Assembly (NCBI RefSeq): GCF_001044255.1
Contig: NZ_JYNX01000058.1
Location: forward strand, 229,161 to 278,293
Direction of reading: 5' to 3'
DNA length: 49,133 bases
Source: Mycolicibacterium chubuense
GTDB taxonomy: Bacteria > Actinomycetota > Actinomycetes > Mycobacteriales > Mycobacteriaceae
Under the pieces are notes generated by a model that saw only the letters and a program-made list of their open reading frames with translations, was not told the DNA's origin and did no database searches. The position numbers and the translations under genes are program-made. Position 1 is the first letter of the stretch. Each line of letters begins with the position of its first letter. Positions 1 to 49,133 of the stretch are shown here, piece by piece.

Positions 1-539
1 GTGATGGTGCCCGGGCCGGCGATGGCGCGTCCCGGTTCCACCACGAGCTTCGACACCAGACCGATCGGGCCCTTGCCGGTGATGTTGTTCGGCGTGATGC
101 CGACCAGCGACTCGCCGGGGGTGATGATGCCCGGGCAGTTGGGGCCGATGATGCGGGTCTTCTCGCCCTTGTCCTTGTTGTAGGCCCACGCATACGCGGT
201 GTCCTGCACCGGGATTCCCTCGGTGATGACCACCAGCAGCGGGATCTCGGCGTCGATCGCCTCGATGATCGCGTCCTTCGAGAAGGCCGGCGGCACAAAG
301 GCGATCGACACGTCGGCGCCGGTCTCCTTCATCGCCTCGGCGACGCTGCCGAACACCGGCAGCTCGACCTCGTTGCCGTCCTTGTCCTCATGGGTGACGG
401 TCGTGCCGGCCTTGCGCGCGTTCACGCCACCCACGATCTGGGTGCCCGCCTTGAGCATCAGCTTGGTGTGCTTGGTGCCCTCGCCGCCGGTGATGCCCTG
501 GACGATGACCTTGGAATCTTTGTTCAGAAAGATCGACAT
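1..539 (-). CDS. sucD: Succinyl-CoA ligase (ADP-forming) alpha subunit, 3' end outside window
   Basis: Alpha subunit of succinyl-CoA synthetase, the TCA-cycle enzyme that makes ATP from succinyl-CoA. It carries the CoA-binding Rossmann domain and, further on, the phosphohistidine. The reading begins [21 protein letters not shown] and contains [13 protein letters not shown] and [14 protein letters not shown], all typical of SucD. About 179 codons are visible. The C-terminal half, including the catalytic His, lies beyond position 1, so activity cannot be judged. The ATG at 539-537 lies 12 bases after the sucC stop, so the two genes form the usual sucCD operon. Confidence 0.95.
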
Positions 540-551
540 TGGTTGTGTCCC

Positions 552-1715
<1,164 letters not shown>

Positions 1716-1852
1716 GGACTCCCAGAACTTCCCTGTCTGTCTGCGGCTGGAAAAATGTGTGCCCGACGGGCTCCGGGGGAACTTTATCGACACGAGTGCT
1801 GACGATTGTCACCGCCCACCTGTCATGTGGTGGATCTCACCGCGGCCTGAAT

Positions 1853-1868
1853 AGTGATTCAGGTCACA
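1853..1868. promoter_or_regulatory. CRP-type cAMP receptor protein site between sucC and M23 peptidase
   Basis: AGTGA, six bases, then TCACA: one mismatch from the TGTGA-N6-TCACA consensus of mycobacterial CRP (Rv3676 family). It overlaps a perfect palindrome at 1846-1863 (arms CCTGAAT and ATTCAGG around AGTG). It lies about 138 bases from the sucC start and 116 from the M23 start, so it could control either direction. Functional assignment is inferred from the motif only. Confidence 0.5.
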
Positions 1869-1983
1869 ATCTTCTGTGCACTAAAGTCTCGGGTTGCCAC
1901 TTGGATTGGATTTTGGTTAACGTCCTGTGGTCTAGATAACGGTCTGGTCACGACGGCTCACGACGGATTAAGGACATTTCAGG

Positions 1984-3027
1984 TTGCCTCAGCATCGTTC
2001 GCCTCGTATCTCCGAGGCCCTCGCGGCACCTGGTCTGACCGAAGTCACCGACATCATCCCGTTCGACGAATTCGGTCAGTTGAGCGATCTGGACGATCTC
2101 CCCTACGGCGCCTTCGACCGGGACACCGAGGTCATCCGCGCCCCTGAGCTCGACGATCTGCTCGACACCGACGACCTGGAGCCGCTGCGCCTGGTGCCCG
2201 CGGAGTTCCGCGCGGCACGTACCGAGGCGCGCGCGTCGTCCACCCGCGCGTACCGCGACAGCCACACCGACCTCAGCGACGGCACGGCCAAGACCGACAT
2301 CATCGACATGCGGGGCCGCAAGGGTCTGCACCGCAAGACAGAGGTCCCCGTCAAGGGCCGCCTGATGGTGGCCGCGATGGCCGTGGGCGCCACCGCCGCC
2401 GGTGCCTACACCGTCACCAACGCCGCGCAGAAGCAGCCCACGGCGACAGTGCTCGCCGCCGATACGACGACGACGGGTGGCGCGAGCGTCATCACCGGCT
2501 CGGTGGACGGCATGCAGGTCGTCACCGTCGCACCCGCCGCGAATTCGGCCGTGCACGCCGAGGAGATCACCAAGGCCGCAGCGTTCGCCCAGGAGCGCGC
2601 CGACCGCGAGGCCCGGCTGGCCCGCCCGCAGTACGCGATGCCCACCCGCGGTGTGTGGACCTCGGGCTTCGGTTACCGCTGGGGCGTACTGCACGCAGGC
2701 ATCGACATCGCCAACTCGATCGGCACGCCGATCTACGCCGCAGCGGACGGCGTGGTCACCGATGCCGGGCCCACCGCCGGATACGGCGCCTGGGTCAAGG
2801 TCAAGCATTCCGACGGCACGGTCACGCTGTACGGGCACGTCAACACCTGGCTGGTCAGCGTCGGCCAGCGCGTGATGGCCGGCGACCAGATCGCCACGAT
2901 CGGCAACCGCGGCAACTCCACCGGTCCGCACCTGCACTTCTCCGTGCTCCTGAACGGCACCGACTTCATCGACCCGGTGCCGTGGCTGGCCAAGCGGGGG
3001 CTCACCCCCGGCAGCTACGTTGGCTGA
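1984..3027 (+). CDS. Membrane-anchored M23 (LytM) family peptidase
   Basis: Putative peptidoglycan endopeptidase, the counterpart of Rv0950c, which also sits next to sucC. Of 347 aa, the first ~115 are acidic and probably cytoplasmic. Around residues 120-145 one hydrophobic segment (GRLMVAAMAVGATAAGAYTV) acts as anchor. The M23 domain occupies about 215-340 with HAGID (zinc His and Asp), GHVN and HLHF, so the catalytic set looks intact. The start is TTG at 1984; the next in-frame ATG (2308) would remove the N-terminal region, so TTG is preferred without certainty. The stop is directly followed by the GTG of the next gene, implying cotranscription. Confidence 0.85.
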   Translation: MPQHRSPRISEALAAPGLTEVTDIIPFDEFGQLSDLDDLPYGAFDRDTEVIRAPELDDLLDTDDLEPLRLVPAEFRAARTEARASSTRAYRDSHTDLSDGTAKTDIIDMRGRKGLHRKTEVPVKGRLMVAAMAVGATAAGAYTVTNAAQKQPTATVLAADTTTTGGASVITGSVDGMQVVTVAPAANSAVHAEEITKAAAFAQERADREARLARPQYAMPTRGVWTSGFGYRWGVLHAGIDIANSIGTPIYAAADGVVTDAGPTAGYGAWVKVKHSDGTVTLYGHVNTWLVSVGQRVMAGDQIATIGNRGNSTGPHLHFSVLLNGTDFIDPVPWLAKRGLTPGSYVG

Positions 3028-3639
3028 GTGGCCAGCGACCCCACTGATTCACCCGATTCCGACGACACCCGGATTCTGCGCCGGGCGCCCCTGAACACGG
3101 GGTCACAGCCGCTGACCGCGGGGTCACAGCCGCTGCAGTCGCCTGCGGAGCCGCAGACGTCCATCATCCGGCGTCACCCGACCGGTGAGTTCCCGGCCGC
3201 TGACGAGCCCGTGACCGGCTACCTGCCCCGCGCGCAGCCCGTCGCCGTCGGCCCGCCCCGGTCCTCGCGCGGCCATCCGCGAACGGCCATCGCGACCGCT
3301 GTCGTCAGCATCCTGTCGGGGTGGGCGACCGCGGTGATCGCGACCGACCTCATCACCGGCTGGTCGGCCACCGATCCGCTGTTCTGCGTGGCCATCGGCT
3401 TTCTCACCGCGATCTCGGCCGCCGCCACGATCGGCGGGCTGATCGCCCTGCTGTTGCGGCGACGGATGGGCCGGCTGCTGGTCGTCGTCGGCGCGGTGGT
3501 GGCGCTGCTGATCTTCGCCGGCCTGTTCATCGCCGGCGCCGCGCTGCCAACCCTCGTCTACGCCATGCCGGTGCTGCCGCTGGCGTCGATCGTGTTGGCG
3601 CTGCTGCCCGACACCGGCCGCTGGGCACGGTCGGGTTAG
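3028..3639 (+). CDS. Hypothetical four-helix membrane protein
   Basis: Unrecognised 203-aa integral membrane protein. The first ~85 residues are hydrophilic and Pro/Thr-rich. There are then about four predicted transmembrane helices (roughly residues 90-112, 118-143, 150-172, 175-195). No enzymatic motif is visible. The GTG start abuts the TGA of the M23 peptidase gene with no gap, so the two are probably translated from one mRNA and the product may partner the peptidase at the membrane (inference). Its TAG stop overlaps the stop of convergent uvrD1 by a few bases. Confidence 0.75.
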   Translation: MASDPTDSPDSDDTRILRRAPLNTGSQPLTAGSQPLQSPAEPQTSIIRRHPTGEFPAADEPVTGYLPRAQPVAVGPPRSSRGHPRTAIATAVVSILSGWATAVIATDLITGWSATDPLFCVAIGFLTAISAAATIGGLIALLLRRRMGRLLVVVGAVVALLIFAGLFIAGAALPTLVYAMPVLPLASIVLALLPDTGRWARSG

Positions 3640-5963
3640 AGCTTGCTGACCGGCGCGTGATTGTGCATGAGCTTGACGCGCCCGGCACTGCCGAAGTCGA
3701 TCAGCGACATCGCCGACTCCCCCATGCCCGACACCTCTTCCACGCGACCGAGCCCGTACTTGTCGTGGGTGACCCGGTCACCGGGTTCGAGCACGAGCAG
3801 CGGCCGCTTCCCGGCCGCGGAGCGGCCCGGGGACGGGCGCGGAGTGCCGAACCGGCCGGCGCCGCTCACCGGCGCGGAGAACGCCGACGCGGGCTGCTCG
3901 ACGCGGCGCCAGTGGATCAGTTCCTGCGGGATCTCCCGCAGGAAGCGGGATTCGGGGTTGAGCATCGGCTGGCCCCACGAGGACCGCACCTTCGCCCGGC
4001 TGAGGTACAGCCTCTGCCGGGCCCGCGTGATGCCCACGTAGGCCAGCCGGCGTTCCTCCGACAGCTCGACCGGATCGCCCAGGGCGCGCATGTGCGGGAA
4101 CATGCCGTCCTCCCACCCGGTCACGAACACCACCGGGAACTCCAGGCCCTTGGCGGTGTGCAACGTCATCATCGTCACCACCCCTGAGCCGTGCTCGGGG
4201 ATGTCGTCGGCATCGGCCACCAACGACACCCGCTCCAGGAACGACGCCAGCACCCCGGTGTCCGGCACGTCCTCGTCCTGCGGCTCGGCGCCGTCCTCCT
4301 CGGCCAGGGCCCGCGCGTTGGCCAGGTCGATGCTGAATTCGTGTGCGACGCTGACCAATTCGTTGAGGTTGTCGAGGCGGGCCAGATCCTGCGGGTCGGT
4401 GGAGGATTCGAGCTCGGCGCGGTAGCCGGTGCGGTCCAGCACCGACTCGACCAGCTCGCCCAGTTCGCCGTCGAGACCGCCGCGCAACTCGTCGAGCATC
4501 GCGACGAACCCGGCGATCGCCTTCTCCGCGCGCGTGTTGAGCATCGGGACCCGGCCCTCGGCCGCGGCCGCCAGCGCGTCGTTGAAGCTCGCGCCGGTGT
4601 TCTCGGCGTACACCGCCACGCACGCCTCGGCGCGGTCACCGATACCGCGGCGGGGGGTGTTGAGAATGCGGCGCATGCTCACCGAGTCACCGGGATTGTC
4701 CAGCACCCGCAGGTAGGCGACGATGTCGCGGATCTCCCGGCGCTCGTAGAAGCGCACGCCGCCGACCACCTTGTAGGGAATCCCGGCCCGGATGAACACC
4801 TCTTCGAGAGCGCGCGAAGAGTTGTTGGTGCGGTAGAAGACGGCGACGTCGTTATAGGAGAACTCGCCGTCCCCGTCGGCCAGCGCGTCGATCTCCTGTG
4901 CGACGAACCGCGCCTCGTCGTGCTCGTTGTCGGCGACGTAGCCGACGATGAGCTCCCCCTCGCCGGCGTCGGTCCACAGCCGCTTCTCCCGTCGCCCGGC
5001 GTTGCGGGCGATGACGGCGTTGGCCGCGTTGAGGATGGTCTGCGTGGAGCGGTAGTTCTGCTCGAGCAGGATCGTCGTGGCGCTTGGGTAGTCGCGCTCG
5101 AAATCCTCGATGTTGCGGATGGTGGCGCCGCGGAACGCATAGATCGACTGGTCGGCGTCACCGACGACGCACAGCTCGGCGGGCGCCAGCCCATCGACCG
5201 TTTCCGTCCCGACCAACTCGCGCACCAGCACGTACTGCGCGTGATTGGTGTCCTGGTACTCGTCGACGAGGATGTGCCGGAACCGGCGCCGGTAGTACTG
5301 CGCGATCTGGGGGAAGGCCTGCAACACGGCGACCGTCTCGCCGATCAGGTCGTCGAAATCGAGCGCGTTCGCGGCACGCAGCCGGCGCTGGTATTCGCCG
5401 TACACCTCGGCGATGACGCGCGCCAGGTCCTCGGCCGCCTCCGACGCCTCGGCGGCGGCCTGCTCGGGACCGATCAGCTCGTTCTTCAGGTTCGAGATCC
5501 CGTTGGACAGCAGCCGCGGGGAGAACTTCTTGGTGTCGAGCCCCATGTCTTTGCCGATCATCAGCAGCAGGCGGCGGGAGTCGTCGGCGTCGTAGATCGA
5601 GAAGTTCGAGTTCAACCCCGGCAGCAGCGAGGCCTGGTTGCGCAGGATCCGCACGCACGTCGAGTGGAACGTCGAGACCCACATGTTGCGGGCCCGCGGA
5701 CCGACCAGCTGCGCGACTCGCTCGCGCATCTCCGCGGCGGCCTTGTTGGTGAACGTGATCGCGAGAACCTGACCGACGCCGACCTCGCGCGCGGCGAGCA
5801 GGTAGGCGATGCGGCGGGTGAGGACGGCGGTCTTGCCGGAGCCCGCTCCGGCGACGATGAGCAACGGCGTGCCCTCGTGGAGAACGGCCTGACGCTGCTG
5901 GGGGTTGAGCCCATCGAACAAGTCCGAGTGGAGCTCATCTGTTTCAGTGCTGACGATCGACAT
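3636..5963 (-). CDS. uvrD1: ATP-dependent DNA helicase UvrD1/PcrA
   Basis: Superfamily 1A 3'-5' DNA helicase acting in nucleotide excision repair and, in mycobacteria, stimulated by Ku. It has 775 aa, normal for the family. Walker A GAGSGKT is at residues 39-45, the Walker B-type VDEYQDTN near 240, GDADQSIYAFRGA near 270, and LTRRI, QNYRST and VGITRARQRLYLSRA are also present. The C-terminal ~50 residues (PGDRVTHDKYGLGRV...) form the Tudor-like module associated with Ku and RNA polymerase contacts in this family. A TAGGTT box nine bases upstream of the ATG may be a -10 element. ku lies about 37 kb away in this window. Confidence 0.96.
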   Translation of the reverse strand: MSIVSTETDELHSDLFDGLNPQQRQAVLHEGTPLLIVAGAGSGKTAVLTRRIAYLLAAREVGVGQVLAITFTNKAAAEMRERVAQLVGPRARNMWVSTFHSTCVRILRNQASLLPGLNSNFSIYDADDSRRLLLMIGKDMGLDTKKFSPRLLSNGISNLKNELIGPEQAAAEASEAAEDLARVIAEVYGEYQRRLRAANALDFDDLIGETVAVLQAFPQIAQYYRRRFRHILVDEYQDTNHAQYVLVRELVGTETVDGLAPAELCVVGDADQSIYAFRGATIRNIEDFERDYPSATTILLEQNYRSTQTILNAANAVIARNAGRREKRLWTDAGEGELIVGYVADNEHDEARFVAQEIDALADGDGEFSYNDVAVFYRTNNSSRALEEVFIRAGIPYKVVGGVRFYERREIRDIVAYLRVLDNPGDSVSMRRILNTPRRGIGDRAEACVAVYAENTGASFNDALAAAAEGRVPMLNTRAEKAIAGFVAMLDELRGGLDGELGELVESVLDRTGYRAELESSTDPQDLARLDNLNELVSVAHEFSIDLANARALAEEDGAEPQDEDVPDTGVLASFLERVSLVADADDIPEHGSGVVTMMTLHTAKGLEFPVVFVTGWEDGMFPHMRALGDPVELSEERRLAYVGITRARQRLYLSRAKVRSSWGQPMLNPESRFLREIPQELIHWRRVEQPASAFSAPVSGAGRFGTPRPSPGRSAAGKRPLLVLEPGDRVTHDKYGLGRVEEVSGMGESAMSLIDFGSAGRVKLMHNHAPVSKL

Positions 5964-6044
5964 ACTGTCCCAAACCTACCGCTGCGGGGTGACACTCTTT
6001 GCGCTGGCACGGCCGGTGATGGCACACTCGTCAGGTGCTTTGTC

Positions 6045-6138
6045 AGCAGCGGCGATTTTTCTACGGGTACCGGCCAGCGGTGCCCGTGGTCTAGCTGCTT
6101 CCCCAGAGCCCCGCGGTCCGCTTCCGGATCCGGGGCTC
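6045..6138 (+). promoter_or_regulatory. Structured 5' leader upstream of chorismate mutase
   Basis: Three nested or successive inverted repeats precede the chorismate mutase gene. An outer stem AGCAGC (6045-6050)/GCTGCT (6094-6099) encloses a nine-base stem (6063-6071 with 6079-6087, one G-U pair). A further eight-base stem follows: GAGCCCCG (6106-6113) with CGGGGCTC (6131-6138). The last hairpin ends 26 bases before the preferred start at 6165. It could be an attenuator, a riboregulatory leader or a small RNA. No long T tract follows it. The function is unknown. Confidence 0.35.
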
Positions 6139-6164
6139 GTCTCTTGTGTGAGGCCCGATACCGG

Positions 6165-6473
6165 ATGAGACCAGACCAGTCACACAACGAGAATCCGGAG
6201 AACGACGACATGACGACAGACACCGCGCAGACACCCGACATTGATGAGCTGCGCCAGGAGATCGACCGTCTCGATGCGACCATCCTCGAGGCCGTCCAGC
6301 GACGCACCGAGGTCTCGCAGATGATCGGCAAGGCCCGGATGGCCTCCGGCGGCACCCGCCTGGTGCACAGCCGCGAGATGAAGGTCATCGAGCGCTACAG
6401 CGTGCTCGGCTCCGAGGGCAAGAACCTCGCGATGCTGCTGCTGCGCCTGGGCCGCGGCCGCCTCGGCCACTGA
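6165..6473 (+). CDS. Intracellular chorismate mutase (AroQ-delta type)
   Basis: Converts chorismate to prephenate for Phe/Tyr synthesis. It is homologous to Rv0948c, a low-activity enzyme activated by complex formation with DAHP synthase AroG. It has 102 aa, almost entirely the helical AroQ domain: EIDRLDATILEAVQRRTEVSQMIGKAR, then SREMKVIERY. The C-terminus RLGRGRLGH is the conserved tail that contacts AroG in the M. tuberculosis protein. A later ATG at 6210 has a nearer Shine-Dalgarno-like CCGGAGAA. The 6165 start is chosen because the N-terminal MRPDQSHNENPE resembles the start of Rv0948c as remembered. Confidence 0.92.
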   Translation: MRPDQSHNENPENDDMTTDTAQTPDIDELRQEIDRLDATILEAVQRRTEVSQMIGKARMASGGTRLVHSREMKVIERYSVLGSEGKNLAMLLLRLGRGRLGH

Positions 6474-6481
6474 GTTCCTGC

Positions 6482-6530
6482 GATTTCGGCGTGGCTGGTC
6501 GCGCTGAGCGCGACCGAGCACGCCGAAATC
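6482..6530. terminator. Long near-symmetric hairpin, bidirectional terminator
   Basis: GATTTCGGCGTG (6482-6493) pairs perfectly with CACGCCGAAATC (6519-6530). Inside it GGTCGCGC (6497-6504) pairs with GCGCGACC (6508-6515) across a three-base apical loop. It lies between the convergent chorismate mutase and acyltransferase genes and overlaps the acyltransferase stop. A diverged relative sits at 11763-11811. It lacks T tracts, as is common in mycobacteria. Confidence 0.6.
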
Positions 6531-8544
6531 ACCGGGTCTTGACCGCGTCGACCAGCCACGGCGTCAGCCACTCGACCGCTTCGGGCGTGGGGTGCACGCC
6601 GTCGCTGCGCACCCGCAGGCCGTCGACCTTGGTCTGGTAGTAGCCGTTGGGGCTGAGCTTGCGGTTCAGGTCGAGCACCGAGACGTTGCGCCGCGGCTCG
6701 ACGACGCTGCGCAGCAACGCATTCCACGCGTCGACTCGCTTGGGCTGATCCTCGGGGTAGAGGCTGCCGTCGGCCTTCTCCGCCCGCCGGTTGTAGGGCT
6801 CGGTCGTGACGACGATGCGGGCGCCCGTCGAGCCCAGGATGTCCAGCGCACGGGTCAGCTCACCGCGCAGATACGCGTCGTAGCCCGGCTCCCCGATGTG
6901 CGTCCACCGGCCCTCGTTCATCCGGTCGACCACCTCCCAGCGCCCGACGATCAGCAGCACCACGTCGGGCTTCTCGTAGCCGATCCGCTGGGCCCAGCGC
7001 GCCGGCCAGGAGTCGCACTCCGGCTTCTGCGGCAGGTCCTGTCCGACGTAGGTGTACGGCCCGCCGCGGGCGATGCCGCAGCCGATGGTGGTGAAGTCGG
7101 CGAACTCCACCCCGGGCGTCGCCGGCAGGTACCGCATCATCGTCCACGCGATCGAATCCCCGAACACCGCCACGCGGACGTCGCCGGGGGCGCGCTGCCG
7201 CGCGGGACGCGTCACCGCGACGGGCACCTCCGGGCCCACCAGCGCCGCGGAATCGATCAGCGGCCCCGGGCCGGGCTTGGGGAACGGCACCCCGGCGGGC
7301 AGCACGGTCGTCGTTACCACCGCGGCCGTCGCCGCGGTTGCCGCCGCGAGCCGCAACATCGGCACCGTCGTCGGCCGCCAATCCCGGATCGGCTGCTCGA
7401 TCAGCCACCACGACACGGCCGCGACGGCGACGGTCGCCGCGCACCGCAGCGCGAACAGCTTCCACCCCTCCGAACCGGTGCGTTCGCCGTTGAGCACCAG
7501 GAAGATCGGCCAGTGCCACAGGTACACGCCGTAGGAGATCGCCCCGAGGCCCACGAGTGGACCCATCGACAGCATGCGGGCGACGGGCCCGGTCTGGTCG
7601 AGCGCGACCGGCGCAATCACCAGCACCGCGGCCAGCGCGACGACGATCAGCAGCCCGCCGCGGAACTCCGCGGCCGTGCCCGTCGCCAGGTGCGCCGCCG
7701 TGGCGAGCACCACCAGCCCGATCACCGGCACCAGCCAGGCCAGCCAACGGGCCCAGCGGGAGCGCAACGTCACCAGACCGGCGGTCATCCCGCGCCAGTC
7801 CCGCACCAGCAGCGCCGCGGCCGCCGCACCCACCAGCAGCGCCTGCACCCGGGTGTCGGTGCCGAAGTACACCCGGTTCAGCGAGTCGTCGGAGGACAGC
7901 AGGATCGCCGCGGCCGCCGATCCGAGGGCGCCGAGCGCCGCGAGCGTGAACACCGCCGCGCGGACCATCCGCGTCGACACCGGCACACCGCGTCGGTACG
8001 CCAACGCGGCCAGGCCCGCGAGGATCCCCGCCAGCAGCAGCGGCCACAGCAGGTAGTACTGCTCCTCGACGCCGAGCGACCAGGTGTGCTGCAGCGGCGA
8101 CGGCGGCGCACCCTCAGAGAAGTAGTCGGTCCGCGCGGCGACGAACGCCCAGTTCGACATCCAGAAGAACGTCGCGACGGCCTCGTCGCGCAGGCCCGCC
8201 GTCGACTCCGGGGCGAACAGGTCGCGCAGGGCCACCACGGCCAGGACCATGACCAGGAGGGCGGGCAGGAGCCGGCGCGCCCGCCGGACCCAGAATGCCT
8301 TGAGCCCGATCCGGCCGGTGCGCGCCGTCTCGTCGAGCAGCAGCGAGGTGATCAGGAACCCGCTGAGCACGAAGAAGACGTCCACGCCGAGGAAACCGCC
8401 GGGCAGCCCGGGGACGCCGCCGTGGTCGGCGAGCACCAGCGCCACGGCGATCGCACGTACCCCGTCGAGCGCCGGAATGGCTTGTCCCGGGCCGACATAG
8501 CGGCGTGGGCCCACCCGGATCGGCGCCGCACTCACGGGTGTCAC
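6529..8544 (-). CDS. OafA-type membrane acyltransferase with SGNH domain
   Basis: Predicted O-acetyl/acyltransferase modifying a cell-envelope glycan. Residues ~20-370 form an acyltransferase-3 domain with about ten membrane helices, opening ALDGVRAIAVALVLADHGG and containing GVDVFFVLSGFLITSLLLDE. The C-terminal ~220 residues form an extracytoplasmic SGNH hydrolase-like domain, with VFGDSIAW for the Ser block and DGVHPTPEAVEW for the Asp-His block. The 671-aa length fits the fused acyltransferase/SGNH class. Start is GTG 8544 with AGGAGGG about ten bases upstream. The acceptor and acyl donor cannot be told from sequence. Confidence 0.87.
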   Translation of the reverse strand: MTPVSAAPIRVGPRRYVGPGQAIPALDGVRAIAVALVLADHGGVPGLPGGFLGVDVFFVLSGFLITSLLLDETARTGRIGLKAFWVRRARRLLPALLVMVLAVVALRDLFAPESTAGLRDEAVATFFWMSNWAFVAARTDYFSEGAPPSPLQHTWSLGVEEQYYLLWPLLLAGILAGLAALAYRRGVPVSTRMVRAAVFTLAALGALGSAAAAILLSSDDSLNRVYFGTDTRVQALLVGAAAAALLVRDWRGMTAGLVTLRSRWARWLAWLVPVIGLVVLATAAHLATGTAAEFRGGLLIVVALAAVLVIAPVALDQTGPVARMLSMGPLVGLGAISYGVYLWHWPIFLVLNGERTGSEGWKLFALRCAATVAVAAVSWWLIEQPIRDWRPTTVPMLRLAAATAATAAVVTTTVLPAGVPFPKPGPGPLIDSAALVGPEVPVAVTRPARQRAPGDVRVAVFGDSIAWTMMRYLPATPGVEFADFTTIGCGIARGGPYTYVGQDLPQKPECDSWPARWAQRIGYEKPDVVLLIVGRWEVVDRMNEGRWTHIGEPGYDAYLRGELTRALDILGSTGARIVVTTEPYNRRAEKADGSLYPEDQPKRVDAWNALLRSVVEPRRNVSVLDLNRKLSPNGYYQTKVDGLRVRSDGVHPTPEAVEWLTPWLVDAVKTR

Positions 8545-8556
8545 GTCCCGTAGCCC

Positions 8557-8576
8557 TCCTTGCTGTCGAGCAAGGA
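8557..8576 (-). terminator. Hairpin downstream of aldehyde dehydrogenase gene
   Basis: Perfect eight-base stem TCCTTGCT/AGCAAGGA around GTCG, lying 41 bases after the dehydrogenase stop and 13 bases before the acyltransferase start. It may terminate the upstream gene. One arm also carries the AGGAGG that serves as the acyltransferase ribosome binding site, so pairing could mask translation initiation. No T tract is present. Confidence 0.4.
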
Positions 8577-8616
8577 AGCCTATGTACTGCCCGACGCCGG
8601 ATCGGGAAGGCGCGCG

Positions 8617-10065
8617 CTACTTCGTCAGAGCAATGTATTTCGTGTCGAGGTACTCGTCGATGCCCTCGGTGCCGCCCTCGCGACCGAAGCCGGACTCCTT
8701 GATGCCGCCGAACGGCGCGGCCGCATCGGAGATCACGCCGCGGTTGACGCCGACCATGCCGGACTCGATACCTTCCGCGACCCGCAGCGCCCGGTCCAGC
8801 GACTGCGTGTACACGTACGCGGCCAGCCCGTACTCGGTGTCGTTGGCCGCGGCCACGCCCTCGTCCTCGGTGTCGAACCCGGCGATCGGCGCGACGGGAC
8901 CGAACACCTCCTCCTTGAGGATGCGCGCGTCGGCGGGGACGTCGGTCAGCACCGTGGCGGGATAGAAGTTGCCCGGGCCCCCGGGGGCGACGCCGCCGAC
9001 CGCGACGGTCGCGCCGCGCGACACCGCGTCGGAGACCAGGTCCTCGACGGTGGCGACCTGCTTGGCGTTGATCAGCGGTCCGAGCGTGGACGACGGATCG
9101 AGACCCTTGCCCAGGGTGAACTCGCTCATCCGCTTGACCAGCTTCTCGGTGAACTCCTCGCGGACGGCGTTGGCGACGTGGAACCGGTTGGCCGCGGTGC
9201 AGGCCTCCCCGCCGTTGCGCATCTTGGCCAGCACGGCGCCTTCAACGGCCGCGTCGACGTCGGCGTCGTCGAACACGATGAACGGCGCGTTGCCGCCGAG
9301 TTCCATCGACGTACGCAGCAGCTTGTCGGCCGACTGCTTGACCAGCGCCTTGCCCACACCGGTGGAACCGGTGAAGGTCAGCTTGCGCAGCCGGCCGTCG
9401 TTGATCAGCGCCTCGGTCACGCCGCCGGGGTTGCTGGTCGGCAGGATCGACAACACACCCTTGGGCAGGCCCGCCTCGTCCATGAGCTTGGCCAGCAGCA
9501 GCATCGTCAGCGGCGTCTCCTGGGCGGGCTTGACGATCATCGTGCAGCCGGCGGCGAAGGCCGGGCCCATCTTGCGGGTGCCCATCGCCAGCGGGAAGTT
9601 CCACGGGGTGATCGCGTAACAGGGGCCGACCGCCTGCTTGGTCACCAGGATACGGCCGGTGCCCGCGGGGCTCGGGGTGTAGCGGCCGTCGATGCGGACC
9701 GCCTCCTCGGCGAACCAGCGGAAGAACTCGGCGCCGTAGGTGACCTCGCCCTTACTCTCGGCGACCACCTTGCCCATCTCCAGCGTCATCAGCGCGGCGA
9801 TGTCGTCGGCCCTGTCGGTGATCGTCTCGAACACCGAGCGCAGGATCTCCCCGCGCTTGCGCGGCGCGGTGCCGGCCCATTCGGCCTGCACAGCGCAGGC
9901 GGCGTCGAGCGCGGCCCGCGCGTCGTCGGGGGTCGCATCGGCCACCGAGGTGATCACCTGGTCGTCGCTCGGGTCGAGCACGTCGAAGGTCGACGAACCC
10001 TGGCGCTCCTCACCACCGATCCACAGACCGGTGGGGACGGAGTTCAACAACGCGGCAGTATCCAT
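8617..10065 (-). CDS. gabD: NAD(P)+-dependent succinate-semialdehyde-type dehydrogenase
   Basis: Aldehyde dehydrogenase most like GabD, oxidising succinate semialdehyde to succinate. It has 482 aa from ATG 10065. Visible features are the Rossmann stretch with [48 protein letters not shown] with the general-base Glu, [11 protein letters not shown] with the nucleophilic Cys, and [10 protein letters not shown]. The frame extends to 10137, but the extra residues do not look like the family. It is divergent from pgi with only 49 bases between starts. The aldehyde specificity is inferred; other semialdehydes or aromatic aldehydes are possible. Confidence 0.85.
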
Positions 10066-10101
10066 AACTCCATCATTTACACCCTCGGTCAAGTGCCGCA
10101 C

Positions 10102-10107
10102 TAGGGT
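10102..10107 (+). promoter_or_regulatory. -10 box for leaderless pgi transcript
   Basis: TAGGGT ends seven bases before the pgi ATG. This TANNNT-N6/7-start layout is characteristic of mycobacterial leaderless transcripts, and no Shine-Dalgarno sequence is visible. Confidence 0.5.
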
Positions 10108-10114
10108 TCTTTTC

Positions 10115-11764
10115 ATGGGTTCCGACATCACGGCCACACCGGCATGGCAGGCACTGTCCCGGCATCACGAGGAGATCGGCGGCACCGATCTTCGCGACCT
10201 CTTCGCCCACGACCCCGCCCGCGGGACGGAGCTCGCGCTGACCGTCGGCGACCTGTACATCGACTACAGCAAGCACCGCGTCACCCGTGAGACGCTGACC
10301 CTGCTGCTGGACCTGGCCCGCGCGGCGGGACTGACCGAGCGACGCGACGCCATGTTCTCCGGTGAGCACATCAACACCTCGGAGGATCGCGCGGTGCTGC
10401 ACACCGCGCTGCGACTGCCGCGCGACGCGGCGTTGAGCGTCGACGGCCAGGACGTCGTCGCCGACGTGCACGAGGTGCTGGACCGGATGGGCGATTTCAC
10501 CGACCGGCTGCGCAGCGGCGAGTGGCGCGGCGCGACGGGCGAGCGGATCACCACGGTGGTGAACATCGGCATCGGCGGCTCCGACCTCGGGCCGGTGATG
10601 GTGTACCAGGCGCTGCGGCACTACGCCGACGCCGGCGTCTCGGCGCGCTTCGTGTCCAACGTCGACCCCGCCGATCTCGTCGCCAAACTCGACGGACTCG
10701 AGCCTGCCGCAACGCTTTTCATCGTCGCATCGAAGACGTTCTCGACATTGGAGACATTGACCAACGCGACCGCGGCACGACGCTGGCTGACCGAGGCGTT
10801 GGGTGACGACGCGGTGAGCAAGCACTTCGTGGCGGTGTCGACCAACGCGAAGCTGGTCGACGACTTCGGCATCGACACCGCCAACATGTTCGGCTTCTGG
10901 GACTGGGTGGGCGGCCGCTACTCGGTGGACTCGGCGATCGGGCTCGCGGTGATGGCCGCCATCGGCAAGGAGCGCTTCGCCGAGTTCCTCGCCGGCTTCC
11001 ATCTGGTCGACGAGCACTTCCGCACCGCCCCGCTGGAGGCCAACGCGCCGGTGCTGCTGGGAATGATCGGGCTCTGGTACAACAACTTCTTCGGCGCGGA
11101 AACCCGTGCGGTGCTTCCGTATTCGAACGACCTGGCACGGTTCGCGGCCTATCTGCAGCAGCTGACGATGGAGTCCAACGGCAAGTCGGTGCGCGCCGAC
11201 GGGACCCCGGTGACGTCGGGCACCGGCGAGATCTTCTGGGGCGAGCCCGGCACCAACGGCCAGCACGCCTTCTATCAACTGCTGCATCAGGGCACCCGGC
11301 TGATCCCCGCGGACTTCATCGGGTTCAGCGAGCCGACCGACGATCTGCCGACCGCCGACGGCACCGGCAGCATGCACGACCTGCTGATGAGCAACTTCTT
11401 CGCGCAGACCCAGGTGCTGGCGTTCGGTAAGACCGCCGACGAGATCGCCGGGGAGGGAACGCCGGCCGACGTGGTGCCGCACAAGGTGATGCCGGGCAAC
11501 CGACCGAGCACGTCGATCCTGGCGACGAAGCTGACGCCGTCGGTGGTCGGTCAGCTGATCGCGCTCTACGAGCACCAGGTGTTCACCGAGGGCGTGGTCT
11601 GGGGCATCGACTCCTTCGACCAGTGGGGTGTCGAGCTGGGCAAGACGCAGGCCAAGGCGCTGCTGCCGGTGCTCACCGACGACGGCTCCCCCGCCGAGCA
11701 GACGGACTCGTCGACCGATGCGCTGGTGCGCCGCTACCGCACGGAGCGCGGCCGTTCGGCGTGA
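10115..11764 (+). CDS. pgi: Glucose-6-phosphate isomerase
   Basis: Interconverts glucose-6-phosphate and fructose-6-phosphate in glycolysis and gluconeogenesis. It has 549 aa, normal for the eubacterial/eukaryotic-type enzyme. Motifs: [14 protein letters not shown] near residue 152, [10 protein letters not shown] near 205 for phosphate binding, [15 protein letters not shown] near 265, the signature [19 protein letters not shown] near 375 with the catalytic His, and [10 protein letters not shown] near 455. Orthologue of Rv0946c. The TGA stop lies in one arm of a long hairpin that separates it from the convergent GH16 gene. Confidence 0.97.
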
Positions 11765-11811
11765 TTTGGGCGTAGTTCATCACGCTGAGGGTGACGTTCT
11801 ACACCGAAATC
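11763..11811. terminator. Long imperfect hairpin between convergent pgi and GH16 genes
   Basis: The left arm begins GATTTGGGCGTAG and the right arm ends CTACACCGAAATC, with inner TCAC/GTGA pairing around CGCTGAGG. It occupies almost the whole gap between two convergent stops. It shares outer arms and the CGCTGAG core with the hairpin at 6482-6530, so both look like members of one dispersed terminator family. Confidence 0.55.
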
Positions 11812-11812
11812 G

Positions 11813-12646
11813 CTACCAGACGCGGACGTAGTCGATCAGCATGTCGGCGGGGTAGGTGCCGCCTCGCGGATCGCCGCCGCCGGACCCGGCCACGGCCAGG
11901 TCCATGATCGGGAACAGGGTGTACCCCGGCTCGTTGAACTGCCAGTCCGGCAGCGCATGCGCCGGGACGTCGAAGTACGGCGCCGCGCCGTCGGTGTAGT
12001 CCCGCCAGAAGCGCATGCCGGCCTCGTCCCACTGCACCCGCCAGGTGTGCCAGGCACTGTCCACGGTGATGGTCTGGCTGACGTGCTCGCCGCCGTTGAG
12101 CTTGGCGTGCACGGCCGTTCCCGGCGCCCACGAGCCGTTGCCGTACCACTCCATGATGTCGACTTCGCCGCCGTTGACCGGGCTGTTGTTGGCCAGGTAC
12201 CAGGCCGGCCAGCACCCCGGGGTGAGGCAGTTGAGCTTGATGCGGGCTTCCCAGTTGTGGCCGATGCCGCCGCGGTACGTGCCGAACACCTTGCCGCTGT
12301 AGTAGGTGTCGCCGTCCTTGGCCGCGTGGAAGACGAGATTGGACTTACCGTCGAGGTAGACGTTGCGACGATCGTCGCGGTACTGGCCGACGTTGCCGGG
12401 CAGTTCCCAGTACGTCGGGTCCTCCATCGATTCCCGCGCGGTGGCGATCTCCCACTTGGAGCGGTCAGGAGCCGAACCCGCCGGGCCGTCGAAGTGGTCT
12501 TCGAACAGGTACTTCCCGGCTGGTGGCGGCGCGGCGGGCGGTGGGCCCGGCCAGGGCGCGGCCTGGGCCGGGGTGCTCGGGAGAGCCGCGCCGAGCAGGC
12601 CGATCCCGGTCATCACCATCATGCTGCGTCGATCGAAGTTGGGCAT
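11813..12646 (-). CDS. Secreted glycoside hydrolase family 16 protein
   Basis: Probable endo-beta-glucanase-like enzyme, similar in type to Rv0315. It has 277 aa. The N-terminus has a twin-arginine-like signal (DRRSMMVMTGIGLLGAALPS...AQA), then a Pro/Ala-rich linker to about residue 45. The GH16 jelly-roll follows. The active-site motif GGEVDIMEWYG near residues 157-167 keeps the E-x-D-x-x-E pattern with nucleophile and acid/base Glu. The FEDHFDG opening and DGKSNLVFHA are typical. Substrate is not certain; family members cut beta-1,3-glucans or related polymers. Confidence 0.87.
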   Translation of the reverse strand: MPNFDRRSMMVMTGIGLLGAALPSTPAQAAPWPGPPPAAPPPAGKYLFEDHFDGPAGSAPDRSKWEIATARESMEDPTYWELPGNVGQYRDDRRNVYLDGKSNLVFHAAKDGDTYYSGKVFGTYRGGIGHNWEARIKLNCLTPGCWPAWYLANNSPVNGGEVDIMEWYGNGSWAPGTAVHAKLNGGEHVSQTITVDSAWHTWRVQWDEAGMRFWRDYTDGAAPYFDVPAHALPDWQFNEPGYTLFPIMDLAVAGSGGGDPRGGTYPADMLIDYVRVW

Positions 12647-12658
12647 CGGTCCATGAAA

Positions 12659-12682
12659 GCATCCGCCGCGGTGGGCGGATGC
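12659..12682 (-). terminator. Intrinsic-type terminator hairpin after SDR gene
   Basis: A perfect nine-base stem, GCATCCGCC (12659-12667) and GGCGGATGC (12674-12682), with a six-base loop. It starts one base past the SDR stop and is followed on the minus strand by TTTC, a short T run. Confidence 0.6.
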
Positions 12683-12683
12683 G

Positions 12684-13433
12684 TCAGGCGAAGCGCTTGG
12701 TGAATCTGGGGGGCAGCACCTTCATGACCTCCACCAGCGGCCACCACGGCCACGCCGGCACGACAGCGCGGCCCTTCTCCTTCTCGATCGCGTCCACCAT
12801 GGCCTTGACGCCGGTCTCGTTGTCGACCATGAGCATCGTGGTGTTCGACTTCGCGGTCATCTCGGATTCGATGTAGCCGGGCTCCAGCACGGTGATCTTG
12901 ATCGGGCCCGACGGGTACTCGGCGCGCAACGATTCGCCCAGCGACGTCACGCCCGCCTTGCTCGCGGCGTAGGCGGCCTTGTGTCCGGGCACGCCGACGT
13001 TGCCGAGCACCGACGACACCAGGACCAGGTGGCCCCGGCCGGCCGCCTTGAACATCTCCATCGCGGTCTCGATCTGCACCAGTGCGGCAACCAGATTCGT
13101 CTCGATCGTGGCCTTGTTGGCCCAGAGTTTGCCGCCCCCGAGGGGGTAGCCCTTGCCGATGCCCGCGTTGACGATCACGCAGTCCAGTCCCCCGAGCTCG
13201 TCGGAGAGCTCGGCGAATACCTTGGGCACCTGCTCGTGGTCGTTGACGTCGAGCGCGGCCACCGCGACGGTGATCCCGGGGTGACGCGCGAGCAGTTCGG
13301 CCTTGAGCTCGTCGAGGTTGTCGACCCGGCGGGCGCACAGCGCAAGGTCACGGCCCTTGGCGGCGAACTGGCGGGCCATGCCCGCCCCGAGTCCCGAGCT
13401 GGCACCGGTGATGAGGATCTTCTGCCGAGTCAC
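12684..13433 (-). CDS. Short-chain dehydrogenase/reductase (Rv0945 type)
   Basis: Classical SDR of 249 aa with NAD(P)-dependent oxidoreductase activity on an unknown substrate. The cofactor motif TGASSGLGAGMARQFA is at residues ~9-24, CARR after beta-2 suggests NADP preference, NAGIGKGYPLGGG contains the NAG motif, and the catalytic Tyr-Lys pair is in YAASKAG near 155-160, after a Ser in SSVLGN. The start is GTG 13433. It sits in the conserved order glycosylase, SDR, pgi seen in other mycobacteria. Confidence 0.88.
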   Translation of the reverse strand: MTRQKILITGASSGLGAGMARQFAAKGRDLALCARRVDNLDELKAELLARHPGITVAVAALDVNDHEQVPKVFAELSDELGGLDCVIVNAGIGKGYPLGGGKLWANKATIETNLVAALVQIETAMEMFKAAGRGHLVLVSSVLGNVGVPGHKAAYAASKAGVTSLGESLRAEYPSGPIKITVLEPGYIESEMTAKSNTTMLMVDNETGVKAMVDAIEKEKGRAVVPAWPWWPLVEVMKVLPPRFTKRFA

Positions 13434-13481
13434 CGGGGCAGGATAACCGAGTTAGACAAGTGGGCCGAAATCGGTGGGGTG

Positions 13482-14345
13482 CTACTTGAGCAGCTTGGAC
13501 AGCCGGCGGTCGGCGAGCACCTTGCCACCGGTCTGGCACGTCGGGCAGTACTGGAAGGACTTGTCGGCGAACGACACCTCGCGCACGGTGTCACCGCACA
13601 CGGGGCACGGCATGCCTGTGCGAGCGTGCACCCGCAGCCCCGAGCGCTTCTCGCCCTTGAGCGTGGCGGCCTGCTGCCCGACCGACCGCGTGACGGCATC
13701 GGTCAGCACGTCGATCATCGCGGTGTGCAACGCGGCGAGTTGCGCGTCGGTCAGCTTGTTGGCCGTCGCGAACGGGGACAGCTTGGCCACGTGCAGGATC
13801 TCGTCGCTGTAGGCGTTGCCGATCCCTGCGATCACCTTCTGGTCGGTGATGACGGTCTTGATGCGCCCGGTGTTGCCGCGCAGCGCGTCCGCCAGGCCGT
13901 CGGCGGTCAGCGACAGGGCGTCCGGGCCCAGCGACGCGATCTGCGGGACGACCATCGGATCGGTCACCAGCCAGACCGCCAGCCGTTTCTGGGTGCCGGC
14001 CTCGGTGAGGTCGAAGCCGACCCCCTCACCGGGAGTGCCGAGGTGCACACGCAGCGCGATAGGCCCCTTGCCCGGCTTGAGCGGGGCCGCGGCGAGTTTG
14101 TCCGACCACCGCAGCCAACCCGCACGCGACAGATGCGTGATCAGGTGCAGATCGCCGGCCTGCATGCCCAGGTACTTGCCCCACCGGTTCGCCCCGGTGA
14201 CCTCTTGGCCGTGCAGCGCCGACAGTGGCGGGTCGAACGTCTTGAGCACCGAGAGTGCGGCCACGTCGACCCGACCGACGGTTCGGCCGACCGCGTGCCG
14301 GCGCAGATGATCGGCCAGGGCTTCCACCTCGGGCAGTTCGGGCAT
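13482..14345 (-). CDS. Fpg/Nei-family DNA glycosylase (Rv0944 type)
   Basis: Bifunctional base-excision-repair glycosylase/AP lyase family, 287 aa. The N-terminus is MPELPEVEALADHL, so after Met removal Pro and Glu supply the catalytic N-terminus. GNAYSDEILHVAKLSP marks the H2TH region near 170-185. The C-terminal zinc finger has two Cys pairs (CPVCGDTV... and CPTCQTGG) near 245-272. It appears complete here. Base specificity (8-oxoG versus oxidised pyrimidines) is not evident. It lies five bases downstream of the holin-like gene, probably in one transcript. Confidence 0.88.
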   Translation of the reverse strand: MPELPEVEALADHLRRHAVGRTVGRVDVAALSVLKTFDPPLSALHGQEVTGANRWGKYLGMQAGDLHLITHLSRAGWLRWSDKLAAAPLKPGKGPIALRVHLGTPGEGVGFDLTEAGTQKRLAVWLVTDPMVVPQIASLGPDALSLTADGLADALRGNTGRIKTVITDQKVIAGIGNAYSDEILHVAKLSPFATANKLTDAQLAALHTAMIDVLTDAVTRSVGQQAATLKGEKRSGLRVHARTGMPCPVCGDTVREVSFADKSFQYCPTCQTGGKVLADRRLSKLLK

Positions 14346-14350
14346 ACCTC

Positions 14351-14743
14351 TCAGTCTGCCCTGACGATCAGCGAGAGCAGCCAACTCACGACAGACAGCA
14401 CGATCGCGGCCCAGATCGCCGTCCACCAGAAGTCGTCGATGAACAGGCCCCAGTGCGTGGTGTGCTCGGTGATCCACGACGTGATCCACAACATGAACGC
14501 GTTGATCACGATGTGGAACAGACCCAGCGTCAGGATGTAGAGCGGGATCGAGATGATCTGCACGACGGGCTTGATGATGGCGTTGACCAGCCCGAAGATC
14601 ACCGCCACCACGAAGATGATCCCGACCCGCGCCGCGGTCGAGTCGCCGCCGACGAAGGCGATACCCGGGACGACGAGCGTCACGACCCACAGCGCCACCC
14701 CGGTGAGCGCGGCGCGCAGAAGGAACGGCGTCACAGGCTTCAT
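14351..14743 (-). CDS. Phage-holin-family-4-like membrane protein
   Basis: Small integral membrane protein of 130 aa with four hydrophobic helices, resembling the widely conserved actinobacterial holin-superfamily/YvlD-like proteins, for example the segment AIIKPVVQIISIPLYILTLG. The role is unknown and there is no sign of an associated lysin or prophage. Two ATGs (14746 and 14743) are adjacent; the second is better spaced from GAGG. The gene is first in a likely pair with the glycosylase and divergent from the AurF-like gene. Confidence 0.78.
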   Translation of the reverse strand: MKPVTPFLLRAALTGVALWVVTLVVPGIAFVGGDSTAARVGIIFVVAVIFGLVNAIIKPVVQIISIPLYILTLGLFHIVINAFMLWITSWITEHTTHWGLFIDDFWWTAIWAAIVLSVVSWLLSLIVRAD

Positions 14744-14771
14744 CATGCCTCGCGGCCCAGCGATCCGACCA

Positions 14772-14791
14772 GTACCGCAAGTATGCGGTAC
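14772..14791. promoter_or_regulatory. Perfect palindrome upstream of the AurF-like gene
   Basis: GTACCGCA (14772-14779) and TGCGGTAC (14784-14791) form a perfect eight-base inverted repeat around AGTA. It ends eight bases upstream of a TTGACA -35 element, so it looks like a repressor or activator operator. The cognate regulator is not identified; neither adjacent gene encodes one. Confidence 0.5.
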
Positions 14792-14799
14792 CGAGGGTA

Positions 14800-14829
14800 T
14801 TGACATGTTGCTGCGCGCCTCCCTACCGT
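14800..14829 (+). promoter_or_regulatory. SigA-type promoter of AurF-like gene
   Basis: TTGACA (14800-14805), an 18-base spacer and TACCGT (14824-14829) match the mycobacterial SigA consensus. The ATG lies 30 bases downstream with an AAGGGA ribosome binding site. Confidence 0.55.
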
Positions 14830-14859
14830 CGAGGGCACCACGACGAAGGGACGCTCGAG

Positions 14860-15768
14860 ATGTCCGCTCCAGCAACACCCCAGACTGCTGCCCCGACGCG
14901 TGACGCGTTCGCCGACCGCCTGCTCAAAGGGTCGGTCAAGAAGTCCTTCGCACCCGTCGTCGACATCGACTGGGACGCACCCCTGGATCCGGACAAGTTC
15001 TTCCTGCCGCCGAAAACCGTGTCGCTGTACGGAACACCGTTGTGGGACAGCATGACCCGGGAGCAGCAGATCGAGTTGTCCCGTCAGGAACTCGCCAACA
15101 CACTGTCGGCCGGCATCTGGTTCGAGAACATCCTCAACCAGGCGCTGCTGCGCAAGATGATGCACCAGGACCCCACGGCCCGCGCCACCCACTACGAGCT
15201 GACCGAACTCGGTGACGAAACCCGACACATGGTGATGTTCGGCAAGGCGATCGATCGCGTCGGCGCAAAGCCGGTGCGGCCCAGGCGGTATCAGCGGGTC
15301 ATCATCAACGCACTGCCGTTCGCGTTCCAGGGCTCCCTGCTGTGGGTGGCCGCGCTCGTGGGCGAGGAGATCTTCGACTCACTGCAGCGGCAGATGATGG
15401 ACGACCCCGAACTGCAGCCGCTTGTGCAACGGCTGATGCGCATCCACGTCACCGAGGAGGCCCGCCACATCCAGTTCGCCCGTGACGGGCTGCGTAAGCG
15501 TGCCCCGCAGATGGGACGACTGTCGCGGCTGTGGGTGGCCAACATCCACGGCGCCGGCGGGCTGTTCTTCCGGCACCTGTTCACCAACCGCGTGCAGTAC
15601 GCGCGTGTGGGCCTCGACGCGCGTGAGGCCCGGCGCATCGCGCGTAGTAGTGCGCACCGCCACGAGGTCCAGGTGCTGGGCTTCGCTCCGCTCGCCGCGT
15701 TCCTCGGCGAGGTCGGCCTGATGGGGCCGATCGCCCGGCGGGTGTGGAAGCGCAGCGGCTTCCTGTGA
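14860..15768 (+). CDS. AurF-like non-haem diiron oxygenase
   Basis: Predicted carboxylate-bridged diiron N-oxygenase/hydroxylase of the AurF (p-aminobenzoate N-oxygenase) family, 302 aa. Ligand-type motifs are the Glu-rich RQELANTLSAGIWFENILNQ helix near 75-92, ELGDETRHMVMFGKA near 116-130, GEEIFDSLQRQ near 168, and HVTEEARHIQFARDGLR near 197-213. Together these supply the Glu and E-x-x-H ligands. The natural substrate is unknown. It overlaps the following DUF4873 gene by four bases, so the two are translationally coupled. Confidence 0.85.
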   Translation: MSAPATPQTAAPTRDAFADRLLKGSVKKSFAPVVDIDWDAPLDPDKFFLPPKTVSLYGTPLWDSMTREQQIELSRQELANTLSAGIWFENILNQALLRKMMHQDPTARATHYELTELGDETRHMVMFGKAIDRVGAKPVRPRRYQRVIINALPFAFQGSLLWVAALVGEEIFDSLQRQMMDDPELQPLVQRLMRIHVTEEARHIQFARDGLRKRAPQMGRLSRLWVANIHGAGGLFFRHLFTNRVQYARVGLDAREARRIARSSAHRHEVQVLGFAPLAAFLGEVGLMGPIARRVWKRSGFL

Positions 15769-16478
15769 TCGAGACGGTGATGTACGTCAGCGCAGCGGTG
15801 GACGCCCGCTTCGACGAACAGACCCACACCTGGACCGTCGGCGGCAGCACCGCGCGGGTGCTGATCTCGACCGACGGCACGTTGCCCGCCTCGGCGCCGG
15901 CGTCCGCCGGCGCGCTCGAGCCCTACCTCGGGGTGGCCGTCCACGGTGTCCCCAACTATTTCCTGCTCTCCGGTCCGGACACCGCGGCGCAGAAGAGCTA
16001 CATCGCCAAGTGCCTGCAGCACCTGGACCGCACCGACGGGTCACGCATCGAGGTCCGCGCGGCCACCCAGCGCATGTTCGCCGACCGGGGTCGGCCGCGA
16101 GACCACCGCAGCGGCCGCTACTGGCGCGCCGTGGGGGCGAAGATCCCGTCGGCGTTCGAGGTGCAGTCCGCCGTCGGGGACAACGACGAGGTCTACGACG
16201 GGCCCGCCACCGTCACCGTCGACGGGTGCGACCATGCGGTCCGGGTGCGGCTGACCGGCCGGATGGAGCCGATCGACGGTCGATACCACTGGCGCGGAAC
16301 GGTTTTCGCCGACCTAGAGGGTGTGAAGCTCCCCCACGACGTGGACGTCGCGGTGGACGGTCGAACGGCCCGCGCGCGCCTGACCGAGCGCACACCGCAG
16401 GCGGGATACAGCGTGACGGGCACCGGGTCGCCGCCGTTCGCGCTCGCCAGGACCGATATCGACGTCCCACTCCTGTAA
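15765..16478 (+). CDS. DUF4873 protein with monooxygenase-tail-like N-terminus
   Basis: A 237-aa protein of unknown function. The C-terminal half (about residues 110-230, with GRYWRAVGAKIPSAFEVQ, YDGPATV and GRMEPIDGRYHWRGTVF) fits DUF4873. In related actinobacteria this domain usually follows an FAD-dependent monooxygenase. The N-terminal ~100 residues resemble the extreme C-terminal tail of such monooxygenases (YLGVAVHGVPNYFLLSGPDT, then a CLQHLD helix), but the flavin- and NADPH-binding Rossmann domains are absent. GTG 15765 overlaps the AurF stop as GTGA; ATG 15780 is an alternative. It probably assists the diiron enzyme (inference). Confidence 0.7.
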   Translation: MIETVMYVSAAVDARFDEQTHTWTVGGSTARVLISTDGTLPASAPASAGALEPYLGVAVHGVPNYFLLSGPDTAAQKSYIAKCLQHLDRTDGSRIEVRAATQRMFADRGRPRDHRSGRYWRAVGAKIPSAFEVQSAVGDNDEVYDGPATVTVDGCDHAVRVRLTGRMEPIDGRYHWRGTVFADLEGVKLPHDVDVAVDGRTARARLTERTPQAGYSVTGTGSPPFALARTDIDVPLL

Positions 16479-16500
16479 GACGATCGCCGTCCCGCCGTTC

Positions 16501-16514
16501 TGGAACACGTTCTA
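16501..16514. promoter_or_regulatory. KstR-type operator upstream of LLM oxidoreductase
   Basis: TGGAACACGTTCTA fits the TNNAACNNGTTNNA motif of KstR, the TetR-family repressor of cholesterol and steroid catabolism in mycobacteria. It overlaps a TAGTAT -10 box at 16513-16518, a position suited to repression. The exact reverse complement occurs at 44745-44758. Confidence 0.6.
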
Positions 16515-16544
16515 GTATTCGGTCAGCGACGAGCAGGAGGCGAT

Positions 16545-17417
16545 GTGCGGTTCACCTTTGCAGAGGCGATGACCGATCCGACGTACTACATACCTCTGGC
16601 CAAGGCCGCCGAGGCCGCGGGGTACCACGCGATGACGATTCCGGACAGCGTGGCCTACCCGTTCGAATCGGACTCGACCTATCCGTACACGCCCGACGGC
16701 AGCCGCGAGTTCCTCGACGGCAAGGCCTTCATCGAATCGTTCGTGCTGACCGCCGCGCTGTGCGCCGTGACGACGACGCTCCACTTCAACCACTTCGTGC
16801 TCAAGCTTCCGATCCGGCCGCCGGCACTGGTGGCCAAGCAGGCGGGCTCGCTGGCAGCGCTGTTCGACAACCGGTTGGGCCTCGGCGTCGGAACCAGCCC
16901 GTGGCCAGAGGACTACGAGCTGCTGAACGTGCCGTTCGCGCGGCGCGGCAAGCGGATGGACGAGTGCATCGACATCATCAAGGGCCTGACCACCGGCGAG
17001 TACTTCGAATACCACGGCGAGTTCTACGACATCCCCAGAACCAAGATGACGCCCGCGCCGAGCCGGCCGATCCCGATCCTCATCGGCGGGCACGCCGATG
17101 CTGCGCTGCGCCGCGCCGCACGCAACGACGGCTGGATGCACGGCGGCGGCGACCCGGAAGAACTCGACGCGCTGCTGGCCAAGCTGTCCCGATTCCGCGA
17201 GGAACAGGGCACCGCCGACGATCCGGATTTCCAGATCCACGTGATCTCGATCGACGCCTACACCCCCGACGGCATCAAGCGGCTGGAGGACAAGGGCGTC
17301 ACCGACGTCATCGTCGGATTCCGGATCCCGTACATCACCGGACCGGACACCGAACCGCTGGACACGAAGGTGCGCAACCTCGAGATGTTCGCCGAGAACG
17401 TGATCGCGAAGGTCTGA
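16545..17417 (+). CDS. LLM-class flavin (F420-type) oxidoreductase
   Basis: Luciferase-like monooxygenase-fold oxidoreductase of 290 aa. Many mycobacterial members use F420. It opens MRFTFAEAMTDPTYYIPLAKAAEAAGY and includes GLGVGTSPWPEDY near 105-118, RGKRMDECIDIIKGL, and GGHADAALRRAARNDGWM near 180-197, as is usual for the family. The start is GTG 16545, preceded by AGGAGG; the ATG two bases earlier is in another frame. The KstR-type operator in its promoter suggests a role in sterol or CoA-ester metabolism, which is inference. Confidence 0.85.
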   Translation: MRFTFAEAMTDPTYYIPLAKAAEAAGYHAMTIPDSVAYPFESDSTYPYTPDGSREFLDGKAFIESFVLTAALCAVTTTLHFNHFVLKLPIRPPALVAKQAGSLAALFDNRLGLGVGTSPWPEDYELLNVPFARRGKRMDECIDIIKGLTTGEYFEYHGEFYDIPRTKMTPAPSRPIPILIGGHADAALRRAARNDGWMHGGGDPEELDALLAKLSRFREEQGTADDPDFQIHVISIDAYTPDGIKRLEDKGVTDVIVGFRIPYITGPDTEPLDTKVRNLEMFAENVIAKV

Positions 17418-17462
17418 CGTTGCCGTCGATACCTGTTCTGCATGTTCGCGCCGCAAACTGGG

Positions 17463-17468
17463 TAGTGT
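17463..17468 (+). promoter_or_regulatory. -10 box for leaderless methyltransferase transcript
   Basis: TAGTGT ends seven bases before the ATG at 17476, the TANNNT-N7-start arrangement of leaderless mycobacterial genes. Confidence 0.45.
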
Positions 17469-17475
17469 TCGGCCG

Positions 17476-18186
17476 ATGACACGCGGCGTGTATGACGTTC
17501 CGGATGCCTTCGATGCGGGCGCCGGTGCCTACGACGGCCTCGTCGGAGCCAACCCCGGCTACAACGAGCACCTCCTGTTGTCGGCGGAACGCATGCAGAT
17601 CCCCGACCAGGGGCGCGGCCTGCGGCTGCTGGACATCGGCTGCGGCACCGGCCTGTCGACTGCGGCCCTGCTCAAGGTGGCGCCGCAGGCCGAGATCATC
17701 GGCGTCGACGGATCGGCGGGGATGCTCGCGCAGGCCCGGGCGAAACAGTGGCCGGACTCGGTGCGCTTCGTGCACAGCCGCGCCGAGGGCCTCGCCGACG
17801 CCGGGATCAGCGGCCCCTTCGACGGCATCCTCGCCGCATACCTGGTGCGCAATCTGCCCGACCCCGACCCGGTGCTGCAGGAGCTCCGGGCACTGTTGCG
17901 GCCCGGCGGCGTCTTCGCGGCCCACGAGTACTCGGTGCGGGATTCCCGGCTCGCCGGCGTGATCTGGAACGCGGTGTGCGCGGCGATCATCATCCCGGCC
18001 GGGCGGCTGCGCTCCGGGGACGCGAGCCTCTACCGGTACCTGCGCACCAGCGTCAACAGGTTCGATGGTGCCGAAGCGTTCCGGAATCGGCTGCAGCGCA
18101 ACGGGTTCGTCGACGTGCACAGCCTGACGGTGCCGGGTTGGCAGCGCAACATCGTGCACACGTTCCTCGGAAGAGCCCCGCGCTGA
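17476..18186 (+). CDS. Class I SAM-dependent methyltransferase (UbiE-like)
   Basis: A 236-aa Rossmann-fold methyltransferase. The SAM motif I LLDIGCGTGLSTAAL is at ~50-64, the acidic motif II GVDGSAGML near 77-85, motif post-I FDGILAAYLVRNLPDPDPVL near 115-134, and LLRPGGVFAAHEYS near 141-154. The motif pattern is that of UbiE/COQ5-type enzymes, which methylate quinone or small-molecule substrates, but the substrate is not identifiable. It follows the LLM gene by 58 bases with its own -10 box, so it may be separately transcribed. Confidence 0.82.
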   Translation: MTRGVYDVPDAFDAGAGAYDGLVGANPGYNEHLLLSAERMQIPDQGRGLRLLDIGCGTGLSTAALLKVAPQAEIIGVDGSAGMLAQARAKQWPDSVRFVHSRAEGLADAGISGPFDGILAAYLVRNLPDPDPVLQELRALLRPGGVFAAHEYSVRDSRLAGVIWNAVCAAIIIPAGRLRSGDASLYRYLRTSVNRFDGAEAFRNRLQRNGFVDVHSLTVPGWQRNIVHTFLGRAPR

Positions 18187-18192
18187 CCCTCG

Positions 18193-19368
18193 TCACACGA
18201 GAGCGCCCACGATCCCCGGAGCCAGGACGTCGTCGAGCACCATCATGGCCGTCCCGATGACGCCGGCACGGTCGCCGTGGTGCGAGGGCACGATCTGCAG
18301 GGTCCGGGTGGCCAACGCGGTCGCGTTGCCGTACAACGTCTCCCGCAGCCCGGCGACGAAGATGTCGTAGGCGCCGGCGACGTCGCCGGCCACCACCAGT
18401 GCGGCGGGATTGAGCAGGTTCACCGCGCCGGCCAGAACCTCGCCGACGTGCCGACCGCTCTCACGGATCAGGCGGCGCGCCAGTGCATCTCCGCTGTGGG
18501 CCAGATCGACGACGTCGCGCAGACTGCGCGCCGTCCTGCCCTCGTCGTTCAGCGCCCGCACCAGGGCCCAGCCGCCGGCGACCGCCTCCAGACACCCCAC
18601 GTCGCCACACCGGCACGGTATCCCGTCGGCGGCCACCGTCTTGTCGTGTCCGAACTCCCCTGCCGCCCCGAGCGCCCCGCGCTGCAACGCACCGCCGGCC
18701 ACGATGCCGGCCCCCAGGCCCGTGGACGCCTTGATCACCAGGACGTCGTCCAGCCCGCGGCCGGCGCCGGCGCGCCACTCGGCGAGCGCGAACGCGTTGG
18801 CGTCGTTTCCCACCACCACGGGCGCCCCGCCGAGCCCCGCGAAGAACGGTCCGAGCGGCACGCCGTCCCACCCGGTCAGCACCGGTGAATCGAGGCTGGA
18901 GCCGCGCTGCGCATCCACCGTGCCGGGCAGGCTGACCCCGATGCCGAAGATCCGTGTGCCGCGGTGACCGGACTCGCCGAGCAGCGCCCCGAGGCGCGTC
19001 GCCACCGCTGGCATGAGGTCGGCGGGACCGAAGCCGGGCTCCTCGTCGATGTCGGCGGCCGCGCGGATATCGCCGGCAAGATCGCACACCGCCAGCCGCG
19101 CCCGACTGCCACCGATGGCAGCGGTCAGGACGATTCCGGCGTCGGCGTTGAACGACACGAGCGTGGCCGGTCGCCCGCCCGATGACGGCGCCTGATCCTG
19201 CTCGACCACCAGCCCCCGCGCCGTGAGTTCCCTCACTCGCGCGGCCACCGCGGTGCGCGACATTCCTGTGAGCGCTCCGATCTCGGCGCGGCTGATTGCG
19301 CGCTTGTCCCTGATGAGGGCATACAGGTCACCCACAGCAGTCACCGGGGTGGTGCGCAAAAGGGCCAT
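18193..19368 (-). CDS. ROK-family transcriptional regulator
   Basis: NagC/Mlc-type regulator of 391 aa: an N-terminal winged helix-turn-helix (about residues 10-65, ISRAEIGALTGMSRTAVAARVRELTARGLV) fused to a ROK sugar-kinase fold. The zinc motif CRCGDVGCLEAV is near 248-260, with upstream GEFGHDK. The phosphate-binding GVSLPGTVD loop and GNDANAF are intact, so sugar binding is plausible. It is divergent from the aldolase-fold/MFS pair, which it may control in response to a sugar or sugar acid (inference). Confidence 0.87.
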   Translation of the reverse strand: MALLRTTPVTAVGDLYALIRDKRAISRAEIGALTGMSRTAVAARVRELTARGLVVEQDQAPSSGGRPATLVSFNADAGIVLTAAIGGSRARLAVCDLAGDIRAAADIDEEPGFGPADLMPAVATRLGALLGESGHRGTRIFGIGVSLPGTVDAQRGSSLDSPVLTGWDGVPLGPFFAGLGGAPVVVGNDANAFALAEWRAGAGRGLDDVLVIKASTGLGAGIVAGGALQRGALGAAGEFGHDKTVAADGIPCRCGDVGCLEAVAGGWALVRALNDEGRTARSLRDVVDLAHSGDALARRLIRESGRHVGEVLAGAVNLLNPAALVVAGDVAGAYDIFVAGLRETLYGNATALATRTLQIVPSHHGDRAGVIGTAMMVLDDVLAPGIVGALV

Positions 19369-19374
19369 ACGGAC

Positions 19375-19380
19375 AGCGTA
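19375..19380 (-). promoter_or_regulatory. -10 box for leaderless ROK regulator transcript
   Basis: On the minus strand TACGCT ends six bases before the regulator's ATG. A possible -35, TTTGAA, lies 17 bases further upstream (19398-19403). Confidence 0.4.
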
Positions 19381-19399
19381 ACTCCACGTGCTTCTGCTT

Positions 19400-19415
19400 C
19401 AAAAGTACAAAAGTC
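19400..19415. repeat. Tandem CAAAAGT(A/C) in ROK/aldolase-like intergenic region
   Basis: CAAAAGTA and CAAAAGTC are directly adjacent in an AT-rich patch between the divergent ROK regulator and the aldolase-fold gene. They could be regulator half-sites. Confidence 0.35.
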
Positions 19416-19454
19416 GCGTTGAGAAGTACCGAATACGGCCCTATCGTGATCGGG

Positions 19455-20117
19455 GTGAGAGAGCCGAGATCGTTGTTGGACGTCGCCCCGGTGATGCCCG
19501 TGATCAGCATGCGCAGCGCAGGAAGTCCATGCTCTGCGGCGTGCGCCGCGGACGCCATCGCCGCGGCAGGACTGCCGCTGGTGCAGATCGCGGTCGATGC
19601 GCCGTCCGCGTGGGACGCGATCGAGCGCATCCGGTCGGAGTCGCCTCAGATCGTCATCGGGGCCGGTGCCCTGACCTCCGCCGGGCAGCCTCCACTCGCC
19701 CGCGCCGCGGGCGCCGAATTCCTGGTCGCGACGGCGGCGGACCCGGCGCTGCGGATCGCGATGCGCGCCGCGGAATTGCCCCACCTGCCGAGTGTCGCGA
19801 CGGTGCTCGACGCCATCGAGGTCCTCGGCGAGGGCTACACCGACATGGTGCTGCATCCGGCCGCCGCGCTCGGTGGTCTGCGCCACCTCGCGGCGTTGGC
19901 CGCCTTCGCGCCCGGGGCGCGCTTCGCGGCCGCCGGCGGTCTCACCCCCGCCGATCTGTCCGGATACCTCGCGGCGCCCAATGTCGGGTGCGTGATGGCC
20001 GACTGGCTGGTGCCCCGCGACGCGGTGCGCCGTCGCGACTGGGACCGGATCGGACGCCTCGCCGCGGTGTCCGTCACGCTGAGTAGGCCGACCGTCACCC
20101 TGGAGCGTGCGCTGTGA
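19455..20117 (+). CDS. KDPG/KHG-aldolase-fold protein lacking the catalytic lysine
   Basis: A 220-aa TIM-barrel protein resembling Eda (2-dehydro-3-deoxy-phosphogluconate aldolase): VMPVISM at the start, IVIGAGALTSAGQ, AGAEFLVAT, LHPAAALGGLRHLAAL, and RFAAAGGLTPADLSGYL. In Eda the Schiff-base Lys sits three residues before the Pro of FFPAE; the equivalent here is hydrophobic, and the whole protein contains no lysine. The Glu on the second strand also appears replaced by Gln (LVQIAV). Classical aldolase chemistry is therefore unlikely. GTG 19455 is preferred; a TTG at 19419 gives 12 more residues. It overlaps the MFS gene by GTGA. Confidence 0.75.
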   Translation: MREPRSLLDVAPVMPVISMRSAGSPCSAACAADAIAAAGLPLVQIAVDAPSAWDAIERIRSESPQIVIGAGALTSAGQPPLARAAGAEFLVATAADPALRIAMRAAELPHLPSVATVLDAIEVLGEGYTDMVLHPAAALGGLRHLAALAAFAPGARFAAAGGLTPADLSGYLAAPNVGCVMADWLVPRDAVRRRDWDRIGRLAAVSVTLSRPTVTLERAL

Positions 20118-21331
20118 CCGTCATACAGGAACGTCCCGTCGGCCCGGTGGCCGTGGTCGCACCCGATCCCGTGGTGCGCTGGCTCGCCGTGGTGGCGCTC
20201 GCCCTGGGCGGCTTCGGCATCGGCACCACCGAGTTCGTCTCCATGGGCCTGCTGCCCGACATCGCGACGAGCTTCGGGGTTTCCGAACCGAACGCCGGCC
20301 ACATCATCTCGGCCTACGCGCTGGGTGTGGTGGTGGGTGCTCCGGCCATCGCCGCGCTGACGGCACGCATGGCGCGGCGCAAGCTCCTGCTCGGACTGAT
20401 CGCGGTGTTCACCCTCGGCAACCTGGCCAGCATGGTGGCACCCTCCTACGACACGCTGATCCTCGCCCGCTTCGCCGCGGGCCTGCCGCACGGCGCTTTC
20501 TTCGGCGTGGCCGGGCTGGCGGCAGCCCATCTGATGGGTCCGCAGAACCGGGCCAAGGCCGTCGCGCACGTGATGTCCGGGTTGACGATCGCGACGGTGC
20601 TCGGTGTGCCGATGGCCTCGTGGCTGGGCCAATCCCTGGGCTGGCGCGCGGCTTTCGGCCTCGTCGTCGGCATCGGGCTGGTCACGCTGACCGCGCTGTG
20701 GTGCTGGCTTCCCAAGCACCTGCAGACGATGCAGTCGACGAGTCCGCTGGCCGAGTTGAGCGCGCTGCGCCGCCCGCAGGTGTGGCTGGCGATTCTCGTC
20801 GGCATGATCGGCTTCGGCGGGATGTTCGCCGTCTACACCTATATCGCGACGACCATGACCGACGTCGCGGGTCTGCCCCGGCCTCTGATCCCGTTGGCGC
20901 TCATGGTGTTCGGTCTCGGGATGTTCTGCGGCAACCTCATCGGCGGTCGCCTGGCCGACCGTTCGGTGATACGGGCGCTGTACATGTCGCTCGGGGCACT
21001 CGCCGGGGCGCTGACGCTGTTCGTCGCGGCGGCGCACAATCCGTGGACCGCTCTTCTCGTCCTCTTCGCCATCGGCACCTCGGGGTCGGCGGTCGGGCCG
21101 GCGTTGCAGACCCGGCTCATGGACGTCGGGCACGGCGCGCAGACACTCGCCGCGGCTCTGAACCACTCGGCGCTCAACATCGGCAATGCGAGCGGCGCCT
21201 GGGTGGGCGGTCTGGTGATCGCCGCGGGCCTGGGCTACACGGCGCCTGCAGCAGCCGGGGCCGTGCTCGCGGTCGCGGGCATGGCGGTCCTGACGGTGTC
21301 GGCATTCCTGCAGCGCAGATCGCGCGGTTAA
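20114..21331 (+). CDS. MFS transporter (AraJ/NepI-like exporter)
   Basis: Twelve-helix major facilitator of 405 aa, most like the sugar/drug:proton exporters of the AraJ/NepI group. GIGTTEFVSMGLLPDIATSFGV in helix 1 and the ARMARRKLLL loop after helix 2 are characteristic. The second half begins after LRRPQVWLAILVGMIGF. The start is GTG 20114 overlapping the aldolase-fold stop by four bases, indicating translational coupling, so the two proteins probably handle the same sugar-like compound. The ROK regulator is divergent. Confidence 0.87.
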   Translation: MTVIQERPVGPVAVVAPDPVVRWLAVVALALGGFGIGTTEFVSMGLLPDIATSFGVSEPNAGHIISAYALGVVVGAPAIAALTARMARRKLLLGLIAVFTLGNLASMVAPSYDTLILARFAAGLPHGAFFGVAGLAAAHLMGPQNRAKAVAHVMSGLTIATVLGVPMASWLGQSLGWRAAFGLVVGIGLVTLTALWCWLPKHLQTMQSTSPLAELSALRRPQVWLAILVGMIGFGGMFAVYTYIATTMTDVAGLPRPLIPLALMVFGLGMFCGNLIGGRLADRSVIRALYMSLGALAGALTLFVAAAHNPWTALLVLFAIGTSGSAVGPALQTRLMDVGHGAQTLAAALNHSALNIGNASGAWVGGLVIAAGLGYTAPAAAGAVLAVAGMAVLTVSAFLQRRSRG

Positions 21332-21360
21332 CACGAACGCCGTTCGGGCATTCAGCGCCC

Positions 21361-21654
21361 ATGGCATTCAAACTCACGTACAGCGACGGGCAGGAATCCA
21401 CGCACGACGACGACACCGTCTGGGAGCTCGACGACGGTGTCCTGAAGTTGGGCCGCGAGAAGGGCAAGTGGTCGGTGCTGCTCTCGCCGAGCCACTGGGC
21501 GGTGCTCGAACTCGGCGGCGCGTCGTCGGACAAGGACTCGGACAAGGACTCCGACAAGAACGCCGATGACGACGCCGACAGCGGCGACGAGAAGGATTCC
21601 GACCGGTCCGACGACGAGAAGGATGACAAAGGCGACAAGGACGACAAGGACTGA
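21361..21654 (+). CDS. Small acidic protein with Asp/Lys/Ser-rich tail
   Basis: Unrecognised 97-aa protein. Residues 1-55 look globular (MAFKLTYSDGQ...VWELDDGVLKLGREKGKWSVLLSPSHWAVLEL). Residues 56-97 are low complexity, repeating D-K-D-S and D-D-E-K units, and are certainly disordered. No signal peptide or motif was seen. It sits alone between the MFS gene and the convergent Rieske gene, with only five bases to the latter's stop. A charge-based protein or nucleic-acid interaction is conceivable, but no function is assigned. Confidence 0.65.
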   Translation: MAFKLTYSDGQESTHDDDTVWELDDGVLKLGREKGKWSVLLSPSHWAVLELGGASSDKDSDKDSDKNADDDADSGDEKDSDRSDDEKDDKGDKDDKD

Positions 21655-21659
21655 CGCGC

Positions 21660-22832
21660 TCAGGAGAGCGCGACGCCCAACTCGCCGGCGAACACCTTGA
21701 TCATGTGCTGAACGGCGATCTCGTTGCGGCCGATGATCATGTGGTCGTGCTGGCCGTGGCGGACGCCTTGCCCGCATTGCGGCAGCATCGCGAAGTCCTC
21801 GTCGCGCACCGCGGCGTGCACGCCGTCGTAGACGGCGTCGTATGCCGCACGCATCTCGTCGTTGTGCGCGGGCACGCGGGCCATCCAGCTGTGCCGGACG
21901 GTGCAGCGGGTCGGCTCGCCCGCGGGCAGGATGTCGATGATCTCCACGCCGACAGGGCTGTTGGCGAGGATCAGGTTGGGATAGATCCAGTAGACGACCC
22001 CCATGTTGGCCAACGGCTCGCGTGGTGCAGCCGGGTCGGTGTCGAGGTTCGTGATCCAGGTGAACGGGAAACCGATGCGGTGGTGCCGGCCGTACTCGTC
22101 GTAGATCGCGGTATTGGCGAGGGTGTTCTGACCGATCAGGCTCTCGCTGTGCACGAACGGGAAGTGGTAGCCCTCGGCGAACGCCTCGAGCGCGCCCTTC
22201 CACGAGACCTCGGACTGGAACTCCCGGTCGGCGTGGTAGCCGTAGGACGGGTAGTCCCATCGGGCGAGTTCGGCACTGACCAGGCCGAGGTGGGCGTCGA
22301 CGTCGATCGCCGCGTCGGCGGACAGCACCGCCCAGATGAACCCGTACTTCTCCTGCGACGGGAGTTCGACCAGTCCGTAGTCCTTCTGGTTCATCGAGTC
22401 GAAGCCCGCCCGGCCCGGGACCATGAACAACTCACCGGTGTTCCTGTAGGTCCACGCGTGGTACGGGCAGACGAAGCGCGACGCGTTGCCCGCCCCGCAG
22501 GCGGGCATGGCGCCGCGGTGGCGGCAGTAGTTCAGCAGGACGCGACTGGCGCCGGTGCGGTCGCGGGTGACCAGCAGGGAGGTTCCGAGCACCGACCGGA
22601 CGAGGAAGTCGTTCGCCTCCGGTAGTTGCACCGACGGTGCGATGGCCAGCGGAACGCGCCGCAGGATCTGGGATTCCTCGACGTCGGTGATCTTCGGGTC
22701 GCGGTAGTAGTGCAGCGGTACGCGCAGTTCACGCTCTGCCATGTCCGTGGTGCCGCCGAGGGCGTGCTCGAGCGCCCGTCGGGTCAGCACGTCGTCGTCG
22801 CAGGCGGCCGGCAGTCCGGGTAGGGGGCTCAT
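21660..22832 (-). CDS. Rieske non-haem iron oxygenase alpha subunit
   Basis: Ring-hydroxylating-type oxygenase, 390 aa. The Rieske [2Fe-2S] cluster motif C-x-H (NYCRHRG) followed by C-x-x-H (CPYHAW) is near residues 103-128. The mononuclear iron site E-G-Y-H-F-P-F-V-H is near 220, with a further acidic ligand expected near the C-terminus. No beta subunit, ferredoxin or reductase gene is adjacent, so electron partners must come from elsewhere. The substrate is unknown; family relatives act on aromatics, quaternary amines or sterols. It is divergent from a TetR gene across a clear palindromic operator. Confidence 0.87.
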   Translation of the reverse strand: MSPLPGLPAACDDDVLTRRALEHALGGTTDMAERELRVPLHYYRDPKITDVEESQILRRVPLAIAPSVQLPEANDFLVRSVLGTSLLVTRDRTGASRVLLNYCRHRGAMPACGAGNASRFVCPYHAWTYRNTGELFMVPGRAGFDSMNQKDYGLVELPSQEKYGFIWAVLSADAAIDVDAHLGLVSAELARWDYPSYGYHADREFQSEVSWKGALEAFAEGYHFPFVHSESLIGQNTLANTAIYDEYGRHHRIGFPFTWITNLDTDPAAPREPLANMGVVYWIYPNLILANSPVGVEIIDILPAGEPTRCTVRHSWMARVPAHNDEMRAAYDAVYDGVHAAVRDEDFAMLPQCGQGVRHGQHDHMIIGRNEIAVQHMIKVFAGELGVALS

Positions 22833-22838
22833 GACTAC

Positions 22839-22870
22839 TGACCATACAAGTTGAATAGAATGTATTGTCA
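22839..22870. promoter_or_regulatory. Inverted-repeat operator between Rieske oxygenase and TetR genes
   Basis: TGACCATACA (22839-22848) and TGTATTGTCA (22861-22870) form a 10-12-10 inverted repeat with one mismatch. It lies in the 72-base gap between the two divergent starts, the expected place for a TetR autoregulatory operator. Confidence 0.6.
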
Positions 22871-22904
22871 AGATCCGGGACGGTGTCATGCGACGATCGG
22901 GGGC

Positions 22905-23513
22905 ATGCGCAGGCACGGGTGGTCGGGTGACATCCCGCGCGACGACGAGGAGGCGGCGGGCCGCATCCTGGACGCAGCCCGACGAGCCATCGACGACGGC
23001 CAGCCCGTCACCATCTCGACCGTCGCGCAGTCGCTGGGCATCACCCGGCAGACGGTGTACCGCTACTTCCCCACTCAGGAAGCGCTGCTGGCCGCGACGG
23101 CCCTGTCGTCGATCGACGCGTTTCTCGATCGGCTCGCCGGGCAGCTCGGGGCCATCAGCGATCCGACGCAGGCTGTCGTCGAAGGAATCGCCTACACGCT
23201 CGAACAGCTCTCCCACGACAGATATCTGCGCCTGGTCGTCGAGCCGGGCAAGGCGTCGGCCTTCACCGCGGGGGTGACCTCCGACGTCGCGATCGGCTTC
23301 GGCCGATCCATCCTGCAGAGATACGACATCGATTGGGCGGCCGCAGGTTTCGACGGTGACAAGCTGGACGGGCTCGTCGAGTTCATGCTCCGGACGCTGC
23401 AGTCGTTCATCGTCGATCCCGGCGGTCCGGCGCGTTGCGGTGACGGGTTGCGCGCCTATCTGCGCGACTGGGTGGCCCCGGCAGTCCGTGCGCGGGCCGA
23501 GACGCCGAGTTGA
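22905..23513 (+). CDS. TetR/AcrR-family transcriptional regulator
   Basis: A 202-aa regulator with an N-terminal TetR helix-turn-helix (about residues 15-65: RILDAARRAIDDGQPVTISTVAQSLGITRQTVYRYFPTQEALL) and a helical ligand-binding domain. The frame is open to 22851, but the preceding residues lack family similarity and ATG 22905 follows a G-rich patch, so it is chosen. Divergence from the Rieske oxygenase gene and the shared palindrome suggest it represses that gene and itself until an oxygenase substrate binds. Confidence 0.85.
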   Translation: MRRHGWSGDIPRDDEEAAGRILDAARRAIDDGQPVTISTVAQSLGITRQTVYRYFPTQEALLAATALSSIDAFLDRLAGQLGAISDPTQAVVEGIAYTLEQLSHDRYLRLVVEPGKASAFTAGVTSDVAIGFGRSILQRYDIDWAAAGFDGDKLDGLVEFMLRTLQSFIVDPGGPARCGDGLRAYLRDWVAPAVRARAETPS

Positions 23514-23569
23514 GGCGCTGACGCGGCATCGGTCGGCGAGTCGCCGAGCCACCCGTTGGCGCCGGTGCC

Positions 23570-23575
23570 TATCCT
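23570..23575 (+). promoter_or_regulatory. -10 box for leaderless rnhA transcript
   Basis: TATCCT ends six bases before the ATG at 23582, with no Shine-Dalgarno sequence, matching the leaderless pattern. Confidence 0.45.
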
Positions 23576-23581
23576 CGGCGG

Positions 23582-24037
23582 ATGACCTCCGAGCCCGTGG
23601 TGATCCACACCGACGGTGGGTGCCGACCCAACCCCGGCCCGGGCGGCTGGGGCGCAGTGCTGCGTCACCGCGAGCACGTCCGCGAGATGTGCGGGGGTGA
23701 ACCCGGCCAGACGAGCAACAACCGGATGGAACTGACGGCGCCCATCATGGCGCTCGAAGCGCTCACCCGCCCGATGTCGGTGCACCTCTACACCGACAGC
23801 ACCTACGTCCGGAACGGGATCACCAAGTGGGTGGTCGGCTGGGAACGCAACGGCTGGATGACCGCGGCCAAGCAGCCGGTCAAGAACGTCGACCTGTGGC
23901 AGCGGCTGCAGCTGGCCTGCGCGCGACACCGCGTCGAGTGGTTCTGGGTCAAAGGGCACTCGGGCGTCGGCGACAACGAGTTGGCCGACGTGCTGGCCAC
24001 CCGGGGCATGCAGGCTGCGCTGGGCGCCCTCGCCTGA
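23582..24037 (+). CDS. rnhA: Ribonuclease HI
   Basis: Degrades the RNA strand of RNA-DNA hybrids. Standalone RNase HI of 151 aa with all four catalytic acids visible: Asp in [18 protein letters not shown] near residue 11, Glu in NNRMELTA near 51, Asp in [11 protein letters not shown] near 74, and Asp in GVGDNELAD near 133. The basic-protrusion region with [16 protein letters not shown] is also present, as in the E. coli type. M. tuberculosis has only a bifunctional RNase HI (Rv2228c), so a single-domain enzyme is a feature shared with some fast growers. Confidence 0.95.
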
Positions 24038-24047
24038 GCGCGCCATG

Positions 24048-24689
24048 TCAGTCGATCAGGCGGTCCAGGATCGACCACACCAGCACGTCGTCGGTGGTGA
24101 CCTGCAGCGACAGCGGGGTGTACGTCAGAGGACGACGGCCCGACACCACCCGCTTCTGCTGGTGTTCCAATCGTTCCAGGACGTCGTTGATGAGACCGCC
24201 GAAGTCCTGCAGGGGTTGATTGACGAACCGGATGCAGTCGGCCAGCAAGGGCGCATCGTGGTCGATCACCGCCTGGCGCCGACAGTCCTCGGCGAGTTCG
24301 AGCAGCCGCTCGTAGTAGCCGCTCACCCGTCGGCCGACCCGCACGATGCCCGGACCGTCGGCGGTGCTCTCGTCCTCCGGCACCCCGAACACCGCCAGGA
24401 ATATCGGGGAACGCAGGAATTCACCAGCCTCCCTGACGATCTCGTCGACGGCGCGCACATGGTGGGCGACGAAAGCCGCGACCTCGGCCCCGGTGTCGAG
24501 CCGGCCCGTCGGTGGGCCGGCCGGGGCGCCGAGCACCTGGCTCACCTTGCGCGCCTCGAGCGCCGCCCAGTGCTGGAAGAGCACCGACGCGAAGGCGGCC
24601 CACGGCCAGCACGGTGGCTTCCGCCGCAGCATCTGCTCGAGCAGTTCAGGCGTCGCCACGACGTCGGCCACCGCACCGCTGTCTCTCAT
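24048..24689 (-). CDS. Hypothetical protein
   Basis: Unrecognised 213-aa protein, probably cytoplasmic and largely helical. It has a Trp-rich patch (PPCWPWAAFASVLFQHWAALEARK) near residues 25-48 and several Glu/Arg-rich helices. No catalytic motif, signal peptide or membrane segment is evident. It converges on rnhA with a ten-base gap and is divergent from the VOC gene. Length, codon use and position argue that it is real; the function is unknown. Confidence 0.6.
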   Translation of the reverse strand: MRDSGAVADVVATPELLEQMLRRKPPCWPWAAFASVLFQHWAALEARKVSQVLGAPAGPPTGRLDTGAEVAAFVAHHVRAVDEIVREAGEFLRSPIFLAVFGVPEDESTADGPGIVRVGRRVSGYYERLLELAEDCRRQAVIDHDAPLLADCIRFVNQPLQDFGGLINDVLERLEHQQKRVVSGRRPLTYTPLSLQVTTDDVLVWSILDRLID

Positions 24690-24739
24690 GCCCCCGAAGC
24701 TAGGCGCGGGTACCGACAGCCGTGGATCGGAGCGACGCT

Positions 24740-25408
24740 GTGAGCCTGGAAATCGAGTCGTTGCACATCGCGGACCCCGCCGAGGCGTGGACGCGGGCCG
24801 GATTCAGTGTCGATTCGGACGTCGATTCGGACGTCGATTCGGACGTCGACCACGTCTGCCGCGTCGGCGGTGTGCGCGTCCGGCTGATCGGCCGCAGTCG
24901 CGGCTCGGGAATCGTCGGATGGACCCTGCGCGGCCTGCCGCCCGACAGCCGGCCGGCCGACGTCGACGGGATCCCCACGGCCAGTTCGCAGGCCGACGCG
25001 CCTGCGCCGGCCGCGCATCCCAACGGCGTCACCGCGATCGACCACGTCGTTCTGATGTCGCCCGACCTCGACCGCACGGTCCGGGCGCTGGTCGCCCTCG
25101 GCGTGCACCCTCGCCGGGAACGCGACGCCGAGATCGGCGGACGGCCGATCCGCCAGATCTTCTTCCGCTTCGCCGACGTCGTCATCGAGGTGGTCGGATC
25201 GCCGGGAACCACCGGTACAGGTCCCGCGACGCTGTGGGGCATCACCTACGTCGTCGGCGACATCGACGCCACCGCCGCGTTTCTCGGTGAGCGCACGACA
25301 GCGGTCAAGCAGGCCGTGCAGCCGGGTCGCCGCATCACGACGCTGCGCCACCAGGACGTCGGGATGTCGGTCCGGACGGCGATGATCTCGCCGCGACGCG
25401 ATCGCTGA
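24740..25408 (+). CDS. VOC (glyoxalase/bleomycin-resistance fold) protein
   Basis: A 222-aa protein with one recognisable VOC module (about residues 100-220: AIDHVVLMSPDLDRTVRALVALG..., then FADVVIEVVG and WGITYVVGDIDATAAFLGE). The N-terminal half is probably a degenerate second module. At residues ~24-36 the DNA carries three exact 12-base copies, giving three VDSD units. GTG 24740 is chosen since GGAG lies seven bases upstream; GTG 24722 is possible. Metal ligands are partly identifiable (HVV, Glu in VIEV). The substrate is unknown. It is one base from the serine hydrolase frame. Confidence 0.7.
   Translation: MSLEIESLHIADPAEAWTRAGFSVDSDVDSDVDSDVDHVCRVGGVRVRLIGRSRGSGIVGWTLRGLPPDSRPADVDGIPTASSQADAPAPAAHPNGVTAIDHVVLMSPDLDRTVRALVALGVHPRRERDAEIGGRPIRQIFFRFADVVIEVVGSPGTTGTGPATLWGITYVVGDIDATAAFLGERTTAVKQAVQPGRRITTLRHQDVGMSVRTAMISPRRDR
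24809..24844 (+). repeat. In-frame 12-base tandem repeat, three copies
   Basis: GTCGATTCGGAC is repeated exactly three times (24809-24820, 24821-24832, 24833-24844) and followed by a partial GTCGAC. It encodes VDSD units inside the VOC protein. Because the unit is a multiple of three, copy-number change would alter protein length without a frameshift. Confidence 0.9.
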
Positions 25409-25420
25409 CATGCGAGCGGC

Positions 25421-25426
25421 TACCGT
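25421..25426 (+). promoter_or_regulatory. -10 box for leaderless serine hydrolase transcript
   Basis: TACCGT ends seven bases before GTG 25434, which supports GTG 25434 rather than ATG 25410 as the start. Confidence 0.4.
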
Positions 25427-25433
25427 CGACAGG

Positions 25434-26921
25434 GTGACGGTGCCACGGTCGCGCCACGCTCGGGTCGGCGTCGCGGCGGCGCTGCTGCTCACCCTCGCCG
25501 CCGCGCCGTCCTGCGGGCCGGCAGCGCAGCCACCGGCAGCGACCCGCCCATCCACGACGACGGCACCGCCGACCAGCTCGCCGCCGGCCGTCGCACCGCC
25601 GCCGGTGACACCCGTCCCCGAGCTCGCACCCGTCGCCGACCTCGTCACCGACGCGATCGCCGCGCACCGACTGCCGGGGGCGGTGGTCCAGATCGGGCAC
25701 GCGGGAAAAATCGTGTTCCGCAGGGCCTTCGGTGCGCGCAAGCTCGACGGCGAACCGGGACTCGACGGCGCGCCGGCGCCGGCGGAGCCGATGACCGAGG
25801 ACACGATGTTCGACCTGGCATCGCTGACGAAGAGCCTCGCGACGGCGCCGGCGATCATGCAGCTGTCCGAACAGGGCCGCCTGCGCGTCGACGACCCGGT
25901 GCAGGCATACCTGCCGGATTTCAATCCACTCGCCGATCCCCGGCGGGCCCGCGTGACCCTGCGCATGTTGTTGACCCACACGTCGGGGATCGCCGGGGAT
26001 CTGAGCCTCGACGGGCCGTGGGGACTGGACCGGGCCGACAAGGCCGACGGCATCCACCGTGCGCTGGGTGCGTGGGTGGTGTTCGAGCCGGGACAGCTCT
26101 TCCACTACTCCGACATCAATTTCATCCTCCTGGGCGCGATCGTCGAGAAGCTCACCGGTCGGTCGGTGGACGTGTACGCCCGGGACAACGTCTTCGGCCC
26201 CCTGGGCATGCGCGACACCCGATACCTCCCCGCCGCCAAAGCCTGTGGCCCGCATCGGATGCGGGGCACCGCCGTGGTCATCGACCCGAAGGCGTCCCCG
26301 GCAGGCGGGTGTCCGGCGGGGACGTGGAGTACCGATCTCCTGCCCCGCATCGCGCCCACCGCCCACGACGGCGACACCCCGGGCCTCAACCCCGATTACG
26401 GGTATCTGCTGCGCGGCACCGTTCACGACCCGACAGCCCGGCGGATGGGCGGCGCCACCGGTAGCGCCGGCGTGTTCTCCACCGTGGGCGACGTCGGACT
26501 GTACGCACAGGCCCTACTCGACCGGCTGGCCGGCCGTCCGAGCGACTACCCCCTTCCGGAGTCCGCCGCACAGCTGATGACGAGCCCGCAGCAGCCCGGA
26601 CACAGCCCTGGCCAGATCGATGCGGCGAACGCCGAAGATGCGGTGGCCGTGCACTATCCAGCGATAGCGGGACAGGATCTGCGCGGCTTCGGCTGGGACA
26701 TCGACACCGCCCACTCTCGCCCGCGCGGCACCGTCTTCCCGGTGGGGAGCTTCGGCCACACCGGCTTCACCGGGACATCGCTGTGGCTGGACCCCGGATC
26801 GGACACCTACGTGATCGTGCTGTCAAACGTCATCCATCAACCCGGCGGCCCGCCGATCGTCACCCTCAGCGGCGACATCGCCACCACCGCAGCCCGTGCG
26901 CTGCACCTCTACGGCAGCTGA
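25434..26921 (+). CDS. Secreted serine hydrolase (beta-lactamase class C/esterase fold)
   Basis: Exported penicillin-binding-protein-like hydrolase, 495 aa. It has a signal peptide (ARVGVAAALLLTLAAAPSC), a Pro/Thr-rich linker to ~residue 60, then the beta-lactamase-related domain. The nucleophile motif SLTK is near 131 and YSD near 224 replaces Y-x-N; a GHTGFTG segment near 440 takes the KTG position. These changes favour an esterase, D-aminopeptidase or cell-wall hydrolase over a drug-destroying beta-lactamase. The Cys after the signal could be lipidated, but the lipobox is poor. ATG 25410 would add eight residues. Confidence 0.8.
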   Translation: MTVPRSRHARVGVAAALLLTLAAAPSCGPAAQPPAATRPSTTTAPPTSSPPAVAPPPVTPVPELAPVADLVTDAIAAHRLPGAVVQIGHAGKIVFRRAFGARKLDGEPGLDGAPAPAEPMTEDTMFDLASLTKSLATAPAIMQLSEQGRLRVDDPVQAYLPDFNPLADPRRARVTLRMLLTHTSGIAGDLSLDGPWGLDRADKADGIHRALGAWVVFEPGQLFHYSDINFILLGAIVEKLTGRSVDVYARDNVFGPLGMRDTRYLPAAKACGPHRMRGTAVVIDPKASPAGGCPAGTWSTDLLPRIAPTAHDGDTPGLNPDYGYLLRGTVHDPTARRMGGATGSAGVFSTVGDVGLYAQALLDRLAGRPSDYPLPESAAQLMTSPQQPGHSPGQIDAANAEDAVAVHYPAIAGQDLRGFGWDIDTAHSRPRGTVFPVGSFGHTGFTGTSLWLDPGSDTYVIVLSNVIHQPGGPPIVTLSGDIATTAARALHLYGS

Positions 26922-26933
26922 CGAGCCGGCGGG

Positions 26934-28799
26934 TCAGCCCTTGACGGAAATCTTGAAAGCGAGGCTGATCAGAGCGCCGAACGCGCCGCGCGCACTGATG
27001 TACAGTCGTTTGACGTCATATCCCGCGACATCCTTCATCGTCTCGGCACCGAACCTGGCCGGAGTCTGTCCGCCGATCACGGTGACATCAGCGCCGAGCA
27101 GCGCGTGCCTGATCCGGTCTCGTTCGGAGCCTGTGGCCGTCGCGACGAGTTCTCCGATGGTGCGCTGCCCACCCGTCGCGGGGACCGCCGCGCAGCTGAC
27201 GCGATGCTCATCGAGGTAGCGGTTGACCGACTCGATGGTGGCGTCCGCGCCGACGGTCAAGCTGAGGTTGCCGAGATTCGCAGAGATGTCGGTGTTGCCG
27301 CCGATGGTCAACGGGGCGTCCGGATCGACGGTCAGATCGCCGGACAATGCGGCACGAACCGCGGCCCCGAACCCACTGGTGTCGGGCTCCCCGGCGCTCC
27401 GGTCGGGCAACATGACCCCGGGATTGAGCAGTCCGGCGGGATCGAACACCTCTTTGATCGAGCGCTGGGCGGCGATCTCGAGAGGACTGAACCGCTTGGT
27501 CATGAACCGGATCTTCTCGGTGCCGACGCCATGCTCGCCGGTGATCGTGCCGCCCAGTTCCATTGCGGCTTCGATGATCTCGTTGTTCGCCGCTTCCAGC
27601 GCGGACGCTGCCAGCGGATTGTCCCTGTCGTAGAACGTCGTCGGATGCAGGTCCCCGTCGCCGGCGTGGCCGCACACCGCGATGAACAACAGACCGTCGC
27701 GGTGGCGTGCGGCGGTGGCCTGGATGGCCTCCTGCATCTCGGGAATCCGATCGCGGGGCACGGTGACGTCACCGATGAAGAAACCCTTACCGCTTTGCAC
27801 CACCGAGTTCGGGGCGTTGAGTCGGCCGTACCACAAGGCGTCGCGGTCCTTCTCGTCCTCGGCGATCCGCACTTCGGTCGCCCGCTCACGGAGCACCCGC
27901 TCCACCACCGCCTGGTCGTGGGCCACCTCGGCCGCGGTGCCGTCGACGTCGATGAGCACGATGGAATCAGCGTCGAGCGGGTAGCCGGTGTCGTAGAACT
28001 GCTGCAGCCCGGCGATTCCGGCACGGTCGAGCCACTCCACGGCGGCGGGCACCACACCGGTGGCGATGATCGCGGCGATGGTGTCGGCGGCTTCCCGGGC
28101 GGTGGCGAACGCACCCATCAGGCTGTGCGTGACGTCGGCGACCGGGCGCAATGCCACGGTGGCTTCCGTGATGATGCCGAGAGTTCCCTCTGATCCGATG
28201 AGGACTCCGAGCAGGTCGGGACCTTGGTCGTCGGCACTGAACGTGGCAGCCGACCCGTCAGGAAGGACGACGTCCACGCTCAGCACGTGATTGTAGGTGA
28301 CCCCGTACTTCAAAGCGTGTGGCCCGCCTGCGTTTTCGATGATGTTTCCAGCGACGCTGGCCAGGTGCGCGGACACGGGATCAGGCGAGAAGCACAACCC
28401 GTAGGGCGCGAGGGCCTCTTGCAGATCGGAGTTGATCACACCGGGTTCAACTCGGACGCAACGGTTCTCGCGATCGATGTCGAGAATCCGATCGAGACCG
28501 GAGAGGTCGAGCAGCACCCGGCCCGCCGTCGGCATCATCCCACCCGAGCAATTCGACGCTCCGCCGCGCGGCACGATCGCCACGCCATGTTCCGAGGCCA
28601 GCCGCATGATCGGCGCGATGGCGTCGCGGCCGTGCGGGCGCACCAGCAGGTCCGCAACTCCCCCGACGCCCCAGAAGTCGCGTCCGCGTTCGGTGAGCAG
28701 GCTCTCGTCGGTCGACACCTGCCCGTGGGCTGCGGCCGCCGCCCCGAACCGGGCGATGGCAGCCTCGGTGGCAGAGGCGTGTGACGCCGTTGGTCCCAT
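26934..28799 (-). CDS. FAD-linked oxidase, GlcD-GlcE-like fusion
   Basis: A 621-aa flavoprotein. Residues ~50-225 form a PCMH FAD-binding domain (IVPRGGASNCSGG, PGVINSDLQ, GVLIGSEGTLGIITEATV). Residues ~230-460 form the FAD-oxidase C-terminal domain with CGHAGDGDLHPT, GEHGVGTEK and FDPAGLLNPG. An extra ~130 residues (about 485-621) resemble the FAD-domain end of GlcE (ETMKDVAGYDVKRLYISARGAFGALISLAFKI). GlcD and GlcE are normally separate. Typical substrates are 2-hydroxy acids. Its place behind a benzoylformate decarboxylase-type gene makes mandelate-like hydroxy acids plausible. ATG is one base after the tautomerase stop. Confidence 0.85.
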   Translation of the reverse strand: MGPTASHASATEAAIARFGAAAAAHGQVSTDESLLTERGRDFWGVGGVADLLVRPHGRDAIAPIMRLASEHGVAIVPRGGASNCSGGMMPTAGRVLLDLSGLDRILDIDRENRCVRVEPGVINSDLQEALAPYGLCFSPDPVSAHLASVAGNIIENAGGPHALKYGVTYNHVLSVDVVLPDGSAATFSADDQGPDLLGVLIGSEGTLGIITEATVALRPVADVTHSLMGAFATAREAADTIAAIIATGVVPAAVEWLDRAGIAGLQQFYDTGYPLDADSIVLIDVDGTAAEVAHDQAVVERVLRERATEVRIAEDEKDRDALWYGRLNAPNSVVQSGKGFFIGDVTVPRDRIPEMQEAIQATAARHRDGLLFIAVCGHAGDGDLHPTTFYDRDNPLAASALEAANNEIIEAAMELGGTITGEHGVGTEKIRFMTKRFSPLEIAAQRSIKEVFDPAGLLNPGVMLPDRSAGEPDTSGFGAAVRAALSGDLTVDPDAPLTIGGNTDISANLGNLSLTVGADATIESVNRYLDEHRVSCAAVPATGGQRTIGELVATATGSERDRIRHALLGADVTVIGGQTPARFGAETMKDVAGYDVKRLYISARGAFGALISLAFKISVKG

Positions 28800-28800
28800 C

Positions 28801-29208
28801 TCAATCAGCGTCCTTCTGCGCGTGCAACCAGGCTTCTTCTTCCCCGGGTGCCGGTAGTACGCGACCCCCTTCGATGGCGAAGTGCGCCGGGCTGTTCTGG
28901 ATGACGATCAGCACCCGCTTGGCGGGGATTCCGGTGACTCGTGACGCCGCCGCGGCGATCTCGGCGACCAGCTGACTACTTTGCGCCTCAGGATGGCCGG
29001 AGCGGACCCACCCGTTGATCAGGAGCGGTTGTGCGGGTATCCCGTCGGTGTACACCTCGTCGGGGTCGAGCTCGTGGAAGACGACGTTGACGTACGTGCC
29101 GGGGACGTGGTTGATCATCGAGTGGATGCGGGTGATCTCGGCGGCCAGGTCCGCCTTGGTGTCGGCGCTCAGCACCGACTGCACCGTCGTGCAGGTGTAG
29201 ACCGGCAT
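28801..29208 (-). CDS. Tautomerase-superfamily protein, cis-CaaD-like
   Basis: A 135-aa single-chain tautomerase-fold protein. After Met removal it begins with Pro-1 (MPVYTC), the catalytic imino acid of this superfamily; hence ATG 29208 is chosen over the adjacent GTG 29211. It resembles cis-3-chloroacrylic acid dehalogenase: His-28 is present at the same number, INGWVRSGH matches the segment with Arg-70 (Arg kept, Arg-73 position His), and IEGGRVLPAPG carries the Glu-114 equivalent. The Tyr-103 position is aliphatic. Dehalogenase, hydratase or tautomerase activity is possible. It is sandwiched between mdlC-like and GlcDE-like genes with gaps of a few bases. Confidence 0.82.
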   Translation of the reverse strand: MPVYTCTTVQSVLSADTKADLAAEITRIHSMINHVPGTYVNVVFHELDPDEVYTDGIPAQPLLINGWVRSGHPEAQSSQLVAEIAAAASRVTGIPAKRVLIVIQNSPAHFAIEGGRVLPAPGEEEAWLHAQKDAD

Positions 29209-29211
29209 CAC

Positions 29212-30828
29212 TCACCCCAGGAACGGCAGTTGCGGCTGGGTCGGCACCACCAGGACGGTGGGTCCCTCGGCGGCGAGTGCCGCCTTGAACTCCCGGACGA
29301 GGTCTTGGTTGTCGGTCACGGTGGCCGTACGGCATCCGAAACCTGTTGCCAGCGACGCGATGTCCAGCCCAGGCAGATCCAGGCCGGGTACCTGAGGCGT
29401 CTCCTCCAGGAGCGCGAACGATTTGAGGATCGCGTACTCCCCGTTGCGCTGCACCACGAACACCACGGGAAGCTTGTGCTGCGCGGCGGTCCAGATGGCC
29501 TGGATTGAGTACTGGAAAGAACCGTCGCCGATCGAGGCGACGACGGTGCGCTTGACCCCCCGCGCCCGGTCCCCGAGCGCGATGCCCACCGCCGCAGGCA
29601 CTCCCCAGCCGATGCCCCCGCTACCGGTGGCGAAGAAGCTGCCCGGCCGCCGGGTCGGCCACCAGGTGAGCAAGTCGGCCAGTGTCGACGTCGACTCCAT
29701 CACCACCGCGGCGTCGTCGGGTTTCACCGAGCTGAGTGCCGCATACACGTCGTTGGGCATCAGCGGAGCGGACGCCATGGGTAGGTCGGGGCTGATGGTC
29801 CTGCTCGGTCTGCTGGGGGGCTGCCGATCGCTCGATACGTCGACGAGGTGCAGCAGCTGTTCCAAAACGGTGCCCGGGTCGCCGATCAGGCTGTCTCCCA
29901 CCGGCGCGGTCGCGGCGAGGTGCGGGTCGGCGGTGACCTGCAGGACCTCGGTGCCCTCGGGCAGGTACTCGCCTGCGACATACGGGTAGTACCGGAACAC
30001 CTGTGCGCCGATGACGACCACCAGGTCGTAACCCGCCAAGGCTTCGCTGACCCCCGCGATCGTCAGCGGTAGCGGACCGCCGTACAGAGGGTGGTCTTCG
30101 GGGAACGAGCAGCGGTCCGACAGCGCGCTACTTCGAACCGGCGCCCGGAGTTTCTCTGCGAAGGCGATGCCGGCGTCCCAGGCGCCGGCCCGGTCCACCT
30201 CGGGCCCCAGTACGAGCAGCGGCCGCTCCGCCCCGCTGATCCGGTCGGCGAACTCACGGAGCCGTTCGGTATCGGGCTGCACGCGCCGGCTGACCGTCCT
30301 GACCACCGCAGGACCCAGCGCCGGCTTGTTCCAGTCGTCGAGCGGGATGGACAGGAACACCGGACCTGCCGGTGGTTGCGTGGCGACCGCGTAGGCGCGC
30401 ATGAATGCTCCGGGGACATCTTCGGCACGCGCAGGCTCGTAGGCCCACTTGACCCAGGGCTGCGGCATCACCGTCGCGTCGGGATTGTTCAAGTACGGAT
30501 CGCACAAAGACATTTCACGCGTCTGCTGACCGGCGGTCACGATCAGTGGCGTATTGGCCCGGTAGGCCGCGACGAGGCTACCCATGGCGTTGCCGGTGCC
30601 TGCTGCCGTGTGCAGATTGACCAGCGCAGGCTTGCCGGTGGACTGGGCGAAGCCATCGGCCATTGCCAGAACCGAGGCCTCCTGTAGACCCAGTACATAG
30701 GTGAAGTCGTCGGGGAAGTTCTGCAGGAAGGTCTGTTCGGTGGAACCGGGGTTGCCGAACATCGTGGTCAACCCGAGGTCGCGGAGGAGGTCGTACGTGA
30801 CCTCATGGACGGTCTTGGCGCTTGTCAT
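29212..30828 (-). CDS. mdlC: Benzoylformate decarboxylase-type ThDP enzyme
   Basis: Thiamine-diphosphate decarboxylase, 538 aa, strongly resembling MdlC, which turns benzoylformate into benzaldehyde. FGNPGSTE carries the active-site Ser, LGLQEASVLAMADG the ThDP-activating Glu, and LHTAAGTGNAMG the His-70 equivalent; VTAGQQTREM and VKWAYEPA also match. GDGSFQYSIQAIW is the metal/ThDP motif near 430. The second active-site His of P. putida BFDC (FRYH, His-281) reads FRYY here, so substrate range may differ. It heads the operon mdlC, tautomerase, GlcDE and is divergent from the LAL regulator. Confidence 0.88.
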   Translation of the reverse strand: MTSAKTVHEVTYDLLRDLGLTTMFGNPGSTEQTFLQNFPDDFTYVLGLQEASVLAMADGFAQSTGKPALVNLHTAAGTGNAMGSLVAAYRANTPLIVTAGQQTREMSLCDPYLNNPDATVMPQPWVKWAYEPARAEDVPGAFMRAYAVATQPPAGPVFLSIPLDDWNKPALGPAVVRTVSRRVQPDTERLREFADRISGAERPLLVLGPEVDRAGAWDAGIAFAEKLRAPVRSSALSDRCSFPEDHPLYGGPLPLTIAGVSEALAGYDLVVVIGAQVFRYYPYVAGEYLPEGTEVLQVTADPHLAATAPVGDSLIGDPGTVLEQLLHLVDVSSDRQPPSRPSRTISPDLPMASAPLMPNDVYAALSSVKPDDAAVVMESTSTLADLLTWWPTRRPGSFFATGSGGIGWGVPAAVGIALGDRARGVKRTVVASIGDGSFQYSIQAIWTAAQHKLPVVFVVQRNGEYAILKSFALLEETPQVPGLDLPGLDIASLATGFGCRTATVTDNQDLVREFKAALAAEGPTVLVVPTQPQLPFLG

Positions 30829-30902
30829 CGCGGGGGAACCCTTCGTCGTTCATCGGCGGGCATCTCGTGTAGCCATCACACACACCGGTGGTCCTGGTTC
30901 AC

Positions 30903-30919
30903 CCCGTGGAAAACACGGG
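30903..30919. promoter_or_regulatory. Inverted repeat in mdlC/LAL intergenic region
   Basis: CCCGTG and CACGGG flank GAAAA in the 175-base region between the divergent mdlC-like operon and the LAL regulator. It is a candidate binding site for that regulator, on position alone. Confidence 0.35.
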
Positions 30920-30978
30920 ACCGACGAAACCCGGGCGGTGCCCCACGACGCTCGGGCTGTGGATCGGTGGCTCGAACT

Positions 30979-31006
30979 TCACTGACATGTCAAGATCACT
31001 GACATG
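30979..31006 (+). repeat. Direct repeat overlapping LAL regulator start
   Basis: TCACTGACATG occurs at 30979-30989 and again at 30996-31006, 17 bases apart; the second copy contains the regulator's ATG. The first copy opens a six-codon mini-ORF (MSRSLT) whose TGA overlaps that ATG as ATGA, which could couple translation. Confidence 0.5.
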
Positions 31007-33745
31007 AGGGGCAGACCTCTCGTCGGGCGGCAAGATGAACAGCGCCGACTGGCTGAGCTGTGCGACCGTGCCCGGGCAGGCGAGAGCGGCGTCCTGGTTG
31101 TTCATGGTGAACCCGGCATCGGAAAGACCGCACTCCTGGCGGACGCACTCGCGAAGGCCGACGAGCTTCGCACCATCCGCGTCAGCGGTGCGGAGTCGGA
31201 GATGGAACTCGCCTATGCCGCGGTGCAGCAGGTGTGCGGCCCCATCGTCACTCACCTGGACCGGTTGCCGGACCCGCAGAAGAACGCACTGCAAGTGGCG
31301 TTGGGCTTGCAGGAGGGTGCGACGCCCGACCGCCTCCTGGTGAATCTGGCGGTGCTGACCCTGCTCGGAGAGGCCGGCGCCGAGCGCCCGACGCTCTGCA
31401 TCATCGACGACGCGCAGTGGGTGGACCGCGCGTCACTGCAGGCGCTGACGTTCGCCGCACGTCGGCTGCTCGCCGACCCGACCGCGATGGTCTTCGCCAC
31501 CCGCACGCCGGAAGGCCCGCAGGAACTGAAGGGACTCCCCGAACTGCACCTGGGCAGACTCGCCCATACCCACGCCAGCGCACTGCTGTCCGACGTCATG
31601 CCGGGCCAGTGGGACGACACCGTCCGGGAGACCATCCTGGCCGAAGCGGACGGAAACCCCCTCGCGCTGCTGGAATTCGGCCGGGCCATGGCACCCGCGG
31701 CATGGGCGGGCGGGTACGGACTCGCCCCGGCCGCGACGTCGGTCGCGAAGCGGATCGAGGGAGAGTACGGCCAACGCCTGGGTGAGTTGCCGCCGCCGAC
31801 GCGCACCCTTCTGCTCCTCGCTGCCGCGGAGCCCACCGGTGACCCGGCATGGCTGTGGACGGCAGCCACGCGGCTCGGCCTCGACTCCGACGCAGTCGTT
31901 CCGGCGGAACGCAGCGGGCTGATCACTGTCGAGTCGCGCTTGCGCTTCCGCCATCCCCTGGTCCGGTCAGCTGTCTATCGCCACGCGTCCCTGCCCGAGC
32001 GGCGGCAAGTCCACGCCGCGCTGGCCGATGCGATCACGGGTCCGGCCGGTGAGGAGCACCGCGCCTGGCATCGCGCCCACTCGACGAGCGCACCCGACGA
32101 GACCGTCGCTGTGGACCTGATGGAATCCGCGGAGCGGGCGCGGCGTCGCGGTGGAGCAGCGGCCGCTGCGGCGTTCCTGGCCTACGCCGTCGAACTGACC
32201 CCCGACCCGGTCCGTCGCGCCGAACGCGCACTCGAGGCGGCACTGTCCAAGCTGGATGCCGGTGATCCAGAAGGGGCAACGCGGTTGCTGGTGGCAGTGG
32301 CGGGTACCGAGGACGAACTCCTCAGCGCCCGTGTGGATCTGATGAAGGCCAAGATCGCCTTCGCCGCGCAACGGGGACGGGACGCACCTCCGCTGCTGTT
32401 GGCCGCCGCGGAGAAGTTGTGCCCGTTGGATCCCACCCTCGCACGCGAGACCTATCTCGACGCATTGATGGCGGCGATGATCGTGGGCCGCCTCTTCGCT
32501 GACGAGTGGTCGTCGGCAGCAGCGATCGCTTCCGCCGCGCGACGTGCGCCACCACCCTCCGGCCGGGCGACAGCCGCCGACCTGCTCCTCGAGGGGATCG
32601 TTGTGCGATTCACCGAAGGGCACGCCGCCGCTGCACCCGTACTGCAGCAGGCCATCGGGCAGTACCTGAGGGATGACGAGGCCGGCGTCGCAGATCCGCG
32701 GTCACACGACATCACCCTGCGCGTTCTCCTCGATCTGTTCGAACAGGACACCTACAGCTCACTCAATGCCCGTCAACTCGAATTGCTCCGGGCCGCAGGC
32801 GAGTTGACCGTCCTGCCCGCCGCCTTGACGACCTATGCGGGGGTGTGTGTGACCTCAGGCAACTTCGCCGAAGCCGCGGATCTGCTCGAGCAGTCGGATG
32901 CCATCTCCATAGCGACAGGTGCGCCGCCGCACCGCTCCATCCAGACCTATCTCGCTGCCTGCCGCGGACAAGAGGCGCTCGGCAGGGAACTCGCGCGGGA
33001 CACCATCGCGGACGCGACCGCGCGTGGCGAAGGCAGCGAGATCGCCGTTGTGCTGTTCTCGCTGGCCATCCTGCACAACGGACTCGGACAGTACGACGAG
33101 GCGCTGACCGCATGCACGTCGGCGACGGAATACGAGGATGTCGGCATGTACGGCCATGTTCTCAACGAGATGGTCGAGGCGGCCGTCCGGTCCGGCGACA
33201 GGAGTACCGCCGAAGCTGCCGCTGCACAGGTGATCGAGCGAGCCGAAGCAACCAGAACCGCAACCGCGCTGGGATACGCGGCACGCGCGAGGGCGCTGAC
33301 GGCGACCGGCCCGGCCGCCGAGAACGAGTATGACGCCGCAATCAGGGAATTCGAGCGCTCACCGCTGGCGGTCATGGCCGCGCGCACGCACCTGGTCTTC
33401 GGTGAGTGGCTGCGCCGCGAGAATCGCCGAGCCGACGCACGCAACGAATTGCGCGTCGCCTACGAGAGGTTCCTGCACATGGGAGCCGACGGCTTTGCCG
33501 AGCGCGCGCACCGGGAACTCCGGGCGGCGGGCGAGACCTTCCCGAAGGAGCGGGGCAACGCAACGACGGTGAGTTTGACGAAACAGGAAAGCTATATCGC
33601 CCGTCTGGCGGGCGACGGCTACAGCAATTCCGAGATCGCTAGCCATCTGTTCATCAGTCCGCGGACCGTCGAATGGCATCTCGGCAGGATCTTCGCCAAG
33701 CTCGGGGTGACGTCACGTCGCGAGTTGCGGCGGCTCAGAGAGTGA
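31004..33745 (+). CDS. LAL-type LuxR family transcriptional regulator
   Basis: Large ATP-binding regulator of the LuxR family (MalT-like), 913 aa. The N-terminal AAA/STAND ATPase has Walker A HGEPGIGKTALL near residues 34-45 and Walker B TLCIIDDAQWVD near 130-141. The middle ~500 residues are helical TPR-like repeats. The C-terminal LuxR helix-turn-helix is at ~850-908 (SLTKQESYIARLAGDGYSNSEIASHLFISPRTVEWHLGRIFAKLGV). Such proteins are usually ATP- and inducer-dependent activators. Divergent placement makes the mdlC operon its likely target. A hairpin overlaps its stop. Confidence 0.9.
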   Translation: MRGRPLVGRQDEQRRLAELCDRARAGESGVLVVHGEPGIGKTALLADALAKADELRTIRVSGAESEMELAYAAVQQVCGPIVTHLDRLPDPQKNALQVALGLQEGATPDRLLVNLAVLTLLGEAGAERPTLCIIDDAQWVDRASLQALTFAARRLLADPTAMVFATRTPEGPQELKGLPELHLGRLAHTHASALLSDVMPGQWDDTVRETILAEADGNPLALLEFGRAMAPAAWAGGYGLAPAATSVAKRIEGEYGQRLGELPPPTRTLLLLAAAEPTGDPAWLWTAATRLGLDSDAVVPAERSGLITVESRLRFRHPLVRSAVYRHASLPERRQVHAALADAITGPAGEEHRAWHRAHSTSAPDETVAVDLMESAERARRRGGAAAAAAFLAYAVELTPDPVRRAERALEAALSKLDAGDPEGATRLLVAVAGTEDELLSARVDLMKAKIAFAAQRGRDAPPLLLAAAEKLCPLDPTLARETYLDALMAAMIVGRLFADEWSSAAAIASAARRAPPPSGRATAADLLLEGIVVRFTEGHAAAAPVLQQAIGQYLRDDEAGVADPRSHDITLRVLLDLFEQDTYSSLNARQLELLRAAGELTVLPAALTTYAGVCVTSGNFAEAADLLEQSDAISIATGAPPHRSIQTYLAACRGQEALGRELARDTIADATARGEGSEIAVVLFSLAILHNGLGQYDEALTACTSATEYEDVGMYGHVLNEMVEAAVRSGDRSTAEAAAAQVIERAEATRTATALGYAARARALTATGPAAENEYDAAIREFERSPLAVMAARTHLVFGEWLRRENRRADARNELRVAYERFLHMGADGFAERAHRELRAAGETFPKERGNATTVSLTKQESYIARLAGDGYSNSEIASHLFISPRTVEWHLGRIFAKLGVTSRRELRRLRE

Positions 33746-33765
33746 GGGCTCTTGGAGCCGCCCTC
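33744..33765 (+). terminator. Hairpin at end of LAL regulator
   Basis: GGCTC, TTG, GAGCC forms a tight stem, extended outward by GAG/CTC-type pairing with one bulge, starting at the TGA stop. No T tract follows, so terminator function is tentative. Confidence 0.35.
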
Positions 33766-33789
33766 GCTCCGTCGGATGCGTCCGGCCCG

Positions 33790-33849
33790 AGGAGTGGGGG
33801 CTTGCACTACCTCAGGGGTCGTCACAGCGGCATTGTGGGCCCCACTCCT
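33790..33849. repeat. Perfect 10-base inverted repeat, 40-base spacer
   Basis: AGGAGTGGGG (33790-33799) and CCCCACTCCT (33840-33849) are exact reverse complements. They lie upstream of a TTGACA hexamer at 33862-33867 in the 194-base gap before the SRPBCC-like gene. It could be a pair of activator sites or an extended RNA hairpin. Confidence 0.6.
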
Positions 33850-33939
33850 GCGCAGACAAGCTTGACACGTCGGCACGCCAGTTCATCGCAGAGTCCGCGT
33901 CCGCCGGCACCAAGCGACCTTCTACGGCAGGAGTCATTG

Positions 33940-34497
33940 ATGGAGAACGATGTTCGCGACGATCTGGTTCTCTCGCATGCGGTCGTCACCGCCGATGTCA
34001 CGGTGGACTTCGATGCCGTCGACATCGCCGCGTGGCTGAAGACGCTCCCGACGCACGAATACCAACGCTGCGCCCCGGGCGATCACAAGGCCGCCGGTTA
34101 TACCGTGGATGACGACGGGACACCGATGTCCATCAACGTCGAGATGATCGGCACGGGCCTGGTGATCCAGCAGTACCGATTCGAGGCGGCAGAACCGCAC
34201 TACTGCAAGATGGTGTCGCTGTCCGACGTCCTCACTCCCTCGGGATGGACCACCACGCAGGTCATCTGGGAACTGCGCATGGAGAGGCTCGACGGACACC
34301 GCTGCCGTTACACCAATACGGTGACGTCGCACCCCACCGAGAGCTTTCTGCAGTTCATCGGCGCGCAGGGACAGACCTTCACCGAGGCCGCGCACGCTCG
34401 CCAAGAAGCGTCAGGACAGCACTGCCGGGTCGAGACGCCGCGGTACGCGCAGAGCATCGCACGCTGGGCGACGGCACGTTCCACCGTGACCGCGTGA
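33940..34497 (+). CDS. Hypothetical protein, possible SRPBCC/START-like fold
   Basis: A 185-aa protein from ATG 33940, with AGGAG seven bases upstream. Alternating beta-strands and a long C-terminal helix (TESFLQFIGAQGQTFTEAAHARQEASGQH) suggest an SRPBCC/polyketide-cyclase-like ligand-binding fold, but no diagnostic motif confirms it. WELRMERLDGHRCRYTNTVTSHP resembles the strand pattern of such domains. It precedes the quinone oxidoreductase by 31 bases in the same direction and probably shares its transcript. It may bind or process an intermediate of the neighbouring catabolic genes (inference). Confidence 0.6.
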   Translation: MENDVRDDLVLSHAVVTADVTVDFDAVDIAAWLKTLPTHEYQRCAPGDHKAAGYTVDDDGTPMSINVEMIGTGLVIQQYRFEAAEPHYCKMVSLSDVLTPSGWTTTQVIWELRMERLDGHRCRYTNTVTSHPTESFLQFIGAQGQTFTEAAHARQEASGQHCRVETPRYAQSIARWATARSTVTA

Positions 34498-34528
34498 CTG
34501 CCTCCCTGTGGGAGAGAACGGAACTGAG

Positions 34529-35563
34529 ATGACCTCAGCAGTGTTGTTCGACCGCCCCGGTCCACCCGATGTCCTGCGTTGGCGACTCGTGGATCCTGTA
34601 CGTCCTCGCCCCGGCGAGGTGGTCATCAGGGTGGCCGCCGCCGGCGTCAACAACGCCGACCTCATGCAGCGCCGGGGGCAGTATCCCGTGCCGGCCCGGG
34701 CGCCCCGCCCCCTGGGCTTGGAATGCTCAGGCACGATCACCGCCCTCGGTACTGACGTGACGGCCTGGTCGGTGGGCGACAGGGTGTGCGCGCTTCTCGA
34801 CGGCGGCGGCTATGCCGACGAAGTCGCGGTGCCCGCCACCCAGGTGATGCCAATCCCCGCCGGCCTCAGCGACATCGAGGCGGCGGCCGTCCCCGAGGTC
34901 GCCGCCACCGTCTACTCCAACCTCGCCATGGTCGCCCGGTTGACCGCAGGCCAGACGGTGCTGATCCACGGCGCGGGCGGCGGCATCGGCACCTTCGCGA
35001 TCCAGTGGGCCTCGGCGATCGGAGCGCGCGTCATCACCACCGCAGGCAGCGCGACCAAGACGCGTGCCGGCCTCGAGATGGGGGCAGACGTCGCGATCGA
35101 CTACCGCTGCGAGGACTTCGTCGCTGCCACGCAGGCCGCGACGGAGGGCCGCGGGGTCGACGCGATCCTGGACGTGGTCGGTGCGGACTATCTCGCCCGC
35201 AACGTCGAATGCCTTGCTCCCGACGGGCACCTGGTCATCATCGGCGGCGATACCGCATCGGCACCGCTCGACCTCGGACTGCTGATGTCCAAGCGGGCCA
35301 GTGTCACGGCGACGATGCTGCGAGCCCGGCCCGCTCAGCAGAAGGCGGAGATCATCGCCGGGGTGACGCGAGATGTGCTGCCGCTGTTCGACAGCGGCGC
35401 CGTCCGCGTCGTGGTCGACACCATCGTGCCCATCGCACAGGCCGCTCGCGCCCATGAGCTGATGGAATCCGGGCGCACCGTGGGCAAAGTCATTCTCGAC
35501 AACCGGCACCGAACGGTCACCCGGGCTGTCCGGGATTCAGGTGCCGGCACCTCCGTCGAGTAG
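34529..35563 (+). CDS. Zinc-independent quinone oxidoreductase (MDR family)
   Basis: NAD(P)H-dependent medium-chain reductase of the QOR/PIG3 group, 344 aa. N-terminal GroES-like domain: GVNNADLMQRRGQYP near residues 40-54, then PLGLECSG. The Rossmann domain has HGAGGGIGTFAIQWA near 150-164. Cys/His zinc ligands of alcohol dehydrogenases are missing, as expected for this group. Start ATG 34529 follows GGGAGAGAACGG. Its last 27 bases overlap the 3' end of a convergent membrane-protein gene. Confidence 0.87.
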   Translation: MTSAVLFDRPGPPDVLRWRLVDPVRPRPGEVVIRVAAAGVNNADLMQRRGQYPVPARAPRPLGLECSGTITALGTDVTAWSVGDRVCALLDGGGYADEVAVPATQVMPIPAGLSDIEAAAVPEVAATVYSNLAMVARLTAGQTVLIHGAGGGIGTFAIQWASAIGARVITTAGSATKTRAGLEMGADVAIDYRCEDFVAATQAATEGRGVDAILDVVGADYLARNVECLAPDGHLVIIGGDTASAPLDLGLLMSKRASVTATMLRARPAQQKAEIIAGVTRDVLPLFDSGAVRVVVDTIVPIAQAARAHELMESGRTVGKVILDNRHRTVTRAVRDSGAGTSVE

Positions 35564-36190
35564 CCAATGGTGACGCATGCCCATTGCCCGTTCCATCGCG
35601 CCGACCACCGCGCCGAATCCCAACGCGAGATTGAGCCATACCGGAAGAGGCAAAGGCGACACGAAGGTTCCGAATTTTTCTGAAATGAAGGGAATCTCGG
35701 AAATCGGAGCTGCGGCCTGCAGCATGTTGAGCCCTACTCCGATGAGCAGCATGAGCACCGAGACCGCACCGATGAACCCACTCGCGAGGGGATGCGCGTG
35801 TGCGAAACGCATACGCCGCCCCTCGGCGGACGTCGGATCGGGATCGAGTCGGCGCTCGGTGCCGTCATGGGCAACGAAGTGGCAGCGCCTCAGGCCGACC
35901 TGGCTGGTGCGGACCTCGATGTGGCCGTGCGCGACGTGGAATCGAGCGGGAACCTTCGACTGTGCCCGAAGCTGCCCATCGAGGTAGAGCCCCGCCGTGA
36001 CGACGCCTGTACGAGCGTCACCACCGTGCTTCACTTCGATGGTGTGCAGGACCTGTCGCCCGCCGACCGGGAGTGCGATCGACATGACCGATCGTCGCGT
36101 CATCTGCCACCAGCGGAAGGGCTTGAGCGGGCGCCCGTCGCCTGGCTTCACACGCTTGGTGAGCCGCCGTTCGTTCCAGCTCGGGCTCAC
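35537..36190 (-). CDS. Hypothetical membrane protein coupled to CPBP protease
   Basis: Unrecognised 217-aa protein. The first ~130 residues are basic and soluble, with a beta-rich stretch (SIALPVGGRQVLHTIEVKHGG). Two hydrophobic helices (about 140-160 and 185-205) lie near the C-terminus. GTG 36190 overlaps the stop of the CPBP gene as GTGA, so the two are translationally coupled and probably work together, for example as substrate or partner of the protease (inference). Its 3' end overlaps the convergent quinone oxidoreductase gene by 27 bases. Confidence 0.7.
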   Translation of the reverse strand: MSPSWNERRLTKRVKPGDGRPLKPFRWWQMTRRSVMSIALPVGGRQVLHTIEVKHGGDARTGVVTAGLYLDGQLRAQSKVPARFHVAHGHIEVRTSQVGLRRCHFVAHDGTERRLDPDPTSAEGRRMRFAHAHPLASGFIGAVSVLMLLIGVGLNMLQAAAPISEIPFISEKFGTFVSPLPLPVWLNLALGFGAVVGAMERAMGMRHHWLLDGGAGT

Positions 36191-37143
36191 TGCTCCAGCC
36201 CCGCCGCCGGGTGGACCGCAGGCGTGCGCGCAGGTCCACTCTTGCGGGTCATCCACCACACCGTCGCGGTGATGACGACCAGCGCGGCGCTGGGCACCAG
36301 GTTCGCCGCCGAGCCGACCGCGTCACCTCGATTCGCGAGCTGGGCGCCGATGTCGAGGTGCAGAGTCGTGCCGAGCACGAGGAACGCAAGGTTGTAGACG
36401 CCGTGGAGGACGACGGCGACCTCGAGGCCGCCGGTGCGCCACGTGACGATCGCCGTCGATGAGAACAGGAGAAGGTAGGACGTCAGCAGAAACGGATCGA
36501 GCGTGCCGTGGGCGAGTGAGAACAGCACCGTCGTCCCGACGATGCCGAGGATCGCGCCGGAGCGCGCACTCGGCGCCCAGCCGCCGAGTACACGAAACAT
36601 CACGCCGCGGAGGCCATACTCTTCACCGGCTGCGGCAAGGGGGGTGAGCACCATGCCGATGACGAAGAACGCCACGAGATCCGCGGTCGCCCAGGGAACG
36701 CTGCCGCTTTCATCCACAACGACGACGGCGACCGCGATCAGTACCAGGGGTCCGAAAACGAGCAGTGCTCGACCGAACACTCCGTATCGGAAGCGCCCCG
36801 CCACAGAGTGCAACGACCTCGCCGGCACGCCGTAGAGCACACGCTGCAGCAGCATGCAGTACGGGATCAACAAGGCCAACGACAGCGCGCCGGCTGCCTG
36901 CTTCAACGGTGACGAGGGACCGGAACGACCGAACAACTCCCGGTCGACGATCACCGATATCGCGTCCAGAAGCACTGCGAAGCCGATCATCCCGATCACC
37001 AGCAACGCGATGGCCACGATGCCACGCAGGATTCCGCGAGGCGCTCCCGCGTACACGCGGTGATACTCGACGCCGGCCGGGACCCTCGGCATGGGTACGG
37101 GATCATCACCTCGCAGGATCCAGCACTGGGTCATTAGATTCAT
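36187..37143 (-). CDS. CPBP-family intramembrane metalloprotease (CAAX/Abi)
   Basis: A 318-aa polytopic membrane protein with about eight helices. The CPBP/Abi active-site motifs are present: E-E-x-x-x-R in GEEYGLRG near residue 173, F-S-L-A-H near 210, and H-G-V-Y-N near 248. Family members are Rce1-type proteases or act in bacteriocin immunity and envelope regulation. The promoter faces the TetR gene across 269 bases that hold two copies of a palindromic operator, so it may belong to that regulon. Confidence 0.85.
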   Translation of the reverse strand: MNLMTQCWILRGDDPVPMPRVPAGVEYHRVYAGAPRGILRGIVAIALLVIGMIGFAVLLDAISVIVDRELFGRSGPSSPLKQAAGALSLALLIPYCMLLQRVLYGVPARSLHSVAGRFRYGVFGRALLVFGPLVLIAVAVVVVDESGSVPWATADLVAFFVIGMVLTPLAAAGEEYGLRGVMFRVLGGWAPSARSGAILGIVGTTVLFSLAHGTLDPFLLTSYLLLFSSTAIVTWRTGGLEVAVVLHGVYNLAFLVLGTTLHLDIGAQLANRGDAVGSAANLVPSAALVVITATVWWMTRKSGPARTPAVHPAAGLEQ

Positions 37144-37342
37144 CGTCTGCCCCTTCGATGATCGGCGTGTTGTCAGAACGCGGGTAGGACGTATTGGTCT
37201 GCGCGCCGGGTGTTTTCGCTCATCTCGTGTTTCGTCGGTCGAAGCGCATGCGAAATCTCCTTGGTCGTGTCGTCACGCACGGGTCGGCAGCCGAACTCTC
37301 ACCTGCTTCTCGTCGCCAAACCGACGTCGGATCGACGGAGTT

Positions 37343-37359
37343 CTAGTACGCTGTACTAG
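37343..37359. promoter_or_regulatory. TetR-type operator, site 1 at tetR/CPBP promoter
   Basis: A perfect 7-3-7 palindrome: CTAGTAC, GCT, GTACTAG. It is 53 bases upstream of the TetR gene start. Near-identical copies occur upstream of the class C beta-lactamase gene. Confidence 0.72.
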
Positions 37360-37371
37360 TCCCGCAACAAA

Positions 37372-37388
37372 GTATCACAGTGTGCTAA
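37372..37388. promoter_or_regulatory. TetR-type operator, site 2 at tetR/CPBP promoter
   Basis: GTATCAC, AGT, GTGCTAA has the same 7-3-7 layout as site 1 with 5 of 7 arm matches. Read on the minus strand it resembles site 2 at the beta-lactamase promoter. Site centres are 29 bases apart. Confidence 0.5.
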
Positions 37389-37412
37389 GAACGGAGGGGA
37401 GGTGCTGACCCG

Positions 37413-38015
37413 ATGAGCGAGCCGACGAAACACAGCACGCGAGAGAAGATCCTGATCGCCGCGGCGACGATGCTCGGGGAGGATCCGACGTCCCGGCTGA
37501 GTGTGCGCGCCGTCGCCGCGCGCGCCGGGGTCAGTACCGGGTCTCTCCGCCACTTCTTCCCGACTCAGCAGGCGCTGATCGACACCGTCATCGCCGGACT
37601 CTACGAACTCGACATCCCTGACGACCCGATGCACGACACCACCCGGGACCCGGGCGACCGTCTGGTGGCCTGCTTGCAGCTGCTGCTGTCACAGGTGGGT
37701 ACGGGCGAGCGGGCACGCGAGCACTGGCGCGCACTCCACGACGCGTACGTCGCATCGCCACCATCCGCGGACGCGACCCATGCCTTTCTCGCGCTCGAAC
37801 GCCTCACCCTGGACTACATCGCGCGGTGGCTCAGCACGTTGCGCGACGAAGGAGCACTCGTGTCCGGCGATCTCGATGAGCAGGCGCGGTTCCTCAACAC
37901 CGTGATCAATGGACTTTCCTTCGAGCGCGCCCTCCCCGGTGACCGTGAACGGCTTTCCCTCGAGGGTCATACACTCCGCATTGCCGCTGACAGCATCCTG
38001 CAGCGCAGAGCGTGA
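37413..38015 (+). CDS. TetR-family regulator of the AmpC/CPBP group
   Basis: A 200-aa TetR regulator. The DNA-binding domain is at ~8-55 (TREKILIAAATMLGEDPTSRLSVRAVAARAGVSTGSLRHFFPTQQALI). The C-terminal ligand domain includes the ERLTLDYIARWLSTLRDEG helix and ends in SILQRRA. Two operator-like palindromes precede it, implying autoregulation, and the same sequence occurs twice before the convergent beta-lactamase gene. The inducer is unknown; a cell-wall or beta-lactam signal would make sense (inference). Confidence 0.87.
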   Translation: MSEPTKHSTREKILIAAATMLGEDPTSRLSVRAVAARAGVSTGSLRHFFPTQQALIDTVIAGLYELDIPDDPMHDTTRDPGDRLVACLQLLLSQVGTGERAREHWRALHDAYVASPPSADATHAFLALERLTLDYIARWLSTLRDEGALVSGDLDEQARFLNTVINGLSFERALPGDRERLSLEGHTLRIAADSILQRRA

Positions 38016-38131
38016 ACTACCCTCGGGGAGCGCAAGAATCGAGACAGGCCGCGACGGATCTCGTTCACCCATCGTCGGCAAGGCGGATCCAGGGAACAGC
38101 GGCGGGGTGAGGCGTTGCCCCAGCGCCGTGG

Positions 38132-39406
38132 TCATTGCGCCACGTGGCCAACGCTGTCCAGAATCCGATAGGCTGCATCGACACGTGCGCTGTTCGGGTA
38201 GTTCTTGTTGGCCAGCAGAATGACTGCGAGTTGCTTCTGAGGGATGTAGGCGACGTAGGAACCGAAACCATTGGTGGAACCGGTCTTGTTGAACAGTGCC
38301 GTCGGATCAGGGGGAGACGGTGTGTCCAGCCACTCGATCGGCTGCGGCTGAGAGGCCATGGCGTCGGAATTACCTGCGATCAAAGCGGTTTCGGTGACGG
38401 GACGTGGGTAGATCTCCCAGCCCAGGCCTTGCGTCATGCCGTTCACTCGGTAGTAGCCGGTTTGAGTTGTCGCGATCGCGCGGCGCCACGGGTCATCGCG
38501 GCCCTCGGGCTGCATGGCGGCGGTGACGAATTGGACGAGATCGTGCGTGGTCGTCTTGATGCCGTAAGTCTCGGCGTCCAAGGCACCGGGTGTCACCCGT
38601 GTCGGTGCGTCGGTCTTCGTGTATCCCTGTGCGTAGTGACCCATTTCGTTACTCGGAATCTGAAGGTAGGTGTCGTCGAGACCCAGCTGGGGCAGCAGCG
38701 TGTTCTGCATGAGATCGGCGAAGGTGCCGCCCAGGCTTCGTGCCGCCAGGTAGCCGAACAGCCCCAAGCTGGGGTTCGAGTACAGCCGTCGACTTCCGGG
38801 CGGATATGACGGGTCCCAGTGCCGGAAGTAGTCGAGCATCGATCCGGCAGTATCCGCCTCGGCCGGGAACTGCAGCGGCAATCCGCCGGCCGAGTAGGTT
38901 CCGAGCTGCAGCATGCTGATGCGGTCGAACGCCGTGCCGTGCAGAGCGGGCCAATGGGTGCTGGCAGGCTCGGACAATGAAAACGTCCCTCGCGCCTGGG
39001 CGTAGCCGGCCAGCGTGGCGGTGAAGGTCTTACTCAACGACCCCACTTCGAAGAGCGTGTGGTCGTCGACGGGCGCATCCTCGCTCTTGGATGCGACGCC
39101 GTAGTCGAAGAAGTGCGGCTTTCCATCGACGATGACGGCGACGGCCATGCCGGGGATCGCATGCTCGGCCATGAGCTGGCGGATTGTCGGGTCGACGACG
39201 GATCCGACGGGGTCGACGTCGCGGACCTCTTGTACGGCACCACTGCACCCGGCCGCGACAATCACCAGGCACGCGAGCGCGGCGTTCAGCCTGGTGCTCG
39301 CGTTGAGCCGGCCGTGATGCGAGAAGAGGATTCCGGCTACGAATTCGAGCAGGCCGAACGGCCGCCACGTGGACAACCTTGACGTCGTATCAGAAGGTGA
39401 AGTCAA
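38132..39406 (-). CDS. AmpC-like class C beta-lactamase, probable lipoprotein
   Basis: Closely patterned on AmpC. GSLSK (nucleophile Ser and Lys) is near residue 122, the YSN motif (RRLYSNPSLGLFG) near 205, PGALDAETYG near 270, and the KTG triad in FNKTGSTNGFGSYVAYIP near 370, followed by LLANKNYPN as in enterobacterial enzymes. All catalytic motifs are intact, so cephalosporinase activity is plausible. A hydrophobic segment ending VAAGC (near 57) is a good lipobox. The TTG start at 39406 puts ~35 unusual residues before it; TTG 39376 is an alternative. Two TetR-type operators lie 35-83 bases upstream. Confidence 0.87.
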   Translation of the reverse strand: MTSPSDTTSRLSTWRPFGLLEFVAGILFSHHGRLNASTRLNAALACLVIVAAGCSGAVQEVRDVDPVGSVVDPTIRQLMAEHAIPGMAVAVIVDGKPHFFDYGVASKSEDAPVDDHTLFEVGSLSKTFTATLAGYAQARGTFSLSEPASTHWPALHGTAFDRISMLQLGTYSAGGLPLQFPAEADTAGSMLDYFRHWDPSYPPGSRRLYSNPSLGLFGYLAARSLGGTFADLMQNTLLPQLGLDDTYLQIPSNEMGHYAQGYTKTDAPTRVTPGALDAETYGIKTTTHDLVQFVTAAMQPEGRDDPWRRAIATTQTGYYRVNGMTQGLGWEIYPRPVTETALIAGNSDAMASQPQPIEWLDTPSPPDPTALFNKTGSTNGFGSYVAYIPQKQLAVILLANKNYPNSARVDAAYRILDSVGHVAQ

Positions 39407-39440
39407 CTCTGCTGCGCCTTTTCGTTTCAGGAAGCCAGCA

Positions 39441-39457
39441 CTAGCACGCTGTACTAG
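39441..39457. promoter_or_regulatory. TetR-type operator, site 1 at beta-lactamase promoter
   Basis: CTAGCAC, GCT, GTACTAG: a 7-3-7 palindrome differing from the site at 37343-37359 by one base. Confidence 0.7.
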
Positions 39458-39472
39458 CGAGGAGACCCAACA

Positions 39473-39489
39473 CTAGCACGCTGTGACAA
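39473..39489. promoter_or_regulatory. TetR-type operator, site 2 at beta-lactamase promoter
   Basis: CTAGCAC, GCT, GTGACAA: the left arm is identical to site 1 and the right arm is weaker. Its centre is 32 bases from site 1, about three helical turns. It lies upstream of the beta-lactamase gene and 35 bases downstream of the ligD stop. Confidence 0.6.
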
Positions 39490-39524
39490 CCTGCTTCGGG
39501 AGAGCGCTCCCCGCGATGGTGCAT

Positions 39525-41795
39525 CTACCGCGATGATTCCCATTCGACCTCGTCGGGCTCCTTGTCCGGCCGCAGACCTCGCCAGCTCGCCTGGCGCAGC
39601 CGGTCGTCGCCCGTGCGCTCGCTGTACCGAACCTCGCCGACCAGCTCCGGACGGACGAAGGTGACACCCTTGGCGTCCTGTTTGGGAAGCGTTGTGGCGA
39701 AAGGTGATTCGTCGGTATGCAGTGGCTCGAGTGTCTTGCGGAGCGACGCCAGCTCCTTCTCGGAGAAGCCGGTGCCGACCCGGCCGACGAACTGCAGGCC
39801 GTCCTCAGTGGGGATGCCGAGCAACAGCGCACCCAGACCGCTCGTGCGCCCACCGTTTCCCTCGCGCCAGCCTCCGATCACCACCTCCTGGGTGTTCCAC
39901 AGTTTGTCCTTGATCCACGCCGCGGACCGACGTCCGGGCTGGTAGGTGGAGTCCCGTTTCTTGGCGACCACCCCCTCCCAACGCTTGTCGGCCGCATAGG
40001 CCAGCGCGTCGGCGCCGTCACCGTCGATCTGCGGTGGCACGATGAGCCCGCCCTGGTCGGCGAGCGCCTCGAGCAGCCGCCTGCGGTCGGCGTATTTGGC
40101 CCGCATCAGCGATCGGCCGTCGAGGAAGACGATGTCGAAGGCCCAGAACTCGACCCGGGTGGACCGCTTTCGGTTCTGCATCTCGCGGAAGCTGGGGACG
40201 CCGGATTCGTCGAGAGCCACCGCCTCCCCGTCGAGAATGACGTGGTGATCGGCCAGATCGGCGGCCACCGACCGGAATTGGGGGTATTCGGCGGTGACGT
40301 CGCGGCCGCGGCGGGACCGGACGGCCAGTGTGCCGTGGTCCACCTCGACGAGAACCCGGTATCCGTCCCACTTGCCCTCGAACGCCCACTGCTTCTCGGG
40401 AAGTCGCTCGACCGATCCCTCGGTGCTCAGCATCGGAAGCAGTTCGGAGAACGCGGCGCGCTTCTGGTCTTTCATCCGGTGCGCCAACCAGTTCTTGCCG
40501 TCGGTCTGGATCAGTGCGTAGCGGCCCTCGATCTTCGCCCCGTGCAGCGTGACGATCACCTCGCCGCCGCGGGCGGGACCGTCGGGCGGGTTGTCGTTGA
40601 ACTTCTCGGTCTCGTAGGTGCCGGTATCCCAGATGTAGACCTCGCCGCCGCCGTACTCGCCCTTGGGGATCTCGCCGGCGAACGTCAGGTACTCCATCGG
40701 ATGGTCCTCCGTGTGCACGGCGAGGTGGTTCTCCGACGGGGAGTCGGGGAGGTTCTTCGGCACCGCCCAGCTGACGAGGACACCGTCACGTTCCAGCCGG
40801 AAGTCGTAGTGCAGCCGGCGCGCATGATGTTCCTGGATGACGAAGGCGTCGTTGCCGCCGACCCGCGGCGCGTCGGCGGGCACGGGCTCGGGGGTCTTCG
40901 CCGTGTCGCGCATCCCGCGGTAGGTGGTCAGCCGATCGGGGGCGGGCAGCGCCGGATCGAGGTCGGCCAGCAGGTCCCCGTCCCGGTCCAGCCGGTCGAG
41001 CACCTCGTCGAAGGTCAGGTGGCGCAGCTCGGGATCGGCGATCTCGTCCCAGGTGCGCGGTGCGGCGACCGTCGGATGGTCCCGTCCACGAAGCGAATAC
41101 GGCGCGATGGTCGTCTTGTTCCCGTTGTTCTGGCTCCAGTCGAGGAAGACCTTCCCCTCGCGCAGGCTCTTCGTCATCGTCGCGGTGACCTTCGTGGGCA
41201 TCGTCTGCTCGAGTTGCACGGCCACGCGTTTGGCGAGCACCGACGCGCCGCGCGAACTGATGGGGTCGTCGAGCGGGACGTAGAGATGCAGCCCCTTGCT
41301 GCCGCTGGTCAGCGGGTACGTGCGCAGGCCGATGTCGGAGATCAGGTCGCGAACTTCGTGCGCGACCTCGCAGAGTTGCCGCATCGACACCCCCTCGCCG
41401 GGGTCGAGATCGAACACGATGCGCGTCGCGGGGCCCACCTTGTGATCGACGAAGCGCCATTGCGGCACATGCACTTCCAGCGCCGCCTGCTGCGCGATCC
41501 ACGCGAGCCCCTCGACGGTGTCGATGACCGGATAGGTGGTCGTGCCCGACTTGTGCGCGATCGTGCCGCGGTCCAGCCACTCCGGTGCCGAGGAGGCGAG
41601 TTGTTTTTCGAAGAAGGAGCCCTCGGCCACACCGTTGGGCCAGCGCTTGCGGGTCACCGCGCGTCCGGCGATGTGCGGCAGCATCGCGTCGGCCACCTCG
41701 ACGTAGTAGTCGAAGATCTCCGCCTTGGTGGTCCCCGTCGCCGGGTACAGCACCTTGTCCGGGTTGGTCAGCTTCACCCGGCCCACACGATCCAC
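39525..41795 (-). CDS. ligD: Multifunctional NHEJ DNA ligase D
   Basis: Repairs double-strand breaks with Ku. It has 756 aa with the mycobacterial domain order. The polymerase/primase is at ~1-290 (KVLYPATGTTKAEIFDYY, FDLDPGEGV with catalytic Asps, TSGSKGLHLYVPL). The 3'-phosphoesterase is at ~320-450 (FVIQEHHARRLHYDFRLERDGVL). The ATP-dependent ligase follows, with nucleotidyl-Lys motif EGKWDGYR near 475, and ends with the OB fold (GRVGTGFS). GTG 41795 is chosen because a TACCGT -10 box lies six bases upstream; GTG 41798 is equally in frame. Divergent from pfkB-ku. Confidence 0.96.
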   Translation of the reverse strand: MDRVGRVKLTNPDKVLYPATGTTKAEIFDYYVEVADAMLPHIAGRAVTRKRWPNGVAEGSFFEKQLASSAPEWLDRGTIAHKSGTTTYPVIDTVEGLAWIAQQAALEVHVPQWRFVDHKVGPATRIVFDLDPGEGVSMRQLCEVAHEVRDLISDIGLRTYPLTSGSKGLHLYVPLDDPISSRGASVLAKRVAVQLEQTMPTKVTATMTKSLREGKVFLDWSQNNGNKTTIAPYSLRGRDHPTVAAPRTWDEIADPELRHLTFDEVLDRLDRDGDLLADLDPALPAPDRLTTYRGMRDTAKTPEPVPADAPRVGGNDAFVIQEHHARRLHYDFRLERDGVLVSWAVPKNLPDSPSENHLAVHTEDHPMEYLTFAGEIPKGEYGGGEVYIWDTGTYETEKFNDNPPDGPARGGEVIVTLHGAKIEGRYALIQTDGKNWLAHRMKDQKRAAFSELLPMLSTEGSVERLPEKQWAFEGKWDGYRVLVEVDHGTLAVRSRRGRDVTAEYPQFRSVAADLADHHVILDGEAVALDESGVPSFREMQNRKRSTRVEFWAFDIVFLDGRSLMRAKYADRRRLLEALADQGGLIVPPQIDGDGADALAYAADKRWEGVVAKKRDSTYQPGRRSAAWIKDKLWNTQEVVIGGWREGNGGRTSGLGALLLGIPTEDGLQFVGRVGTGFSEKELASLRKTLEPLHTDESPFATTLPKQDAKGVTFVRPELVGEVRYSERTGDDRLRQASWRGLRPDKEPDEVEWESSR

Positions 41796-41801
41796 CACAT
41801 C

Positions 41802-41807
41802 ACGGTA
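41802..41807 (-). promoter_or_regulatory. -10 box for leaderless ligD transcript
   Basis: On the minus strand TACCGT is followed by six bases and GTG 41795. It lies only 19 bases from the opposite-strand -10 box of pfkB. Confidence 0.45.
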
Positions 41808-41826
41808 TTACCCGTTCCCCGACCGG

Positions 41827-41832
41827 TAGCGT
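41827..41832 (+). promoter_or_regulatory. -10 box for leaderless pfkB-ku transcript
   Basis: TAGCGT ends seven bases before the pfkB ATG at 41840. Promoters for ligD and pfkB-ku must overlap, since only 44 bases separate the two starts. Confidence 0.45.
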
Positions 41833-41839
41833 CGACACG

Positions 41840-42775
41840 ATGCGGGCACTGGTCATCGGCGAGGCGCTGATCGACATCGTCGAGCGCGACGGGAACGTCA
41901 CCGGGGAGTACGTCGGCGGCAGCCCCCTCAACGTCGCGGTCGGGTTGGGGCGGCTGGGCAGGCCGGTCGACTTCCTCACCCACATCGCGGCCGACTCCCG
42001 CGGACTGCGGATCCGCGACTACGTCGAAGCCTCTGGCGTGCAGTTGGTTTCGGGTAGCCTGTCCGCCGAGCGGACGCCGACGGCGCGGGCGATGCTGGAC
42101 CCCGCCGGGCGGGCCACCTACACCTTCGACATCGACTGGCGGCTCAGCGGTACGCCCGAGGCGGGACCCCCGGCGGTGCTGCACACCGGGTCGATCGCGA
42201 CCGTCCTCGAGCCCGGCTGCCTGGCCACCTCGGCACTGGTCGAGACGTACCGTCCGTCGGCGACGATCACCTTCGATCCGAACATCCGTCCCGCCCTGAT
42301 CGGCGATGCGGATGCGGCACGGTCCCGCATCGACCGGCTGCTCGAGCGGGCCGATGTCGTCAAGGTCAGCGACGAGGATCTGCGCTGGCTGGAGCCCGAG
42401 CGGCCGCCGGAGGAGGTCGCCGCGGCCTGGCTGGAGGCCGGCCCGTCGGTGGTGGTGGTGACCGAGGGCGCCGAGGGCGCGGTGGCGATGTGTCGGGCCG
42501 GGAAAGTCCGGGTACCTGCAGGAAATGTGCAGGTGGTGGACACCGTGGGCGCCGGAGACGCATTCATGACCGGGTTGATCGATGCGTTGTGGTCGCTCGA
42601 TCTGCTCGGCGCGGGGCGGCGCGCGCAGCTGCACGCCATCGACACCGACGCGCTCACCACCGCGGTCCGGACCGCGACGCTCACCGCGGCGGTCACCGTG
42701 ACCCGTGCCGGCGCCGACCTTCCCGACCGCGCCAGCCTCCGCCGCGCGGCCGAGTCTTCGGACATACTGAGCTGA
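41840..42775 (+). CDS. PfkB-family carbohydrate kinase (fructokinase-like)
   Basis: ATP-dependent ribokinase/fructokinase-fold enzyme, 311 aa. Signature 1 is GGSPLNVAVGLGRLG near residues 31-45. Signature 2 is DTVGAGDAFMTG near 234-245, with the catalytic base Asp. TFDPNIRPALI near 145 and VVVTEGAEGA near 205 are usual. The sugar specificity is uncertain. Its TGA shares one base with the ATG of ku (TGATG), so it is the first gene of a coupled pfkB-ku operon, an unexpected partner for DNA repair. Confidence 0.88.
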   Translation: MRALVIGEALIDIVERDGNVTGEYVGGSPLNVAVGLGRLGRPVDFLTHIAADSRGLRIRDYVEASGVQLVSGSLSAERTPTARAMLDPAGRATYTFDIDWRLSGTPEAGPPAVLHTGSIATVLEPGCLATSALVETYRPSATITFDPNIRPALIGDADAARSRIDRLLERADVVKVSDEDLRWLEPERPPEEVAAAWLEAGPSVVVVTEGAEGAVAMCRAGKVRVPAGNVQVVDTVGAGDAFMTGLIDALWSLDLLGAGRRAQLHAIDTDALTTAVRTATLTAAVTVTRAGADLPDRASLRRAAESSDILS

Positions 42776-43701
42776 TGCGATCCATTTGGAAGGGTTCGAT
42801 CGCCTTCGGCCTGGTCAATGTGCCGGTGAAGGTCTACAGCGCCACCCAGGATCACGACATCAAGTTCCACCAGGTGCACGCCAAGGACAACGGCCGCATC
42901 CGGTACAAGCGCGTCTGTGAGGTGGACGGCGAAGAGGTCGAGTACCGCGACATCGCACGCGCCTACGACTCCGACGACGGCCAGACGGTGATCATCACCG
43001 ACGACGACATCTCCACCCTTCCCGAAGAGCGCAGCCGCGAGATCGAGGTGCTCGAGTTCGTCCCCGCCAGTGACCTCGATCCGATGCTGTACGACCGCAG
43101 CTACTTCCTCGAACCCGACGGCAAGTCGTCGAAATCGTATGTCCTGCTTGCCAAGACGCTGATGGAGACGGATCGCGTCGCGATCGTCAACTTCGCGCTG
43201 CGCAACAAGACCCGGCTCGCCGCCCTGCGCGTCAAGGACTTCAGCAAGCGCGACGTGATGATGATCCACACACTGCTGTGGCCCGACGAGATCCGCGATC
43301 CCGACTTCCCGGTCCTCGACAAGGAAGTCGAGGTCAAACCCGCCGAACTGAAGATGGCCAGCCAGGTCGTCGACTCGATGACCGACGATTTCAACCCCGA
43401 CCGCTATCACGACGACTACCAGGAACATCTGCACGAGCTGATCCAGGCCAAGCTCGAGGGCGGCGAAGCGTTCACCACCGAGGAACAGCCCACCGAACTC
43501 GACGACACCGAGGACGTCTCGGATCTGCTGGCCAAGCTGGAGGCCAGCGTCAAGGCGCGCAAGGAACAGGGCGGCTCGAAGGAGCCGGCGAAGAAGGCGC
43601 CCGCGAAGAAGGCGGCGGCCAAGGCACCCGCCAAGAAATCGGCGGCGAAGAAGACCGCGGCCAAGAAGGCGCCGGCGAAAAAGGCCGCAGCCAAGAAATA
43701 G
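42775..43701 (+). CDS. ku: Bacterial Ku, NHEJ end-binding protein
   Basis: Homodimeric ring that binds DNA double-strand ends and recruits LigD. It has 308 aa: the Ku core (MRSIWKGSIAFGLVNVPVKVYSAT, VCEVDGEEVEYRDIARAY, FSKRDVMMIHTLLWPDEIRDP) spans ~1-250. An acidic LigD-contact region follows, then a ~45-residue lysine/alanine tail of KKAPAKKAAAK-type repeats. The low-complexity basic tail is typical of Ku in environmental mycobacteria and is absent from M. tuberculosis Ku; it allows DNA binding without free ends. Translationally coupled to pfkB. Confidence 0.97.
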   Translation: MRSIWKGSIAFGLVNVPVKVYSATQDHDIKFHQVHAKDNGRIRYKRVCEVDGEEVEYRDIARAYDSDDGQTVIITDDDISTLPEERSREIEVLEFVPASDLDPMLYDRSYFLEPDGKSSKSYVLLAKTLMETDRVAIVNFALRNKTRLAALRVKDFSKRDVMMIHTLLWPDEIRDPDFPVLDKEVEVKPAELKMASQVVDSMTDDFNPDRYHDDYQEHLHELIQAKLEGGEAFTTEEQPTELDDTEDVSDLLAKLEASVKARKEQGGSKEPAKKAPAKKAAAKAPAKKSAAKKTAAKKAPAKKAAAKK

Positions 43702-43761
43702 CGGCACGGCGGCCGGCGCGATCTCTGCGCCTGGGTTGTGCCACTCACCCGTCGGCAGCCG

Positions 43762-44616
43762 TCACGCAGATCTGGGCAGTTCCCAGCCGCGCTTGACCAG
43801 AGCCGCCCTGACCCGGCGCAGGATGAACGCACGACTGTGCTCGGCGACCACCTTGATATCGATCCAACCTTGGCTGTCGATGAACTCGGCCCTGCCGATG
43901 TCGTACACGTACTGCCTGCGCTCTGCACTGTGATGCGACCCCTCGTAGTCGAGGCCGACCTTCGGCTCGTCATATCCCATGTCGATGAATGCTTCGGCGA
44001 ATCCATCGCTGACGCGGATCTGCGTTCCCGGTGCGGGTAGCCCGTCGTCGATGAGCATCAGACGCAACCGTGTCTCCCTCGGTGACTGGGCGCCCGCATC
44101 CATCAGGGCCAGCGATTCGCGCGCTTGTAGAATGCCCCGTGCGCCAGGATATTTGGCGGAAAGCGCCAGGACATCCTCGGCGGTCACCCCGGTCGCTCGG
44201 GCCAACGCATCCAGGTGCGCGACCGCGACGTCGCGGCGTAGGTGACGCGCCAGGTCCAGCGCGGTACGAAGCGGCGTCGTCACCGCCATCTCACCGATGG
44301 CCATGACCTCGTCGTCGCTGATCCGTTCCTCGCGAACGATGATCCCGCTCCTCGGTCTGGTGTGTTCGGTGATGATCTCGATCGGGGTGCGGCCGTCAAC
44401 CCACTTCGCACCGTGCAGCGCCGACGCCGCCCTTCCTGCGATGATTCCTCGGCGCCCGGTCCACAGCCAGGCTGCCTCGGCGTTGACGAGAACGCCCGTT
44501 TCGACGCCATTCGGGATGTACACCCCGGGCTGCACGGCGCGATAGTTCCAACGCAATTGGCCGCGGGTCAACGCGCCACGTCCGATTGCCTCGGTGCCGA
44601 TGAACGGATGTTTCAT
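43762..44616 (-). CDS. AbiEi-antitoxin-like / DUF559 nuclease-fold protein
   Basis: A 284-aa member of a family very common in mycobacteria. The N-terminal ~110 residues (IGRGALTRGQLRWNYRAVQPGVYIPNG...) form a winged-helix AbiEi-like region. The C-terminal ~100 residues have the Vsr/DUF559 PD-(D/E)xK pattern (EAFIDMGYDEPKVGLDYEGSHH, then a YVYDIGRAEFIDSQGW tail). ATG 44616 is chosen as relatives begin similarly; an upstream ATG at 44673 is possible. No AbiEii-type toxin gene is adjacent, so a type IV toxin-antitoxin role is unsupported. Its function is unknown. Confidence 0.75.
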   Translation of the reverse strand: MKHPFIGTEAIGRGALTRGQLRWNYRAVQPGVYIPNGVETGVLVNAEAAWLWTGRRGIIAGRAASALHGAKWVDGRTPIEIITEHTRPRSGIIVREERISDDEVMAIGEMAVTTPLRTALDLARHLRRDVAVAHLDALARATGVTAEDVLALSAKYPGARGILQARESLALMDAGAQSPRETRLRLMLIDDGLPAPGTQIRVSDGFAEAFIDMGYDEPKVGLDYEGSHHSAERRQYVYDIGRAEFIDSQGWIDIKVVAEHSRAFILRRVRAALVKRGWELPRSA

Positions 44617-44744
44617 GCCCGGATGCTCGGGGGCGGCTCCGACAGAAAATGGCTCGGCCACCCAATTCTGCATGCCGGCTGTGGACAACCCCACTGAGCA
44701 GCCCTCACGCAGAAGTCGTCCCCCGACGTCCCGCCTCGACAAAA

Positions 44745-44758
44745 TAGAACGTGTTCCA
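44745..44758. promoter_or_regulatory. KstR-type operator upstream of SDR/DapB-like operon
   Basis: TAGAACGTGTTCCA fits TNNAACNNGTTNNA and is the exact reverse complement of the site at 16501-16514. It lies about 30 bases upstream of the TAGCGT -10 box (44790-44795). Confidence 0.6.
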
Positions 44759-44789
44759 AAAAGTGCCCACGGCGCCGCCGCGGGCTTGC

Positions 44790-44795
44790 TAGCGT
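44790..44795 (+). promoter_or_regulatory. -10 box for leaderless SDR transcript
   Basis: TAGCGT is followed by seven bases and GTG 44803, supporting that codon over GTG 44794 as the start. Confidence 0.45.
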
Positions 44796-44802
44796 GACGC
44801 CC

Positions 44803-45594
44803 GTGATTCTGGACAGGTTCCGGCTCGACGATCAGGTGGCAGTGGTGACGGGGGCGGGCCGGGGCCTCGGCGCCGCGATGGCGGTCGCGTTCGCCGAAGC
44901 AGGCGCTGACGTGCTGATCGCCGCCCGGACACAGACCCAACTGGAGGAGGTCGCCGAGCAGGTCGGCGCCACCGGACGACGGGCGCACATCGTCGTCGCA
45001 GACCTCGCCCGCTCCGAGGACACCGCCGCGCTCGCCGCCCAGGCGGTGGAGGCGTTCGGCAGACTAGACATCGTCGTCAACAACGTCGGTGGCACGATGC
45101 CCAACGCCCTGCTGAACACGTCCGCGAAGGACATGCGCGACGCGTTCGCGTTCAACGTCGCCACCGCCCACGCGCTCACCATCGCCGCAGCGCCGTTGAT
45201 GCTCGAACACTCCGGCGGTGGCAGCATCATCAACATCACCTCGACCATGGGGCGGTTGGCCGGCCGCGGTTTCGCCGCGTATGGCACGGCCAAGGCCGCG
45301 CTGGCGCACTACACCCGGCTCTCGGCACTCGACCTCGCACCGCGCATCCGGGTCAACGCCATCGCTCCCGGCTCGATCCTGACCTCCGCGCTGGACATCG
45401 TGGCCAGCAACGACTCCCTGCGGACGCCGATGGAGCAGGCCACGCCCCTGCGCCGGCTCGGCGATCCCCTCGACATCGCCGCGGCCGCGGTGTATCTCGC
45501 CTCCCCCGCCGGCGCCTACCTCACCGGGAAGACGCTCGACGTCGACGGGGGCATCACCTATCCCAATCTCGATCTGCCCATCCCCGACCTGTAG
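44803..45594 (+). CDS. SDR oxidoreductase under KstR-type control
   Basis: Classical short-chain dehydrogenase, 263 aa from GTG 44803. [16 protein letters not shown] near residues 18-33 binds the cofactor. [13 protein letters not shown] replaces NNAG, Ser is in NITSTMGR near 145, and [16 protein letters not shown] near 159-174 has the catalytic Tyr-Lys. The C-terminus shows the 3-oxoacyl-ACP-reductase-like [10 protein letters not shown]. With the KstR-type operator upstream, a 3-hydroxyacyl or sterol side-chain step is plausible. It forms an operon with the next gene (nine-base gap). Confidence 0.87.
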
Positions 45595-45603
45595 AGGACA
45601 TCC

Positions 45604-46680
45604 ATGACGATTCGAGTCGCCGCCATCGGAACCGGAAACGTCGGCAGGCACGCACTTACCCAATTGATCAACGACCCCCGGTTCGAGCTCACCGCCGTGT
45701 GGGTGTCGTCGGAGGCGAAGGCCGGCAAGGACGCCGCCGAGCTTGCGGGACTGCCGGATTCGACCGGGGTGCTGGCCACCACCGATCTGGACGCCGTGCT
45801 CGCCACGGGACCGGAGTGCGCGGTCTACACCGCAATGGCCGACAACCGGCTGACCGAGGCGCTCGAGGACTATCGACGGATCCTGGCCGCCGGGATCAAC
45901 GTCGTCGGCAGCAGCGCGGTGTTCCTGCAGTACCCCTGGGGAGTGCTGCCCGACGAGATGGTGGCTCCGATCGAGGAGGCCGCGAAGGCCGGCAACGCGA
46001 GCGTGTTCGTGAACGGCATCGATCCCGGCTTTGCCAACGACCTGCTGCCGATGGCCCTGGCCGGCACCTGCCAGAGCGTCGAGCAGATCCGCTGCATGGA
46101 GATCATCAACTACGACACCTATGACAGCGCCACGGTGATGTTCGACGTGATGGGGTTCGGCGGCAGCCTCGACGAGACGCCGATGCTGCTGATGCCCGGC
46201 GTGCTGAGCTTGGCGTGGGGATCGGTGGTACGTCAGCTCGCCGCCGGTCTCGGCCTCGAACTCGACGAGGTGACCGAGACCCACGAGCGCGTGCCCGCGC
46301 CGGAGGCCTTCGACATCGCGTCGGGCCACATCGCCGAAGGCACCACGGCGGCAATCCGTTTCGAGGTCCGCGGGATGAAGGACGGCGAGGTCGCCGTCGT
46401 CCTCGAGCACGTCACCCGGTTGCGCGACGACCTCTGCCCGGACTGGCCTCAGCCGGCGCAGCCCGGCGGCAACTACCGGATCGAGATCACCGGCGAACCG
46501 TCCTACGCACTGGATCTGTGCCTGAGCAGCCCCAACGGCGACCACAACCACGCCGGCCTGGTGGCCACGGCAGCCCGTGTGGTGAACGCGATTCCGGCCG
46601 TCATCGACGCCACCCCGGGCATCGTCACCGCGCTCGACTTACCTCCCATAACCGGCAAAGGTCTGTACGCTAAGCGGTGA
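45604..46680 (+). CDS. DapB-like NAD(P)H-dependent dehydrogenase
   Basis: A 358-aa protein with an N-terminal Rossmann domain like dihydrodipicolinate reductase (RVAAIGTGNVGRHALTQL at 3-20) and the long C-terminal domain of the mycobacterial DapB-like family, often annotated near lipid and steroid genes. It is too long and diverged for lysine-pathway DapB, so the substrate is unknown. GGACAT precedes the ATG by a few bases. Operon position behind the KstR-boxed SDR suggests they act in one pathway (inference). Confidence 0.83.
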   Translation: MTIRVAAIGTGNVGRHALTQLINDPRFELTAVWVSSEAKAGKDAAELAGLPDSTGVLATTDLDAVLATGPECAVYTAMADNRLTEALEDYRRILAAGINVVGSSAVFLQYPWGVLPDEMVAPIEEAAKAGNASVFVNGIDPGFANDLLPMALAGTCQSVEQIRCMEIINYDTYDSATVMFDVMGFGGSLDETPMLLMPGVLSLAWGSVVRQLAAGLGLELDEVTETHERVPAPEAFDIASGHIAEGTTAAIRFEVRGMKDGEVAVVLEHVTRLRDDLCPDWPQPAQPGGNYRIEITGEPSYALDLCLSSPNGDHNHAGLVATAARVVNAIPAVIDATPGIVTALDLPPITGKGLYAKR

Positions 46681-46705
46681 CCAGACGCTGGGAAGGACTG
46701 TGAAG

Positions 46706-46954
46706 ATGAAGGCTCGCCTGAGTACCCTCGCTGCTTTGCTCGTTGCCGGCGGTGCCTCCGTCGCGATCGCCGCCGCACCCGCTGCCCTCGCGCAGCCGTC
46801 GTGCGTGGAGACCGGTGGCGGTGGCGGCTTCCAGGGCGGCCGGGACACCGACTGCCAGTCGCCGGGTAACGCGCAGATCAACGACACCCCGAGCGTGTAC
46901 GCCGAACCCTGGGAGGGTGGCATGCCCTGGGGTTACGGCCCGTTCGTCCTCTGA
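46706..46954 (+). CDS. Small secreted two-cysteine protein
   Basis: An 82-aa exported protein. It has a Sec signal peptide MKARLSTLAALLVAGGASVAIAAAPAALA with cleavage before QPSC. The mature ~53 residues have two cysteines, probably disulphide-bonded, a Gly-rich loop, AQINDTP and a Trp/Gly/Pro-rich end (PWGYGPFVL). ATG 46706 is eight bases after GGAAGGA; GTG 46700 is possible. The function is unknown. It has the same layout as the next small gene. Confidence 0.75.
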   Translation: MKARLSTLAALLVAGGASVAIAAAPAALAQPSCVETGGGGGFQGGRDTDCQSPGNAQINDTPSVYAEPWEGGMPWGYGPFVL

Positions 46955-46990
46955 CCGACCGCTGCCGCGCCGTGTGAGCCGATCGGAACC

Positions 46991-47224
46991 ATGATGCGAC
47001 GAGTTCTCCGCTGTTCCCTGACCGTGGTGGCGGGTGCCGTTGTGGCGCTCGGTAATTCGGCCGTGGCGGGGGCGATGCCCAAGTGCAGTGACGTGGGGAA
47101 GACGCTGACGTACTGCGAGACCAACGGCAGCACCCAGATCACCGCCACTCCCCCGCCCTGGAACTGGGGCGGCTGGCAGGGCGGGGGCTACTACCCGTTC
47201 GGAGGCTTCGGCTTCGTCCCGTGA
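46991..47224 (+). CDS. Small secreted two-cysteine protein, paralogue-like
   Basis: A 77-aa exported protein (signal MMRRVLRCSLTVVAGAVVALGNSAVAGA). The mature ~49 residues hold C...C, then STQITATPPPW and a Gly/Trp/Tyr/Phe-rich C-terminus ending FGGFGFVP. Cysteine placement, the Q-I-x-x-T-P motif and the aromatic tail parallel the preceding gene, so the two are probably distant duplicates. Either ATG 46991 or ATG 46994 may be used. The function is unknown. Confidence 0.7.
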   Translation: MMRRVLRCSLTVVAGAVVALGNSAVAGAMPKCSDVGKTLTYCETNGSTQITATPPPWNWGGWQGGGYYPFGGFGFVP

Positions 47225-47269
47225 CCCGCGTCGCGGCGCTCTCGCACCTTGCCCGGCCCATGAGATTTC

Positions 47270-47280
47270 GGCTAACCTAA
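47270..47280. promoter_or_regulatory. Iron-box-like half site upstream of mntH
   Basis: GGCTAACCTAA matches one half of the IdeR iron box (TTAGGTTAG, G/C, CTAACCTAA) and is similar to MntR-type sites. The other half is poorly kept. It lies 27 bases before the transporter start, so metal-dependent repression by IdeR or MntR is plausible. Confidence 0.45.
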
Positions 47281-47307
47281 CTTTTCTCTTCGATCACTCG
47301 GACGGAA

Positions 47308-48543
47308 ATGGACATGGTGGTTGCCGACGTTGACGCCCGGCCGCGGCCGTTCTGGCTGTTGCTCGGGCCCGCGTTCGTCGCGGCGATCGCCTACGTCGAC
47401 CCGGGCAACGTCGCAGCCAATGTCAGCGCCGGCGCGCTGTTCGGGTTCCTGCTCGTCTGGGTGATCGTCGTCGCGAACGCCATGGCGTGCCTCGTGCAGT
47501 ACCTGTCCGCCAAACTCGGTTTGGTCACCGGCCGGTCGCTGCCCGAGGCCGCCGGTGCGCGGATGAGCAGAAGCACCCGGCTGACCTACTGGCTCCAGGC
47601 CGAATTGGTCGCCATGGCAACCGATCTCGCCGAGGTGGTCGGCGGTGCCATCGCGCTGTACCTGCTGTTCGACCTGCCGCTGCTCATCGGCGGCGTCATC
47701 ACCGGCGCGGTGTCACTGATCCTCCTGCTGATCAGAGACCGCCGCGGACAGAGCGTCTTCGAACGGGTCATCACCGGCCTGCTGATGGTCATCGCGATCG
47801 GGTTTCTCGCCAGTCTGATCGCCGCCCCGCCACCCGTCGGAGAGGCCGCCGCGGGTCTGGTACCGCGCTTCGACGGCCCGGAGAGCATCCTGCTGGCGGC
47901 CGCGATGCTCGGCGCCACCGTGATGCCGCACGCCGTCTATCTGCACTCCGGCCTGGCCCGCGACCGTCACGGGCACGCTCCCCCGGGCCCGGTCCGTGCG
48001 CGGCTACTGCGCGCCACCCGCTGGGACGTCGGGATCGCGATGCTCGTCGCCGGTGCCGTGAACCTGTCGATGCTGCTCGTCGCCGCGACCACCCTGCAGG
48101 GGATGGACAACACCGATTCCATCGAGGGCGCGCACGACGCGGTGAGCAGCACCCTCGGGCCCACCGTCGCACTGCTGTTCGCGATCGGGCTGCTGGCGTC
48201 CGGGCTCGCGTCCTCGTCGGTCGGCGCGTACGCCGGCGCGATGATCATGCAGGGCCTGCTGCGCCGATCGGTGCCGCTGCTGGCCCGCCGACTGATCACT
48301 CTGCTGCCTGCCCTGGTCGTGCTCGCACTCGGAGTGGACCCCACCCGCGCCCTGGTGCTGTCGCAGGTGGTGCTGTCGTTCGGCATCCCGTTCGCCCTGA
48401 TCCCGCTGATCCGGCTGACGAGCGACCGCGCGCTGATGGGCGCCGACGTCAACCGCCGGACCACGACAATCCTGGGCTGGGTGGTCGCCGGGCTCATTAG
48501 TCTGCTCAATGTGGTGCTGATCTACCTGACCCTGACCAGCTGA
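47308..48543 (+). CDS. mntH: NRAMP-family Mn2+/Fe2+ transporter
   Basis: Proton-coupled divalent metal importer, 411 aa with about eleven helices. The helix-1 metal site D-P-G-N (YVDPGNVAANVSAG) is at about residues 29-42 and the helix-6 motif MPHAVYLHS near 210, both intact. EVVGGAIALYLLF marks helix 3. The start ATG 47308 has a second ATG two codons later and a GACGGA ribosome site. Downstream, the fusion gene begins immediately after its stop, so both may be in one transcript. Confidence 0.93.
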   Translation: MDMVVADVDARPRPFWLLLGPAFVAAIAYVDPGNVAANVSAGALFGFLLVWVIVVANAMACLVQYLSAKLGLVTGRSLPEAAGARMSRSTRLTYWLQAELVAMATDLAEVVGGAIALYLLFDLPLLIGGVITGAVSLILLLIRDRRGQSVFERVITGLLMVIAIGFLASLIAAPPPVGEAAAGLVPRFDGPESILLAAAMLGATVMPHAVYLHSGLARDRHGHAPPGPVRARLLRATRWDVGIAMLVAGAVNLSMLLVAATTLQGMDNTDSIEGAHDAVSSTLGPTVALLFAIGLLASGLASSSVGAYAGAMIMQGLLRRSVPLLARRLITLLPALVVLALGVDPTRALVLSQVVLSFGIPFALIPLIRLTSDRALMGADVNRRTTTILGWVVAGLISLLNVVLIYLTLTS

Positions 48544-49133
48544 ATGGTTCGGCGACACATCTACTTCGCGTACGGATCCAACCTGTCCGTCCGTCAGATG
48601 GCGCAGCGCTGCCCCGGGGCCGCCGACCCGCAGCCGGCCACGCTCGCCGACCACGACTGGCTGATCAACGAGCGCGGGGTGGCCACCGTGGAACCGGCGC
48701 CCGGCGCGGTCGTGCACGGCGTGGTGTGGCGGCTCTCGGACCACGACCTGGCCACGCTCGACAGCGCCGAGGGTGTGCCGGTGCGGTACCGGCGCGACGA
48801 GATGACCGTGCACACCCGTCACGGCAGGCAGACGGCGTGGGTGTACATCGACCACCGGGTGGAGCCCGGCCCGCCGCGCCCCGGCTATCTCGAGCGGATC
48901 CTCGAGGGAGCCCGCCACCACCGCCTGCCGACCCGCTGGATCGAGTTCCTGGAGCGCTGGGATCCCACCCATTGGCCGCAGCGCCGCAGTGAGCCGGATG
49001 CGGCGGCGCCACAGTCTCTTTCCGAGCTGTTGCAGATCCCCGGGGTGACCGAGGACTGCGTGCTGCGGTCGCGGTTCGGCTTCCTGGCCATCCACGGCGG
49101 CGGGCTGGAGCAGATGACCGACGTCGTCGCCCG
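48544..49133 (+). CDS. Gamma-glutamylcyclotransferase/poly-gamma-glutamate hydrolase-like fusion, 3' end outside window
   Basis: About 196 codons are visible. Residues 1-~115 are a GGCT-like domain: YFAYGSNLSVRQMAQRCPGA for the glycine loop, LDSAEGVPVRYRRDEM with the catalytic-type Glu, and AWVYIDH. After a WDPTHWP/Ser-rich linker, the sequence from ~residue 157 (LSELLQIPGVTEDCVLRS, then FGFLAIHGGGLEQMTD) matches the start of Gamma_PGA_hydrolase proteins, whose zinc-binding His lies in HGG. The ATG follows the mntH stop directly. Linking two gamma-glutamyl-acting folds is unusual. The C-terminus is cut off. Confidence 0.75.
   Translation, partial: MVRRHIYFAYGSNLSVRQMAQRCPGAADPQPATLADHDWLINERGVATVEPAPGAVVHGVVWRLSDHDLATLDSAEGVPVRYRRDEMTVHTRHGRQTAWVYIDHRVEPGPPRPGYLERILEGARHHRLPTRWIEFLERWDPTHWPQRRSEPDAAAPQSLSELLQIPGVTEDCVLRSRFGFLAIHGGGLEQMTDVVA

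What the first reader, a model, noticed from the sequence alone, without database searches (positions are those of the whole stretch)
37343..39489. Twin palindromic operators tie a TetR regulator to an AmpC beta-lactamase and a CPBP protease
Two 7-3-7 palindromes precede the TetR gene, and two copies of the same sequence precede the convergent class C beta-lactamase gene; the best pair differs by one base. Centre spacing is 29 and 32 bases. The first pair also faces the CPBP protease/membrane-protein operon. This is a compact, self-contained regulon that could sense cell-wall stress without the usual AmpR or BlaI circuits. Sequence identity is seen; regulation is inferred.
Basis: partly seen in the sequence, partly recalled or inferred. 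Interest (0 to 1): 0.75.

Follow-up and report, generated by a model that had tools for sequence, protein, structure and literature searches.

The report
Actinobacterial TetR regulon that captured a beta-lactamase
A small repressor and its paired DNA switches, conserved across many actinobacteria where they sit in front of little-known membrane-protein genes, have in this mycobacterial lineage also come to sit in front of an AmpC-type beta-lactamase gene.

Summary
The palindromes are real and are very probably operators of the TetR beside them. One site of each pair is strong (37343-37359, 39441-39457; 0 mismatches to a family consensus derived here, CTARYACNNNGTRYTAG); the other is degenerate (3 mismatches). 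Orthologous TetRs have such sites (up to 2 mismatches) just upstream in 77 of 80 named actinobacterial loci, two or more in 73. In 396 congeneric genomes the exact motif is in 20 of 23 with the TetR and 7 of 373 without.

The regulon is not self-contained: another contig of the same genome has a third pair, before a SpoIIM-family gene. The recurrent targets are three membrane proteins: MemB (no Pfam or NCBIfam family), CPBP protease, SpoIIM. The class C beta-lactamase is a lineage-specific recruit: its reading frame begins with a SpoIIM remnant, and 21 of 21 congeneric relatives (E<=1e-70) lack the operator.

Operator-TetR linkage rests on comparative sequence evidence. Repression, inducer and cell-wall-stress sensing are inferred or untested; nothing points to beta-lactams as the signal.

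The parts
37343..37359 (.). Strong operator O1 (CTAGTACGCTGTACTAG), between tetR and the CPBP-MemB operon
   Evidence: Perfect 7-3-7 palindrome, 0 mismatches to the family consensus; a 0-mismatch site at the same place in M. chlorophenolicum L048 and M. arenosum L050
37372..37388 (.). Weak second operator O2 in front of tetR (5 of 7 arm pairs, 3 mismatches)
   Evidence: the second site has 2 mismatches in M. chlorophenolicum and 1 in M. arenosum
37413..38015 (+). TetR-family regulator, 200 aa
   Evidence: Pfam TetR_N 3.4e-8; AlphaFold2 model of nine helices, mean pLDDT 87.5; orthologues
36187..37143 (-). CPBP (Rce1-like) membrane protease, 318 aa, first gene of the divergent operon
   Evidence: Pfam PF02517 3.1e-12
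35537..36190 (-). 'MemB', 217-aa membrane protein; its presumed GTG start overlaps the CPBP stop; the commonest recurrent neighbour of this TetR family
   Evidence: No Pfam or NCBIfam match; a relative lies in 57 of 80 named TetR loci; AlphaFold2 mean pLDDT 80.7, beta domain plus C-terminal helices; no PDB fold match at E<=0.001
37220..37262 (-). Probable remnant (Shine-Dalgarno stretch and a nine-codon frame) of a small gene that is intact (129 aa) in M. arenosum between the operators and CPBP
   Evidence: Read from the sequences printed; intact gene in L050 and in L141 of G225
38132..39406 (-). Class C beta-lactamase (TTG start); the first 18 codons, and probably up to about 38, derive from a lost SpoIIM gene
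   Evidence: NCBIfam NF033085 8.6e-158, above its cut-off; best PDB match 2qz6; motifs SLSK, YSN, KTG; SpoIIM remnant; dN/dS against M. chlorophenolicum 0.20 after codon 60 and 1.29 in the first 38
39441..39457 (.). Strong operator O3 (CTAGCACGCTGTACTAG) in front of the beta-lactamase
   Evidence: 0 mismatches to the family consensus; identical in M. chlorophenolicum; aligns with the SpoIIM operator of M. arenosum
39473..39489 (.). Weak second operator O4 (one good half-site, 3 mismatches)
   Evidence: the M. arenosum equivalent has 1 mismatch

Best explanation
The TetR dimer binds 17-bp operators (CTARYACNNNGTRYTAG), usually two or three in a row, and represses its own gene, the divergent CPBP-MemB operon, the class C beta-lactamase gene and, in trans, a SpoIIM-family gene on another contig. 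An unknown ligand, most likely an amphipathic or membrane-active compound, releases it. The conserved output is a set of envelope membrane proteins (MemB, CPBP protease, SpoIIM). The beta-lactamase was added in this lineage: it sat as second gene behind an operator-driven SpoIIM gene, whose body was later lost, leaving the enzyme directly behind the operators and fused in frame to the first SpoIIM codons. Shown by comparison: the operators, their linkage to the TetR, the recurrent neighbours, the SpoIIM remnant. Inferred: binding, repression, ligand release, trans control of SpoIIM, envelope protection, the order of events.
For: Linkage to the TetR: sites with two or fewer mismatches within 250 bp upstream of tetR in 77 of 80 named loci, two or more in 73 of 80; density 8.15 per kb there against 0.0265 per kb in the other 945 kb (before the start of L124 was corrected). 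In 396 congeneric genomes the exact motif occurs in 20 of 23 with the TetR (E<=1e-20) and 7 of 373 without (Fisher p 6.6e-25). SpoIIM operators depend on the TetR: this SpoIIM subfamily (E<=1e-30) is in 30 of 396 genomes; the locus has operators in 17 of 19 TetR-positive and 0 of 11 TetR-negative genomes. Targets in trans: own genome, a pair before SpoIIM at C73, with no TetR match at E<=1e-20 there; M. chlorophenolicum likewise. Mirror case: G342 has its TetR beside SpoIIM and a second pair before a CPBP-MemB operon elsewhere. Of 22 operator clusters away from an orthologous tetR promoter that were followed, 14 lead to MemB, CPBP or SpoIIM and 2 to the beta-lactamase. Beta-lactamase history: M. 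arenosum has operators, then SpoIIM, then a truncated beta-lactamase gene with overlapping stop and start; the window keeps the SpoIIM leader. The enzyme part is under purifying selection.
Against: No binding or expression data. The second site of each pair in the window is weak. The gap between the tetR and CPBP start codons is 269 bp; in PMC3511530 (passages read) three of four TetR-type regulators with more than 200 bp did not control the divergent gene, although here the strong operator itself is about 200 bp from CPBP. Most of the 17 operator-bearing SpoIIM loci are also the TetR's own promoter region, so they are not independent evidence for SpoIIM as a target. In G256 the SpoIIM gene lies off the TetR locus and has no operator. 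Three of 80 named TetRs lack sites at this threshold (L062, L066, L125). Six of the 22 followed clusters lead elsewhere (two to a PapA-like gene, two to hydrolases, one to a distant tetR paralogue, one to nothing recognised). At up to one mismatch the reversed control pattern is as common as or commoner than the true one in most genomes, so single one-mismatch sites say little.
Confidence: 0.82

Rival explanations
1. The TetR controls only itself and the CPBP-MemB operon; the sites before the beta-lactamase are fossils left by the lost SpoIIM gene and no longer matter for the enzyme.
For: The sites align with the SpoIIM promoter of M. arenosum; O4 is decayed; no other congeneric relative of the enzyme has operators (0 of 21).
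Against: O3 is intact with 0 mismatches, is identical in M. chlorophenolicum and ends about 35 bp before the start codon; the enzyme is under purifying selection.
Confidence: 0.2
2. A beta-lactam or peptidoglycan-fragment sensor: the TetR binds a wall fragment or drug and induces the beta-lactamase.
For: A class C enzyme stands behind the operator, and SpoIIM in endospore formers belongs to a peptidoglycan-remodelling complex (recalled; only the listing of PMC6221140 was seen).
Against: Among the loci examined, an intact beta-lactamase with operators was seen only in the window and M. chlorophenolicum, with a truncated copy in M. arenosum, whereas the TetR, operators and membrane-protein neighbours occur in many actinobacterial genera; the signal is therefore unlikely to be specific to beta-lactams.
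Confidence: 0.12
3. The palindromes are bound by another, more global regulator that also controls the tetR gene.
For: No binding data; two TetR clades of about 50% identity share one operator.
Against: Motif presence follows this TetR across 396 genomes, and 16 of 22 followed clusters away from the TetR promoter lead to the same genes (14 MemB, CPBP or SpoIIM; 2 beta-lactamase).
Confidence: 0.05

Closest known systems
TetR/tetA-type autoregulated divergent repressor (as described in PMC3511530, passages read)
   Same: Repressor gene divergent from a membrane-protein gene, with two palindromic operators between them
   Different: 17-bp 7-3-7 operator of another sequence, extra targets in trans (inferred), no efflux pump among the targets seen
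Mycobacterial TetR regulators with predicted motifs (PMC4482099, passages and section 11 read)
   Same: Comparative prediction of palindromic operators before divergent TetR genes
   Different: Its table lists 30 TetRs by Rv number; the words sporulation, CAAX and lactamase do not occur in its main text; its motif logos are images that could not be compared
AmpR-ampC and BlaI/BlaR circuits (recalled)
   Same: A regulator gene beside a beta-lactamase gene
   Different: TetR family instead of LysR or BlaI; convergent gene order; operators shared with membrane-protein genes
SpoIIM (PF01944) and CPBP (PF02517) families
   Same: Membership by Pfam score
   Different: Apparently regulated as a set with MemB by one TetR; their roles in actinobacteria are not known to me

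Membership tests
TetR family regulator | TetR_N helix-turn-helix domain | tested here: met
   PF00440 33.6 bits, cut-off 24; nine-helix AlphaFold2 model
TetR family regulator | Palindromic operator in its own promoter, conserved among orthologues | tested here: met
   77 of 80 named loci; by sequence only
TetR family regulator | Ligand-reversible repression | not testable with these tools
   Needs binding and reporter assays
Named TetR equivalogs (BetI, ScbR-binding, KstR, MtrR and others) | Score above the curated NCBIfam cut-off | tested here: not met
   Eight families listed, none above cut-off; best 30.8 bits against 201.3 for BetI
Class C beta-lactamase | NCBIfam NF033085 above cut-off; motifs SxxK, YxN, KTG | tested here: met
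   524.8 against 415 bits; SLSK at 123, YSN at 209, KTG at 374
Class C beta-lactamase | Hydrolysis of beta-lactams | not testable with these tools
   Needs an enzyme assay
AmpR-ampC circuit | LysR-type regulator adjacent and divergent | tested here: not met
   The adjacent genes are tetR (convergent) and ligD; not searched genome-wide
CPBP (Rce1-like) protease | PF02517 above cut-off | tested here: met
   47.1 against 22.4 bits
SpoIIM (third-locus gene) | PF01944 above cut-off | tested here: met
   30.5 against 26.9 bits for the C73 protein
Any known family for MemB | Match in Pfam, NCBIfam, PADLOC or PDB folds | tested here: not met
   None; no PDB fold match at E<=0.001

The most novel reading that the evidence does not exclude
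An undescribed envelope-protection regulon of Actinomycetota (MemB, CPBP, SpoIIM, sometimes secreted TAP-like hydrolases) is run by one horizontally spread TetR whose fixed operator lets an incoming copy take over resident targets. In this lineage it swallowed an AmpC gene, giving a TetR-controlled class C beta-lactamase that answers a membrane signal rather than beta-lactams.
Probability: 0.45. Interest if true: 0.72.

Novelty: new member of a known kind. Interest (0 to 1): 0.55.

Why it matters
It gives a clear operator sequence and a candidate regulon for a TetR found in many actinobacterial genera, and ties three membrane-protein families of poorly known function to one signal. It shows how a beta-lactamase gene can fall under an unrelated regulator by loss of the gene in front of it, and suggests how a repressor with a fixed operator can be lost at one locus and replaced by a distant relative elsewhere. 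The fixed operator also makes the inducer searchable by a simple binding-release assay.

Tried and rejected
Palindromy as evidence on its own: rejected, since the window has 8 perfect 7-3-7 palindromes.

Beta-lactamase as a conserved regulon member: rejected. Relatives at E<=1e-70 in 21 other congeneric genomes (46-52% identity) have no operator with up to 2 mismatches in the 2.7-4.1 kb held for each. The tblastn 'Bla' hit in L090 (28% identity, 6 kb from tetR) is judged unrelated; it is counted in the '3', so the count near tetR is 2 of 80 named loci (L048 intact, L050 truncated).

Defence-system reading of the CPBP and membrane genes: no PADLOC match for four proteins. Fold of MemB: no PDB match at E<=0.001; its function stays open. 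Plasmid origin: no match in the plasmid collection by megablast (near records may be left out).

Papers: nine searches; no title listed concerned this regulon or motif, but longer result lists were seen only in part (20 of 109, 15 of 719, 15 of 124 and 10 of 14). The search of motif letters was too unspecific to be informative.

Own-genome sites with 3 mismatches (five other places) were treated as background and not followed. Of the 7 TetR-negative genomes with an exact motif, four share one sequence (spacer CTA or its complement), two have other spacers, and G289 has the true type in a place where no target gene was recognised. Fisher p after dropping the six with other spacers is 1.6e-29.

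Limits: the 396 genomes are drawn evenly from a larger group; the TetR search there scored 8 candidates per genome and the beta-lactamase search 4, so 'without' means without at that depth. The lists contain single one-mismatch sites that were not followed, and the list was cut. L247, fetched, was not analysed. One search read the wrong end of minus-strand loci and was replaced; one search used a wrong start for L124, which one search corrects (76 and 72 became 77 and 73).

Full report
Observation. The four sites are at 37343-37359, 37372-37388, 39441-39457 and 39473-39489. The first of each pair is strong (0 mismatches to the family consensus derived below); the other has 3 mismatches. O1 and O3 differ by one base, and the spacings are 29 and 32. 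Perfect 7-3-7 palindromes occur 8 times in the window, so palindromy proves nothing, but the shared sequence does: 3 matches (one of them the same palindrome on the other strand) against 0.02 expected in shuffles. In the whole genome (G000, 5.95 Mb) only four sites have two or fewer mismatches: O1, O3 and a pair on contig C73; at 3 mismatches the reversed control pattern has 16 matches against 6 on the forward strand, so such hits are background.

Genes. tetR 37413-38015 (PF00440), CPBP 37143-36187 (PF02517), a 217-aa membrane protein called MemB here (no Pfam or NCBIfam family) whose presumed GTG start overlaps the CPBP stop, and a class C beta-lactamase 39406-38132 (NF033085, 524.8 against a cut-off of 415 bits). 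The nearest named relative of the locus is Mycolicibacterium chlorophenolicum (TetR 98%, beta-lactamase 92%); the species of the window itself was not established.

Third target. The C73 pair (25 bp apart) lies directly before a SpoIIM-family gene (PF01944, 30.5 against 26.9 bits). No TetR match at E<=1e-20 lies in the 20 kb of that contig that were fetched, and G000 has one such match in all, the window's. In G085 and M. vanbaalenii a SpoIIM gene of the same subfamily lies divergent from a TetR of about 50% identity to the window's, with the operators between and the same DUF4185 gene behind. In G000 the DUF4185 gene runs almost up to the operators and no tetR is between. M. chlorophenolicum shows the same SpoIIM pair, with no TetR hit in the 12 kb fetched. 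The TetR in the window is therefore the likely regulator of this SpoIIM gene in trans (inferred).

Operator and regulator travel together. Of 80 named loci returned for the TetR (the best 80 of 145), 77 have at least one site with two or fewer mismatches to CTARYACNNNGTRYTAG within 250 bp upstream, and 73 have two or three. Density is 8.15 per kb there against 0.0265 per kb in the other 945 kb. In 396 congeneric genomes, drawn from a larger group, the TetR is found in 23 (E<=1e-20, 8 candidates scored per genome) and the exact motif in 27: 20 of 23 with the TetR and 7 of 373 without (Fisher p 6.6e-25). Of the three TetR-positive genomes without an exact site, G229 and G196 (whose tetR is split over two frames) have pairs of one-mismatch sites, and G395, whose TetR match holds a stop codon, has none. 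The reversed control pattern has 0 to 2 exact matches per genome in the same search, and at one mismatch it is as common as or commoner than the true pattern in most genomes; the evidence therefore lies in the position and pairing of the sites, not in their number. In 18 named genomes examined for copy number, 16 have one such TetR and two have two (E<=1e-20).

Targets. In the 80 named loci (up to 12.6 kb each) a MemB relative is found in 57, CPBP in 30, SpoIIM in 17 and none of these in 8; the first divergent gene is MemB in 45, CPBP in 13, SpoIIM in 9, another small gene in 1 and something else or nothing recognised in 12. I followed 22 operator clusters that lie away from an orthologous tetR promoter. 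Fourteen lead to MemB (L066, L123, L114), CPBP (L083, L088, L089), SpoIIM (L050), SpoIIM on the own contig C73, CPBP-MemB in G342, SpoIIM in M. chlorophenolicum, a CPBP-family gene in G412 and in G416, CPBP in G449 and MemB in G466. Two lead to the beta-lactamase (window and L048). Six lead elsewhere: a PapA/condensation-like gene in L064 and in L062 (the latter with a degenerate tetR-like frame), TAP-like secreted hydrolases at two places of a Rhodococcus contig (L246), a distant tetR paralogue (L244), and nothing recognised in G289. Among the 12 'other' divergent genes are alpha/beta hydrolases (L080, L123) and DUF418 proteins (L093, L097).

Controls. The SpoIIM subfamily (E<=1e-30) is in 30 of 396 genomes: the locus has operators in 17 of 19 TetR-positive genomes and in 0 of 11 TetR-negative ones, three of which are partial matches. 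Most of the 17 are simply the TetR's own promoter region. Against the reading: G256 (SpoIIM off the TetR locus, no operator) and G395 (TetR with a stop codon, no operator).

The mirror case. G342 has its only TetR (52% to the window's) beside SpoIIM, and a second operator pair before a CPBP-MemB operon (77% and 74% identical to the window's) at a distant place with no TetR hit in the 6 kb fetched. The window genome has the opposite arrangement. A tree of 62 TetRs puts the two mycobacterial types in separate clades and groups some species against taxonomy (for example M. iranicum with Saccharopolyspora, support 98/77), as expected of horizontal transfer.

How the beta-lactamase came in. M. arenosum (L050) has the operators, then an intact SpoIIM gene, then a beta-lactamase gene that lacks its middle part, with the SpoIIM stop overlapping the beta-lactamase start. 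In the window and M. chlorophenolicum the operators and leader align with that SpoIIM promoter, but only pieces of the SpoIIM N-terminus remain (18 codons clearly, probably up to about 38), in frame with the beta-lactamase. The enzyme part has dN/dS 0.20 between the two species; the first 38 codons 1.29 (few sites). SpoIIM loss here may have been tolerated because of the C73 copy (inference). A small gene between the operators and CPBP in M. arenosum and G225 also seems to survive only as a nine-codon frame.

Mechanism. Like TetR/tetA, with two operators between divergent genes (PMC3511530, passages), the dimer most likely represses its own gene and its targets and is released by a ligand. Neighbouring sites are 13 or 24-35 bp apart, with single cases at 20 and 22 (up to 3 mismatches). 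The ligand is unknown. Because the beta-lactamase is private to this lineage, as far as examined, while the membrane-protein neighbours are general, I think a membrane-active signal more likely than a beta-lactam. None of this has been tested at the bench.

Novelty. In nine paper searches (listed in Tried and rejected, with the parts of the lists seen) no title concerned this regulon or motif. PMC4482099 (passages and section 11) predicted motifs for mycobacterial TetRs; its logos could not be read, so an overlap is not excluded. The kind (autoregulated TetR with paired operators) is known; the regulon, the MemB family and the beta-lactamase capture were not found described.

Noticed in passing
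39525-43701: A LigD gene lies next to a probable Ku gene at about 42490-43701 (recognised from the translation, recalled), a typical bacterial end-joining pair.
   Followed up: no
31004-33745 (+): A 913-aa protein that looks like a large ATP-binding LuxR-type regulator (from the translation; recalled, not searched).
   Followed up: no
L246 2620-2649 and 6889-6953: In a Rhodococcus contig the operators stand near secreted TAP-like alpha/beta hydrolase genes, a possible further arm of the regulon.
   Followed up: partly
L062 8274-8322 and 8420-8839: A degenerate tetR-like reading frame follows an operator pair, within a PapA/condensation-like frame.
   Followed up: no
L244 2971-3000: A distant tetR paralogue (32% identity) has a pair of overlapping variant operators 13 bp apart, which hints at drift in operator sequence.
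   Followed up: no
L154 1501-1517: Genome G289 has an exact true-type site but no such TetR and no recognised target gene near; unexplained, perhaps chance.
   Followed up: partly
L240 about 5800-6700: M. chlorophenolicum has about 0.9 kb, with a 160-aa frame that looks like a lipoprotein (recalled likeness), between the SpoIIM operators and the DUF4185 gene, where relatives have tetR and the window's genome has almost nothing.
   Followed up: no
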